Positions 1 through 64,000 of a DNA stretch of 64,000 nt are shown piece after piece. The stretch's first letter is position 1, and each line of letters begins with the position of its first letter. The position numbers were made by a program, and so were the translations under genes. This stretch comes from Norana najaformis (taxonomy: Eukaryota; Annelida; Clitellata; Crassiclitellata; Hormogastridae), in NCBI GenBank assembly GCA_964023275.1, contig OZ029914.1, positions 19,372,879 to 19,436,878 on the forward strand, written 5' to 3'. The notes beneath the pieces are model-generated. The model had not been told where the DNA came from and searched no databases. It was given only the letters and a program-made list of their open reading frames with translations.

Positions 1-57
1 CTTCTGAACAATAAGTCAGAATTCTAAATTCACACCCACAAACATAATACTGTTTTA

Positions 58-285
<228 letters not shown>

Positions 286-477
286 TCAAATGAGATAAGA
301 TTATAATTGATAATTATAATTGATATAATTGATAATTATAATAATAACTGATAATTAATATGTTACCAAGAACTTAACAGACACAGTGGTGGTTTACAGG
401 GGTCAGACAACTTCTTCATAATGAAAGTTAGCCATTGAAATAGAGAGGAAGGTGGTTAAGGTGGTTATGGTGGTTAA

Positions 478-625
478 GCTAGTTGATAAACGCAAGTCTT
501 AAGTTGAGACCGAAATTAAATAAGCCAAAGAGTTCTAGTTTTTGGTATAACCAGAGAAAGGCAATTAGACGACTTAGTTGAATAGTGATAAGTTTGAAGA
601 ATAAGAATTTGATTTTATATTTGTA
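478..625 (-). mobile_element. Old relic of the CR1-type LINE (3' coding end)
   Basis: This stretch aligns by eye with positions 14610-14830 of the full-length LINE, for example the shared run TTAAGTTGAGA followed by CGAAAT, and later GAGAAAG, CAAT and AGA. It covers the C-terminal end of the reverse transcriptase ORF with an internal gap. It is far more diverged than the two young copies. Confidence 0.6.
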
Positions 626-1199
626 AAGAATTCAACTTTAAATAAATTTTGTGTTTACACTTTAGCTCTATCATCACCGGTTGCTGAGATAAAAGTTTTA
701 TCCCTAAGGCATGAAATGGCATCACAACCCTAACTTAAGAAATCTGGCAAAGGCCTGAACAAGAACTAAGAATTTCTGTCAGGCAAACATTTAAAACAAG
801 TTGTAGATAACCAATCCTAATTGAAAGCATCATTCAAAAACAAAAGGCAAAAGTTACAAACTGATTCAGGGTGTTAATATAGTAATGAATTTACATTGTT
901 ATTATATTATTATTATTATTAGAATATTACCAGTCAGTCACCATGGATGTCATCCTTTAATTTAACATTAAAAGTTCAGCCTAGTGCTCACATTTATTTC
1001 AGCAAAGCTGATGTTGATAAGGAATGAGTTGTTCATATTAGCTTTAGAACATTTGCTTTTGGAAATACTTACTCTTTTATTTTCAGCTGACTGATGCAGT
1101 AATCCCAGGATAGTGGGAAAGTATTCCTAAGTTTTTCAGATTATTTTCAGAATCTGAAACAGAACAAATATCCTCTTTCAAATTTGTAACAGATGTTAT

Positions 1200-3210
1200 C
1201 ACTAGAAAACTTCTCAGCAGGGACACAGCCTCAGTCTCGACACCTTGGTCTCAAGACGGTCTTGAGACGTACCTAGGATCTTGCCTGAGTCTCATCTTCA
1301 GCATACTGGCTAATGTCTTGGCTTTTGGGCAGGGAGTGTCAGGTCTCAATTCAGGGCAGGAAGTCTCATGTATCGTCTCGGTCTTGGGACAGGAAGTCAG
1401 AGGTCCCGTCTCGTGTCTGAAGTCTCATAAGCAAGTCCCTAGACCTGATGTTTTTAACAAGTTCAAGAATAGCAATACTGCCCCACTGGTAGCATTCGTA
1501 GAATATGCATAGCTGGAAATAAGTTCACCATAAAGATAGTTAATTTATCAGTGCTTTACTTTAGTCCACTGTTGTGCATTTCAAATTGGCGTCCCATTAT
1601 CAAACATCATAACAATTTCCTGTTTCTGTAACAACATTCAGCCTGCGTAGCATAGAACCCATGCAGTAGCCATCTTCAGCGCATTTGAAGCGGCATTATC
1701 ACTGCTAATGATTACTTTTAAACAGAGAGGCTTGGGATACACCATGTCTAACAGATGTGTCAGCAAACAATAATAATAACTTCCATCTACACGACACATG
1801 GAACTTTGGATCAATCGTGTTCATGAAAACAAATTTAGGTAATTATTGTTTTTGAAACAGTTGATGATTGTTAGAACTAAGTTGCTAACTACCGGTTGAC
1901 TATCCATAGTACCACCTGTAGACCCAGAACACCAGTAGAAACCAATGACAGTCAGAAGAGTCTGTCCTATTCACTCTCCATTGTTTTATCAAATAATTTG
2001 ATTTTACTGCCGGATGACTTTATGTCACAGGCCCATGATAGTTGAAAGCCTTCAGCAAAATATTCATCCGAGGAATGACAAAGATATGGAGAAGCAGGGA
2101 AGTAACAAACAAACAAAAGCCAAAACTATATGAGATGATGATACAACCCATGTTCTAATATGGATCATAATGCTGGAAAATGAGAATTAAAGAAGAAAAA
2201 GAATCCTCACAACAGAACGAGCTGGCTATGGAAAATTGCTTGAATGTCAAGGCCAAAAATAAGTTAAAAAGATGAAATATGACAACCCATGGATATGAAG
2301 AAAACTCTATTAGATAAAGTCGTTCAGTGAAGACTGAAGGCCCTGTGGTAACTTGTCTGACATCTCTTGCTTAAGACTTGTAAAGACAAAAGGATAATTG
2401 GAGGTTCGGTTATGTGGAAAGAATGCCAAATGACCAAATCTCACACGATGTGCTACATGCAAGATGTGAAAGAAAGAGAAGCAAAGAAAGACCATGACTA
2501 TCCTGGATATACAATGCAAATGTGAAAATAAGAATTGCACTGAACATGACAGCATCCCTGAATTTTTAACAAATGACCGAAAAGAATGGTGATCATTTAT
2601 TCGCACCCATCACCTACAAACAGCTAGCGGCAGAAACTACTGACAGTGATGAGGATTAACTAAGTTGCTTTGCAAGACTGGCAGAAACCAAATAATGAAC
2701 TAATGCAACATAATTGCAACTGTCAAAGACAAAATATAAAATCACTGAATGATCACAGCAAAACCTACTAGAGTGGCAGTCAACATTCCCAAGGAGACTA
2801 ATAACTGAACCTGACTTTACCCGCTTCTTGATACTGTTTTGACTGATGGCCCTTGAATTAGCTGGTTCCTGCAATTTAGCTTTCTATGAGCGCTATAGAA
2901 ACTAAATAGCTTAGAAAATAAAAGCTTGCGATTACGATCGTTGAGTCTGTGCTTTGTTACATTACATATGTCCAGCACACTGAAGATCTGGGTTTATTTG
3001 TGCAAAACAGTGTAAAGTATGAAACCTTCAATTGCAAACAATAAAATACACTATCAAGACGTCTTGGACTTAGTCTCGTCTCGGTCTCATCTCGGAAACC
3101 CAAAGCGTCAATCTCGGTCTCATCTCAAACTGCTAGGTGAATGTCTCTGTCTTGTCTCGACTTTGGTGTGGGACATCTCGTCTCGGTACTAAGGGTCTCA
3201 TGGGCATTCC
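1200..3210 (-). mobile_element. Possible degenerate hAT-like DNA transposon between two GTCTC-rich blocks
   Basis: Two blocks (about 1235-1420 and 3060-3205) are saturated with GTCTC/TCTCG words and translate on the minus strand to RD/ET-rich text. Between them, near 1620-1720 on the minus strand, I read SDNAAS, then W and C-Y-A. This resembles the DNAAN...W..C.AH stretch of hAT transposases, but with stops. A GATTAC-tail LINE stub sits at 2852. The assignment is weak; it could be unrelated low-complexity sequence. Confidence 0.25.
2852..2945 (+). mobile_element. LINE 3' stub, GATTAC-tail family
   Basis: AGCTGGTTCCTGCAATTTAG followed by GCTTTC, GCGCTATAGAAA and GATTACGAT matches the 3' untranslated end found in more than ten other copies in this window. 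Only the last 90 bp are present. Confidence 0.6.
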
Positions 3211-3249
3211 TGTTTCAGACCCCTTTACAGCCATTCACTTGAGTAACCA

Positions 3250-3376
3250 GAGGATGCATAGCGAATCCCTGAATCCATGAAACAAATTTCGACCAGGTCC
3301 CTGAAATCGATTTTCTAAGTGCGATCTGGATTCCTGAAAATTAAGAAGATAACGTTTGTATGGCGGAATTAGGACT
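3250..3376 (+). repeat. Dispersed repeat, copy 1 of 2
   Basis: About 125 bp that recur at 18632-18757 in the same orientation. Shared words include GCGAATCCCT, ATTTTCTAAG, GATTCCTGAAA and AAGAAGATAACGTTTGT. The family is not recognised; no coding potential is evident. Confidence 0.6.
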
Positions 3377-3379
3377 TTT

Positions 3380-4490
3380 CCTTAAAGGCAATATCTACAT
3401 GACGGGATGGGATGTTATTACACTGAGATCCTATACGTTCAGCTACTATTGCTGATTTTATACAGTCCATAATAGTTTTCGGGATTTTGACCACCTTCGA
3501 TAAAACTTTTCGGGAAATCGGACTGTTGTGTATTTTCAGCGTTTTCAGGGAATTGGGTTTTAGGATTTGGAAAGACCCCACCAGGGCCATCTACAGGTAT
3601 AATGCTAGCCCATGGCCACCATACATAATACAGCACAAGTACCACTGACAGATCTTTGCATACACATTTTACCTTATAAGACTGCTGTTCATGTATAATC
3701 CAAATTCTTATAAACTGAAAATTGCAAATCATTTGCAATTGGTTCAGAAGTCAACTTTCAAATGGAATGCAGTATTCTACCTTTTATTTCAACTGTCACC
3801 AACAGCAATTTTTATGGCAAATGCAGCTGTTTACTGAAATAGCTTGACATTTAGCAATGATCATGTCCACATTTTAGGGTCACTCTGCTTGCTTATCATA
3901 AAATTTAAGCAGCTACGCCTAATTAACTTCTCGCCTCCTGCAAGATATTTAGATTACTGTCCTAAAGAACAATTAGGATTCACATGTTGTGTATTTTAAC
4001 AAGAGTTTTAAATGCATCTAATACGAAGTCGACAAAATGAAACTAAGCAAGCCAATGCGCCTGTGCTCCGGATGATTGTGAAATTATGACCAAAAAAACT
4101 GCAACTCACGGAAATTGAACGAAAATTGATAGGAGTACAGCTATCACAACGATTTATTGAAGTGATAGAAGTGTAATTGCATGCACTTACCACGCACAAA
4201 CCAGAGCTGCAAAACAAAGGCCATGAACTTACCATAGACGACTTCCTTCTAAGCGCTGCCGACGACATGCGGCCATAAAACATTAAATTTCTCCTAAGAA
4301 TACAGTTTCGTTTAGCAAACCTTCCCACAAAATTCCAAAAACGAATGTCGCTTATGTGACTTTGGATGACTAAATGGTAGCGTGCGCTTAAATGACTGAC
4401 AATCTCTAATAAACGATCAACTCACCCTTACCGGTTAAGGGACCCCATTCAATGTGCCAAACTCACCGCTTCGCATTTGAAGTGGCGAGC
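3380..4490. other. Non-coding stretch, no gene seen
   Basis: Only short open frames without recognisable protein similarity or splice context. This could be intron or upstream sequence of CTBP, which runs leftward from here. Confidence 0.5.
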
Positions 4491-4546
4491 TTAACAAAGA
4501 TTCTATCGCACCTCATGGAATACTGTGTCAGGTTTAACAGGAAATG
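4490..4546 (+). repeat. Short dispersed repeat, copy 1 of 2
   Basis: The words TTCTATCGCACCTCATGG and AATACTGTGTCAGGTTTAAC recur at 8400-8456. This is probably a fragment of an unrecognised mobile element. Confidence 0.5.
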
Positions 4547-4641
4547 AATAGCTTGCAAATATAGATTTAATCAGCTATTGAATTACGCAAAGAATGAATT
4601 TACGTCAAATATCATTCATAGAAGACAATGAAGTTGAGGGC

Positions 4642-4870
4642 TGTAATATGTATACTTATATATAATTTTGTTGTTTGTCAGGATCATTTGCTATCTTGGT
4701 CTCTTGCGAACATACATCCGCGCCTCAGATTCAGGCGTACTGACACTGCGCACGTTATAAATGCTTTTAAAAAATAAATAAACTATAGATAAACCGAGTT
4801 CAACCTAAGGCTTTGCGAGAAAATGCAAGGGCAGCTTAGAGCGGCAAGACATGGTGGCAGCAGTGGTGGA
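4642..4870 (+). mobile_element. Fossil solo/5' LTR of a Gypsy-like retrotransposon with primer-binding region
   Basis: The candidate LTR starts TGTAATATGTATAC. It contains a TATAAA-like box, then an AATAAATAAA polyadenylation-type signal, and ends in CA at about 4853. TGGTGGCAGCAGTGG follows at once, as expected for a tRNA primer-binding site of Gypsy-type elements. No internal coding region follows: the next sequence is the truncated LINE. It is broken and incomplete. Age cannot be estimated because no second LTR is visible. Confidence 0.4.
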
Positions 4871-4891
4871 TCGGTTTAACCCACACTGAGT

Positions 4892-7354
4892 GATATGAAA
4901 CAACTTGTTACCTTTCCTACACATAATAAAGGCCACACCTTAGATGTTTTGATAACTCGTTCTGACTCAAAATCACTTCATTCTGTCTCGCCACTTGAGT
5001 CGTATTTATCAGATCATATTGCAATTTCCTCAAAATTTGACTTCCCTTTTAAACCACCCTCAAATTATAAAACAATTAAATTTCGTCCTTGGCATAAAAT
5101 TGATTTAAACAAGTTGAAGCATGATGTCTTAACATCTCCATTGTGGTTATCTCCTGCACAAACTGCTAGTGAACTGGCTATGCAGTTCCAGTCTACTTTA
5201 TCTGAGCTCCTTGACAGACAAATTCCTTTTAGATCTAAAAGAGTAGTAGAGCGCACACCACAGCCTTGGTTCAACTCTGCCATTTCCGATGCTAGGCGTC
5301 ACAGAAGTCGGTTAGAGCGTTGGTGGCGCCACTCTCGACTTCCCTCAGATCTCAGTAGGTTTAAGCAACAGTGTAAACTTGTGCGTAAACTTGTTTCTTC
5401 AGCAAAATCAGAATATTTAACTAACTTAATTGCCGAAAGTTCTACATCTCCAAAAACTCTGTGGATGGCTTTGAATAAATTACTACACAGGGAGAAATTA
5501 AATTCATCTTTTGGCGTGTTCTGTTCTACCCAAGAGCTAGCCAGTAAATTTTTGACCTTTTTTGCTGATAAGATTTCTGGTATAAGGCTGAAATTTAGTG
5601 GTTATTTGTTATGTGATAAATTTCTTCTTCCTAGTTCTTCTCCTCCAGTCTTGGATTACTTTCTGCCAACAACTCTTGCGGAGGTCCGCAGACTCATATT
5701 TTCTTCACCTGACAAAACCTCTCTCCTAGACACCATTCCCACTTCTTACCTAAAAGAATGTTTTGATGTCCTTGGTCCAACCATTACGTCAATAATCAAT
5801 TTCTCGTTGCTTGAGGGATCCTTTCCTTCTGGTTTTGCTCATGCCATAGTTCATCCTCTGCTAAAGAAACCTTCTCTCGATCCAAGTGACCTGTCTAATT
5901 ACAGACCCATCTCAACTTTGAATTTTATATCTAAAATTCTTGAACGGGTAGTCTTGAATCGTATGCAAGCTCACCTTTCTTCCAACCCACTAATTTCTCC
6001 ATTTCAGTCTGCTTACCGTAAATTTCATTCAACAGAATCTGCCCTGCTTGCTGTCCATAATGACATCATGTGTTCCATGGATAAGGGTAAGGTGACTGCA
6101 CTTGTTCTCCTTGATTTGTCTGCTGCCTTTGATACTGTCGACCACTCTCTCCTTTTGCATCGTCTTCAACATTGGTTTGGAGTTTCTGGTCCTGCCCTAC
6201 ACTGGTTTGCTACTTACCTCAGCCCTCGCACTCAATCTGTATATTTAAATGGACATTATTCAGCTAGTGCCTCGTTGACTTGTGGCGTTCCGCAGGGTTC
6301 TGTACTTGGTCCTCTTTTGTTTACATTATACACCACACCTCTAGGTACTCTGCTAGACAATCATTCACTGGGATATCATTTCTATGCTGATGATACCCAA
6401 ATCTACATCTCATTTGACAGTTTGACTTGTCACTCGTCTGTGCAGCTGTTGTCTGATGCCTTTGAAGAGCTGCAGTCTTGGATGGCAGCAAATAAACTTC
6501 TCCTTAACCCCTCGAAGACTGAATTTCTACTGCTTGGCACTCCTCATCAACTTAAGAAATTCGAATGGCTTAAATCTGTAAAACTGGGTGATTCACTGAT
6601 TGAGATGACTGATACTGCTCGTGACTTGGGTGTTGTTTTTGATTCAACCATGTCCCTCACAAACTATGTAAATGGTATTTGTAAGTCATCATATATGTAT
6701 ATTCGAGACATACGCAGAATTAGGCATTATGTCCCCATGTCTTCCAGAATATCCTTAGCTAACGCATTGGTCTCCAGCCGTCTTGACTATTGTAACTCCA
6801 TTCTTGTTGGTATCACTAAATCAAACATGCAGAAACTCCAAAGAGTTCAGAACTCCTTGGCTAGAGCCATAACAAATACTTCTAAATATGAGCATATAAC
6901 GCCTGTGCTTAAATCTTTACATTGGCTTCCTGTTCAGCAAAGGATTTGTTTCAAATTAGGACTTACGGTTTATAAAACATTGAACTATGGCCAACCACAA
7001 TACCTGAAATCAATCCTTATTCCCCAGACTTACCATTATTCTGCAAGGTCATCTGATTGTCTTTCTCTTGTCATACCTTGGGCTAGAACTGTTCTTGGTA
7101 AACGAGCATTTTCGGTTGCTGGACCAAAATTTTGGAATTCCCTCCCTGTGTCTGTTCGTTCTGCTCAGTCGCTCCTGTCATTTCGTTCTCAACTTAAAAC
7201 TTACCTGTTTCAAATTGCTTATCCACCATAGGCTGCCTCTCTGTCGTGCGGACTGACCTCCTGGATATCGACCTGATTGTGGCTTGGTTTTGGTGTGCCA
7301 TCGGTTGATGCCTTGTGCATTAGACACTGGCGCATTAGAAGTTGCTAATTAATA
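4892..7354 (+). mobile_element. CR1-superfamily LINE, 5'-truncated young copy
   Basis: This is a second copy of the LINE found reversed at 14473-17940. It begins abruptly inside the endonuclease/RT linker at the ATGAAACAACTTG point. It runs through the 3' UTR to GTTGCTAATT followed by an A/T-rich TAA-type tail. 5' truncation is the usual result of target-primed reverse transcription. Over 778 shared codons I see only about three amino-acid differences from the other copy, so both inserted recently. I could not identify target-site duplications. Confidence 0.93.
4895..7231 (+). CDS. LINE reverse transcriptase ORF (5'-truncated)
   Basis: This 778-residue open frame carries a non-LTR reverse transcriptase. 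Finger and palm motifs include NYRPIST near residue 335, the LLDLSAAFDTVDH block near 405, GVPQGSVLGPLLF near 465 and the catalytic YADDTQ near 500. The C-terminal end has the PKFWNSLP motif near residue 750, typical of CR1/L2/Daphne-type elements. The apurinic endonuclease domain is almost wholly missing because the insertion is 5'-truncated; only its last segment (DHIAISS) remains. The first ATG here is an internal codon of the full-length ORF, so the frame is probably not a functional translation unit. Confidence 0.9.
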   Translation: MKQLVTFPTHNKGHTLDVLITRSDSKSLHSVSPLESYLSDHIAISSKFDFPFKPPSNYKTIKFRPWHKIDLNKLKHDVLTSPLWLSPAQTASELAMQFQSTLSELLDRQIPFRSKRVVERTPQPWFNSAISDARRHRSRLERWWRHSRLPSDLSRFKQQCKLVRKLVSSAKSEYLTNLIAESSTSPKTLWMALNKLLHREKLNSSFGVFCSTQELASKFLTFFADKISGIRLKFSGYLLCDKFLLPSSSPPVLDYFLPTTLAEVRRLIFSSPDKTSLLDTIPTSYLKECFDVLGPTITSIINFSLLEGSFPSGFAHAIVHPLLKKPSLDPSDLSNYRPISTLNFISKILERVVLNRMQAHLSSNPLISPFQSAYRKFHSTESALLAVHNDIMCSMDKGKVTALVLLDLSAAFDTVDHSLLLHRLQHWFGVSGPALHWFATYLSPRTQSVYLNGHYSASASLTCGVPQGSVLGPLLFTLYTTPLGTLLDNHSLGYHFYADDTQIYISFDSLTCHSSVQLLSDAFEELQSWMAANKLLLNPSKTEFLLLGTPHQLKKFEWLKSVKLGDSLIEMTDTARDLGVVFDSTMSLTNYVNGICKSSYMYIRDIRRIRHYVPMSSRISLANALVSSRLDYCNSILVGITKSNMQKLQRVQNSLARAITNTSKYEHITPVLKSLHWLPVQQRICFKLGLTVYKTLNYGQPQYLKSILIPQTYHYSARSSDCLSLVIPWARTVLGKRAFSVAGPKFWNSLPVSVRSAQSLLSFRSQLKTYLFQIAYPP

Positions 7355-7439
7355 AAATATCACGATATTCAGAAAAACTGAAACGGCCACCGAAGACACC
7401 GAGAAAAAATACCGAAAACCGATACCGGCTTTCAAAAAC

Positions 7440-7640
7440 CGATACTATCGCAATCGTCATCTTGATATTTCTACAGCGCCCAACTAAAGCCACGTCACGG
7501 GGATCAGCTTATTCACAGGCGCTCGGTCAAAACAAAATCGATAGGCAAAAGTGTTCGGTTCCAGGTCAAGATCCAAGAGTCAGGCAGAGAGACTGCGTGG
7601 CAGCTACGGTGGGTGATGTCTGGGATTGGACCTAACTCTA
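7440..7640 (-). mobile_element. LINE 3' stub, GATTAC-tail family
   Basis: On the minus strand it reads GATTTTGTTTTGACCGAGCG, then the conserved AATAAGCTG, GCGCTGTAGAAAT and a decayed tail. The homologous region is longest at 59862-60330. Confidence 0.6.
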
Positions 7641-7864
7641 CTGGACAGTCTAGTAGAGGGCCTCAGAATTTCACCATGCACAGCCTGGGGTCCAAAAAGA
7701 CGAACTGAGTTCGGCCCTGCAAGTCCATGCCTGTGAATAAGAGAAGCAAAATGATTTTTCAAGTCGCAGGAGAGGCATGGCTAGGTTTGTAAGTCTAGTA
7801 GTGCCATACTTACTTTGAATTAGCTGCATGGTTAATGCTATAGTCAATGAGTAACTTTTTATGG

Positions 7865-7952
7865 CAAAACAATTTGCGTTTGCAAATAAGCTGTTTCCTG
7901 CGACTTAGCTTTCGTTGGGCGATGTAGAAATCTCGAGATTACGATGACGATT
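7865..7952 (+). mobile_element. LINE 3' stub, GATTAC-tail family
   Basis: AATAAGCTGTTTCCTGCGAC, CTTTCGTTGGGCGATGTAG and GATTACGATGACGAT mark the 3' terminus of this family. Confidence 0.6.
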
Positions 7953-8399
7953 TGCACTTTAACCAGCACTTCTTTCGAAAACATATTCTTGCTGTATACA
8001 GTGCGATTTGGTTGATACCGTCTATCACTAGAGGTCGCTATCAAGAAAAAAATTGTTCCCCAGATGCCTGTATCATCTTTGCCTGTCAACCACACGGAGC
8101 TAATGATTTGTAAGGCCATTGAGTCAATGTAAGGTAAGTTATGGGTAAGTTCTTGGTTGTCGATAGGCGCACAGGGAAGGCCAAACAATGAAATTCGGAG
8201 TCCTATAATTAAAACCATTCAGACAGTTATGCTTTTCTATTGAACATCAAATTATATACAATTAGCTTTAAAGCTACTTAAATTGTCGCTGAATAAGCCG
8301 CTGAAACCTAAACATTCAGACCGGCGCTTAATTATCTGAAATTGTGCCCCCCAACGGGGCTTTCGCAAAACACGCCTTAACTGATCCAACAATATACAG

Positions 8400-8456
8400 A
8401 CTCAACAAAGGTTCTATCGCACCTCATGGAATACTGTGTCAGGTTTAACAGTAAAT
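8400..8456 (+). repeat. Short dispersed repeat, copy 2 of 2
   Basis: Shares TTCTATCGCACCTCATGG and AATACTGTGTCAGGTTTAAC with 4490-4546. Confidence 0.5.
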
Positions 8457-8884
8457 ACTCGATATCATAATTGTGACAAAAAGACTTTAGCAGGAAAATT
8501 CCCACGTTGATCGATAACTGATGTTGACCAAGCAGTGGCAATGAAACATTTTCAAGTGATAGACCACTTGAATGCGGAGCCATAAATGTTATCATACAGA
8601 CAGATACATGGCACTAATTTATGAAATCGCCTCAAAAGCGCGTGTAGCTGGATAAAGATAAGTCTACCATGGTTTGCGAAATGAGAAAGACTATGGTCCC
8701 CCAAAGCTGGTGGTACTGAATTTCACAGATGTGAACCAGCATGTAAAAATGCGCGGAAATCGCACGCCTTTTATTTATGACATGTTTACGATTCGAGAGG
8801 GCGCCACATGCCGCGGGCACCCGTGGTGTTTGGAGCATAACATTTGCATATGGGACCCATATTGGGCCCGAATGAGTCCTATCA

Positions 8885-9352
8885 AATCAGGGCAGTTCAA
8901 CCCACTCCTCTTCCACCCTAGCACTTTTCCGCTCTACTGTCACCTCATCTTTAAAATTGTATACAGCGACACCTGTTCCACCCCTCTGAAATAAACTCCC
9001 ACCACAATTATGACAAGTATCTGACCCATCTTGCGAATTCGCCATCACTTCACCCTGGCAATCTTTGCCCATGTCATAAGCTAAAAGCTCAAAATACCCT
9101 CCTTCCACACATCCTAGCTTTCCTGATTCCTGCTTCTCTTCCACTTACCTATCTTGCCACTGTAGTTCCAAACACCTTCCACCGTAGCCTTTTGACTGGC
9201 TGCCTGCCTAAACATTGGACCTTGACCTGTAACCAAAACTGACCCTTCCTGCCTATCGATTTTGTTTTGACCAAGCGCCTGTGAATAAGCTGGTTCTCGC
9301 GACTTAGCTTTCATTGGGCGTTGTAGATATCTCGAGTTTACGATTACGATTA
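8885..9352 (+). mobile_element. LINE 3' fragment, GATTAC-tail family (with decayed RT C-terminus)
   Basis: About 470 bp parallel to the minus-strand copy at 59862-60330. It has a decayed C-terminal RT coding end (related to the APLLWNK and PPELRQL words of that copy) and a 3' UTR with GATTTTGTTTTGACCAAGCG. It ends in TTTACGATTACGATT. Stops interrupt all frames. Confidence 0.65.
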
Positions 9353-9418
9353 AGTTGGTTCCCGCAATTTAGCTTTCTTTTGGGCTGTAGAAACCTCGGT
9401 TACGATAGTGATTAAAAT
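9352..9418 (+). mobile_element. LINE 3' stub, GATTAC-tail family, tandem with preceding copy
   Basis: AAGTTGGTTCCCGCAATTTA, CTTTC, GGGCTGTAGAAACCTC and a GGTTACGAT tail repeat the terminal 60 bp directly behind the previous copy. Confidence 0.5.
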
Positions 9419-9579
9419 TTCCCGCATGTTCTGCGAGGGACTGTATATGAGCTACATCAACTCCATGCATTTGAAAATTCAGCTCAACAGAAAGCTGCTG
9501 GTGAATCGGTTGATGATCATCACTTCTCGTGCTTTTAACCAGCGATGTCAACGAAGCCAAGACTCACGAGTCCGAGCCC

Positions 9580-9760
9580 CAAACATCACCCACCGTAGCT
9601 GCCACGCTGTCTCTGTGCCTAACTCTTGGATCTTGACCCGGAACCGAACCCTTTTGCCTGTCGATTTTGTTTTGACTGAGCGCCTGTGAATAAGCTGGTC
9701 CCCGCGGAGCGGCTTTCCTTGGGCGCTGTAGAAATCTTGGGATTACGATTACGAGTCAAG
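9580..9760 (+). mobile_element. LINE 3' stub, GATTAC-tail family
   Basis: Contains CCTGTCGATTTTGTTTTGAC, GCGCCTGTGAATAAGCTGGT, GGGCGCTGTAGAAATC and GATTACGATTACGA. Confidence 0.65.
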
Positions 9761-9764
9761 GTCA

Positions 9765-11500
9765 AGGCGCACGAGGCCGAGACCAAAGAGGATGTATTTG
9801 TTTTTATCGAAGATGACGACGACAACGACAACAGCAACAACGACAAGTTGTAGTCCTTAAATTAAATTTGATAAAAATTTCTGATAATTAGTTTTCGGTT
9901 CATAGCTTTATTTTGATCATATAGGCCTACCGAATATTATCTACGCTGCAGTGCATTTCCGTCATCATCTGTCTGGTTCTTCCTCTTGTCCTCCTCTCCT
10001 CCATTCTATCCTCAAAGACGTTTCTCAAGAGTGAGTCCTCTCAGGATGTGCCATATGGTACTCAAATATAAGTAGTTACACGGTGGCGCTTCTCAGCCGA
10101 TTTCGTCTTGCGTGGAATCTATAAACAATATGTAGTTTCCAATAGTAGTAGTAATGCGTCGAGGTGATTAAAAACTTGAATATTGTATTTATACAAGTCC
10201 CGGCTTGCTACTTTTACAATGTGATTTAGTTTATGCACTTTTAAATTTAATTTGAGTTTTGTTTCACATTTAGTTTTACATCAGACCATCCTGTAAAATT
10301 CTTAGACATTTACCGGCATCGGTAAGCCGTTTCTGTATCATTCATGTACTCTACCTACGGTTGACGAGTTAGTTTGAAGATTGCTTCATTGTTTTAAGTT
10401 TTAACATGGCTTCATTTCACACTGTGATGCCTGTTGTGTCTTTTGACTAACACAGATTGCGAGTTATTGATCATTTGACATGCCTTCCGATCCCATGATA
10501 GTGGATTCGAGTCTGCTGAAGTTGGTAGTGTAATGACCTTGGACAAGTTTCGTGAAGAACTATTAACTTAATTACGGAGCAGTATTGTATTATATTGTAA
10601 CCGAGTAAACGACAAGATCTGATATGCATCGTTTTAGGATTCATCACCTTTCACCAATATCAACCTCATGGAATAAAGAAATAAGCACCTTTCTTTCCCA
10701 AATTGTAATTGTAATAGAACATTTTAGTAGTGCCGCTGAAGAAGCTTTTGGAGAAAAATGCAACCAATGTACAATTTGTGGAGAAATTCAGTGCTACAAT
10801 TTGTTTTGTTTTTTATTTAAAATCTTTTCAAAAGTTTGAGGTGGTAGGGTTAACAAACTTTAAGTTTCTTTATGAGGTGACTTTACTGAAGGAAAAATAT
10901 TGTCAGCAGTGAATGATGTGTAATATTTGGTGAACTGCTGTTGTCAGAGAATATTGTATTTGAAGCTAAGTTCCAATAAAATGGTCACAAGAGACAAGTT
11001 TGATTCAGTGAGAACACTTTTTGTGTGCTTGAATTGCTATCTGTGTTTGGCAAGCAGGCAGCATAGAACACATTTGCTGATTAACGGTATATAAAATTGT
11101 TATCATCACCTTTTCATTATATCTAGCTGCAGTTTCATTTTCACAAATTTTCTACTATAGCCAGGAATAAGTAAGAAATAGCACAGTTGAGAGGCTAGAA
11201 ATTGGAAAGAGTAAGGTGCTTAGAGACAGTAATAATTGCATAGGCATTGCAAACGAAGATGCTTCATTTATTGCGTTATATGTTGTGAGTTGATTAATCA
11301 TGAATAAATTATTCATATCTAAAATGAATTGTTTCCTGTAGATGCTGCAGCTAGGAAATGATGGAAATCCTGCACAGATGAAAGAAAACCGATTTTGATG
11401 AAACTGCATATGTGTGTGAATGTTCACCACTCATAGTTGTTTGTGCATGAAAACTTTGAGGTGTGCATCACGTATGATCACTTGTAGTCTTTTCAAGACT
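9765..11500. other. Non-coding stretch upstream of TAMM41
   Basis: No conserved protein is seen. A tRNA-derived SINE fragment is possible near 10490-10545: GGATTCGAGTC resembles an internal pol III box B and is followed by GTAATGACCTTGGACAAG, like the SINE at 20690. A 5' UTR exon or promoter of TAMM41 is expected here but not identifiable. Confidence 0.4.
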
Positions 11501-11511
11501 TTACGATACTG

Positions 11512-12501
11512 ATGGGTTCCAAGTTGCTTATGGAACGGATTCTATCGCACTTTCCTGAGAAGCATTTAAAGTATGCTTTTGCATATGGCTCTGGTGTCTT
11601 CCAGCAGCATGGCAATTTTGAGACATCTAAGAATATGGTTGATTTTGTGTTTGCTGTGGACGACCCTGTTCAATGGCACAGCGAAAACATGATTAGAAAT
11701 CGCCACCACTACTCCATCCTCAGCAGACTGGGTCCAAAATACGTCTCTTTCATTCAGGATAAGTATGGTGCGCGGGTTTACTATAACACATTGGTGTCAT
11801 GTGAGGGTCGACTGATCAAGTATGGTGTTATTTCTACTTGCTCCCTAATCAACGATCTGTTGGACTGGGAGACGTTATACATCAGTGGTCGTCTGCATAA
11901 ACCAGTGGCTGAGCTGCTGCATGACCAATCAAATTCGGAGTTATCAAAAGCTCTTGTTACCAATCTTCAGAGTGCCATTCACACCGCATTATTACTACTT
12001 CCTGAGCAGTTTTCGGAAGAGGAGCTGTTTGCCACAATAGCTGGGTTGTCGTATACCGGTGACTTTCGTATGACAATCGGAGAAGACCGAAACAAAGTAA
12101 TCAGCATCGTCCGGCCTAATGTCGAGAACTTTCGGAAGCTCTACGAGTTACACATTGTGAACGGTGAGCACCTGCACTGGAACAAGTCAGGAGGCATCTT
12201 GCAACAAAGCAACGACCCTGCTTCACTTTACCACCACCTCAACCTCCTTCCCAAGTGGCTTATGTTTGCTGTTGTCAACCAGTGCAATTCTGATGGCCGC
12301 CACCGGGACACAGAAGAGGTTCTGAGGAGCCTCGCTGAGGATTCTGAGTGTCGAGAAGTTGTGGAGGGCTGCGTGTCAAGCATTGTTAAATATTCAAGCC
12401 TTACGCAGAGTGCAAAGGGTATCTTGACTGCAGGGTTTCTGAAATCAGTTAAGTACAGTTTAAACAAGCTGAAAAAAATGTTCAAGATAAAGTCAAGTTA
12501 A
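11512..12501 (+). CDS. TAMM41: TAMM41, mitochondrial phosphatidate cytidylyltransferase (CDP-DAG synthase)
   Basis: TAMM41/Tam41 makes CDP-diacylglycerol from phosphatidic acid and CTP on the matrix side of the inner mitochondrial membrane, the first step of cardiolipin synthesis. The 329-residue frame matches the human protein along its whole length. Key blocks are ILSHFPE near residue 10, the nucleotidyltransferase motif AYGSGVFQQ near 25, VDFVFAVDDPVQWHS near 45, GRLIKYGVIS near 100, IAGLSYTGDFRM near 185 and SAKGILTAGFLKSVKYS near the end. Length is normal for the family. Methionine 1 (CTGATGG context, in-frame TAG 30 bp upstream) or methionine 7 could be the start. The coding region is a single uninterrupted exon, whereas the human gene has several introns and the neighbouring genes here are finely split. 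This suggests intron loss or a retrocopy that is still intact. Confidence 0.95.
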   Translation: MGSKLLMERILSHFPEKHLKYAFAYGSGVFQQHGNFETSKNMVDFVFAVDDPVQWHSENMIRNRHHYSILSRLGPKYVSFIQDKYGARVYYNTLVSCEGRLIKYGVISTCSLINDLLDWETLYISGRLHKPVAELLHDQSNSELSKALVTNLQSAIHTALLLLPEQFSEEELFATIAGLSYTGDFRMTIGEDRNKVISIVRPNVENFRKLYELHIVNGEHLHWNKSGGILQQSNDPASLYHHLNLLPKWLMFAVVNQCNSDGRHRDTEEVLRSLAEDSECREVVEGCVSSIVKYSSLTQSAKGILTAGFLKSVKYSLNKLKKMFKIKSS

Positions 12502-12876
12502 GATCTCAGAGAAATTTCATGTGGTTTGTTAAGATTTTTATCAGTTGATATTTTCATAAATTAATTTTATAGTGTTTAATATTCTATGGTTTGATGACTG
12601 ATGTTATACTAGCTGGTCTGAAGAAGAATGGAATTGATTTTACTCCCAGTTGTGGATTATGCCATATTACCCCAATAGTTGACTTACAAGGGTGAATTGG
12701 CTTCTGCTTGTTAAAGAAGCTTTAGTCATACAGTGCTTTTGTCCGGCACTAAAACATACGGTGGGAAATGCTTAACATGAAAACTTTCATCAGAAAAAAT
12801 ATTGGAATTTCACTTAATCATTTGCCTCTACGCTAATTTGAAATGAAGAACAGTAGAATGCACGTAAGCGATGGTG

Positions 12877-12882
12877 AATAAA
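12877..12882 (+). terminator. Candidate TAMM41 polyadenylation signal
   Basis: AATAAA lies 376 bp past the TAMM41 stop, the first canonical signal on this strand after the gene that I noticed. Confidence 0.4.
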
Positions 12883-12889
12883 CTATTCT

Positions 12890-13430
12890 TTACACTGATG
12901 GCCAGCTTACATTGGTCTACGCTAGGCCTATATCTGGCAACCATTTACCTCCAGCATGGGCCTGCTTTGACTGGTAGATCTAAGACGTCCTGACGAGACA
13001 TGAGGCATGTCATCAGACTGAGACTACATCCCGGCCAGTGAACTGATCAATCATTTAATATATTAATGAATCAATAAAACAACCAACCGGAGAATTAATT
13101 AGTCAATGAAAACAATGAGCTGCACAATCAATTCATCAATTGACCAACCAATCATTCTATCAGTTATTTAATCTCTCGGTCATTCAATCAACCAGTCATT
13201 AAATCCATCAAATGCCTGGTCAGCAGACTGGCGTGTATCCTCCAACGCGATGGTTCCCATGCAGCCCATCGCAGCATGCTATTGTGCAAAAGGCGCGTGA
13301 GACGGAGCCAACTCGGAGCTCTTCGGCATCATATGGTTCACCGTCTGTTGATAAGAAAAAACATTTTAACTCATTATTGTTATAGTGTCATGTAAGAAAC
13401 TCATGAAGATGATTTTTGCCAGCCTAAAGG
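12890..13430. other. Non-coding stretch with degenerate AATCAAT-type low-complexity sequence
   Basis: From about 13040 to 13210 the sequence is a loose array of ATCAAT, AACCAACC and CAATCA words. No gene is seen. Confidence 0.4.
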
Positions 13431-13439
13431 ATGTTTGGA

Positions 13440-13720
13440 GATACAGGAGTACAAAACGGCGAACTTAAGGGTAGAAGGGACTGTGATGCGGGTGGCCCTG
13501 AGCGTAGAAGTGGGGTGGAGTCATCCCCGCCCAGCGGAGCTATGTCCAGACGGCGACCGCCACACGGACGTCCCCAACTAAATTTGGTACACAAACTTAT
13601 TTCTGTACAGCCTGTTTTTTAGACACAAGTTTCAGTCTGACGGATAATCCTTACTGCTTTTGATCTGATTACAGTCCCTTTGCTCGACGCAGTATCAAAG
13701 TACCCCACCCCCTAGCATAG
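13440..13720 (+). repeat. Dispersed repeat, copy 1 of 2
   Basis: Shares ACAGCCTGT and CAGTATCAAA(A)GTACCCCACCC, in the same order and spacing class, with 28345-28535. It is probably a short non-autonomous element. A CAGTGGCGGATTTAG end of hAT type lies just beyond, at about 13841. Confidence 0.35.
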
Positions 13721-14244
13721 TTAGTCCTGCAAGATTAAAAGTATAGCCTAACCTATGCATAAAAGTATAGCATAATCTACGTCTTCATATTCTGCTGGAG
13801 TGAGGGCTTCCGGAAAGAGGGGCACAAATGGGTCGAAACAGTGGCGGATTTAGCCCTAGATGCGCGGGGGCGCTTCCCCCCCGCGCCACTCTTGGTTATA
13901 TCCCGGCGTCCCTCAGACTAGACCGGTGCATGATGACTGCCAGAATGTGGCGCCCCTCGGGAGAATGTTCTTCTCCCACGCTAGCAATCATGAAGCCGCC
14001 ACGTGGTTCAAAGTAGATAACTTCTTTCCGGACATCCTTCGTAGACGACCCCTTAGTGTATTAACGATTTTCTCCTCGATAGTTCGACCATTCCCACTTT
14101 TGTTACATATACTTTTGTCACACTCCTGCTCACAAATATCCCTTCTGCTTCCAACCTCAAATCGAACTCTGGTTATTAGTGCAACAGTTTTATTATGTGC
14201 TTGACATCACATATTTTCACAGAGGTGTGATACAGCCACCTAGT

Positions 14245-14325
14245 TTGCGCCTGCGAATAAGCTGGTCCCTGTGATCTGGCTTTCGTTGGGAGCTGTAGAA
14301 ATCTCGGGATTACGATTACGATCAT
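14245..14325 (+). mobile_element. LINE 3' stub, GATTAC-tail family
   Basis: GCGCCTGCGAATAAGCTGGT, GAGCTGTAGAAATCTCGG and GATTACGATTACGAT. It lies just left of the full-length LINE. Confidence 0.65.
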
Positions 14326-14604
14326 CAGAAAACTCATTACAGAAATTTTCAAGCTTATTTTCTTTATCATTTCAAGCACACGCTTCTGTGTCTCTGCCCT
14401 TCAAAAATAGAATTCCTATTACGTGGGCCTGTAAAATTACCTGCCTGTCTGCTAAAAAATGAACCATCACAACATTATTATTATTAATTAGCAACTTCTA
14501 ATGCGCCAGTGTCTAATGCACAAGGCATCAACCGATGGCACACCAAAACCAAGCCACAATCAGGTCGATATCCAGGAGGTCAGTCCGCACGACAGAGAGG
14601 CAGC

Positions 14605-17600
14605 CTATGGTGGATAAGCAATTTGAAACAGGTAAGTTTTAAGTTGAGAACGAAATGACAGGAGCGACTGAGCAGAACGAACAGACACAGGGAGGGAATT
14701 CCAAAATTTTGGTCCAGCAACCGAAAATGCTCGTTTACCAAGAACAGTTCTAGCCCAAGGTATGACAAGAGAAAGACAATCAGATGACCTTGCAGAATAA
14801 TGGTAAGTCTGGGGAATAAGGATTGATTTCAGGTATTGTGGTTGGCCATAGTTCAATGTTTTATAAACCGTAAGTCCTAATTTGAAACAAATCCTTTGCT
14901 GAACAGGAAGCCAATGTAAAGATTTAAGCACAGGCGTTATATGCTCATATTTAGAAGTATTTGTTATGGCTCTAGCCAAGGAGTTCTGAACTCTTTGGAG
15001 TTTCTGCATGTTTGATTTAGTGATACCAACAAGAATGGAGTTACAATAGTCAAGACGACTGGAGACCAATGCGTTAGCTAAGGATATTCTGGAAGACATG
15101 GGGACATAATGCCTAATTCTGCGTATGTCTCGAATATACATATATGATGACTTACAAATACCATTTACATAGTTTGTGAGGGACATGGTTGAATCAAAAA
15201 CAACACCCAAGTCACGAGCAGTATCAGTCATCTCAATCAGTGAATCACCCAGTTTTACAGATTTAAGCCATTCGAATTTCTTAAGTTGCTGAGGAGTGCC
15301 AAGCAGTAGAAATTCAGTCTTCGAGGGGTTAAGGAGAAGTTTATTTGCTGCCATCCAAGACTGCAGCTCTTCAAAGGCATCAGACAACAGCTGCACAGAC
15401 GAGTGACAAGTCAAACTGTCAAATGAGATGTAGATTTGGGTATCATCAGCATAGAAATGATATCCCAGTGAATGATTGTCTAGCAGAGTACCTAGAGGTG
15501 TGGTGTATAATGTAAACAAAAGAGGACCAAGTACAGAACCCTGCGGAACGCCACAAGTCAACGAGGCACTAGCTGAATAATGTCCATTTAAATATACAGA
15601 TTGAGTGCGAGGGCTGAGGTAAGTAGCAAACCAGTGTAGGGCAGGACCAGAAACTCCAAACCAATGTTGAAGACGATGCAAAAGGAGAGAGTGGTCGACA
15701 GTATCAAAGGCAGCAGACAAATCAAGGAGAACAAGTGCAGTCACCTTACCCTTATCCATGGAACACATGATGTCATTATGGACAGCAAGCAGGGCAGATT
15801 CTGTTGAATGAAATTTACGGTAAGCAGACTGAAATGGAGAAATTAGTGGGTTGGAAGAAAGGTGAGCTCGCATACGATTCAAGACTACCCGTTCAAGAAT
15901 TTTAGATATAAAATTCAAAGTTGAGATGGGTCTGTAATTAGACAGGTCACTTGGATCGAGAGAAGGTTTCTTTAGCAGAGGATGAACTATGGCATGAGCA
16001 AAACCAGAAGGAAAGGATCCCTCAAGCAACGAGAAATTGATTATTGACGTAATGGTTGGACCAAGGACAGCAAAACATTCTTTTAGGTAAGAAGTGGGAA
16101 TGGTGTCTAGGAGAGAGGTTTTGTCAGGTGAAGAAAATATGAGTCTGCGGACCTCCGCAAGAGTTGTTGGCAGAAAGTAATCCAAGACTGGAGGAGAAGA
16201 ACTAGGAAGAAGAAATTTATCACATAACAAATAACCACTAAATTTCAGCCTTATACCAGAAATCTTATCAGCAAAAAAGGTCAAAAATTTACTGGCTAGC
16301 TCTTGGGTAGAACAGAACACGCCAAAAGATGAATTTAATTTCTCCCTGTGTAGTAATTTATTCAAAGCCATCCACAGAGTTTTTGGAGATGTAGAACTTT
16401 CGGCAATTAAGTTAGTTAAATATTCTGATTTTGCTGAAGAAACAAGTTTACGCACAAGTTTACACTGTTGCTTAAACCTACTGAGATCTGAGGGAAGTCG
16501 AGAGTGGCGCCACCAACGCTCTAACCGACTTCTGTGACGCCTAGCATCGGAAATGGCAGAGTTGAACCAAGGCTGTGGTGTGCGCTCTACTACTCTTTTA
16601 GATCTAAAAGGAATTTGTCTGTCAAGGAGCTCAGATAAAGTAGACTGGAACTGCATAGCCAGTTCACTAGCAGTTTGTGCAGGAGATAACCACAATGGAG
16701 ATGTTAAGACATCATGCTTCAACTTGTTTAAATCAATTTTATGCCAAGGACGAAATTTAATTGTTTTATAATTTGAGGGTGGTTTAAAAGGGAAGTCAAA
16801 TTTTGAGGAAATTGCAATATGATCTGATAAATACGACTCAAGTGGCGAGACAGAATGAAGTGATTTTGAGTCAGAACGAGTTATCAAAACATCTAAGGTG
16901 TGGCCTTTATTATGTGTAGGAAAGGTAACAAGTTGTTTCATGTCAAACCCTTCTAACATATCAAGAAATGATGAGGAATAATGACCAGCTGTATCAATAT
17001 GAATATTAAAGTCACCCATAATAACTATTTCAGAGGGAGAGGAAATTAAATATTCGAGTAGTGGCTGGAATTCATCAAGAAAATCAGTCAAAGAGAGGGA
17101 TGGGGGACGATAAATATTTACAAGTAAAACCTGTTTGTTGCCAGAAATGAGCGTAGCAGCTAGGGCCTCAAATGACTTGGGTGTAGGAATAGGCAAAATG
17201 AATTTACGTAGTGGCAGATATGACTTGAAAAGAAAGGCGAGCCCTCCGCCTTTGCCGCTGCACCTAGGCTCATTCAGCATAGTGAAGGTTGGGGGAGTAA
17301 GATCAGAAATGAATCCAGGTGTGTCACTAGGCTGGAGCCACGTCTCAGTAAGAGCAAGTATGTGTAAAGAATTCTCACAAAGAAAATTATGAAGGACGGC
17401 AGCTTTACTACGAAGGGAACAAATGTTTAATAGACCAATATCCAAATTTTTAAGTCTAGCAGGTCCTGGATTGATTTCAACATCACCAGCCAAAAGAAGC
17501 AACAGAAACAAATACATAGACAACCCATGACGTGTCGTTGAAGATGTTTTACATGAATTTACATTTAACCCACGACGGAAAATAATGTTAGGGGAATTGC

Positions 17601-17898
17601 ATAATAGCAGAACGTATGGCCGAATTGAATAAGCAGTACTGGGAATCAGATAGTATGAATGAGCTTGAGCCAAATTCTTGAATAGACCAAACCGTAAGGA
17701 CGCGTGTGTAAAAGTGATAGACTTGTCTTCACCAGATTTAGCAAGCAGGACCAGGATGAACACAATACAGTACCAAAGCAAACAGCGTAACGAGGCACCC
17801 ATAATACGAGATAGAATTGAAGTTACAAGAAAACCAGAAGCTTGAACAGCTTGAACCATGCAACAAGTAAGAAGACGTGACCTAATTAGAGAAGACAA
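14605..17898 (-). CDS. LINE polyprotein: 2A-like peptide, APE endonuclease, reverse transcriptase
   Basis: The open frame runs 1097 codons; true starts may be the methionines at codons 14 or 33, because codon 1 is not ATG. Residues about 40-53 are strongly hydrophobic. Residues 128-146 form a second hydrophobic run ending in GDVEINPGP, a 2A-like ribosome-skipping motif. The apurinic-type endonuclease follows, with NICSLRSK near 155, LALTETWL near 178, the MGDFNIH motif near 295 and SDHIAISS near 355. The RT has NYRPIST, LDLSAAFDTVDH, GVPQGSVLGP and YADDTQIY, with a C-terminal PKFWNSLP block. No frameshift or internal stop is present, so the copy could encode a working retrotransposition protein. 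Confidence 0.93.
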   Translation of the reverse strand: MSSLIRSRLLTCCMVQAVQASGFLVTSILSRIMGASLRCLLWYCIVFILVLLAKSGEDKSITFTHASLRFGLFKNLAQAHSYYLIPSTAYSIRPYVLLLCNSPNIIFRRGLNVNSCKTSSTTRHGLSMYLFLLLLLAGDVEINPGPARLKNLDIGLLNICSLRSKAAVLHNFLCENSLHILALTETWLQPSDTPGFISDLTPPTFTMLNEPRCSGKGGGLAFLFKSYLPLRKFILPIPTPKSFEALAATLISGNKQVLLVNIYRPPSLSLTDFLDEFQPLLEYLISSPSEIVIMGDFNIHIDTAGHYSSSFLDMLEGFDMKQLVTFPTHNKGHTLDVLITRSDSKSLHSVSPLESYLSDHIAISSKFDFPFKPPSNYKTIKFRPWHKIDLNKLKHDVLTSPLWLSPAQTASELAMQFQSTLSELLDRQIPFRSKRVVERTPQPWFNSAISDARRHRSRLERWWRHSRLPSDLSRFKQQCKLVRKLVSSAKSEYLTNLIAESSTSPKTLWMALNKLLHREKLNSSFGVFCSTQELASKFLTFFADKISGIRLKFSGYLLCDKFLLPSSSPPVLDYFLPTTLAEVRRLIFSSPDKTSLLDTIPTSYLKECFAVLGPTITSIINFSLLEGSFPSGFAHAIVHPLLKKPSLDPSDLSNYRPISTLNFISKILERVVLNRMRAHLSSNPLISPFQSAYRKFHSTESALLAVHNDIMCSMDKGKVTALVLLDLSAAFDTVDHSLLLHRLQHWFGVSGPALHWFATYLSPRTQSVYLNGHYSASASLTCGVPQGSVLGPLLFTLYTTPLGTLLDNHSLGYHFYADDTQIYISFDSLTCHSSVQLLSDAFEELQSWMAANKLLLNPSKTEFLLLGTPQQLKKFEWLKSVKLGDSLIEMTDTARDLGVVFDSTMSLTNYVNGICKSSYMYIRDIRRIRHYVPMSSRISLANALVSSRLDYCNSILVGITKSNMQKLQRVQNSLARAITNTSKYEHITPVLKSLHWLPVQQRICFKLGLTVYKTLNYGQPQYLKSILIPQTYHYSARSSDCLSLVIPWARTVLGKRAFSVAGPKFWNSLPVSVRSAQSLLSFRSQLKTYLFQIAYPP
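17461..17487 (-). other. 2A-like ribosome-skipping peptide in the LINE ORF
   Basis: Codons for GDVEINPGP, preceded by MYLFLLLLLA. The canonical 2A consensus is D-x-E-x-N-P-G-P, with the skip between the last glycine and proline. 2A-like sequences at the N terminus of CR1-type LINE ORFs have been reported in sea urchin and other invertebrates. The preceding leucine run resembles a signal peptide. Confidence 0.88.
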
Positions 17899-17940
17899 GC
17901 GAAGAACATTACATTTACCATGATGTATTAACGTGTTAAG

Positions 17941-18062
17941 TGATTGCGTTTCATGGAAGAGGTTCTGCGAGGACCGTACTTAATATAAAACGTTTTTACT
18001 TTGGGCGGCTTTTAGGTTTTTGTGCAACACTTTTACTCTGCTGCGTCACGTGACTGTAAAAC
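17941..18062 (+). promoter_or_regulatory. Short putative promoter/5' UTR of the SNRNP27-like gene with GTCACGTGAC E-box
   Basis: Only about 120 bp separate the 5' end of the opposing LINE from the start codon at 18063. The stretch holds a TATAAAA at 17984-17990 and a perfect palindrome GTCACGTGAC at 18045-18054, the kind of E-box bound by USF/MITF-type bHLH-ZIP factors. The E-box is only 8 bp from the ATG, so it may lie within the transcribed leader. Confidence 0.4.
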
Positions 18063-21000
18063 ATGGAGTCTACAACACAGGAAGAACCAAAAATGGGAGG
18101 TAAAGATAAAATTTAATAATTTAAACGAGTAAGACTGAAGTCTTACTAAATCGAACGTATTTAAAGCTTACAGAAAATAAAGGGTTAAATGACTGCTTTA
18201 CCCGGAATTTTGTGGACGTAGTGGATGTACCAAATCTATCGTCCTTAAGCTTGGTTTCGGACCAAGCATGGGCGCGAATTTTCGTTGTTTGCAGCAATGT
18301 TCTTAATGGAATATGGAATTACAGAACGTTTTTGTGTATATTAATTTACTTGTTTCTGTTGATTTAATCGGCAATATAACTTGCCGCTACTGCCCAGAGT
18401 TTATTTGTATGTTTGATACCCTTTTAGCAACCAACTAGAAGCGTCTAACATCTAAAACTAATGTGTCGGGTGTTAAAAGCGTATTGCCATGGCCGGTTGT
18501 AATGTTGAACGAGAGATTCATGATCCAAAGCAGATGAATTTTTGGTTATTTATTGTTTGAGTGTTCCAAATTATTGACGCAGCTAACAGATACCGTTTCA
18601 ACATCCTACATTCACTTAATCATTTACCTTTACGGTTGTCGCATTGCGAATCCCTAATCCCCGAAACGAATTTCGACAGGATCCCCGAAATAGATTTTCT
18701 AAGAGCGACCCGGATTCCTGAAATTTAAGAAGATAACGTTTGTGTGGCGGAATTAAAAATATTTTTTAGCCAGTTTTTATGGAGATTTCATTGCTGACAG
18801 CCGCAACAGTGTACGAATATGTTGCAATTTGCTGTACTGGTAAACATTCACAACCCCTAGGCACAGCAAATTAGCTCAAGTAATTTGTCCAGTGCTTTAT
18901 CAAACTCAGTTTTGATTTTTGACGACTTTGGTTCCATTTCTCATGCATGGTCATTGGTCACATATTTATCACAGAAACTTACCCAATTTCATAATTTATT
19001 TTAAGCAGTAAAAGTATTTAGAAAATCATTGTTTTCTCAGTTACTAATTGATTACTTGTTTACCACTCCTGTTGCAATCTGGGGCAGCCATATTGTTTGT
19101 AAAGTTTTTGGCCGCAGGCGGTCAAACCCGTAATCTTACCGAGATGGTTGAGGTTAAATATCGTAATACATCTTGTGACCCCAGGTAAGCAGTCTGGTAG
19201 CAATAACTGATGATCAGTAGTCATATAATCTATTGTAGGCATGTAGATTGGTCTTAAATCATTTCCACATTGCAATATATTATAATACAACAGAAATTCA
19301 AGAAGATCACTTACAATGGTTAAGCTAGACTGAGTTTTATATCATCAAATGGTAATATATTTTCTGAATGAATAAGTTATGCGCTTAAGTCCAGCAACAG
19401 GAAACATCAACTGTAGGCAGAGTAGTAGATTTAAGGTTTCATATGGGAGACACATCATTTTGCTCGATGATTTGGTTTGAGGTCTGATGTGTCAGGCTCC
19501 GTTTCTCCTATTTCTTTGGCCATACTTCTTACAGATAAAAAATGCAAATTTTGCTTTTGCTTGTAGATGAACAGTCAGCTTGGAATCCTCCTCAGGAACA
19601 CAAGCCTCAGTCACGATCTAGATCAAGGTCAAGATCAAGGTCTCACTCAAAAGATCGTAAATCTAGGTCGCGGTCAAGATCTAGAGACAGAGAACGTTAG
19701 TTACTGCTTGTGTATTATTCATTCACTATTAACAGATATTTATATAGTGTCACTGTATGAATTCTGTGAATCTTGTGACAGCCACATAGCCTTCATGGTG
19801 CTGCAAGGTATTATTGCCTTGTGCAAATTTTTAAAATTCATTCATGATGCTTCTGAAAATTAGAAAAGGCTTTCACCCGCAAAAGTTTTAAGCACCTGCT
19901 GATGAAATCTTATAATTAATAAAATGTCATTGGGTTGAGAACAATAAGCCATTTGGCATCAGTGGGTGACAAAGTCGTAAACTGATCACTGGCATTTTAG
20001 GATTGCATTCTGGACTTGAAAAATTTGTGTCCTTTGAGATTGACCATTGTTTCATCTAATCACACACCATGTCTGGTTTGAAGTTAATATCGTTTGATTG
20101 CTTTTGTGGCTGAACTTTAGTTGAAACTCATATAACCATGAGACGCAGAGACATCTAGCTTTATCGGGTTATTTTGGGTAATAAGGAGAGTGCGTATCAT
20201 CGTCTTAAGCCACTGTGACAAGGCAGTTCTCGGCAGGTGTAAATGACTTAATAATCATGGCTTCATAACTGTTGACTTCATAAACCATTGGAAAAAATGT
20301 TGCTGATAGTTGTGATTGATGTACGGCTTAGGTTCAGTTTAGATATGTCAAATTTGCATCTGATGATTATTAATTGGGTCGGTATTTTATGTTGTCAGAC
20401 TCTAGGTGTGGTAAGAATAGCTGTTCAGAAACTTTACATGATTACTTAAGCTGAATAGACAATGTGAATATGATCCAAGATATTTTCCATTGTTTAAGGT
20501 GTTTTGCCTGTTTGTTGGAACAGTAATTCTTAAAATAAATTTCCACAATTTTTCAAGGTCATGTTCAGTATGCTGTCACTTATTGTCTTTGTAAAATGGT
20601 CCTGTCCAAGAACTTCTATGGTGTACTTTGTTATAATATGAATATTGGTGTACCGATAATGTGGTTTGGCTCATGTAACCCGAATTTAATTCAGCTGACA
20701 TGACTGACATTGGATTGTTAAAATTTTCAGCCTGATAATGCGGTTGCGGGTTCAAATCTGTGTAACGACCCTGGGCAAGTTGTTTGCGCACACCATGCCT
20801 CTGTCACCAAGCAATAGAATTTGGTACTGGAGTAAGCAGGGAAGTAAATGGCAAGTCCTGTGATGCACTAGCCCCATGTCCAGGACCTTGGGATTCGTCC
20901 ATTGCCGGGCTGAGTGGTCTAAAGAAAAGGAGATGAGCACCTCCCCTATGTCTCACTTGTGGGTTATGGGATACTTTACTATGCATAGAACTATCTCAAG

Positions 21001-24000
21001 GTACTAATTTTAATTACTGCTGAACTAAGTTATGATTGTGCCATAAGTGTGCCCTCTGTTGATTGAAATGCAAACTGACAACAGGACCAAATACAGTTTA
21101 ACATAAAGCATTGGAACATTTAGATGTATAATGCACATAATTATTGAATGAGAGTGATGACAGTTTTTGTACTAATGAAAAGAAAGTCCTAATGCAGAAA
21201 AATTAGAAAAATTGTCTTTGGTACTACTAAGCATTCCTGTAAATCATTTTAAAACTGAAGTTTATCCTATTAAATTTATCCATGTACTTGCACAAAATAA
21301 TTTACCTTATTGCTTGTAAATGAAGTATTTCATAATTTATGCAGTCACGTCTTTGGTTAAAATGTAAATAACAGTGGCACACATTCAGTGTTATCCATTC
21401 ACATAATAGATATTCAAAACGTCAGTAGTAAAGCATTACTTATACTTTGTGATTTTTGCAGTAACGTCTTTGTAATATAAATAACAAAAGCACACATTTA
21501 GTATTATCTGTTCATACAAGAGATATTAAAAATTTATTTTAGAGCAGCTGTTTAGAGGAGCTGTAGCATCTGCTAGAGAACGAGTTATTTCTGTGGAATT
21601 AAACATTTAATATAATTAAAGTAATATAATTAATATAATTAATAATTATTATTATATAATTATATAATTATTAATGTAATAATATAATTAAAATTAATAC
21701 ATTTAATATAGTTAAGTTAATTTAGATAAAATAAACTGAAGATACCTTAAAACTTAAAGTCTGTTATTCAGACCTGATAAGAGATACACCATCTATTTGC
21801 ATGTTCACTTTATTTTAAAAATAAAAAATCTGCAGAAGTTGTATTGATTTTTCAAAACAAAGGTCATCGAGATAAATCACCAAGGTCAAGTCGAAGAAGC
21901 AGGTCAAGGTCACCACACAGAAAGTCGCCATCCCCCAAGAGGTAGCGCTTGACAGAATTGTATGGGTTGAGACAAATTCTAGTTAATGGCATGCAGTTGA
22001 ACATTTCAGCTGTGTTAATAATTTGCCTTCAGATGCAAAATTTTAAAATATGCTATGGTTTTGGAGGAGGCTTTGATGGAAACAACAGTATGTTATGGAC
22101 AAAGCTTGTGTTAGTGGCACATCAGTGTAGTGGGAATGCAATCAATATCCGGAGAATTAATTTCTATTTTTCTGAAAGGCAGCAAAAATGTGGTTTTAGA
22201 GGAGGAGGATTTGATGGAAACAACAGTATGTTATGGACAAAAAACTTCTTTTATTGGCACTTCAAAGTGTAGTGGAAATGCAATCAGTATCGATGGACTC
22301 ACTCCTATTTTTCAGAAATGCAGCAAAATTTTAAAATATGGTATGGTTTTAGAGGAGGATTTGATGGAAACAACAGTATGTTATGGACATAAAGCTTGTT
22401 TAGTGGCACTTCAAAGTGTAGTGGAAATGCAGTCAATCTCCAGAGGCTTAGCCCCATTATTCAGAAATGCAGCAGGAATAACACTGCTGGTTAAAAGTAA
22501 GTTGTGAGTTGTTTTTAGGTAGACTTGTGCAATAATAAGTTCTTAAAAGTTTTTTAATATATTAATACTCTCATACATTTTCTTGCATCAATGCAGTATT
22601 TTCTTAGTATACATATTGCACTGATATTTAAACTTATTCTGTGCAAAACTGTAGAGACATGAAAAACTGACTGTGTCTTGATCATAATTTTGACGAAGTT
22701 GTCAAAAATAAAGATGTTATTTGATTTTAAATGTTGATGTTTGATGGTTTCAGAACAACAGATGGAGATCGAAAAACTGAAGGTAATCTTTTCGGTGTTT
22801 AACAGGCTCACTGCCAAGGATGTGTTAACTCGTCACTGAACAGCCTTCCTTCAGCTGTAGCATTATCTTGAGAAGATGTTAGATGCCAATTTTCAACAGA
22901 GTTTAAGAAATTTGTCACTTGTACTATAAACTTAGAACCTTGACAGTTTAACTATTAGTCCAAACAGTCGTTTTATTTTAAGTTGTATTTATATGTATGA
23001 TGCTATGGGGCAGTTAAGTAAACTGTTTTTGTGGTTGAGATCTAAATGTTTTCTGATAAAGTAAACAGCAAATTGAAAAAGGCAGCGGTTATTGCTTCAT
23101 GTGGGTTGTGCTAAATCTGCTGTCGATTTACAGGTTTCAATTTTGTGCTACATAAATTAGAGAAGTGACATCATTAAAAGATTTGAGATGATGCTTATTG
23201 TGCTCAGGTGTGAGATCAATGCTTCGAGATTATTTGCTTGATAGGTGCTATGTAAATGAGTCATAACAGGCTAATCTTGCAAGCATTTACAATATGGCAT
23301 TTATAAGTTGTTTAACGATATATTTTATTGACTTATGTTGTGTTGGAACAAGTCAAGAAATCTTGGTAAGAATGGTCATATTATGTGATGCTTTGAAAAT
23401 TGGTGATTACATGTTTAAAACTATGAACTGTTCCAAATGTCTCTTAGGCAGTTCTAAGTGTTTAGTTAGAACAGTTTACCCAAATTTTGTAGCAATTTTA
23501 TTTAATTTCAAGAGGTCTTCAAGAGCTTATTTTTGGCTACTGAGCACCAGTGACAGCACTAATCATCTTCATATAGAGATTAGGGGACATGCTATTAAGG
23601 ACAGTCTGTGGCCTTTAGACAGAGTGATGAAACATAATCAGGGTTCTGGCAAATGGGTTTGCAGTAGCTTATCATCAGCTGATATTTTTATAAATTAAAT
23701 ATTAGTAATAGTGAATTTAGGATTATCTCATTCTTTGCATCACAGTATTCTGGCAACCAGCTGAGAAGACCCAACAAATAGCACCAAGCAAGCAGTTAGC
23801 TGAGCAGAGTGATAGCTGGCTCAGGAAAGTAAACAGTCAGCTGAGCTGAATGAGCAATTAGGTGAACAGAGTATTCATATGGAATTGTACATTTTTCCAT
23901 GGGGTCTTTCTTGTTGCTGTAGCAATTTTTTATCAATTCCAATTTCTCTTCTAGGTATATGATAGTTTTGGCGTGATAAGTGCTTCCACTAGAGGTGGGT

Positions 24001-27000
24001 GTTTGAGATCAGGGGTCAATTCTAAGCTTCTGCTCTTGACTACTGCTACGTGAAGACCCACTGTAATTAACCCACAGTAGAGTTTACAAGAGGATTACAG
24101 AAATGTAACATATCTTTCTGCTCTGGCAAGGATTTTAATTGCTTATTTCTGTATTTCCTGTGAATTTGGAGTCCGATCGAGTGCTGACTTGACTGCCAGT
24201 CAGGTTTAGATTGCACATAACTGAATAGTCTCTTCATAGAGTGATATATAAAATTTTACCAATACTTTAGATTCAGAATGAAAAGTGAAAGTTCTGTCAT
24301 ATAACTCACAATGGTTTTGGAATTGCTACCATTTCTTCCTGTAGACAGCAAATGTTGCCTAAGACGCTTAGGACTTGCAGATGTTCATAAGAATGAAGCA
24401 AGTGATTTTAATTTTCCTTTATTTATAGGCGGAGACAGTCTTGAATCACGTCTCAAGACCATTTCCAGTGGTAATGCCTTTTACTTCTTTTGCCAATGTC
24501 AAACATTAAACAGAGGCAGCTTCTTGGATTAGCGAAGATAATAATGGATAATGATATGCCAGGGGCTTGGATTTCCGTAAGCCCTTAATGTAATTATTTA
24601 TATGTTTTTATGACCCTGGCTTGTGTGAGGTTCATATCCTGGCCAGGGCAGAAAGTTCTGCCCCATTTTCCTGCTCTTTCTGAAAATTAATAAAAATCAC
24701 AGTCTTGTTTAATTGTTTGCAGCTGCTGATATTTTAATATTTATTAATGTTATGTTATTATTTTTGTCATTTGCTTTTTTTAGTTTCCAGGGTGTACCGG
24801 TTATAGATGTATGGTCAACGAAAATTAAAATTGTGATAAATGAGGGCAAGAGTAAGTGGGGAATTAAGCCATCTGAGCAGATGTCCAGTTGAGTAAGGAG
24901 GCTGCAGCACTTGACGGCTTTGGATAAATAATTGAAGAGGTGAATGCAGTTTATTATTTTTGATTTTTACTAGTATTTTTTAAAGGTTTTTGTACTTCTT
25001 TTGAATTGTTGTGTATAAGATTCTGTTTTGTAATTAGAACACTACCTTATGTTTCAGAGCCAGCCGTGGAGCTGACACCTGAAGAGCAAGAAATGATGAA
25101 TGTTATGGGATTTGCAGCATTTAATACCACGAAGGTGAGTTAGATTGACCTGGCTTGACTTGCTTGTAACTTCCACCATTGTTTTCAACCTCTAAAGGGC
25201 ACATTATCAGTTTTACTGTTTACCTTAATCTTTAGATGTGGGATACATTTGTTGTACTTGAGTAATCGTAATCGTAATCAAAAACTTATAAAGCACCACT
25301 TCAAGATAAAACTCATCAGAGGCACTCCCGGCCCAATTTCCCATTACTAGTGGGGAGTAACACGGTCTTCAAACGCTTGCGTAAAAGAGAGGGAGGAAGC
25401 GAGAGGAATTCCCACCTAAGGTCACCAGGCAGGTTGTTCCATGAGGCAAGGCCAACAACGATGAAGCTGCGACGCTGTGCAGTAGTTGTGCGAGCCATAG
25501 GAACTACCAGGTCTCCCTGGACTGCCGATCGCAGCAGTCAGTGGCCAGGGACAGAAGAAACAGGGACACAGAGTTCCCTTAGATAAATAGGTGCACTGCC
25601 AACAAGGCAGCTGCACACAAGGGCCAGAATTTTAAACTGGATGCGTTCTCAGATTGGAAACCAGTGGAGTTTTTCCAGCATGAATAAGGAGATATGGCCA
25701 AACTTTGGAATGCCGCGAATCAAGCGAGCTGCAGCATTTAGGACAGACTGAAGTTGGGAGAGGGAAGAGGATCCAAGACTGGCAAAAAACCATGTTTCCA
25801 AAGTCAATTCTGGAGCAGGTAAATGTGTGGAGTAGAGTGCTGGAGGCCTGGGTTGAAAGGGAGCGTCGGATAGTGCATATTTGGCGAAGGTGGTAAAAAC
25901 AGGTACGTCAGACATTATTTATGTGCTCCCGCAATGTGAGCTGCCGATCCAGGGTCAGTCCCAGGTTACGCACCAAGGAATCAAAAGAGACATGAGGAAA
26001 GAGCAGGGATAAATTTGCCATGTCAATCTTTGAGAGTTGGATGGAGCCACCGAGCCAGATGAACTGGGTTTTGCTGGGGTTCAAGCGAAGATGGTTGGAT
26101 TTTAGCCAGGCCTCAAGTGCCGACGATGCATGGAGCAACCTGAGGGTCATAGAAACAGCCTCTACCACCATGCCATGAGTATAAGCCTGTGTGTCATCGG
26201 CGTATTGATGGGATATTATCCCTAATGAAGCATGTCAAGTTTCCTCCAAGCGCTCAGTATACAGTGGAAAATACTTAACACAAAACATTTAACCCAAACT
26301 ACTGGCTAGCATGCAAAGGATGCTTGGTCTGTTCAGGCATCTATGGTTTTAAATATAAATTTGTTTGTCTATCAGGAAACTGATTGCATGAAATTATTGC
26401 TAAATAGAAAACATATTTGTCTGTCCTGCAATATAAAACCTTTGATAACATGAAATGTTGACTTATTGAATGTAATTTTTGTAGAAACCCTTTGAGGAGA
26501 GGAATACATTTGAAGATGATGAAAAAGAAGGTCAGGATAGAGGAGGTCAAGGAGGCAGAGGAGGTGGTGGCTGGAGAGGAGGGCGCGGTGGAGGAGGGGG
26601 TCGATTTGGAGGCAGAGGCTACGGTGGAGACCGGGGTAGTTATCGTGATCGAGGTGGCGACAGTTATCGTGATAGAGGCGACAGTCACCGTGATGGCTAC
26701 CGTGATCGTGGAGGGGATGGCTACCAAGATCGGGGAGACTATCGTCAGAGGTGAGGTCAACAAAAAACTCTGTTCCTGCCAATTTCTGTCGTTCAAATCC
26801 TGGTTTCGCATGAAAACAAGTACTTCACTACTAACCTTTCCCTGAAATAAATAATTGTGCGAGTTCCAGAAGGACTTACACATCTTTACATTAGCTCAAG
26901 TATGAGTTGTCATACGTTAGAACAACCTCCATGCATTTATCATTATTTAAAATAATAATTAAGAAAAATTAATTTTTAGAATTGTTTATTATTATTGATA

Positions 27001-27644
27001 TTATTATTGAGTTTTGCTGAGAGACAGGTAGTTGATAAACATTACTTGGGGACCATGGAATGCGTATAAGTCATGACAGTTCTGCACCAAGACCTGTACA
27101 TATAGCTGCACTGAGGGATAAATTGTGTAACCAGTAGCCAATGGTATGAAGGAGTGCCCTTGATAAGGACTTTGTTAGTGGGGAAAGTTGTCCAAAATTC
27201 TGCTGAAAGCCAGTGCAGCTGAAAAATCAAGGTTAAGCAGTTTGCCTGAAATGATGCATGCAGAACCGTGCGTTCTAAGCATTTTCAGCTGCCTGTGGTT
27301 TTAAAGATATTTGACTCCTTTATATTGACATATGTTCTGTAATTCTTGATAAAGCTTCGATTTATTCAAAGTCCTTTGGGGAATCTTTCTGACAGCCACA
27401 TACACACTGCTTCTGTACGATCGCAGCCAAATGAATATATTATAACCCTAGCCTTTGGTATGCTAGTATGCTTCCTGCCTTCCACTTCATATTCAGGCTA
27501 TCTGGAATTGGTATAGAATCTGTTTTATGATCAAGGGATTACAACGATCGTGGAGATCGTGACAGGGATAGGAGGTCAAGTTACGATTATGATCGAAGAG
27601 ACAGACGAGATCGGGATGATGACAGAAGTTACAGCAGGCGTTAA
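18063..27644 (+). CDS. SR/RGG-rich protein with SNRNP27-like core motif (8 exons)
   Basis: Eight coding exons join in phase: 18063-18099, 19567-19695, 21863-21941, 22754-22782, 24429-24470, 25058-25134, 26485-26750 and 27536-27644. Every junction has GT and AG, and the sum is 768 bp (255 residues plus stop TAA at 27642). The protein starts MESTTQEEPKMGD with good Kozak context. It has an RS domain at about residues 28-84, then an acidic linker and EEQEMMNVMGFAAFNTTK near 115-132. That block resembles the conserved core of SNRNP27, the 27-kDa U4/U6.U5 tri-snRNP protein. The SNRNP27 C-terminal tail is absent. Instead exon 7 encodes RGG/GGR repeats, and RDRGGD-type and RD/DR repeats follow, ending SYSRR. 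A nuclear splicing or RNA-binding role is likely. It could be a divergent SNRNP27, a splice isoform or a distinct family. Confidence 0.8.
18632..18757 (+). repeat. Dispersed repeat, copy 2 of 2, in intron 1 of the SNRNP27-like gene
   Basis: Near-identical to 3250-3376 in the same orientation, sharing AAGAAGATAACGTTTGT and GGCGGAATTA. Confidence 0.6.
20690..21000 (+). mobile_element. tRNA-derived SINE
   Basis: GGGTTCAAATC at about 20750 resembles a pol III box B. The downstream body (CCTGGGCAAG, CACACCATG, GGTACTGG, CCATGTCCAGGACCTTGGGA, AGGAGATGAGCACCTCCCC) recurs reverse-complemented at 30060-30480. It lies in intron 2 of the SNRNP27-like gene. Confidence 0.6.
22031..22480 (+). repeat. Intronic tandem repeat, three units of about 140-150 bp
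   Basis: The word GATGGAAACAACAGTATG starts at 22075, 22213 and 22363, followed each time by TTATGGAC and a GTGGCAC/TGGCAC and AGTGTAGTGG(A/G)AATGCA block. The spacing is 138 and 150 bp. Short open frames across it are a by-product. It lies in intron 3 of the SNRNP27-like gene. Confidence 0.75.
25262..26235 (-). mobile_element. Decayed LINE fragment (RT C-terminal half, GATTAC tail)
   Basis: On the minus strand it runs from the RT catalytic segment YADDTQA near 26205 through LKSNHLRLNPSKTQFIWLG, QLQSVLNAAARLI and FIVVGLASWNNLPGDLR. It ends at CTTGAAGTGGTGCTTTATAA and a (GATTAC)n tail at 25262-25285. Stops and frame changes break it. It is a CR1/Rex1-like family distinct from the 2A LINE. It sits in the intron before the RGG exon of the SNRNP27-like gene. 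Confidence 0.8.
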
Positions 27645-28344
27645 CAGACGTCATCTGGCATGGCATTGTGAGACTTTGAATGAGGTGCTTCTTTTATTAC
27701 TGAGTTGTGCAAGTATAATGGTTCAGGTCCTCAGACTTTATTTAGGATAATTCATTTTTGTTTGCTTGGTCTTGCTACCTTGAATTGAGTTTTTCTTATC
27801 TTGGCATTCTTGGTACTGAAAGTAGAACAGGAAGGGAGGAGAATTTCTCGGCATAAACAACAGATTTTTAATGTTTGCCTTGTACATCTGTAACCAGAAT
27901 TAATCTGGAGCATAATTTGAAACTGACTGTTCGTTCTCAAGCCAATGAAGTTTGTCCAGTTGGAGTGCTACACTGTTTGCTCTTCAGCCGAAATGTACAT
28001 GAGTCCAAGGATGACGCCTTGGGGAAGTATTTTGAAAGAGATGATTGATTTTCTTGACCTACTCATCACCTTGTCACCTTGTGCTGTCAGCTCTTTGAGC
28101 TCTAGCGACCGTCATGATCAATCTTCTCCATTTCTTTCTTTCCAATGTCGCGTCCCTTAGTTGTGCCAAGTTGTGCCAAGACCTACTCATACTTTACAAA
28201 TATAATTTGTACAAATACAATCAATCCAGTGCCATTTTTAACCTCCCAGCTTGAACTGGTACTCATTTATCAACCACTAAATGATGGAGGGCTGAGTTGG
28301 CACTAGATTGATAAGCTGGCATTCCATGGGTTATCACTGAAATG

Positions 28345-28535
28345 TGCTATGGGGTTTCCATTAAGAACTTCTGCATAGGGGAGGGAAGGGTCATCCAAAT
28401 GCGGACAAGGGGTAGGAAGGGGATTATGCCCATTGAGGTGTCCGCATCTGAATTTGGTAATATCAGTACAGCCTGTGTCTTGTACACTAGAATTTCTGAT
28501 GGCAGTATCAAAAGTACCCCACCCTGCAATACATT
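28345..28535 (+). repeat. Dispersed repeat, copy 2 of 2
   Basis: Shares ACAGCCTGT and CAGTATCAAAAGTACCCCAC with 13440-13720. Confidence 0.35.
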
Positions 28536-29927
28536 TATGGATGGCCCTTAGCCAGGCTTGTGCTAGTGAACTTTGCTATACCTGATCGTGTTGTATCAAC
28601 AGCACCAATATGCCACAGCACGAGTTGCAATCTTTCTGCTCAGCGTCAATGGCTGGCCGAGCAGAAGTCATCTTACGAAACCTGATCGGTTTTTGTTTTT
28701 TCTGCTTTAGAACCTTTTTGACCAAATGGACGAAAAAGGAGGACAAATGCTGTGAAGTAGTTTACTATATGTGACTGGAACAGTCTCCTAAGACACTAAC
28801 TAATGTCAAATGGTTTTAACAGAGCTAGCAATGGCCTGTTACACTGTTAATTCATTCGTTTTGCTGAATGATCGTAATTAAGATTGTGCAGTTGTCTAAT
28901 ACCATTTCGTATGTCCATTTACTGTGTTTTCTGCCTGTTTCATAACTTCTCTTTGTTCGGTTCTGTTCGTCTAGATTTTGTGTTGTATTTGTGTTGTCTC
29001 TTTCATTCATCATCTGACCAGTTCTGTTCGTGTTGTGCTGTTTGTTTAGTTCGTTTTTGTTACAGTGCAATTCACTTAAGACGAAAACGGATGGGACAAA
29101 ATATCGCTTAGTACGAAATGAAAACTAGGTCCGTTCCCACGTACATAGTTCTGTATCACAGCATTCATCTATTTCTGTGTCTTCATCCTGTCGCAAACCT
29201 CACTACTGTAATACGTTTTGCTAATTTCTGTTTCGTGTTGAGACATTGTTTCCCAGCAGGAAGCTTTTTGTGTTTACTAACATGTTTTATAAATGCTGCC
29301 ATTGATCACACACGCACGCACACATACACACACCTGTTGAATACCTGATCGATTTGCGGCCAGAAGTCACGGAAATAACTGAAGGGTTTGGCGATGCACA
29401 TTAGGTACCAGTTCATGGCATTTCAGAATCATAGCTAAATGGACTGGTCAGGGTTCTTGAAGCTAGAAGCACTGACAGGAGGAAATAGACAGTGGCAAAA
29501 TATATCTGGCTAATGATTTGACAATATGTTGTAACAATTAGAAAGTAAAATAAGTGACTGCAAGGACTACTAAAGCTGTTCCAGTTAGCAACAGAGTAAA
29601 TGCTACTTTAGTATTTAATGTGTGATCTAGAGTGGGTGAGTTTGATTAGATTTTGGTGTTTCAGAGCTCAGAAAACTGGCAAAGTATACCTTATTTTATA
29701 TAATTATTTCTCGGAAGTGCTTGGTGTGTTTATGGTACCTACAGTAATATTATGTTGAGGCATACAATATGCTGATGTTTACTGCTTTCTGAAACTGTTT
29801 GCCTAGGAGCTCATTTGGTAATTTAAATCTGATGTTGAATTAATGTATTACTAGAAATCTTGTCCTGTCGTTTGAGGTAAATCTTTAAACAACACGTATA
29901 ACATTCTCATGAAAATTAAGTCTATCT

Positions 29928-30005
29928 TTCGTAATTGTAATAATAAATGTGTGTAGCACCACTTCAAGAGGTGCTCTCTACACTAGTCTGAATGAAGTTG
30001 AACTT
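29928..30005 (-). mobile_element. LINE 3' terminal fragment
   Basis: The minus strand reads ACTAGTGTAGAGAGCACCTC, TTGAAGTGGTGCTAC and an ATTACAATTACG tail. It is nearly the same as 31375-31475 and related to the 3' end at 25262. Confidence 0.5.
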
Positions 30006-30059
30006 CATTAGCAGCAAAAGGTTAGTTATAAAAGCCTGCTCGGATAACTAGAACAGTCG

Positions 30060-30480
30060 CCAGTGGTGAGCTTTAACAGTAAAGTAAAAGTAAAGTATCC
30101 GATATGCCACTGCAAGTCAGTCGTAGGGGAGGTGCTCATCTCCTTTTATTGGCCCTTGAGCCTGCAGTGGACGAATCCCAAGGTCCTGGACATGGGCCAG
30201 TGCATCGCAGGACTTACTGTTTACTTCCCAGCTTACACCAGTACCAAATTATACTCCCTTTTTAAGCCAAGACATGGTGTGTGCAAACGACTTGACCACG
30301 TGCCGCACTGGGCTTCCACATGTGAAGCCCAACCAACGAATTCCTATTCAAAGTAATAATTGGCGCCATGTTCAGAGTTCACTGAGGACAAGGATTGACA
30401 AACGGCAGTGTGGTCTGTCTCGGCACCCAGCACTCCTTGCAGATGGGCGAAGACAATGTGTACGCAAGCTATAATATAAT
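30060..30480 (-). mobile_element. tRNA-derived SINE, reverse copy
   Basis: Reverse complement of the element at 20690-21000, matching over AGGAGATGAGCACCTCCCC, TCCAGGACCTTGGGATTCGT and CACACCATG. Confidence 0.55.
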
Positions 30481-31374
30481 TCTCGTAAAATTAGTTTTGT
30501 TACACAAGATAGTTCAGTAAAATATGAACTGTTCACTGTTCAGTCATGTTAAGAAAAGGTCTGTGTGTTTCCTGTTTCACTATGCTATGGTAAAATGTTG
30601 ATTTGGCTCCGTGATGACTTTCGGCATTCATGTTCAACATGCACAGGCATTGTTATATTCTTGTGTTGTTTGTTTCCTTTAGAGCCATTCTGCGTCTTCT
30701 GATTGTTTTGTTAAGCTGCATGGCTGCTGTGTAGTTGTGCTGAACAGAACTACAATTTCAAATTCCTTTAAGTTTTGTCCATTTTTCGTCTCTTTTCCTT
30801 CAAGCACAGGTAGGACCTGCAAATCCTGTGGCCATTCATGGTCATGTGCAGTAACCTAGTAGGGTCTATGGCTTTCTGAAATTTAGGAATGGAATTTGTG
30901 TGGATTCTGGTGTTACTAGAAGTTTGTTTCAGTGGAGCACTGCATCAATTGTCAGTTGACAAAGTATGTGTAGATTTGCGGTGTGTAAACCATTCAGATA
31001 GTAATGTGATGCAAGAAAATTCGTATATCATCCTGTGAAAGCATATCAGGTGCTCTGAGAAATAATACACTAGTACAGTTCTTCATATGCTTTGGGATTT
31101 TTGCTCTAGGGTGTACATCACTCCCAAAATTCAAAACCAATTTATTTGATTTTTACTCTAGATTACTAAATGTTCCTGCACTTGCAATTCACAAAACAAG
31201 CAATGAAAATATGCCTGGCTTGCATGTGTGGAAAGGTCTTCCGGTATTATTCAACAGGCCAAAAGTGCTCGTGCTTTCAAACAACAATTGAAATTTGATC
31301 TATTTAAAGTCTAGAAATCACGATTGCCATTGTGAGCATCCCAGAAGTAGCTTGCTGCTTGTGAAAATTGTCTG

Positions 31375-31475
31375 TCTTTCGTAATTGAAATATAAAATTT
31401 GTATAGCACCACTTCAAGAGGTGCTCTACGCTAGTCTGAATGAAGTAAAAGTTCATTAACAGCAAAAAGTTCATT
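31375..31475 (-). mobile_element. LINE 3' terminal fragment
   Basis: The minus strand reads ACTAGCGTAGAGCACCTC, TTGAAGTGGTGCTATA and a TTTCAATTACG tail; a sister copy of 29928-30005. Confidence 0.5.
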
Positions 31476-32444
31476 ATTAAATCTAGAGAAGCTGTAAATT
31501 GTTATGACAATTACAGTGGAAAGTGTGGCACTTATTAAAAGCATCTGTGTAATATAACAAATGAACTCATAAAAAACAGCTGTTGAAGAAACAAAGTGTG
31601 TCATAAAAAACAGCTGTTGAAGAAACAAAGTGTATCAATAAAAACCACAAATTGACGGATGTTGAAGAAGCTAGTAAATATATTTGTAACTTTGTAACAG
31701 ATTTGTCAACAAAATAGTTAAATTGGCAGTCTTCATGCTGATGAATCCGAGTATGATTATCAATTCATAATTTTCTTTGCAAAAATGTAACATGTGATAG
31801 GAAATTTACAAATATGCCATAGAACACCTAAGATACTGCAGTAATATTATGAGGTACATTAGTTTTATGTCCACCTTGGTAATGTATCAGTTGTCCGTGG
31901 TAATAACAGTAACAAATGCAGTCCCTCAAGCTAACCCCATGCATAACATGAGCCGTTTGTGCTTTATCCTCTGTTGGACCATCTGAGCAGTTGTGCTTTG
32001 CTTATATGTACATGTTGGCCTAATGTTTTATTTGCCACTGCCGATGCAGTTTCAGGCTACTTTGTTCAGATAGCAATTGTTTAGATCAGTCAGATAAACA
32101 TGTGCAGGACTTTTAAGAGTTGCCTTTAAGGCAATATATTCAGTTTCTTTATACTCGTAAAGTCTGTGCATGCATATAGCTTGTTTTTACTAGTTTCTAG
32201 TCTTGAAGAAACTTTCTTTGCAGGCATACCAGTAGTTGCTTTGAAGTCATGATTACTGGACTACAGTTAAACAGATGGCCTGTTGGTTCAGACAAAACTT
32301 CACTAAGTAGCCTACATGAGAAAATAGCAATGCCTAATATACCGTGAGAGACTGTAAGAAAGTTCTTCACTAGAGTTTTTGAACAAATGCTGCCATTGAG
32401 GCAGTTGGCTGTGTTTTAGGAGAGGCTCCAATTCCATTTAATCA

Positions 32445-32730
32445 TAAACTCGAGATTTTTACATCGCCCAATGAAGCTAGGTCGCGAGAACCAGCTTATT
32501 CACTGGCGCTCAGTCAAAACAAATTCAATAGGCAAGAAGGGTAGGCAATCAGATGGCTATGATGGGTGGTGTTTCGAATTGGATTTGCAGGGCATAAGGG
32601 GAGGAAGAGGTATCAGGATTGGATCCGCAGAGCAGGAGAGTTTTCAGTTTTGAGTGGAATACCTGAGCAGAGATTGCAAGGGGTGAAGTGATGGTGAGTG
32701 TGTATGATGGATCAGTTAATTGTTAGCAGC
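32445..32730 (-). mobile_element. LINE 3' fragment, GATTAC-tail family, in receptor 3' flank
   Basis: The minus strand ends in CCTATTGAATTTGTTTTGAC, GCGCCAGTGAATAAGCTGGT, GGGCGATGTAAAAATCTCGAG and a decayed tail. It starts about 30 bp past the receptor stop codon, in the same orientation, so it is probably part of the receptor's 3' UTR. Confidence 0.6.
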
Positions 32731-32762
32731 TAAGGTTACTGTTCCATTTCTGTAGTAGTTAA

Positions 32763-34679
32763 TTACTGCCAGTGATAACCATCATCTATGTCTAGTTTGG
32801 CAGCTTGTTTCTGAAAGAGTTCATTTTCTCCAAAACCTACAACTGATGCACATCCTGTAGTATAACTGCCATAGTCAGGTGCAAATGACTCACCTGGTTT
32901 TAACAAGGCGCTTTCTGCACAAAAGTGGATCACGTGTTCTTGATTATTACGTTCAATGCCACAATTATCTGTGGCTGATGCTTTGCGATCTGTCGGTTGT
33001 ACTATTTGTCCTGAGATGTATCCGTCGTCGTAGTTTTCCACTGTGCTATTTGCTTCTGTCTGGTTTGCAAAAGCATTTATTTTTCCTGTGATGCATCCAT
33101 CATTACTTGTTGAATTAAACTTTGCCCAGTTTTTAGATGCTTTTTCTGGGTCTTCTGTGTGACTTGTAGAAGTTTCACACTGTCGACATGGAGGTAGAAT
33201 ACCATCATCTATGTCTAGTTTGGCAGCTTGTTTCTGAAAGAGTTCATTTTCTCCAAAACCTACAACTGATGCACATCCTGTAGTATAACTGCCATAGTCA
33301 GGTGCAAATGACTCACTTGGTTTTAACAAGGCACTTTCTGCACAAAAATGGGTCACGTGTTCTTGATTATTACGTTCAGTGCCACAATTATCTGTGGCTG
33401 ATGCTTTGCGATCTGTCGGTTGTACTATTTGTCCTGAGATGTATCCGTCGTCGTAGTTTTCCACTGTGCTATTTGCTTCTGTCTGGTTTGCAAAAGCATT
33501 TATTTTTCCTGTGATGCATCCATCATTACTTGTTGAATTAAACTTTGCCCAGTTTTTAGATGCTTTTTCTGGGTCTTCTGTGTGACTTGTAGAAGTTTCA
33601 CACTGTCGACATGGAGGTAGAATACCATCATCTATGTCTAGTTTGGCAGCTTGTTTCTGAAAGAGTTCATTTTCTTCAAAACCTACAACTGATGCACATC
33701 CTGTAGTATAACTGCCGTAGTCAGGTGCAAATGACTCACTTGGTTTTAACAAGGCGCTTTCTGCACAAAAGTGGATCACGTGTTCTTGATTATTACATTC
33801 AGTGCCACAATTATCTGTGGCTGATGCTTTGTGATCTGTCGGTTGTACTATTTGTCCTGAGATGTATCCGTCGTCGTAGTTTTCCACTGTGCTATTTGCT
33901 TCTGTCTGGTTTGCAAAAGCATTTATTTTTCCTGTGATGCATCCATCATTACTTGTTGAATTAAAATTTGCCCAGTTTTTAGATGCTTTTTCTGGGTCTT
34001 CTGTGTGACTTGTAGAAGTTTCACACTGTCGACATGGAGGTAGAATGGAATGTTGTATTTTAGGTGAAATAGAGCTATCACAGCCAGTTTTTAAAGGGTT
34101 GCTATCCTTTGCAAGAGTTATTTGGTTAGAAACACCATAGTTCTCTGGTTTGCACAATGTTCTTGCGACTTCTACTCTTTGTAGTCTGCTATCTAAATTG
34201 TTCATATGTGTGGCTGTTCTAGGCTGCGTGTCTTTAACATCAGTAGCACAGACCTCGAGGGGTTTCTTCTGGCTTTCAGAATCACTGATGTTCGTATTTT
34301 TAATTGCAGTTCGTTCTGAATTGGTCTCATGGATGACTTTTGGCAGAATATGTGTAGAATAGTTATTGATCACTTTGAAAGAAATGTCCTCTGAATCATT
34401 TATTTGCACGGGTTTGACTTTCTTTTGAGTTGGTGAACACTGTGAATGCCTGCAACTACCCTTTTCATCTGTGTCAGTCAGTTGACCTGTACCATGTGGT
34501 CTTTTGGGTGAAAGCTGTATTCTTGCTGCTTCATTAGGTAGTGCAGGTAAGACTGACTCTGGCCTGTCTTGGTTTTGTGGTGTTGGAATCCTGTCTGAAG
34601 ATTCTGCACCTTGAGAAGATTTGTCTTCTGGTCGATCTGATCTTGGATATGCGTCGCTTTTCTGTGGGCGTTCATGAAT
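32763..34679 (-). CDS. Receptor exon 17: long tail with three 141-residue repeats
   Basis: 638 codons plus stop. The first part is polar, proline/serine-rich and shows no known domain. Then three tandem units follow, and the chain ends GYHWQ and stop. YHWQ fits the YxxQ pattern that recruits STAT3 in gp130 and LEPR. Each unit has four tyrosines, in NYDDGYISGQ and DYGSYTTG. It is a single large terminal exon, as is common for cytokine receptor tails. Confidence 0.85.
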   Translation of the reverse strand: MHERPQKSDAYPRSDRPEDKSSQGAESSDRIPTPQNQDRPESVLPALPNEAARIQLSPKRPHGTGQLTDTDEKGSCRHSQCSPTQKKVKPVQINDSEDISFKVINNYSTHILPKVIHETNSERTAIKNTNISDSESQKKPLEVCATDVKDTQPRTATHMNNLDSRLQRVEVARTLCKPENYGVSNQITLAKDSNPLKTGCDSSISPKIQHSILPPCRQCETSTSHTEDPEKASKNWANFNSTSNDGCITGKINAFANQTEANSTVENYDDGYISGQIVQPTDHKASATDNCGTECNNQEHVIHFCAESALLKPSESFAPDYGSYTTGCASVVGFEENELFQKQAAKLDIDDGILPPCRQCETSTSHTEDPEKASKNWAKFNSTSNDGCITGKINAFANQTEANSTVENYDDGYISGQIVQPTDRKASATDNCGTERNNQEHVTHFCAESALLKPSESFAPDYGSYTTGCASVVGFGENELFQKQAAKLDIDDGILPPCRQCETSTSHTEDPEKASKNWAKFNSTSNDGCITGKINAFANQTEANSTVENYDDGYISGQIVQPTDRKASATDNCGIERNNQEHVIHFCAESALLKPGESFAPDYGSYTTGCASVVGFGENELFQKQAAKLDIDDGYHWQ

Positions 34680-37600
34680 CTGATAGTTAAGTAAAAGCAA
34701 TTCTTAGGTTAATGTAATTCTTATATTAATGTAAAAGAAACTTCACAGTTTGAGAACAATATAATATTGATTGCGGACGCTCAGAGGCGCCGACACTGGA
34801 TTTCTGTGGCTTTCTGGAAAGTTTAGGCCAATAGCCCAAGTTTAAGGCGCCCTTAAGTAATAAATAATTCGACGCTGGTATGAAGCAGGTTTCTCTGCAT
34901 ACAGGAGATCGTGGGAAGAGGTCTTTAGCATGATAGCTATTAAGTGATGCGGAAGTGTCGACGATCTTACGAAGTACAGTCTGGACGAGTTCTTTCTTTA
35001 ATTCTGCCACTGCTGAAAATTTAAACAAGGACAGAGATACAGATACAAGACCGCTTGTATAATGAAACCTTACCTTGACTTGCGAGTGAGTTATGTTAGC
35101 AGTTACAACCGCTGATATTTGATTTAGCAACTGAGGAGTTGGGACAGAAGAGAGGATCATCTCGCTGTTGCCGTCGTCGTCGTTTTTATCGTCCGAGGCT
35201 CTGCTTCGCTGACTTCCTGAGAGATCATGATAGAATTCAGGTCTTCCACTTGTCTGCTCCAACTCATAACTACTAATCAGCGGAATGGCTTCCTCGTCAG
35301 GTGGCTTCAAGATGATGTGTTCAGCATGCCCGCCGACATATGACGACGACAACTGCGAAGCCGAAGTTTCCTGAGGGTCTATAACCTGTCGATGTCAAAC
35401 AGTAGGCCTACAATTATTACTACATTATGAACTTTTTAAACTAAGTGGATTTGGAATATGTAAAAAAATTTCGTCACCAAATTAGCCTATGCACTACATA
35501 CGTGGTAATTTAGCTGATCAAAATAGGTGCTACTTAAGGTAAGCAGAGAATTTACGTCAAGCTGTCACGAATTATTACCTAAGGGCTATCTATGGTCAGT
35601 GGTTCCGAAAGAAAGCATCAAACGAGAACATGAGATCGTTGAATGAGAAAGCCAGATTCGCTCGTCACGGACAACGAGTTGAGTATTCATATCTAGGAAC
35701 CCCATGAATGCAGATTCTTCGCCTGTCTTTGATCATGCATGGCGCTTGCCCAGGCACACAGGTGTTGCATTTATCGAGTTCTGCAGAAACTGATTTGCTA
35801 GCATCTATGTTTACACTTTCACAACAATGGTTGAGTATTTGACATGTGCTACCGATAGATGACAGGTAAGTCACCGTTGAACGTCATCAGCACGTCATCA
35901 GAACGTCATCAGTCATGAACTGGTTAACCCATGCTCCGGGAGCCTTAATGAGTTGGGTGAGATCAGCCGTGTAGAGAAAGCCTGTGTAGACAAGCAGCTG
36001 AGGACTGAGTCCTGTGGGATACTGAACTGATACTGATACTCAAGCCATGTGATCAATACCTATTTGTTTATGGACACCATCATCATCCAGAAAGCTGCAA
36101 ACCGAGGCAAAGGGTGAATCACTGAGTCCATAGTAGATGCCAAGGAGTGTGTAAGTAGGATACCAGGAAATCACTTAACAATGTGTCAAACACCTTGCTC
36201 ACAACCAAATGAGGTCAAGTCGGGAGTGGCAATAATCATAGGCTGTAATTAAGATTAATTGCAGTGCACACTCACAAAAGACATGGATAGGCCCTACATT
36301 TCAGCCTACGGAAAAGGCCGGGGCTAACGGCGAGTAGAGAAAAGTTCAGAGTTGGGGTCAAACTCAAGGCAAGTCTCAGATTATATTGCCGAATTGGTCC
36401 CTCGATCCTCAAATGAGTGAAACGTTGATGGATAGACATCCGATGCCGTATCTGTGTTAGCAAAAGGATGAAGGATAGAGGTTTTTAGACAAGGATAGAG
36501 TGTTAAGGAAAGAATATAGTTTTTAGATATTTACCAGAATAGAAAATGTTGAATTATGAACCTGAATTGGTGGAGCATACCTCGTCAATGGAAACAAAAG
36601 GTTCGCCTGGAGACAAGACTTCCGTTTCTAGACATTCCAACGCATGACGTCGTTTCCTGTCAGCAATAATTGGTAGAATGTGAACTCCATGCGGTTCACT
36701 ATCGCATAAGTCATTTACAGGTTTGTCTTCAAATTCCTCTTCAAATTCTTTCTTCTCGTTGCTTTTATCGCTCGCCAAGCACGGGATTTTTGGAATGCTT
36801 TCGCTGGCTGGAAGATCTGTCTCCCCGTCGGAGATTTCAATCACTGCGGTATATGGGCCGATGACCACAAACGGTGGATGTACATTGGCTCCCTCGAATG
36901 GAATCATTTGGTTATCATGACGGGCTGGCTCTGTACCCTGGTAATATGTACACGTACATCAATGGCTAAGTATGCAATGTATACAATGTAAGTATGCATG
37001 CCATGTATGTATGGTATGTATGTATGTATGTTCTGATGTGTGTATGCAATGTACACATGTAATGTATGCATGCCATGTATGTAATGTATGTATGGTATGT
37101 ATGTATGTTCTGATGTGTGTATGCAATGTACACATGTAATGTATGCATATAATGTTTGCATGTAATTTACAGATGTATGTAATACTATGTATAGGCCCTA
37201 TGTATTTATGTAGGTAATATGTGGGTATGTATGCATGCATTTGCCACAGACTGCCGCAGTTTCGGCAGCCCAGTGTTATTATTACTTTTGTTTCTGGAAA
37301 CAGCACAAACGCCACGACAGGTTGCATTCAGAATGTTCTGTTTTACTGAAATTTGTCCAGTGATATGACTTCTCTGGGTGTGAGCGTTCAAATGGACTAC
37401 TGCAACGCTATCACTGCAGGCCTGCCAAAAGTTTTGATTACGTCAGATTCAGTCCTCTCTGAACTGCTCTGTCCGGGCCGTCGCCAACCCACCAGAATTC
37501 AAGCTATGTGCACTGGATCATGGTCCGTTTTGGACAGGATTATATTCAAGATTATTCTCTGTTTTTCCGCTTATCTTACGATGCGCTCTTCTCTCTGTCT

Positions 37601-37858
37601 CTCTGTCTCTCTCTCTCTCTACCTCTCTCTCAGACAGACAGACAGACAGACAGGACATTTGTTTAAATGCATTTGATAGGTTCTTGAAGTCTGGTTTAAA
37701 ATATTCAGGTACATGCGCACGTCCATAACGTAGGTCTACTTACGTACTATGTACATTCTTTCTTTCTTTCATCCATTCATTCGTTCATAAACGAATGCCG
37801 CAATTTTATAACTGAATTCATCCGTAATTGAATTCATGCATACATGGCACTCATGCAT

Positions 37859-37939
<81 letters not shown>

Positions 37940-40900
37940 GCAGTCTGTCTGGATGAGTGTAACGTATAGCCTGTATCTATCCTTCTGAGTGTTTGTATGA
38001 AAGTCTGTCGGACAGGTTTCTTTGTCTGCAACTTAATTCTTCCCGATCGTGCAGTGCCGATCAGGCAGGAGTTGGACATAAATTTAGGGCTATATTTCTG
38101 TAGAGTTCATCAAGGAGGTCATATTGAAAACTTACGGGAGGAGGTTTTATAATAATTTTCTTGCAGCACTCCATATCTCTGCAAGAGAAAACAGCAGCAG
38201 TTCATTAATGCGGATAAACGAATCTCAACACGGCTTATTTAAAAACAAGTCGTTTGTATGTGTGTAGGCCTTTACGCATATGGCTATTCATATAGAGCCT
38301 TTTAGAACCTCATAGAAGCAAGCGCTAACACCTGGCAATCAAACAGATCTAAAGAGGTGCGATTTAATGTGAGCTGAACAGTTTTCTTCAGCTGTCTCTG
38401 TCGTGTCTGAGCAATATTCTAATTTTTTAACGAGGTAACAGAATATTAGACGCCGGATATCCTGTTGATATCCTGTATCGGGATTTTTAGAAGGCCTCTG
38501 ATAAGATTCAACACCAGCGTTTGCTCGAAAAGATTGTCAAAGGGTGCATGAAATTCGTGGAAGCTGTTTTTGAATGGATCAGAAATTGGCTCAGAGGGAA
38601 AAAGCAGAGAGCGTTACTTAAAAAGGAGTAGCATCTAGCTGAAGAGATGTGCTTAGCGCTGTCCAACAGGGCTCTGATTTTGGCCCATTTTTATTTAGAA
38701 TTTTTTGACATTTACCAAAGTGTTCAGAGCCAAATTCTGAAATTTGCTGCGATACAAAGGTGGTAAAATCCTGTCTGTGGAGGACGCTGTCAACTTGCTA
38801 AAAAACCTGCACGTGCACAATATCAATTTTTTATCAATCACCGAGATTCTAACCTCGAAAGCACTGGTGAAAGTTCAACAAGTTAGCAGTCCAGCGGAAC
38901 TAGGCGACACCCTGATCCATTGAATCCGCTGCCTCCCCATTTCTCTCAGCTTAAACACAATCCACCCTAACAGCTCCTTTCCCCTTCTCTCTCTGGCCTT
39001 CTGGCAACCGGACTTGGTTCTTGACGTGGCATCTTTTAACAACCCCACTGACTTGACGCAGCGCTCGTGAATAAGCTGCTTAGCTTTTAGGTAGGGCTTT
39101 AGAAATTTCGAGTTTACGATTACGACAGCGTGGATTAATAACTTTAACATCATGACTGAACACCTGCGACGCACTGAACCGTAACGCCACACTAAGTAGT
39201 TATTGCCAAGGGCGGTCGTTAGTCTTGTATTAGTTAGTTAATTTGCATCTGTAATCCGTTAAGAATACCTTAATGAACAGTAAGAACAGTAAGAATACCT
39301 TACTGGACAGGGAGTGGTACTTACCCACATTTAATAAGTAAGACGAGAAGAAGAATCAAACCCGCAACACTGACGATGACGCAGACGACAATTCCACCAA
39401 CAACACCAGGAGCCAACACTAGAAAATCAATGGCAGTCATTTAACAACTATTATCATTATTTTTATTATTATTGCTATTATTAGTATTATTACTTTATTA
39501 TTATTATTATTATTATTATTTTTCCCCAGGTAGGTATAATCCCTATAAGGTGGTGAAAAAATTAGTCCGGAGACATTATAATTGTTATTATTGTTATATA
39601 TCAGCTATTATTATTGTTATTATTATTGTTATTATTATTGTTATTATTATTGTTATTATTATTGTTATTATTATTATTATAATAACAAAAACAACAATAA
39701 CAATATGAAATGTTACAATTTGCACACAGCGTTATAACGACGTTGCCATGATGGTCACGTTCGCAGACTTCAGTGAGGATGAGGACTGTTAGTTCCAGTT
39801 ACATTTCTTGCTCTTGAGGGATCATATGTACACTGGGTAAAAAACTGATACAATAATATAAATACCGGATGATACGCAGACGTTCCAGATACCGTTAATA
39901 GTCTCCGGACAATGTTTTATCTCCTCACGTATTGCACTTAACTCAGGAAAAATAATAAGGCTATTATTAAGATTTATAGAGGCGATGTGTGCCCCGCCCC
40001 TACCCCTGGTTGACATGCTCATGACAATTGGTCACCTAATCTATTGCTGCCTCGTGCTTCCTGGGCTGCATTTGTTCTAGCCATCTCCCTCGATGAAGAA
40101 CGGGATCGACCACGCTCTGCTGATTCACTTTCGATCCATATCTGGTATTTGGAATTCTCCTCAAGACCTGCGACTTCATGCTGCAACGACGAAGGCGGTA
40201 ACTTCGCTTCTAAAATTACAACACCCACAACTGTTGGATTGAAGCTGTAAACGTTGAGGTTCAAACAGTTAATAATAGAAGTTTATCGACCAGCTGTTAA
40301 CCTTTCAGCTGTTTTTCAGCTGTTAATCTGTCTGCTGTTATTCAGCTGTTAACCTGCCTGCTGCTATTCAGCTGTTAACCTGCTTGCTGTTATTCAGCTG
40401 TTAACCTGCTAGCCAAACTTCTGCTGAAAGGACAGGCTTATTAACTGTACGCTTAGTTATCTAGTTATCTATTAACCTTTATAAATTACTTAAAACTAGG
40501 CCTATATATTTATTTGAAGGTTCTGTTTGTGTAACAATATCTATTGCAGTACAATGAAAAATAACTAACACATATCTAACACATGAAAATATCTAACACA
40601 TTATCGAGTGACTCATTGATTCCGTTAAACATTTACTGATTTAGTAATCTATTGGATGAGGTGTAGATTGTTTAAATCGATATAATCAAGAGACCTTCTC
40701 ATTGATTTCTCAGAAGCTTTGCCTACGTTGGTCCCACTTGCTGGAATCGTCTCCCTCGATTATTGCGACTTGACCTCCTTTCTCTTCCCCTCTCAGGCGC
40801 CTGAAGACTGTACTGTTCAACAGTGATTTTACTTTTTCGGGTCGGAAGCACCTCTGTTGAGTTTATCCTCTAAGAGGCGCTTTATAAATCTCAAACTACA

Positions 40901-43900
40901 ATTACAATTGGTTTTACTTGTATAACTCACCTCTTAATTCAGAACAGTTGTCATTTTCGTAGCGGCAGTAGAAAAGTAAGTAAGATGTGATGTGTTTCTG
41001 TTCTTGACACTGACTTGGGATCCAAGTAACCAGGAGCCGATCAGTCGAGTTGATAGGTGCATTGACTTCAGTGATCCGTGGAGGATCCAAGGCTAAGAAG
41101 AAAAGCAGTTAACATGGCCAACATGTATAGCATAATTTATGTTAGGCCAATATAACATTACATAATTACATAACAGAACGGGTAACAGATTTACTCCTTT
41201 GCTCGTTACTAACACTCATAACTAACTAGCAATTAAACGCATCGTTAATTGCTAAACGTCCCCGCAATTTTCGCTAATACTTTTCGTCAACATCCAGGTG
41301 ACAAAGTCGCAGTCGAATTAGCTACAGCAGACCTAGGCCTACTTATCTGCAGCCTAGAACTCGTCATCGTTTAGCGGATTCCATAAATGTAATACTGATA
41401 TTATGGTCTATGTTTGTCTGTTTGTTGGTAACGCTTGTAATACTGATATTATGGTCTATGTTTTTCTGTTGGTAACGCTTGTAATACTGATATTATGGTC
41501 TATATTTGTCTGTTTGTTGGTAACGCTTGTAATACTGATATTATGGTCTATGTTTGTCTGTTGGTAACGCTTGTAATACTGATATTATGGTCTATATTTG
41601 TCTGTTTGTTGGTAACGCTCGCAATACTGATATCATGGTCATCACTTATTCGCTGAATGCATTCGCAGCTTGGTTTACCGAGACAGAGAGGCAGCATCAC
41701 TAAGATGAGGGAAAGACAGGGACAGAATAAGTAACGAGTTTCATTTCCCATGATTACAAAAAACTTGTTTCAATTCTATAACTAGTCATTTTCCTACCTT
41801 TTTCCAAGTCATAGATGCATTTAAACCAATTAATTCCGTTCGTTCTTCCCTTTTTCGAATTTACAGCCAGTCCTATTCGGTATGAATGGCAGCGACTGGC
41901 CAATGAGAGTTCGAATTTTCCATCCGTAGGTGGTGGATCTGACCATTCAACTTCATCCTGTATCATTGAAATCGAAATTACTAACCATTACTGTATATAG
42001 TTATAAATATACATGACTTTAAAAAATTGAAATAGAGAAGAAAACTCAACGTTTCAAAAAAATAAGAATCACCACAAAATTAGCATTATTGCCGCCGACA
42101 TCACATTCTTAATCACAACCATAATCATGAGCAAACTTGTAATCGTAATCAGAATCATAATCATCCCCGCTACCACTGCCATCGAGGTCACCCTCATCGC
42201 AGTCAATGGTGGCATCATTTATGTCACAATCACCTTATTAATCATCATCGTCGTCGTTATCATGATATTTAAATCATCATCATCATTACCACCACCACCA
42301 TCATCATCATCTTCACGGTCATTATCAACCTAACGTCGTGAGAGACGTCGCCACTCTGAAGAAGACCATCGCTACTACCACCAACTACACCTTCCACCCA
42401 GCTGCACGCATCGTCCTGCTGCCTTTCCTTGTGTCTGAATCCTCTGTCACTTTGTTGGCCAGCTCCTCTCAAACCAGTCGACCGGAAATTGAAAGAAGCC
42501 TTGGAAGCCACAACACGCACCTGGCAGAGATGATCGGCGTCAGAATGTCTTTGGCACCAGTAGAGAACCACCTGACTGATGCTGCGATTCCACTGGACTG
42601 TCACCTTGGATTGAAAACCCTTCGCAGTCGCTTGTAACAACTCAAGAGTTTCTTCTGAAATCCGACAGTAGGCTCTTCAATTATTATACACCGCACAGCA
42701 ATCTGTTTTGGGGCAGATCTTCAAAAATTCTCTCCATCTTACGAAATTTTAATTTTATTGGGAGATTTCTATGCGGAATTTCTCTGTACAATGCACTTCA
42801 CTGTTTCACTGGCGACATCATAATACATATAATAGGCCTACCTGCTTTTCAAAAATTTGAAATTATGTACGCATAATTTATATGTATATGTTTGTACAGG
42901 TATATATTTAGAGCCCATGCTTGTACGTACAGTATGTACTTACTACGTAAGTACGTACGTACGTACATATGTATGTATGTATTTATGTACGTATGTATGT
43001 ATGTATGTATGTATGTATGACTGTATGTATGCTTGTATGTATGTATGTATGTCTGTATGTATGTATGAATGTATGTATGCATGTATACATGTACGTACGT
43101 ACATAAACCAGACTACGCAGGCCTACATAATTATAATAAAACCTTGACATAGTTTGTCATCCTAAGGCAGTAAGACGAGGATGTGACTGTTCTATTTCTC
43201 CATATTGGGAACGGATCTAGTGCCACTGATGTACATGTGTTGATGTATGAATTTCTACATAAGCCAAGGCACTGACCCTGATTCATATTTGATTCCCAGG
43301 TAGGAACAGCTATTGACGTCTGTGGCTGGGAAGAAAATCCCAGATCGTTTTTCGCGAAGACTTTGACGACGAATGCGTCGTTGCTAAGAACAACGTCAGC
43401 AGAAGTTTCGTTGAGTTCATAAGAAGAGCTTTCGCCAATCATCGAGTTAATCTGGACATCGTAAGAAAAGCCAGGACCACACTCGTTGCTCTTTGGGATC
43501 GCCTGGAAAAAGTGCGCATCCAATGTCCCAGCAGTTTCAACAATGAACATATCGATCGCATCAGAGTGAGTTGTAGTAAGTGGGTCACGGTGACGAAGTG
43601 AGAGACTGACTGACTGACTGACTGACTAAGTGAGAGACTGACTGACTGACTAAGTGAGAGACTGACTGACTGACTGACTGACTGACTGACTGACTGACTG
43701 ACTGACTGACTGACTGACTGACTGACTGACTGACTGACTGACTGACTGTGAGTCGATTCCTAAATCAGTTGAGTTGCTGCTGACCTTCCAGTAGATGGTG
43801 ACATTTCGATGCGTCTGATTTGAGGATCTGACGAAGAATCCACTGACAGAGACTTTTGGTTGACTACAGGGAACTGAAACAGAATCATCATCCTCATTAT

Positions 43901-44657
43901 CTTGATCACCACCACCACCACCACCACCACCACCACCACCACCACCACCACCACCACCACCACCACCACCACCACCACCACCACCACCACCACCACCACC
44001 ACCACCACCACCACCACCACCACCACCACCACCACCACCACCAACGACAACAACAACAACGACGATGACGAAAACGACAACAACAGTAACAAGGGCAACA
44101 GCAGCAATAAGATCATCATCGTCGTCGTCGTTTATGTCATCATCGGAATTTCTCGTTTCTATTTTTACAAAATTCCGTATTTAGCATTAGACAAACATTT
44201 TCATCCTGGCGCAAAACACTACAACTTCGCTGCGCCATCAGCAAATAAGAGAGAAATAGGAAACAGACAGAGGCCTACAATTAGCCAGACAGATGCTGCC
44301 ATGCAGATACAGACGAAGACATTCAGGCCTACTGTTTATATATCTAACCAACGATATGAAGTTGCGTCGCATGCGTTAAATGAGTCTTTACGATCGAGCG
44401 CCGGCAATTAGCCTAATAATTAATTGGACAGGAGGGAGGAGTTGTAAAGAAACAAGGACGTGTAATTTTAAAATGAATTAAAACAATAAAACGTTGTACG
44501 ACACCAACTAAATCGAAACAAACAGCTTAAATATGAAATTATTATTTGTTTCATGTGATATTCAATAAAATTATACAGTTAGGCCTAGATTCTACGTTTA
44601 AAGCTTTATGGCCGATCCACCACAATAAGTGCCTTCATATATACACAAATACTTACG

Positions 44658-44691
<34 letters not shown>

Positions 44692-44767
44692 CATACATAA
44701 ATATACATGCATACATGCATACATACATACATACATAGATACATACATACATACATACATAGATACA

Positions 44768-44801
<34 letters not shown>

Positions 44802-47452
44802 CATACATAAATATACATACATACATGCATACATACATACATACATACATACATACTTAGATGCTGATGAACATATAATGATATAAACGGCCATACAGAC
44901 ATACAGACAGACATACCTATAGACAAACAAATGACAGATGCTTTACCGGAGGGTGAGGTACGGAAGGTGGCTGTGAGCTCTTTGCTCCAGAGCTGTCCAG
45001 CCGGAGTGGCAGCCTGGATGCTGAGTAGGTAGAGAGTGTATGGACGAAGCGAACCAAGGACAACGTTTGGCACTTGAGAGAAGATCTCCAACCGTCCAAT
45101 CTTCAAAGTTCAGACAAAGCATTGAAAATTTATACGAAACTATTACGACGGTAATCTCGGTGGCTACAACTACAACGATAATGACGATGACGGTCTAAAA
45201 TAAGTGTATATATGTGTGTGTGTGTGTAGATATGTAAAAAGCTATACATTTATATGCAGCCTTTTATAGAACCATCAAAGCAAATCTAACTATCTTAATC
45301 ATAATCGTAGACTCGATATTTCTACAGCTCCCAACGAAAGCTCAGTCAGGGAACCAGCATTTACACAGGCGCTCCGTCAAAACAAAATCGTTATACAAGG
45401 GATCAGAAGTGGTTCCAATCCTAGATCCAAGAGTAGGCATTGAGACGCCTACAGTGGATGGTGTTTGGAATTGGAACCCAAGCCAGATAAAGTGGAGAAG
45501 AGGAATCAAGAGAGGATCTGTGTAAGAGGAATGTTTTTAGTTTTGAATGAAAGACCTGGGCAAGGGCTGAAGTGCTGGTGAGTTCGTATGATGGGTCAGA
45601 TATTTGTCGTAATTCTGGCAGGAGTTTATTCCAGAGTGGTGGGAGCTACATGATGTCATATTTCTTGAAGAACGACAACGTCGGATATAGGCTGAGGATA
45701 CTCGTACAGCTGTAGAAGGTGTTTGCCGGTTGGCAGTCGCAGTGATGAGAAGACAGGTCAGTGACCGACATTCCCATCCGCGGTCGAAAGCCTCATTCAG
45801 AGTCTTTGGCTCTTACTACGCTGAACATACAGAAGGCGTAAACTTGGTTTTAGCCCGTGGCTCCCGTACCAAGAGAGTAAAACGGACATCGTCGGTCTGA
45901 ATTTTAAGAACAGGACTTGGGAACTTGCCCTGGAAGTGGCTGAACATGCTATAGATGCCTGGAAAATCCAGCCATGCAATCAACTATTGCCTGTAGGCTA
46001 TGCAATAGAAAGTTTTTAGACAAGGTTATACGAAGTTCAACCACTCAAAACAAACTTGAAAATCTACATCTGTAATCTTTCATCAGCCGGTTGCAACTTG
46101 GACTCATATTTGTGTAATGGTAAATAAAAAATATGGACACAATGAAAATTAATGGGATTTAATTTCGCCCGCGTTTCTGTGGGGTTAAATCCGAACCCAC
46201 TAGGGGTCGATTTAATCACGGCTGGAAGTTTACCTTTGACCTGGGGTCGAGGTCGAATTCTCATCCTCCTGCAAATCTGACCCTCTATAACAAATCTTTC
46301 AACTACAAACCTAATGTGACAAAAGTGATGATGATGACGATAATGACTACGAAAAGCGACGAGTGAATGACTCAGACGGTGATAACAACGATGATTATGA
46401 GGATGGTGGCGGTGGCGATGATGTTGTTGATGATAATGATTTTGATGATGATGATGTTGATGATGATGTTTGTTGTTGATGATGATGATGATGACTATGT
46501 GAATTAGAGTGACACCATGCTTTCAATTCTCTCGAAACGTGACTTCTAATTGATTTTAGCAGAACTCAAATTATTTATTGATTCCTTCATTTATTTGTAT
46601 ACATCGTCTTGCCATTCCGAACGGTAGCGGACTTTGTAGAGGAGAGGAGCTGTGTAGCTTGGATCGACGAAAGGGGAGAACCACAGAAGATGGACATCAG
46701 GCACCGTCTCCACGATGCTCAGGTTGAACGGTGGATCCAACAGAACTATTAAATAAATGAATATATTCAGCTAGAACATCTCAGAGCCTTTGTAAGACTA
46801 TGTTATGTTACGTTCCTTTTATGCTACGTTATCTTATGTGACGTTATGTTGTGCTATTCGACAATTCAGTCCATTGTGGTATAACACTGAGATCTGGATC
46901 TATTCAGTCGCAGTCCATTCAATTGAAAGCAATCTTTGCATCGGTTTCTAGGATAACATTCAAGGTAAGTAGTCGACAAAGTCGGTGCGAAAGTCTGTAT
47001 GCAGTACGGTTGCAGAGGGAGACAAAACAAAATTGGACCTAAGAAAGTGCGTCTAAACTGTAAGAGAAAGGTTAAAATCCCAGCCAGCACGATAATTTCC
47101 GTCCTAATTTTGGGTCGCGAATCCTCAAATTGACATATATCACGAAAATTCCGCGTCGATTGAGTCATGATTAACTGCAAAACCTCAATTCCACACTACA
47201 ATAACCCCCTCTCCCCTATATATATATATGTGTGTGTGTATGCCTGCTTGTGTGGCTAAGACACGCCTGGATCTTTGTATTAAAATCTAAGATCTATGTA
47301 TTATAAATGTACTAAATAGACTAGGGAGCATGGACAGACGTAAATGTACATTTACATTTACGTCTGTCCATGCTCCCTGGTCCATTTAGTACATTTATAC
47401 GGGGCATTTGGTCGGTGGTCCATTTATTGCAGTTAGTGAAGGGGAGAGAGAG

Positions 47453-47498
<46 letters not shown>

Positions 47499-50463
47499 AG
47501 AGCAACAGTGGATTTTTCCCCAGCAAGCGAGTCGATAGATGTTCTGCTCGGAATAAGCTAATAATCACAACTATTACAACACATTGACGTTAGATTCTAC
47601 TGCTTACCCTTGTCTTCGACAATGAAGCAGAACGGATCGGATAGAACGGATTTGTTGGGTAGCACTTCGTTCGAAGCGTTAACTCGAACGCACGTCCTTC
47701 GTCCAAACAGCCATCGTAGTAGATTATAGTCGTCGTTATGATGACTGTCTTTGAGCAGCCAGCCACAGGTTTCGTTACCGGCGTTATTGCACATCTGGTG
47801 CCACTGAGAAAAGTTCCTGTATTTTACAAACTGTTGTTGTTTGAACTTGCCTTATGTCATCAGAGGTATGGCATAGGGTCAAACTGTCTTGAACTTGTAA
47901 ACGTGTGTGATCAGTGAAGTGTGATCGAACGAAAGAGGCGTAGAGTGAGAAGAAGGAGTAAGAGTCGGGGATTAGACATTGCAAAAACGAGAACAGAGGA
48001 TTAAAGTTATAGCTGTAACTATGAACTGATGAGATTTAGATTGCAAAGTTGGAAATAAAGTTGTTTTAATAAAGAGTAAGACATGGTTTTGGACTCGTCT
48101 TAGCTCTGTACACATCGAGTAACTGAACTATACAAGCACTAATTCGATCGATTGTGTAAGTGTAATCGATAAGTGTAATTAATATAGCGTCGCTTCAAGA
48201 GCACTAATCAGATACGCTTAGTAGAGTAGATCGGTCAGTCAACCGTGAATATCTGCCATAGTTAAGATGTTAAGAAGCCGATATCAATTGCTGGTCGTGT
48301 TTGTAACGTAGGCCGAGGTAGTGATGGTCGAGGTGGCATGTTAAGCGATTGCTTGCGGCGGCGGTTGGGTTGATGAGGCTGGCTGTCGCTCAGTAGGCAA
48401 CTAGCAACAAATCAATCTAGGATTGGCTGACCAAGCACTGTGGCTTGCCGATCGATTCATTTTCCATCAATACTGGTGCTGTTTTATTACATAATGACGC
48501 TAGAAAAGTTATTTATGCAATCTTAGATTCCTCGCCGAAATATGCGCTGTATAGTTTTTCTGCTGTGAGAGGCATTGATTGATAGAGATGATGTCAGAGT
48601 AACATTTATCTTCAGAGGCAGGTCACAGGCGAGTTTGTTAACTAATCCTCAGTGAGGAAATCTGAATTCAGCTTCTCACTCGTGTGACTGAAGAGAGAGC
48701 GACTGATGAAGAAATCTCGGGTTCCTGAAGTAACCATGTTTTAACTGCTTCCCTTGCGAGGGACGCCACCAACATTGTGCCCGATTCCAGTTGTAAATTA
48801 CGCAGCTGCGGACCACCGGCTTAAGAGGCCGTCCTTCAAATATCAAACAATACGATGTAGGCCTACTTATTTGGTTTCCTATACTTGCACGGCAGTTACT
48901 AGTTAAAGACATGCAATAATCGATGGCGCTTGACAAATGTGCATTCATTCGTGGAATTCTGAGCAAAAGTGGTTAATGAGCAAGGCCTCTGCGGAGCAGT
49001 AATCAGTAGCCATGACTACACTTAGCCTATACCAATCTCTCTTATGTCTCTCTGTGTGTCTCTGCCTCGCTATGCCTCTCTCTGTCTCTGTGTCTGTCTC
49101 TATCTTTCTCTATGATGCCAAACTCAGCTGGGCGAAGCCGTGTCAACGACGCGACGATAAACTTTTCTGTCCTGAGCCTTCTTCCAAGCTGTGTGCTCTA
49201 GGCCGTATGGCCCCAGGTCGGCCGTGTGGTTTTACTTCAACCTTCTTGAATCCATACCAGTCGGTAGTCTAAAATTCTAGCCTAAAACTATTATTAACGA
49301 TCGCCAAAGCCGCAGCACTGGAACTTCACCAGATGTTACCTGCAATTCAACTCTGTTTGTGAAGAAGGACGATGTCTCTGTATTGCGGTGGAGACTATGG
49401 ATTTAATCGATGAATTAGGATGAATTAGGTCTGCAAATCATACGAAACTGGTAAGCAACACACGTATAGGTGACCTAGTACGGCAAGATAAGGTAAGGCT
49501 AGGCTAGATAGCCAATCGTCCATTTATATACTGCATGTCCCATCAACAACAATCCTCAGAGCTTTCTTCTTGAGATTAAAGGATTAAAGGACAGACAGTT
49601 AAGAAGAGTAATCTGAAAACAGAACAACCCAATGCTTCTCATAAAATTACAAATGATGCAACTTACTGAGAACATAAGAACTCCAGCTTCTGACAAATGA
49701 ATTGTTGTCACATAGGCTTCGATTATTTCCCTTGTGAATCGATACAAGACAGGCAAAGGCGCCACTTTCTTTGCGCGTTACATTCGTCAGACGCAGTTGT
49801 GCAGTATTTTGGCTCAGTACGAATACGTTGTTCCGTACTGTAAATGTGGTTTTCTTGCGCTTAAACTTAATGTCAGCGACGTTGAAGCAACCGACTGCAG
49901 TCGACGGCAAAGTGCAGTTGAGAATAAGAGTCTCTCCTTCTTCGATGTAAATGCTGCCAGCATGGTCTATGGACCTAATATTCGCTGACAAACACAAAGC
50001 TCAGTCATCAGTCAACAACTGAATAGGCATACGTTAGTAAATTCATTGATTTTTACCCGAGTTAGAGGTGATCCCTTAGGACTAAAAATGTCCGTAGAAA
50101 CTAATAAAATTGCCTTAATAACTGAATATTTGATTAGTCATTAATTTAAGGTAACAAGCTAGGCCTACACAATGTAATGGCGACATGAAAGGAATGCAGA
50201 TTGAAACAATGATTTAAGCACAAACTCCAGATGGACCTATAAACGGACGAAAACACAGATGCAATGAGCAACATAGATGCATACAGAAAGGCATACAGAC
50301 AGTCAAATAAAGCGACTGAAAGACAGATGAGCGAAAGAGAGACTGAGAGACTGAATAGCAAATTCCTGTTTGGCTTACTGTTTGCTAAGAGACCAGAGGC
50401 ATAACTCGGAGACAGAGTGATGAACACAGCGCATATCAAGAGTAGAATAGTCCGAGTTGTCAT
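32763..50463 (-). CDS. gp130-like class I cytokine receptor (17 exons)
   Basis: This is a single-pass receptor of the gp130/LIFR/G-CSFR group, which signals through JAK and STAT proteins. Exons: 50379-50463, 49667-49984, 48680-48833, 47608-47816, 46603-46745, 44947-45100, 43785-43873, 43277-about 43560, 42521-42654, 41798-41957, 40931-41092, 40036-40209, 39325-39418, 38136-38178, 36581-36937, 35074-35370 and 32763-34679. Splice phases agree at every junction, except that the acceptor of exon 8 is unresolved. The product is about 1590 residues: signal peptide, Ig domain, two-domain cytokine-binding module, three more fibronectin III domains, one membrane helix and a tail of about 870 residues. 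Phases 1-2-1-0-1 across the cytokine module match the pattern I know for vertebrate class I receptors. The order Ig plus five fibronectin III domains is that of gp130. No kinase domain is present, as expected. Confidence 0.88.
32778..34046 (-). repeat. 3 x 423-bp coding tandem repeat in the receptor tail
   Basis: Unit boundaries (ILPPCRQCETS start) fall at 34046, 33623 and 33200, exactly 423 bp apart, and the array spans 1269 bp. Units differ at only about three to five residues each (for instance PTDHK versus PTDRK and FEENE versus FGENE). The unit length is a multiple of three, so the frame is kept. Confidence 0.95.
35074..35370 (-). CDS. Receptor exon 16: cytoplasmic segment
   Basis: 99 codons, phase 0 at both ends, low complexity and rich in S, D and N. 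It contains SSSYVGGHAEH, ISSYELEQ and EFYHDLSG, three further tyrosines. The CCCTCAG acceptor keeps phase 0; the donor is GTAAGG. Confidence 0.72.
36581..36937 (-). CDS. Receptor exon 15: cytoplasmic juxtamembrane region
   Basis: 119 codons, phase 0 at both ends. It starts with GTEPARHDNQMIPFEGANVH and has an acidic EKKEFEEEFEDKP segment. Y in VIGPYTAVIE is the first cytoplasmic tyrosine. No catalytic domain. Confidence 0.75.
36965..37220. repeat. GTAT/ATGT-rich simple repeat with about 75-bp higher-order units
   Basis: GTATGTATGTTCTGATGTG and TGCAATGTACACATGTAATG recur twice in the same order, in intron 14 of the receptor, directly before the exon 15 acceptor. Confidence 0.75.
37590..37655. 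repeat. TC-rich and (CAGA)n simple repeat
   Basis: TCTCTCTG/TCTC runs followed by CAGACAGACAGACAGACAG. Intron 14 of the receptor. Confidence 0.8.
37859..37935. repeat. (AT)n microsatellite
   Basis: About 77 bp of perfect AT dinucleotide in receptor intron 14. Confidence 0.95.
38136..38178 (-). CDS. Receptor exon 14: 43-bp micro-exon with box 1-like segment
   Basis: Encodes MECCKKIIIKPPP directly after the membrane helix. Together with the next exon (GTEPA) it places a hydrophobic stretch before prolines 20-25 residues inside the membrane, where class I receptors have the JAK-binding box 1. The tryptophan of vertebrate box 1 is missing. CTTGCAG acceptor and GTAAGT donor are both strong. Confidence 0.75.
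38450..38830 (+). mobile_element. Decayed LINE reverse transcriptase fragment
   Basis: The plus strand reads VDILYRDF, KASDKIQHQRLLEKIVKG and FEWIRNWLRGKKQRALL, matching the common RT block YLDFQKAFDKVPHQRLL with several changes and stops. It is a CR1/Jockey-type RT of a third family, in receptor intron 13 on the opposite strand. Confidence 0.7.
38882..39127 (+). mobile_element. LINE 3' fragment, GATTAC-tail subfamily
   Basis: GCTGCCTCCCCATTTCTCTC, GACTTGACGCAGCGCTCGTG, AATAAGCTG and TTTCGAGTTTACGATTACGA; near-identical to 57165-57382 and a subfamily of the other stubs. Confidence 0.7.
39325..39418 (-). CDS. Receptor exon 13: transmembrane helix
   Basis: The 31 residues begin VLAPGVVGGIVVCVIV and continue with SVAGLILLLVLLIKCG. 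About 24 hydrophobic residues precede the lysine, so this is one membrane span with the tail inside. CTAG acceptor in phase 1, GTAAGT donor in phase 2. Confidence 0.88.
39466..39685. repeat. (TTA)n / (TTATTG)n simple repeats
   Basis: TTATTATTATTATTATTATT at about 39495-39520 and TTATTATTGTTATTATTA-type units at 39595-39680. Receptor intron 12, next to the membrane exon. Confidence 0.85.
40036..41092 (-). CDS. Receptor exons 11-12: membrane-proximal fibronectin III domain 5
   Basis: Exon 11 (40931-41092) reads LDPPRITEV, RLLVTWIPSQC and SYLLFYCRYENDNC; exon 12 (40036-40209) reads LQHEVAGLEENSKYQIWIES. The internal intron is phase 1. The join to the membrane exon uses the GTGACC donor; the stalk contains RSRSSSREMARTNAAQEARG and is basic and low in hydrophobic residues. 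Confidence 0.8.
40289..40415. repeat. 26-bp minisatellite, about five units
   Basis: CAGCTGTTAA starts at 40291, 40317, 40343, 40369 and 40395, an exact 26-bp period. Each unit has CAGCTG and most have GTTAAC. It lies in intron 11 about 80 bp upstream (minus strand) of receptor exon 12. Confidence 0.85.
40726..40912 (+). mobile_element. LINE 3' fragment, ATTACA-tail family
   Basis: GAAGCTTTGCCTACGTTGGT and CCCACTTGCTGGAATCGTCT translate to the FAYVGPTCWNRLP block of an RT C-terminus. The 3' UTR ends AGGCGCTTTATAAATCTCAA and ACAATTACAATT. A second copy is at 54765-54958. Confidence 0.75.
41389..41650. repeat. Minisatellite of alternating 48- and 44-bp units
   Basis: GTAATACTGATATTATGG starts at 41389, 41437, 41481, 41529 and 41573, with a variant (GCAATACTGATATCATGG) at 41621; spacings are 48, 44, 48, 44, 48. 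It lies in receptor intron 10. Confidence 0.9.
41798..42654 (-). CDS. Receptor exons 9-10: fibronectin III domain 4
   Basis: Exon 9 (42521-42654) reads KVTVQWNRS and VVLYWCQRHSDADHLCQ; exon 10 (41798-41957) reads DEVEWSDPPPTDGKF and RCHSYRIGLAVNSKKGRTNG. The spacing W, then W-C, then C, then W, then C-Y follows the gp130 domain that contains EWC...C..W...C-Y-L. This is the strongest sign of gp130-subfamily identity rather than a generic fibronectin III protein. Confidence 0.85.
42240..42320. repeat. CAT/ATC-rich simple repeat
   Basis: ATCATCATC and ACCACCACC runs flank the end of receptor intron 9; they create spurious open frames next to exon 9. Confidence 0.7.
42950..43105. repeat. (GTAT)n/(GTAC)n microsatellite
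   Basis: Tandem GTATGTATGTATGTAT with GTACGTACGTAC edges, in receptor intron 8. Confidence 0.9.
43277..43873 (-). CDS. Receptor exons 7-8: fibronectin III domain 3, split by a (GACT)n array
   Basis: Exon 7 (43785-43873) encodes PKVSVSGFF and NVTIYWK. Exon 8 encodes IDMFIVETAG, FSYDVQINSM and VVKVFAKNDLGFSSQP, the rest of a fibronectin III fold, and ends at a GTCAGT donor in phase 1. The donor of exon 7 (GTCAGC) is weak. The tetranucleotide array at 43604-43748 lies between them, and the acceptor of exon 8 is uncertain, somewhere in 43550-43620. Confidence 0.7.
43604..43748. repeat. (GACT)n microsatellite between receptor exons 7 and 8
   Basis: About 145 bp of GACTGACT with two AAGTGAGAGACT interruptions. 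It sits inside fibronectin III domain 3 of the receptor gene. Confidence 0.95.
43911..44042. repeat. (CAC)n microsatellite
   Basis: About 44 perfect CAC triplets in receptor intron 6; the long poly-His, poly-Thr and poly-Val frames through it are spurious. Confidence 0.95.
44651..44862. repeat. (ATAC)n microsatellite
   Basis: ACATACATACATACATAC with variant TAGATAC and TATATAC units, in receptor intron 6. Confidence 0.93.
44947..46745 (-). CDS. Receptor exons 5-6: cytokine-binding domain 2
   Basis: Exon 5 (46603-46745) reads LDPPFNLSIVE, HLLWFSP and YKVRYRSEWQDD, matching the PPHNLSV, LTW and YNIQYR blocks of gp130. Exon 6 (44947-45100) reads LEIFSQVPNVVLGSLRPYTL and AGQLWSKEL. The WSxWS box of the family is reduced to a single WS here. 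The phase 0 intron falls after the C' strand, as in vertebrates. Confidence 0.85.
45292..45760 (-). mobile_element. LINE 3' fragment, GATTAC-tail family
   Basis: The minus strand has the RT C-terminal remnant, GATTTTGTTTTGACGGAGCG, GGGAGCTGTAGAAATATCGA and an ACGATTATGATTA tail. It lies in receptor intron 5 in gene orientation. Confidence 0.7.
46320..46500. repeat. GAT-rich simple repeat
   Basis: GATGATGATGATGATG and GATGACGATAATGAC runs, in receptor intron 5. Confidence 0.75.
47303..47398. repeat. 96-bp near-perfect palindrome
   Basis: Left arm ends GGAGCATGGACAGACGTAAA at the centre and the right arm repeats it in reverse complement (TTTACGTCTGTCCATGCTCC). The arms are 48 bp with about three mismatches and almost no spacer. 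It lies in receptor intron 4. Confidence 0.93.
47443..47494. repeat. (GA)n microsatellite
   Basis: About 50 bp of GAGAGAGA with one GAGC break, in receptor intron 4. Confidence 0.9.
47608..48833 (-). CDS. Receptor exons 3-4: cytokine-binding domain 1
   Basis: Exon 3 (48680-48833) gives PVVRSCVIYNWNRAQCWWRP, the C-x9-C-x-W signature of class I cytokine receptor domain 1. Exon 4 (47608-47816) supplies the second cysteine pair (WHQMC and NETCGW), then RTCVRVNASNEV and DPFCFIVED, like the gp130 stretch that ends the same domain. The internal intron is phase 2. Sequons NFS, NET, NAS and NKS are present. Confidence 0.85.
48150..48235 (-). mobile_element. LINE 3' terminal fragment
   Basis: The minus strand reads GTGCTCTTGAAGCGACGCTA, then TTAATTACACTTATCGATTACAC, related to the 3' ends at 25262 and 31375. 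Receptor intron 3. Confidence 0.4.
49667..49984 (-). CDS. Receptor exon 2: N-terminal Ig domain
   Basis: 106 codons, phase 1 to phase 1. The B-strand cysteine lies in EGETLILNC, and the F-strand cysteine in TRKESGAFACLVS with the usual L-x-x-x-E-S-G-x-x-x-C layout. gp130 and LIFR have an Ig-like domain at the same place. Sequons NCT, NVT, NRS and NNS suggest glycosylation. Confidence 0.85.
50379..50463 (-). CDS. Receptor exon 1: start and signal peptide
   Basis: ATG at 50463 begins MTTRTILLLICAVFITLS, a basic N terminus followed by a hydrophobic core, with likely cleavage after the PSYAS region. The exon ends in phase 1 before a GTAAGC donor. No upstream 5' UTR exon is evident. Confidence 0.82.
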
Positions 50464-50870
50464 ATTATCGCCCAGTCTATACCCAGAAAAATAGCATCAT
50501 AATAGAACTTCATGAAAAATAAAGTATGACACAGAAATTTATGCGATGTTTTCCAAATATGCAGAATTAGGTAGCATTTAAAATCTGATTTAAATCTGAT
50601 TTTAAAACAGTGCAACAAGTAAAATGCTACAAGTTTAAACAAGACTGGAGCCCTATTTCGACTTAACAGCTGAATAGGTTTACGTCAGTAAACTGATTAG
50701 TTAATTTTTACCCGAGTTAGACCTACATTACATTGCAGTAAAGCAGTAAGCACTACGAGAAGACTGTTAGCTAAGACAAGAGATAGCTTCTTATGATGGG
50801 TACCGAGAAGAAGAAAAGAGAGCTGCTTATGGTGGGTACTGATTACATAAGTCGGGGTTTTCTCGTCTTC
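50464..50870. other. Upstream flank of the receptor gene
   Basis: Expected to hold the receptor promoter or 5' UTR (minus strand). I see no TATA box or conserved exon. Confidence 0.3.
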
Positions 50871-51150
50871 TCCTTCTCGGGAGGGGGAGATACTCTAGAA
50901 GAGCATAGCCGTGATGATGCGACGCCACGCCTTCCTGTCCTAGGCCTTGATCCATGCAGTACTGAGCCCAAAACCAAAACATTCGAGGTCCTTTTCCACT
51001 ACTCTGGTCCACGTAGTTCTTCGTCTACCACGTGGTCTCTTCCGGTCCCTGAGGGCTTCATTCATTGCTGCCCGTAGATCCCTTCTGTGGCCCTCATCCG
51101 GTGGAGCTCGCGCGGCATGGCCAAAGAATCGAACCCTGCATTCTGACGTT
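50870..51150 (-). mobile_element. LINE 3' coding fragment (GRRRTTW-type C-terminus)
   Basis: The minus strand reads IKALRDRKRPRGRRRTTWTR and VVEKDLECFGFG, then DRKAWRRII. The R-G-R-x-x-T-W...D-L...A-x-D-R-x-x-W-R layout is the common C-terminal end of several LINE clades (RTE, Nimb, L1-like). Upstream RT is missing. Confidence 0.65.
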
Positions 51151-51199
51151 CTTCTACCTGGCGCTACATAAGCGTCACATTACATTACAGAATATTAGA

Positions 51200-53270
51200 A
51201 TTAAACGTCTTATCTTTCCTCAGTGAGTGAGTAAGTTGTGCATATCGAGAAAACATAATGAGTCGGTGTTTGTATGAACGGGTGATTGAAAGGAACATTT
51301 GAAACCTTCGAAGCGGAAACTTATTCAAAATAATCGGGTATTTGTTTTTTTGGACAGACAGAGGAGTCGATCAACTAAATTTCAGACAATTTCAGAACTG
51401 CAGACAATTTCAGACAATTTCAGACAATTGCAGACAATTGTAGATGAGCTTAAACGAAAAGGTTCACGCAAGAAAAAATGTTCAATTTGTGTCACAGTTT
51501 TCTTTCTAACGTCGTATTTCGCTCAATATTAGGTTCAAGTTCACGAACTGTCAAGGAAGAACTTGGTCTACGTAACACCAAAAGCTGATGGATGTTTACG
51601 GAGGGAATTTACTTGCCAAAAGGTCAATGCTTTTCCTTCATACCTCTTGACCTCGCACTCAACATTGTTTCTCTTTCTTTCTAATCATTCAATAACTATA
51701 ATTATTGTTGACGACAATTATCAATGTTGATTATACCGTAATTATGCTTTCACTGTACGCCAAGCTTATACGTTTAGTTTGCTATTTAATTTAAGACAAA
51801 TTCAAACAATGGTATAGCGTATATTGTTTCCTACTAAACCTAAAGGATAGGCCTAATTTAGGTAGGGTAAACAATTTTTACTAAACATGCATTTTTTATG
51901 CGTGGTCTCAATCCATAGTCCTTCTTTACTTAAGCCTGACTGTAAACCTAAAAGGTAACTTAGGTAGGGTAAAATATACACTTTTTATGCGTGATTACTA
52001 CCCACAGTCCTTTAATATACAACTTACTGACGAAGTAGAACATGCAATACTGACTAGACATGCAAGCAATCCACTTTTTGGGCCAGTAGATGGACCAAAT
52101 TATGTCACCGACGGTAAACTGTTATGGCTCCACTGTGGACCCTACGAACGTAGATGTCTACTTCTCCACGACAAACTGAAATAATCCAATCTAATCTAAT
52201 CTATTTAAACTATTCTAATCTAGTACACTAACACAAAATATGATACGCTAATAAACCATACAATGGCTTGTCATACTGTCACACACAAATCAATACAATA
52301 GATTTCAACAGAATACACTGCGAGGCAACACAAAACAATAAAATACGAAATCGTACAATGCCATACATTTTAAAGCTTCTTTATGCCACAGTAATAAATC
52401 AAGAAGTGAACGCTCTATCATGGACGCTAATTACAATCAGCCGGAAACCGGATTTCCTTGGATACAGACCTACATATATGGGAGTCACATTGGCACAAAA
52501 ACCTTACATCCTTGCGTCTCTGCGTTTTATAAAATTGACGACCCATTTAACTTATAAGCAACGGTTGTCCGGTTGTTGCGTTGTTGTCGTGTGTGCGCTT
52601 CAGTCGACAGATCCTCCCACTTCCAGAAAGAGACTTGTGATAAATAATTACCTTATCTGACTCTGTGAAGGATGAACAGTAGCAGGAAGACAGAATCACG
52701 ACGTGCGGAGGATGTTTGGAGAGAACTGGAAGAACAATAAGACTGCCACAAATGGCTTCTGATGTGCTAGGCTGGTGACTGACTCCGATGTCTCGTGACA
52801 GACCAATAAATACCGTAGAACACGCGAGACAGGCTTATATGTTTGTGTGAACTGCTGTTTACCCAACGTCGGCCTTGCAAGCGACGCGTAAAGCTCTTAT
52901 GTTCTAAAACCAAGCGAACATAGCATACGAATAGTCGATTTCCCTGCTGTATGGTTGCCAACAAGGGCAATCGCCGAGGGCTTAAGTAAGCAGATAGACA
53001 GTTTCAGTATGTGGTGCCTTAGGAAGATCCTGCGAATATTCTATCGGAGTCAACTAATCTAATCCGGAAACTTCTATAGCGCCGTTATCGTAACGCACAA
53101 GGCATCAGTTGATGATCGTTTCTAAGCAAAATCGCATTCCAGCATCGCAATCCATTGGACCGAGCCATTCAGTTAAGATCCCTTAGGCCCAAGAGACCCT
53201 GTAAGCAACTGGGAGATTTGAAAAAGAAAGACAACCATTGGAGTCTCTGGACGGACTAATGAACTGACCT
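51200..53270. other. Non-coding stretch, no gene seen
   Basis: Contains a short array of TTTCAGACAAT (11-bp period, about 51383-51445) and otherwise unremarkable A/T-rich DNA. Reading frames of up to 130 codons lack known motifs and splice context. Confidence 0.45.
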
Positions 53271-53274
53271 TCTT

Positions 53275-53360
53275 GATAGTGACCTGATTGTGGCTTGGCT
53301 TTGTTACGCCATCGGTTGATGCCTTGTGCATTAGACACCGGCGCAATAGAAGTTACTAAT
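53275..53360 (+). mobile_element. 3' UTR relic of the 2A-type LINE
   Basis: GACCTGATTGTGGCTTGGCT, CCATCGGTTGATGCCTTGTG, CATTAGACAC and GAAGTTACTAATT match the 3' UTR of the copy at 4892-7354. An extra fragment with CACAAGGCATCAGTTGATG lies at about 53096. Confidence 0.7.
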
Positions 53361-53629
53361 TACAATTGCAGTTCTAGAGGAGCGGAAGAAAGGATGACCA
53401 CCAGCGATCCTCGTGGGCGAGAAGAAACAAGCCACCAAGCGAGTGGAGAAGGCCTCTTGATAGACCGAAAATCACCACGCGGTCTAGGGTCTTAGAGAAG
53501 ACTTTCACTAGAGTATTCTAAGTGCAATATAGCTTGCAGGAAAGCAAAGTACAGAACGGCGTGGTGTCGCATCTTTGAATAAGCTCGGACGAGTACGCCA
53601 ACTGAAGAAGAAAGATGGAGACGGAGAAG

Positions 53630-53780
53630 AAGATGAAGAAGAGGAGGAGGAGGAGGAGGAGGAGGAGGAGGAGGAAGAGGAAGAGGCAGAGGCAGAGGAA
53701 GAGAAAGAAGAAAGAAGAAAAAGAAGAAACAGAAGAAGAGAAGAAGAAAAAGAGAAAGAGGAAGAGGAAAAATAAAAGGA
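53630..53780. repeat. GGA/GAA purine-rich tract
   Basis: About 140 bp of almost pure purine on the plus strand. The Glu/Arg-rich open frames through it are spurious. Confidence 0.85.
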
Positions 53781-53864
53781 AGAGAAAGCCGTATTCTATC
53801 AAATAACAGTACTGCCTGTAACACGAGTAACAATATTATTACATGGCAGTAAAAATCCACAGAA

Positions 53865-54760
53865 GTTGAAGATTTCCTATTTTAACTTAACACATAATAT
53901 ATCGTCTTTACTGGATGCAGAAAACGAACATCGAAGTGAACGGCAGCTGAATATAAAAGAAGACTTAATACAAGCGATTCTCCGACGGAACCTGTCTCTT
54001 TGATCACATACTGGTATATTATTCCGGATGAATAACGATAGAGAAATCAAATTTACAATGCTAGGAATTATGAAAGATAAGACACAAAGAGGAGGACCTA
54101 GCAGAGATTCGGCTCAACGACAATGAAGACTGGAGCCAAACAAATTGACTCTGATAGAGCTTGGCAGAGAATCGTGAGTGGAAACGAAAAGACACCTACC
54201 TACCGGCTTTCAGTCCATCGACAAAACGGACGATGACAATGATGATGATATCGTTAATAATATAGGCTTAGTTGACCTACTTGGACAGGAAAATGCCCGA
54301 AGCACGTGGTAATTGGCTCATGCGTCAGAAAGGATGGGTTATATATTTAACGACCTGTTTTCTAGTCCTGAAATTGACTTCTAATGACGATGAACGCTGT
54401 CAAGCGATAAACAAAACGATGCTTCTATTTACGTACATACATTTATGTCGTATAAGTACTTTTATTATTGTGTATCAACGTAGTTTAATTGGCCGTCCTA
54501 TTAGGAGGGACCTTAGCCCTCGGTCTGGCTTTCACATCATACATACATTTGTTGACATCGTTCATGATGTTTTAATCAAATTCAATAGGCCTAAATAAAC
54601 GAACAATGAATGAAACGATACATGCCATAGGATAAGAAGATGTGTATGTGTGTGAGCTTCGGCGTGTGACTGCCGACTCCTTAGTTAGAGTGTTTTTCAT
54701 TGGTTTCGTTGAGTTTTCGGGCGTTTTAAGTTCTCTCTTTGGATATTTCCCAGTTCAGAA
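53865..54760. other. Non-coding stretch, no gene seen
   Basis: No conserved protein, RNA gene or clear repeat could be recognised. Confidence 0.4.
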
Positions 54761-54764
54761 GCTT

Positions 54765-54958
54765 TGCCTACGTTGGTCCCACTTGCTGGAATCGTCTCCC
54801 TCGAGAATTGCGACATTTGCTCCTTTCTCTCCCCATCTCACTATTCCGCAGGCGCCTGAAGACTGTACTGTTCAACAGTGATTCTACTTTTTCGTGTCGG
54901 AAGCACCTTTTTTGAGTCTAAGAGGCGCTTCATAAATATCAAATTACAATTACAATAA
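54765..54958 (+). mobile_element. LINE 3' fragment, ATTACA-tail family
   Basis: AGAAGCTTTGCCTACGTTGG and CACTTGCTGGAATCGTCTCC, then AGGCGCTTCATAAATATCAA and TTACAATTACAATAA; sister of 40726-40912. Confidence 0.75.
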
Positions 54959-55394
54959 CTTGTAAAAAGTCAGAGAATCTTGAGTTTGTCTTCTTTTGCT
55001 CTGAAGAGACCGTCATTTCCGTTATCATGTGTAATGAACGGCATTTACCTTCACAGAGCAAGTCTATCAGCTTTCATTTATTGAAATTAAAAGGACTTTA
55101 ATTTCAATACATGAAAACATAAAATAAAATCAGACTCGATTAGACTGAAAAGATAAAACGACCCAGCCTGAAACCACAGCTTTACGCTTTCGCAGAAACC
55201 GATAAACTTAAACTCTGTCAGTTGAGTGAACTTTGCAGAGTTCAGGTAGAATAAAAGTCTTGAATACCTTTCATAATTAGTTTCTTCTTATATATACAAA
55301 ATCGCTCGAGTTCCGAATATAGGGGCGCTACGCAGTTTGCGCACACGTGCCTCGACTAAAACTATAGATACATACATAGGCCTACACAAATGCA

Positions 55395-55592
55395 TACACA
55401 CATACATACCTACATGTACATACATACATACATACATACATACATGCATACATAAATACATACAAACATACAGATATACATATATACAGTTATACATACA
55501 TACATGTATACATACATGTATACATACATACATACGTACATACATGTATACATACATGTATACATACATACATACATACTACATGTATACAT
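55395..55592. repeat. (ATAC)n microsatellite
   Basis: CATACATACATACATACATA with TGTATACATACATGTATACA variants. Confidence 0.92.
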
Positions 55593-55599
55593 ACAACTG

Positions 55600-56047
55600 G
55601 AAGTGTCCATCTTTCCAACATCTTTGTCCAACATTCCCTACTTCTGCCTTCAGCCTCTCCCAAGACTCCCCTCCATTATGGACCCAGATAAGATGCAAAG
55701 TAAACGGAGCATCCACGAGGACGTGTCGAGCCTTCATAAATTCGAAGTTTTTCAGATTTGTTATTCGTCATTGGTCCAATACATTTCACCAATAATTAAT
55801 ATCAACAGCAACTAATAGATATCTGACGTATTGGATAGATTCATCAACATCTTGCTGTTCTCGGTCGGTCTCTTCGCTGTGGATTGATACATTCTGTTGT
55901 GTTTTGTATTTCTTTAAAACAACAATTATGTAGGGACTATGTTAACACAAATGCTGCAACCGACCGCGAAAACACAATCAAAGTCATCATTAATTCGTAC
56001 CTGAAATAATAAGTTAGTAATTGTAATTAGTATATATATAATTGTAG

Positions 56048-56078
<31 letters not shown>

Positions 56079-56860
56079 AACTATTCAAAGTAAATAAAGA
56101 CATTGGTAACAGAAACAAGCGGAGAGAGAGAGAGGATCTGTGTGACTGACCCCTCCCCTGGAGGGATTAATTCCAGCTAGAAGGAGAGATACATATTTTA
56201 TATTCATACTTATAGACTACAATATGACATTGTGGAAACAAATTTTTTTATAGGTTGACTTACCGTAAATCTGCGAAAATTTATGGCCATGCGGATATCC
56301 TTTACTTTGTTGGCTTTTTAATTGGTTCGAATCAGGTCTGCGAATGAGATCGCTCTATATGCATCGCGGTTGACAGGAAACGTCGTAAACTCTGAATAAT
56401 TTCCAAAAACATTCCACGATGCGCTGATTTACAAATTTGCCCAAGATTACACCATCAGCCTAAAATATTATAGGCTGCAGGCTACAGTTCGCGAAGCAAG
56501 TGTGAGAAATAAATACAGATACTAGGCCTGCTAAATAAATACAAATACTAGGCCTGTTATAAGATTTCAAAGCAGTGATTCCAAAACTGCAGACCTTGTG
56601 GAAGGAAAGCCTGACTCAAAAAACCAAAGGTTTCCTTCAAATCAAGTCCGTTCTTGAGGTGTGTGCTAATCCAATCAAGTCGACAACTTTTCTGCAAATA
56701 AAAGTGAGGTCATCGCAGCACCAAATATGAGAAGCATCGGAAAAACCAGCTCAGGTCTGAGTAATGGTCTTGCCCTATAGACTACATCTGTTTAAGACTG
56801 TGTGGACTTACCCTTCATAACAAAGCTATTATTACCCGTCAACCTTCCTTCTTCATGTCA
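55600..56860. other. Non-coding stretch with an (AT)n run at 56048-56077
   Basis: No gene recognised. Confidence 0.4.
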
Positions 56861-56869
56861 TGCTCTGGT

Positions 56870-57095
56870 TGTTGTTATGGTATATGTATGTAAATATATG
56901 CATATGCATGATTGTACGCACGTAGGTACGTATGTATGTATGTTTGTACGTATGTACGCATATGCATACCTGGTCATACATACATACATACACACATACA
57001 TATGTAAGTACATACGTACTTAAATGCATATATATACAATATACATACAAGCATACATGCGCACTTACACCTATACATACACACATAGTATGTAT
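56870..57095. repeat. Mixed GTAT/ATAC/GTAC simple repeat
   Basis: GTACGTATGTATGTATG and CATACATACATACACACA runs on the same strand make short inverted pairs. Confidence 0.8.
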
Positions 57096-57164
57096 ACATA
57101 CGTAAGTTAACTATAAAAACTGCGTCTTATATTAAAAAGATTAGTTTAACATCTCATGAGTAGC

Positions 57165-57382
57165 GCAGCGAATCCGCTGCCTCCCCATTTCTCTCACCTT
57201 AAACACAACCCACCCTAACAGTTTCTTTCCCCTTCTCTCTATGGTCTTCTGGCAACCGGACTTGGATCTTGACATGGCATCTTTGGACAGCCCCACTGAC
57301 TTGACGCAGCGCTCGTGAATAAGCTGGTGCCCCGCGCTTAGCTTTTAAGTAGCGCTCTTGAAATTTCGAGTTTACGATTAGC
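57165..57382 (+). mobile_element. LINE 3' fragment, GATTAC-tail subfamily
   Basis: CCGCTGCCTCCCCATTTCTC, GACTTGACGCAGCGCTCGTG, AATAAGCTGGTGCC and TTTCGAGTTTACGATTA; near-copy of 38882-39127. Confidence 0.7.
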
Positions 57383-57931
57383 GTGCGTTAAAAAGCGCCA
57401 TTTCCGTTCCAGAACCCATCCACACCAATTCAAACGAACCCACTCAGGGCTTCAGTCGAAGTTTTATATTGCGAGAACGCGTTGTGTGTGGCCAGACGAC
57501 TTGACAACAGCCAGTGCATGACCGTGACAAGGGAAGTTTCACGCGCAGCTTAATATAACTTTGCACTGAGCGAACGCACCTATGCATATGTAGAAGCGCT
57601 GTGTGAGGTAAAAAAAAGGCCAAATGATCATCACTGTATAATTAACTTAATCACTATTAAGAGACATAATAATATGTACCTGCGAAACTAATCATTGATG
57701 CTACCACCTGTACATTGCTATGTTGTAATTGGTAAACTCTACCTGGCGGGACCCACAGACCCATGGTTCCTTCTGAGTTCTCTCTTTGACATCTGTTTAT
57801 ATAAACTTAAAATGTCTGTATATTCTTTTTTTGTTGGTGATCAGTAAGACTTCCACTATAGGAAATGCTCGACACAAACGTACATGCGTACATAATAGTG
57901 TCCGTATATTGTAAATATATATTATATACTG

Positions 57932-58090
<159 letters not shown>

Positions 58091-58134
58091 GTACAAAGGC
58101 CCAAGCTGTAAATACGCTCTAGATATATACGAGG

Positions 58135-58215
58135 CTGGCATGCAATAGCTGTGAAGTTAAGCAATGCGGAGCTTGGTTATAACTTGGATGAGTGACCGTC
58201 GAAGCATGACCATTC
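58135..58215 (+). mobile_element. 5S rRNA-derived fragment (SINE3-type or 5S pseudogene)
   Basis: GAAGTTAAGCAATGCGGAGC, TTGGTTATAACTTGGATG and AGTGACCGTC follow the 3' half of 5S rRNA (GAAGTTAAGCA...GGTTAGTACTTGGATGGGTGACCGC), including the internal pol III control region. The 5' half is missing. Confidence 0.75.
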
Positions 58216-58489
58216 AGATCAGCTGACCATGACAAACAAACTGTTGTGGAATTTCTCTGTGTTTGCGCTTCAGTCGAATTATTCCTCTACCACTGGATCA
58301 CAATTCTGAGAAGTTTCTAGAGATGCGCCGCATAAATGAATATGTTTACCATACTTTTTATGCGTGTATCTGGAATACATTATGTTACTCGGATTATTTA
58401 AAAGCGCCATTACTAAATTTAATTCCCGGATGGAGAACTGACAAAGCCTGTTTGGTTGAACTCATAACTAGCTGTAATCAATAATTATT

Positions 58490-59145
58490 CTCATAAAACA
58501 TCAAAAAGAACTGAATGGACTGAAGTATTGTGACTCATTTGAATTACAAAATTATGAATTATTATAATTATATTAATTATTCTGGTCCTTGCACGTGACA
58601 CTTTCAAGTCGCTGTTATCTAATTTACCTATCATTAACCTATTTCTATGCTTACATATTATTATTATTATTACCTATTATTATGTTTCTTTATGATGACA
58701 CTCTGTGACGCTTTTGTCATTACATATACACAGTGTATCAACGAGAATGTTTCACGTTTAGTTTCAAAAATAATTTCAGCATCATCGATCGACATTTTGT
58801 AAGAACTTCTAAAGTTTAAACTTTAAAGTGCTTTAAGTTCTGGAGTTGTTCCTGCGCGCAGTGATTTGCAATTTCCTAACCATACCTGTCACCCGCACCT
58901 GAGTAATGGCGGAATACTCACGCCAGTAAGAATTAAATTCAACAAAAGCAAACACTGCTTAGGCCTAATGTTATTGCAGTTTTTCTTGCAAATTTGAATC
59001 ACGTGCTACCGAAAACCAATTAGGTTTTGTTCGAGGGAACACCAGACTGTTCTTTGGCCACGGTACATGAGCGCTGTTGGATACAACATCGATTCAATTA
59101 CAACGCAGCTGCTCGAGTGTATACTCATAATATTAATAATTACAA
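58490..59145. other. Non-coding stretch, no gene seen
   Basis: A/T-rich with TTATTA runs; no gene recognised. Confidence 0.4.
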
Positions 59146-59149
59146 TACC

Positions 59150-59235
59150 GTCGGTGTTTAAGGCACAAAGCGTCAACCGATGGCGCACCAAAACCAAGCC
59201 GTGATTAGGTCAATACCCAGAAAATCAGTCCAATG
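59150..59235 (-). mobile_element. 3' UTR relic of the 2A-type LINE
   Basis: CACAAAGCGTCAACCGATGG, CGCACCAAAACCAAGCC, AGGTCAATACCCAG and TCAGTCC match 14518-14590 of the full-length copy in the same orientation. Confidence 0.7.
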
Positions 59236-59534
59236 AGACAGAGGTGTGTGCATCCAAGCACATGACCAATGTTCAACTAGAAAATTCCTCTGAGACACTG
59301 ACGACTGTTTTTAACTGACTTTCACTCTGTTTATGTTAATACTGTTCTGCTGTTAAAAGGTAGAGGTTACGTGTGATATTTATTTGTACAACTGTGTAGA
59401 AATCCCTCGTCCGTTGAGCTCGGAGTTACAGCGCAAAAACGACCACAGAGATCCAACAAGACAACTTGTGTGTACTTATATATATGTGTGTACTTATATA
59501 TACCTTGAATGGATGGGGGACTGAGTTAGCCCAT

Positions 59535-59607
59535 GCTACTTGGCGTTCAAGGAACGATCACCCCATCCGAATACTAACAGCGCTCAATAATGCTTAACTT
59601 TCATGTA
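59535..59607 (-). mobile_element. 5S rRNA-derived fragment, reverse strand
   Basis: The minus strand reads AAAGTTAAGCATTATTGAGC, GCTGTTAGTATTCGGATGGG and GTGATCGTTCC, aligning with the same part of 5S rRNA as 58135-58215. Confidence 0.7.
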
Positions 59608-59861
59608 ATGTCATATATACGTGTAATGTAATATAGCAGTTTCATAGCCCCTTCTGCTTCAGTTCCTGGCAGTCTTCTTCTCCTTTGGCTGCTGGTGGAA
59701 GACTCTGCGTCCTGTGGCTGTCAGAGGAGACTTTGGCACCGTTGTATCACAGAATCCGAGACCTCCGGTTTGCAGATGGCTTGTCTAGTTCTGGGGCTCG
59801 ATATGCTGTCCAAACTGGAACAAGTTACTCTGTTATAGGTCAATCAATTCAATGCAAAATA

Positions 59862-60330
59862 AAGGTAATCGTAATCGTAAGCTCGAGATTTCTACAGCGC
59901 CCAACGAAAGCTAAGTCGCGGGAACCAGCATATTCACAGGCGCTCAATCAAAACAAAATCAATAGGCAGGAAGGGTTCGGCTCCAGGTCAAGATCCAGGA
60001 GCCAGGCAGGCAGACAGTCAATGGTGGTTAGTGTTTGGAATTGAACCGGAATGTTAGAGAAGGGGAAGAGCAAGAATCAGGATAGGATCTGTGGAAGAGG
60101 AGTGTTTTCAGTTTTAAGTGAAAGATCTGCACAGTGATTGCTAGAGGTGAAGTGTTGGTGAGTTCCCATGATGAGTCAGATAATTGTCGTAATTCTGGTG
60201 GGTGTTTATTCCAGAGAAGTGGGGCAGGTATGGCTATGAAGCGATTTCCAAATTTTAAGGGTGAGGTGACGGGAGTGCAGAATAATGTTAGAGTGGAAGA
60301 GGAGGTAGGGTTTAGATGGTAGGCCTAGAA
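59862..60330 (-). mobile_element. LINE 3' fragment, GATTAC-tail family, best preserved stub
   Basis: On the minus strand the RT C-terminus reads FIAIPAPLLWNKHPPELRQL, then FHLKLKTLLFHRS. The 3' UTR follows with CCTATTGATTTTGTTTTGAT, GCGCCTGTGAATATGCTGGT, GCGCTGTAGAAATCTCGAG and a TTACGATTACGATTACC tail. It defines the family used for the other stubs. Confidence 0.8.
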
Positions 60331-60334
60331 GGTC

Positions 60335-62205
60335 AAACATCGTCCAAAACGTTCCAAATACAAACAGACTTAAGCAATAACTTAGGAAGCAGATTTGTAC
60401 GCGGTAGACATCTGAATATACAAGAATTATCCAGCAAATTCACAAGCTGACTGCTTACTTGCCAAAATGAACGAAAAGCTTGATTGACCTTGGCAAAAAC
60501 AGTCACCGTCCACACCTAGCGAATTCTAAATGGCGGCGGCCAACATCTAAGATTCGCCTGCATCGTCGCACCCACAGCGTCAATCTGCCACAACGGGCCT
60601 CAGTCACACAGTTTTTATATACCTGCATCAGTTATACAGGTTTACAGTAACAAATAATGCATCAGAAATACAGTTTTGATAAGTATTTTAACTAATAACT
60701 GTCAGTAAGCTGTACAGTTTCGTTAGAGTAAATACTAGTATAAAGTGACCAATATCTTCATTATTATTATCTTTTTTTTGTTTCACGGTATGATCAAAAA
60801 CTCCTAAAACGGTCAAACTATGAAAGTGTGGTAGAAAAAGCGCATATTACTTTTCGTACAGAAATAATTATATCCAAAAGAATGCCTTCTAAAACGTGGC
60901 ACATATTTTATGTTGATCTTCTACAGAACCTTCGTAGGCCAACAGAACTACTTTCCAATTCGCTGTGGGCATGTAAAATAAACAGGTTGACACTGTGAAC
61001 AGTCAAAGAACCACCTGCTACTGACACAACCCAACAACGCCTAGTTACCCAGAAAATGCAAAGACGTCGAATACATGTCATGCTTTGCATATTTTACGAT
61101 ATATCAGGCCATATTCTTCAAAAGGAACACACAATAGAAGCTTTATATTGCCAAAGCCGGGCTGGGAATTGTGCTTTAAGGTTAAAAGGCAAGTGGATTA
61201 TATAAGGACGACAGCTGTTAATTTATATATTTTTATTTATTTATTTAAAGCACTTGTAAGGCGCGCAATTTCAATACCTCTGGATCTGAGGCGCGGATAA
61301 GCGGTTAAGCTGCACTTGACCCAATATGTCTGGCGTATGCTAACTGGTAGCATAATGCCGCTGACAGTGAAACGAGATCAAACCTATGCCATCTATCTTA
61401 TAAATAAATAAATATATATATAGTAATAACTATATGCTGAAGCTTAATAGGTCTACTTGATAAATCAGGTTTCAATGTCGTCCTGTGGATATTGTGATTA
61501 TACCTACTCATGTTAGCATGTATTATTATAGGCCTACTTAGGCCATGGACCTACAGCCTGTTATTGTTTCGCTCTCATGTGAATGGGTTGGCTGCCTCAA
61601 TCAATCTGATAATCTTGATAACATTTGCATTTCAACAGATGTCATCTTTCAGGCATTTTTTTAGTCTCAGATGTAGGATACACTTTCATATGAGTTGCAT
61701 TTAATGAATCGCCTGTGCTCGAAAAGCGTTCTCTAAACAGGGGTCAGTAACTATTTAAAATGTTTCACTGTGGCCGTTTACTAGGGTCTTTTTTAGAATT
61801 TATCATTTAGCAGGTAAGTAATTTGCTCATTATTAACATTCATAGTGAACATTGCTATCTGTTTTTATGATTGCTGTTGACTAAAAGCCAATTAAACCTA
61901 CCTGGGAATCCGATCGACTGTCTAATCATCATTGGCAATTGAGCGTTTAATTGCTTTCCGTCTTTGTTCCAGAACTTGAATACTACAAAGTAGCCGTTCC
62001 AGATGTTGTTTCAAGATCTAAGAATTTTTTATAAAATGCGGGGACATCGTATTATGTGCCTTTGGCAAATACCAGCAGGCTTTTACCGACGACATTCAGC
62101 TGCAGGCCCTAGGCCCACTCAATTGACCATCGGTCAGATGCAATTGTTTATGTCGTGTCGTCGGTAACTGTAATCGAAGTACAGATAGTCCCCCCACCAA
62201 CTATT
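60335..62205. other. Non-coding stretch, no gene seen
   Basis: Near 61230-61305 TATTTATTTAAAGCACTTGT and AAGGCGCGCAATTTCAATAC look like the 3' end of another LINE or SINE. Nothing else was recognised. Confidence 0.4.
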
Positions 62206-62211
62206 TTACTT

Positions 62212-62311
62212 TATCACTCGGGAACCTGCTAGATCCACCTGAGGTTACGATACGATAACAATAGCCTACTAATCGTAAACTCAGGTGAATCTAGCAGGTT
62301 CTCTGGTGAGA
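62212..62311. other. 100-nt imperfect hairpin, pre-miRNA-sized
   Basis: Arms GAACCTGCTAGATCCACCTG (from 62222) and CAGGTGAATCTAGCAGGTTC (to 62301) pair over 22 bp with one mismatch. Pairing extends outward to TATCACTCG and inward through TTACGAT / ATCGTAA, for about 38 paired positions around a loop of about 20 nt. It may be a microRNA precursor on either strand or a foldback element. Confidence 0.5.
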
Positions 62312-62334
62312 AAGCCATTTACACAACTAGTTAT

Positions 62335-62600
62335 GTGTTTGCTAAAGATATTCTAAAAGACATCGGGACATAGCGCCTAATTCTGCGTATGTCACGAATA
62401 TGCATGTATGATGACTTACAAATACAATTTACATAGTTTGTTAGAGACATGGTAGAATCAAAAATAATGCCCATGTCACGAGCATCATCAGTCGACTCTA
62501 CAAGTGAGTCCCCTAGCCAAGATCTTTGCCCTAGCTTTAAGGATTAAAGCTATTCAAACTTTTTAAGTTGCTGTTGAGTGCCCAGTGCATATGCACTACG
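62335..62600 (-). mobile_element. Diverged fragment of the 2A-type LINE (RT C-terminal region)
   Basis: Aligns with 15070-15310 of the full-length copy: CTAATTCTGCGTATGTC, CGAATATGCATGTATGATGA, CTTACAAATAC, TTTACATAGTTTGT and CACGAGCA are shared. It is older than the two main copies. Confidence 0.8.
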
Positions 62601-62604
62601 GAAA

Positions 62605-64000
62605 ATTAGCAGATAATTATCTGCTAGTTTGTCCTAGTGCATATGACCACGGTTGTTAAATGTGACAAAAAATTGTGACTGCATATAAATGCGCTATAAA
62701 ACACCAGCCCATCACATGTATACACTACATCGATGAATCTATGCATTTTGGTCCTCGCTATTAAAGGTAAATAAACCCAGTTGAACGAATTCTTTGTAAA
62801 CAAACAGAATGGGCGCTCAAAATTAAAAATTACATATTTTACCGGCAAATGACGATGAATTACTGATTCAGTTAATACCGTTGGTGACTGAATAGCATGT
62901 GATAAGAAGGACAAATAAAAGCGGGGTACAAATAGGCACATGGGACCGTGTTCAGTCGGTCATTGGGTGGTAGTAATCACAAGACGATTGGTCACGAATC
63001 AAGAATTACATCGGTAAACGCAGTAGTTTAAGTGACTGATCTTCTTCCTGTTTCTGATTTTCCGACCTGCTTGAATCTATTTCTGATTTTCCGACCTATC
63101 TGCACCTGTTTCTGATTTCTTACCTGTGTAGCATTCCAGAAGTGATGGTCTTGGACCATGCGGCCCCAAGATTAAAAGTCTCTGAAATGTAACCACGATC
63201 AGTATGCAAACCCGGCATCTTAGCTTACAGAGGCATGTTGACTTATGCTTTAGTTAACCAGGCTAGTTGTATATCTGTTTCTCAGTTTCCCATTGTTCAG
63301 AAATTAGTTGTACTAGGTAAACAGTACTAGTTGTGTATAAAACTGGAGGATGGGCTAAACGCAGTCAGGCAAATAATACCATTTATTGAACATTACACTC
63401 TTCTAGTTCAGCACAGCAGTATGTTAATGTGCAATTTATTTTGGAATGGTTATTATGCCACTCCTCATATGCAAATCGACAGGGGACGAGAAACGTCCCC
63501 AGTAGATTTTGAAGGTGGAGAGATATATGTAATTGTCCCGCTTTAAGTCTGAATTTAAATTTAACTTTTGCATTGGTTCTGGCTACTTTCATTAAATCCT
63601 GGGGTGATGCAATTGACAAACTTCAGTATTGAGATTGTGGTTATGTCTCCATTTGTGTTTTCTCAAGGACCTGTCTGTTTACTTCTGTTTATCAGGAATG
63701 CCTTGTGTCATAGTCAACATTCAGTTAGATGGATGCAGCTTACTTAAAGAATAACTTTTCTGAAAGTCAGCGTGTTAAACTTAGTGCACTTGTATAAAAC
63801 AGACTGTAGCTGTTTTAGGCATCTATATCTTGTAACCTTATTAATTTTGCTGTCTCTTTAGAAATCGACAATGCCATCTGTCATAGGTCATATGATGACC
63901 TATGACCGACTATTTTTGTTTGCTGTCATGCAAGTCATTTCTGTAAACAGTTTCATTAAAGAAGGAATTGAAACACCTGTAGTAATAGCCACCTGGAATT
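62605..64000. other. Non-coding stretch to the window edge
   Basis: No gene recognised. A three-unit tandem of TTTCTGATTTTCCGACCT-type sequence lies at 63047-63128. Confidence 0.4.

Follow-up and report, generated by a model that had tools for sequence, protein, structure and literature searches.

A recent in-frame triplication in the tail of a putative gp130-class cytokine receptor gene of the annelid Norana najaformis

Why does the predicted tail of a receptor in the annelid Norana najaformis carry three near-identical copies of one segment, and what could these copies add? We examined this locus in a window of 64,000 nucleotides, the whole stretch of DNA analysed, which covers positions 19372879-19436878 of contig C2 (OZ029914.1) in an assembly of 608,420,607 bases and 17 contigs. 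The tails of cytokine receptors are disordered and not easily compared, and a natural dosage series of one defined segment, from one to three units, would allow turnover or docking to be set against motif number. Our best reading is that the triplication raises the dose of a putative turnover or docking motif and lengthens the tether that leads to a single candidate STAT site at the C terminus. We give a probability of about one in three to its more specific form, a gp130-class receptor with a recent 423-bp triplication whose units are putative beta-TrCP-type turnover sites.

The preliminary description had reported three near-identical 423-bp modules in frame. TRF recovered them with a period of 423, 3.0 copies, 98% matches, 0% indels, and a score of 2468. 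A minus-strand open frame of 646 codons encloses the entire array, and 423 is 3 x 141. As also described before, NYDDGYISGQ and DYGSYTTG are present in every unit, and unit 3 is followed by YHWQ and then the stop. Pairwise comparison of the units gives 8, 7, and 5 differences over 423 sites (1.2 to 1.9% divergence). Ten of the 423 sites vary among the three, and at five sites units 2 and 3 are alike and unit 1 differs. We found no microhomology at the array edges. A DNA search of the 608,420,607-bp assembly gave one match, the array itself, and no second locus. A protein search of the assembly at E values up to 1 returned the array and one weak match (E = 0.0099); the latter lies in a 2423-codon frame and was rejected as a second tail copy, since by eye it looks like a low-complexity chance match. 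A charge-hydropathy comparison puts the composition of the unit on the disordered side of the line (0.415 versus 0.439). ESALL in the unit gave little sign of a dileucine internalisation signal (for [DE]x2-3L[LI], P = 0.09 in the shuffled unit). At position 32893, a base unique to unit 3 gives the splice-donor consensus CAG/GTGAGT, and units 1 and 2 read CAA/GTGAGT.

The unit itself had been proposed to have grown from a shorter DDGYxxG element, on the evidence of weaker internal echoes, and this proposal stood only in part. The best ungapped self-match in the unit (NDGCITGKI with DDGYISGQI, score 27) was equalled in 151 of 500 shuffles. DDGILPP spans a duplication junction, where the unit end DDG meets the unit start ILPP, and therefore is not an independent echo. 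However, three [ND]DG words per unit are rare (0.0002 of 20,000 shuffles), although that count was chosen post hoc. DDGILP, from this junction, resembles a gp130 stretch, but this likeness was likewise rejected as a product of the junction.

We predicted the gene structure manually, using open frames together with splice sites (Table 1). The model has 16 exons on the minus strand, runs from 50463 to 32763, and encodes 1543 aa; the phases of all exons agree, and joining them gives one uninterrupted frame of 1543 codons. The weak points are the exon 3 start and the exon 4 donor (GAT/gtatac). The model reads, in order, signal peptide, Ig-like D1, D2-D3, D4-D6, transmembrane helix (TM), juxtamembrane IIIKPPP, YTAVIEI, exon 15, and the array exon.

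Table 1. Features of the receptor gene and its array, in window positions
Feature	Position	Strand	Basis
Exon 1, start codon and signal peptide	50379..50463	-	Gene model; signal peptide by eye
Exon 2, Ig-like D1	49667..49984	-	Gene model; Ig_2 PF13895 E 7.2e-4, under curated cutoff
Exon 3, D2, C-x7-C-x-W, 5' end uncertain	47608..47850	-	Gene model
Exon 4, D3a, weak donor	46603..46745	-	Gene model; gp130 alignment
Exon 5, D3b, half WSXWS (LWSKEL)	44947..45100	-	Gene model; gp130 alignment
Exon 6, D4a	43785..43873	-	Gene model; gp130 alignment
Exon 7, D4b	43277..43502	-	Gene model; gp130 alignment
Exon 8, D5a	42521..42654	-	Gene model; gp130 alignment
Exon 9, D5b	41798..41957	-	Gene model; gp130 alignment
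Exon 10, fn3 D6a	40931..41092	-	Gene model; fn3 profile
Exon 11, fn3 D6b	40036..40230	-	Gene model; fn3 PF00041
Exon 12, transmembrane helix	39325..39418	-	Gene model; by eye
Exon 13, juxtamembrane, box-1-like IIIKPPP	38136..38178	-	Gene model; box by eye
Exon 14, cytoplasmic, box-2-like YTAVIEI	36581..36937	-	Gene model; box by eye
Exon 15, cytoplasmic	35074..35385	-	Gene model
Exon 16, last, containing the array	32763..34679	-	Gene model
Array, three 423-bp units	32778..34046	-	TRF; sole genome locus
Unit 1, first in reading direction	33624..34046	-	Unit comparison
Unit 2	33201..33623	-	Unit comparison
Unit 3	32778..33200	-	Unit comparison
DDGYISG, unit 1	33855..33875	-	Sequence, motif scan
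DDGYISG, unit 2	33432..33452	-	Sequence, motif scan
DDGYISG, unit 3	33009..33029	-	Sequence, motif scan
YHWQ, C-terminal, sole YxxQ of the modelled cytoplasmic part	32766..32777	-	Motif scan
Stop codon TAA	32763..32765	-	Gene model
Repeated LINE-like element, 3' fragment, in 3' UTR, about 36-39 bp short of the stop	32439..32724	-	Genome search

The segment had been called a receptor tail, and ectodomain homology places the gene in the gp130 class. Among solved structures, phmmer ranked gp130 first (E = 2.3e-12, and 6.6e-13 with the D2-D6 part alone), and the alignment is colinear from the D2 end into D5. As far as sequence goes, the assignment of this putative gene to the gp130-class cytokine receptors is a good one. 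Pfam fn3 (PF00041) scored above the cutoff in two stretches, and Ig_2 (PF13895) scored below it (E = 7.2e-4). As in gp130/IL6ST, a group 2 class I cytokine receptor, an N-terminal Ig, the CHD, and three fn3 domains precede the TM, the domain count being made partly by eye. The C-x7-C-x-W of the first CHD domain was seen by eye in exon 3, whose start is uncertain. LWSKEL, half of a WSXWS, lies opposite the gp130 WSDWS stretch in the alignment. IIIKPPPGTEP and YTAVIEI lie at the places of box 1 and box 2 and have no gp130 match by sequence; by eye, we tentatively take IIIKPPP (exon 13) to be box 1-like and YTAVIEI (exon 14) to be box 2-like. YTAV is of the Y[ST]xV type, a further likeness to gp130. 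A search for homologues in a public protein database gave 5816 candidates, none at E <= 0.01; the animal share of the database was not gauged. Invertebrate gp130/IL6R-like receptors with the Ig-CHD-fn3 plan have been described, according to the available text of two reports (PMC1963337, PMC13203501).

Unlike the order of domains, the tail cannot be aligned with gp130. The ectodomain differs in having only half of a WSXWS. The tail had no gp130 match at E values up to 10, and the same result for the unit led us to reject its homology to the gp130 tail. We know of no 141-residue array in gp130. A tail array goes unmentioned for Drosophila Domeless and the Ciona gp130-like receptor in the available part of PMC2914635. 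Among the papers listed in literature searches, no title or abstract opening reports a tandem array in a cytokine receptor tail, which is not proof of absence.

Relatives were found within the same genome. An ectodomain search gave 22 matches: 13 at this locus, four on contig C6, four on C12, and one on C4. The four on C6 match the ectodomain at 24 to 25%, with a best E of 2.0e-12. In the 70 kb that we read there, the cluster C6:4930927-4974582 includes three receptor frames free of introns (1346, 1348, and 1018 codons), and another copy is split into pieces of 741 and 330 codons. With a C6 protein as the query, six of 12 matches were in the cluster, and the other six lay elsewhere, with E values of 4.6e-7 or weaker. 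The cluster, which adjoins a frame that is TRP-channel-like by eye, is perhaps a tandem-amplified retrocopy. On C12, four Ig-region matches lie in C12:15975883-16173826; the one that was read looks by eye like a short Ig-CHD receptor with a TM, and no long tail was found in the part of this region that was read.

The C6 receptors have a homologous ectodomain, NWSEW, and a TM. Their two long copies, A and B, are 92% alike, and both tails hold DDGYYSG and end in SILPPCV. The array unit has DDGYISG, and unit 1 with its preceding residue reads SILPPC. Unlike the array receptor, the cluster has no introns, no array, and no YxxQ in the three tails scanned, and its tail otherwise does not align. DDGY..G, a word named beforehand from the array alone, occurs in the tail of A with P = 4.75e-4 (200,000 shuffles), 86 residues from the C terminus compared with 88 here when the tail is given one unit. 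Some 6-of-7 gapped word shared with the array receptor arose in 0.02 of 5000 shuffles of the A tail. The DDGYxxG core noted in the preliminary description is real in the sense that its word recurs in divergent paralogs. The array triples DDGYISG, whose core is common to sister receptors, and DDGYxSG is a candidate conserved motif for the gp130-like receptor tails of this animal. Paralog C has no DDGY in its tail. The score of a whole-tail alignment of the array receptor with A was equalled in 258 of 300 shuffles, and the last 150 residues align with A through SILPPC alone, with a score that 34 of 500 shuffles reach.

The triplication is recent. Low divergence had been read in this way before, and units that are 98% alike with ten variable sites bear this out. 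Seven of the ten sites are nonsynonymous and three are synonymous, and NG86 dN/dS values are 0.015/0.034 for units 1-2, 0.018/0.011 for units 1-3, and 0.009/0.022 for units 2-3. The neutral expectation at kappa 1-2 is about 0.71-0.74 nonsynonymous and 0.21-0.24 synonymous. In this comparison of synonymous and nonsynonymous changes between units, which had been proposed as a check, 7:3 is close to the neutral mix, and selection is neither shown nor excluded.

These counts fit a tentative alternative, in which unequal exchange or template switching expanded the segment recently and neutrally, in frame by chance and with little effect in a disordered tail. Such neutral expansion is almost as likely as any one functional reading. 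The array edges without microhomology, the copy number of exactly 3.0, and the disorder-side composition of the unit agree with it as well. However, neutrality sits less easily with a core word that is common to divergent paralogs at a nearly equal distance from the C terminus, and none of the seven replacement changes falls within DDGYISG or DYGSYTTG, although ten sites give little power in either direction. A quite different explanation, that the joining of haplotypes or misplaced reads made the extra units during assembly, appears very improbable. Alleles of outbred invertebrates can differ by 1.2 to 1.9%, the range seen between the units. However, the three units are distinct, five sites set units 2 and 3 together against unit 1, the frame is exact, the flanks are unique by DNA search, and the locus lies 19.4 Mb within a 51.8-Mb contig.

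We then consider what the units multiply. The modelled cytoplasmic part of 875 residues has a single YxxQ, the terminal YHWQ, after the last unit, and a scan of the unit for YxxQ, YxxM, YxN, Yxx[ILV], and NPxY found none. Since the sole YxxQ lies outside the unit, the array does not multiply it, and the earlier suggestion of amplified YxxQ sites fails. The amplified tyrosines (YDDG, YISG, YGSY, and YTTG) fit none of the scanned patterns. Therefore, the related idea that copy number tunes the number of docking sites does not hold through YxxQ and is possible only with a different partner.

The terminal motif has its own interest. Shuffled tails of this kind often contain a YxxQ somewhere (P = 0.43). 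However, the 917 residues of gp130 chain 8qy4_C also finish with GYMPQ, and because both proteins end in GYxxQ at the extreme C terminus, YHWQ is a credible candidate STAT site. The receptor has one YxxQ, whereas the end of gp130 has two or more (YLPQ, YMPQ). The shared terminal GYxxQ suggests that the STAT site may have been C-terminal early in the family. YxxQ is given as a STAT-binding motif, in the context of Domeless, in the available text of PMC2914635. We rejected the notion that the LINE-like fragment of the 3' UTR gave rise to YHWQ and its stop, as matches to the element end short of the stop codon. Of 7131 candidates, 40 matches were scored; apart from the match of the locus to itself, all 39 start at query positions 65-121 (window 32726 or below) and miss the stop at 32765-32763. 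The fragment itself is a 5'-truncated copy of an abundant LINE-like element.

We suggest that one 423-bp segment of the last exon was recently triplicated, in tandem and in frame, and that each unit would add one DDGYIS. This element would exert negative control through receptor turnover, as a site of the beta-TrCP kind with the pattern D-[S/D/E]-G-hydrophobic-x-[S/T], and phosphorylation of its tyrosine could gate it. With three units, the receptor lifetime would be shortened additively, and the single terminal YHWQ would remain a STAT-docking site, moved 282 residues farther from the membrane. The triplication may in this way alter the duration of receptor signalling or survival. In IL-10R1, two DSG motifs, one of them DSGFGS, bind beta-TrCP and additively shorten receptor life (PMC3210801, available text), and CDC25B uses the acidic variant DDGFVD (PMC9606124, available text). 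Like IL-10R1, the array receptor has more than one candidate element of D-S-G type in its tail. However, IL-10R1 is a class II receptor with two separate motifs and no tandem array, and Asp replaces the first Ser here. A caution for the degron is that the available text of PMC3210801 reports no apparent DSG motif in the Ciona and amphioxus ancestors of class II receptors. The genome contains two loci for the beta-TrCP D domain.

Motif counts were pooled over the tails of the array receptor with one unit, A, and C; B was excluded for its closeness to A, as was the fourth copy, which is split. With the degron pattern widened to acidic residues, D[DSE]G.{2,3}[ST] occurs at six sites in the three tails (one, three, and two, respectively), where 0.5 is expected and 0 of 5000 shuffles match. 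The one-unit tail alone is not significant for this pattern (P = 0.15), and the form with a hydrophobic residue after G gives P = 0.02 there. The strict DSGxxS is absent from the array receptor tail.

The same sites fit both a degron and a docking tyrosine, so sequence cannot separate the two. A phosphotyrosine docking array, the earlier docking idea in corrected form, is a possible but doubtful alternative: JAK would phosphorylate the tyrosine of DDGYISG, and also those of YDDG, YGSY, and YTTG, each unit would add an SH2 protein, and copy number would set the gain. The SH2 protein would be, for example, the STAT5/6-like STAT or a phosphatase. The enrichment of [DE][DES]GY speaks for docking, with two sites in the one-unit tail (P = 0.0004), four in A (0 of 5000 shuffles), and none in C; the pooled six compare with 0.09 expected and 0 of 5000 shuffles, for a pattern that was widened after A was read. 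The terminal STAT site of gp130 is likewise Gly-Tyr (GYMPQ), and JAK and STAT loci are present in the genome. However, the unit is without YxxQ, YxxM, YxN, or Yxx[ILV], position Y+3 is not constant among the six sites (G and Q here; A, N, G, and G in A), and C has no such motif. Turnover is slightly favoured over docking, since its pattern is present in each of the three tails and IL-10R1 offers a direct precedent. A longer flexible tether, running from the JAK-binding boxes to the terminal STAT site, is unlikely to be the main effect. In its favour, the only YxxQ, YHWQ, is C-terminal as in gp130, and the array inserts 282 extra residues before it; however, a longer tail requires no repeat, and this effect is not distinguished from the others. 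Because a tether is compatible with the other readings, the probabilities behind our wording need not sum to one. An extension of the turnover reading strikes us as improbable, namely, a copy-number-variable array of tyrosine-gated degrons in which DDGYIS recruits beta-TrCP or JAK phosphorylation blocks that recruitment. If it were true, individuals differing in unit number would differ in receptor lifetime and cytokine sensitivity.

The JAK locus lies on contig C5, where PF18377 (FERM_F2) matches over its cutoff (E = 5.4e-5). Adjoining frames contain pieces that by eye belong to a kinase and a pseudokinase, with HRDLATRN and RDYYK among them. A search for JAK with PF17887 matched nothing, and neither did the controls for that profile. 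PF02864 (STAT_bind) has four matches, two on C6 and one each on C3 and C14; by eye, we take the C6 locus to be STAT5/6-like.

Several other features were seen in the window and the genome. Two long non-LTR retrotransposon frames with RVT_1 lie at 14605-17979 (minus strand) and 4880-7231 (plus strand); the first also has an endonuclease and contains GDVEINPGP, a 2A-like peptide. A COX1 search gave four matches, all on C15, which carry in-frame stops when read with the standard code and are decayed under mitochondrial codes; C15:412069-412726 and 570464-571281 are decayed nuclear copies of mitochondrial COX1. The window also holds, at 11488-12501 on the plus strand, a single-exon gene for the Tam41/Mmp37 mitochondrial phosphatidate cytidylyltransferase (E = 9.6e-115).
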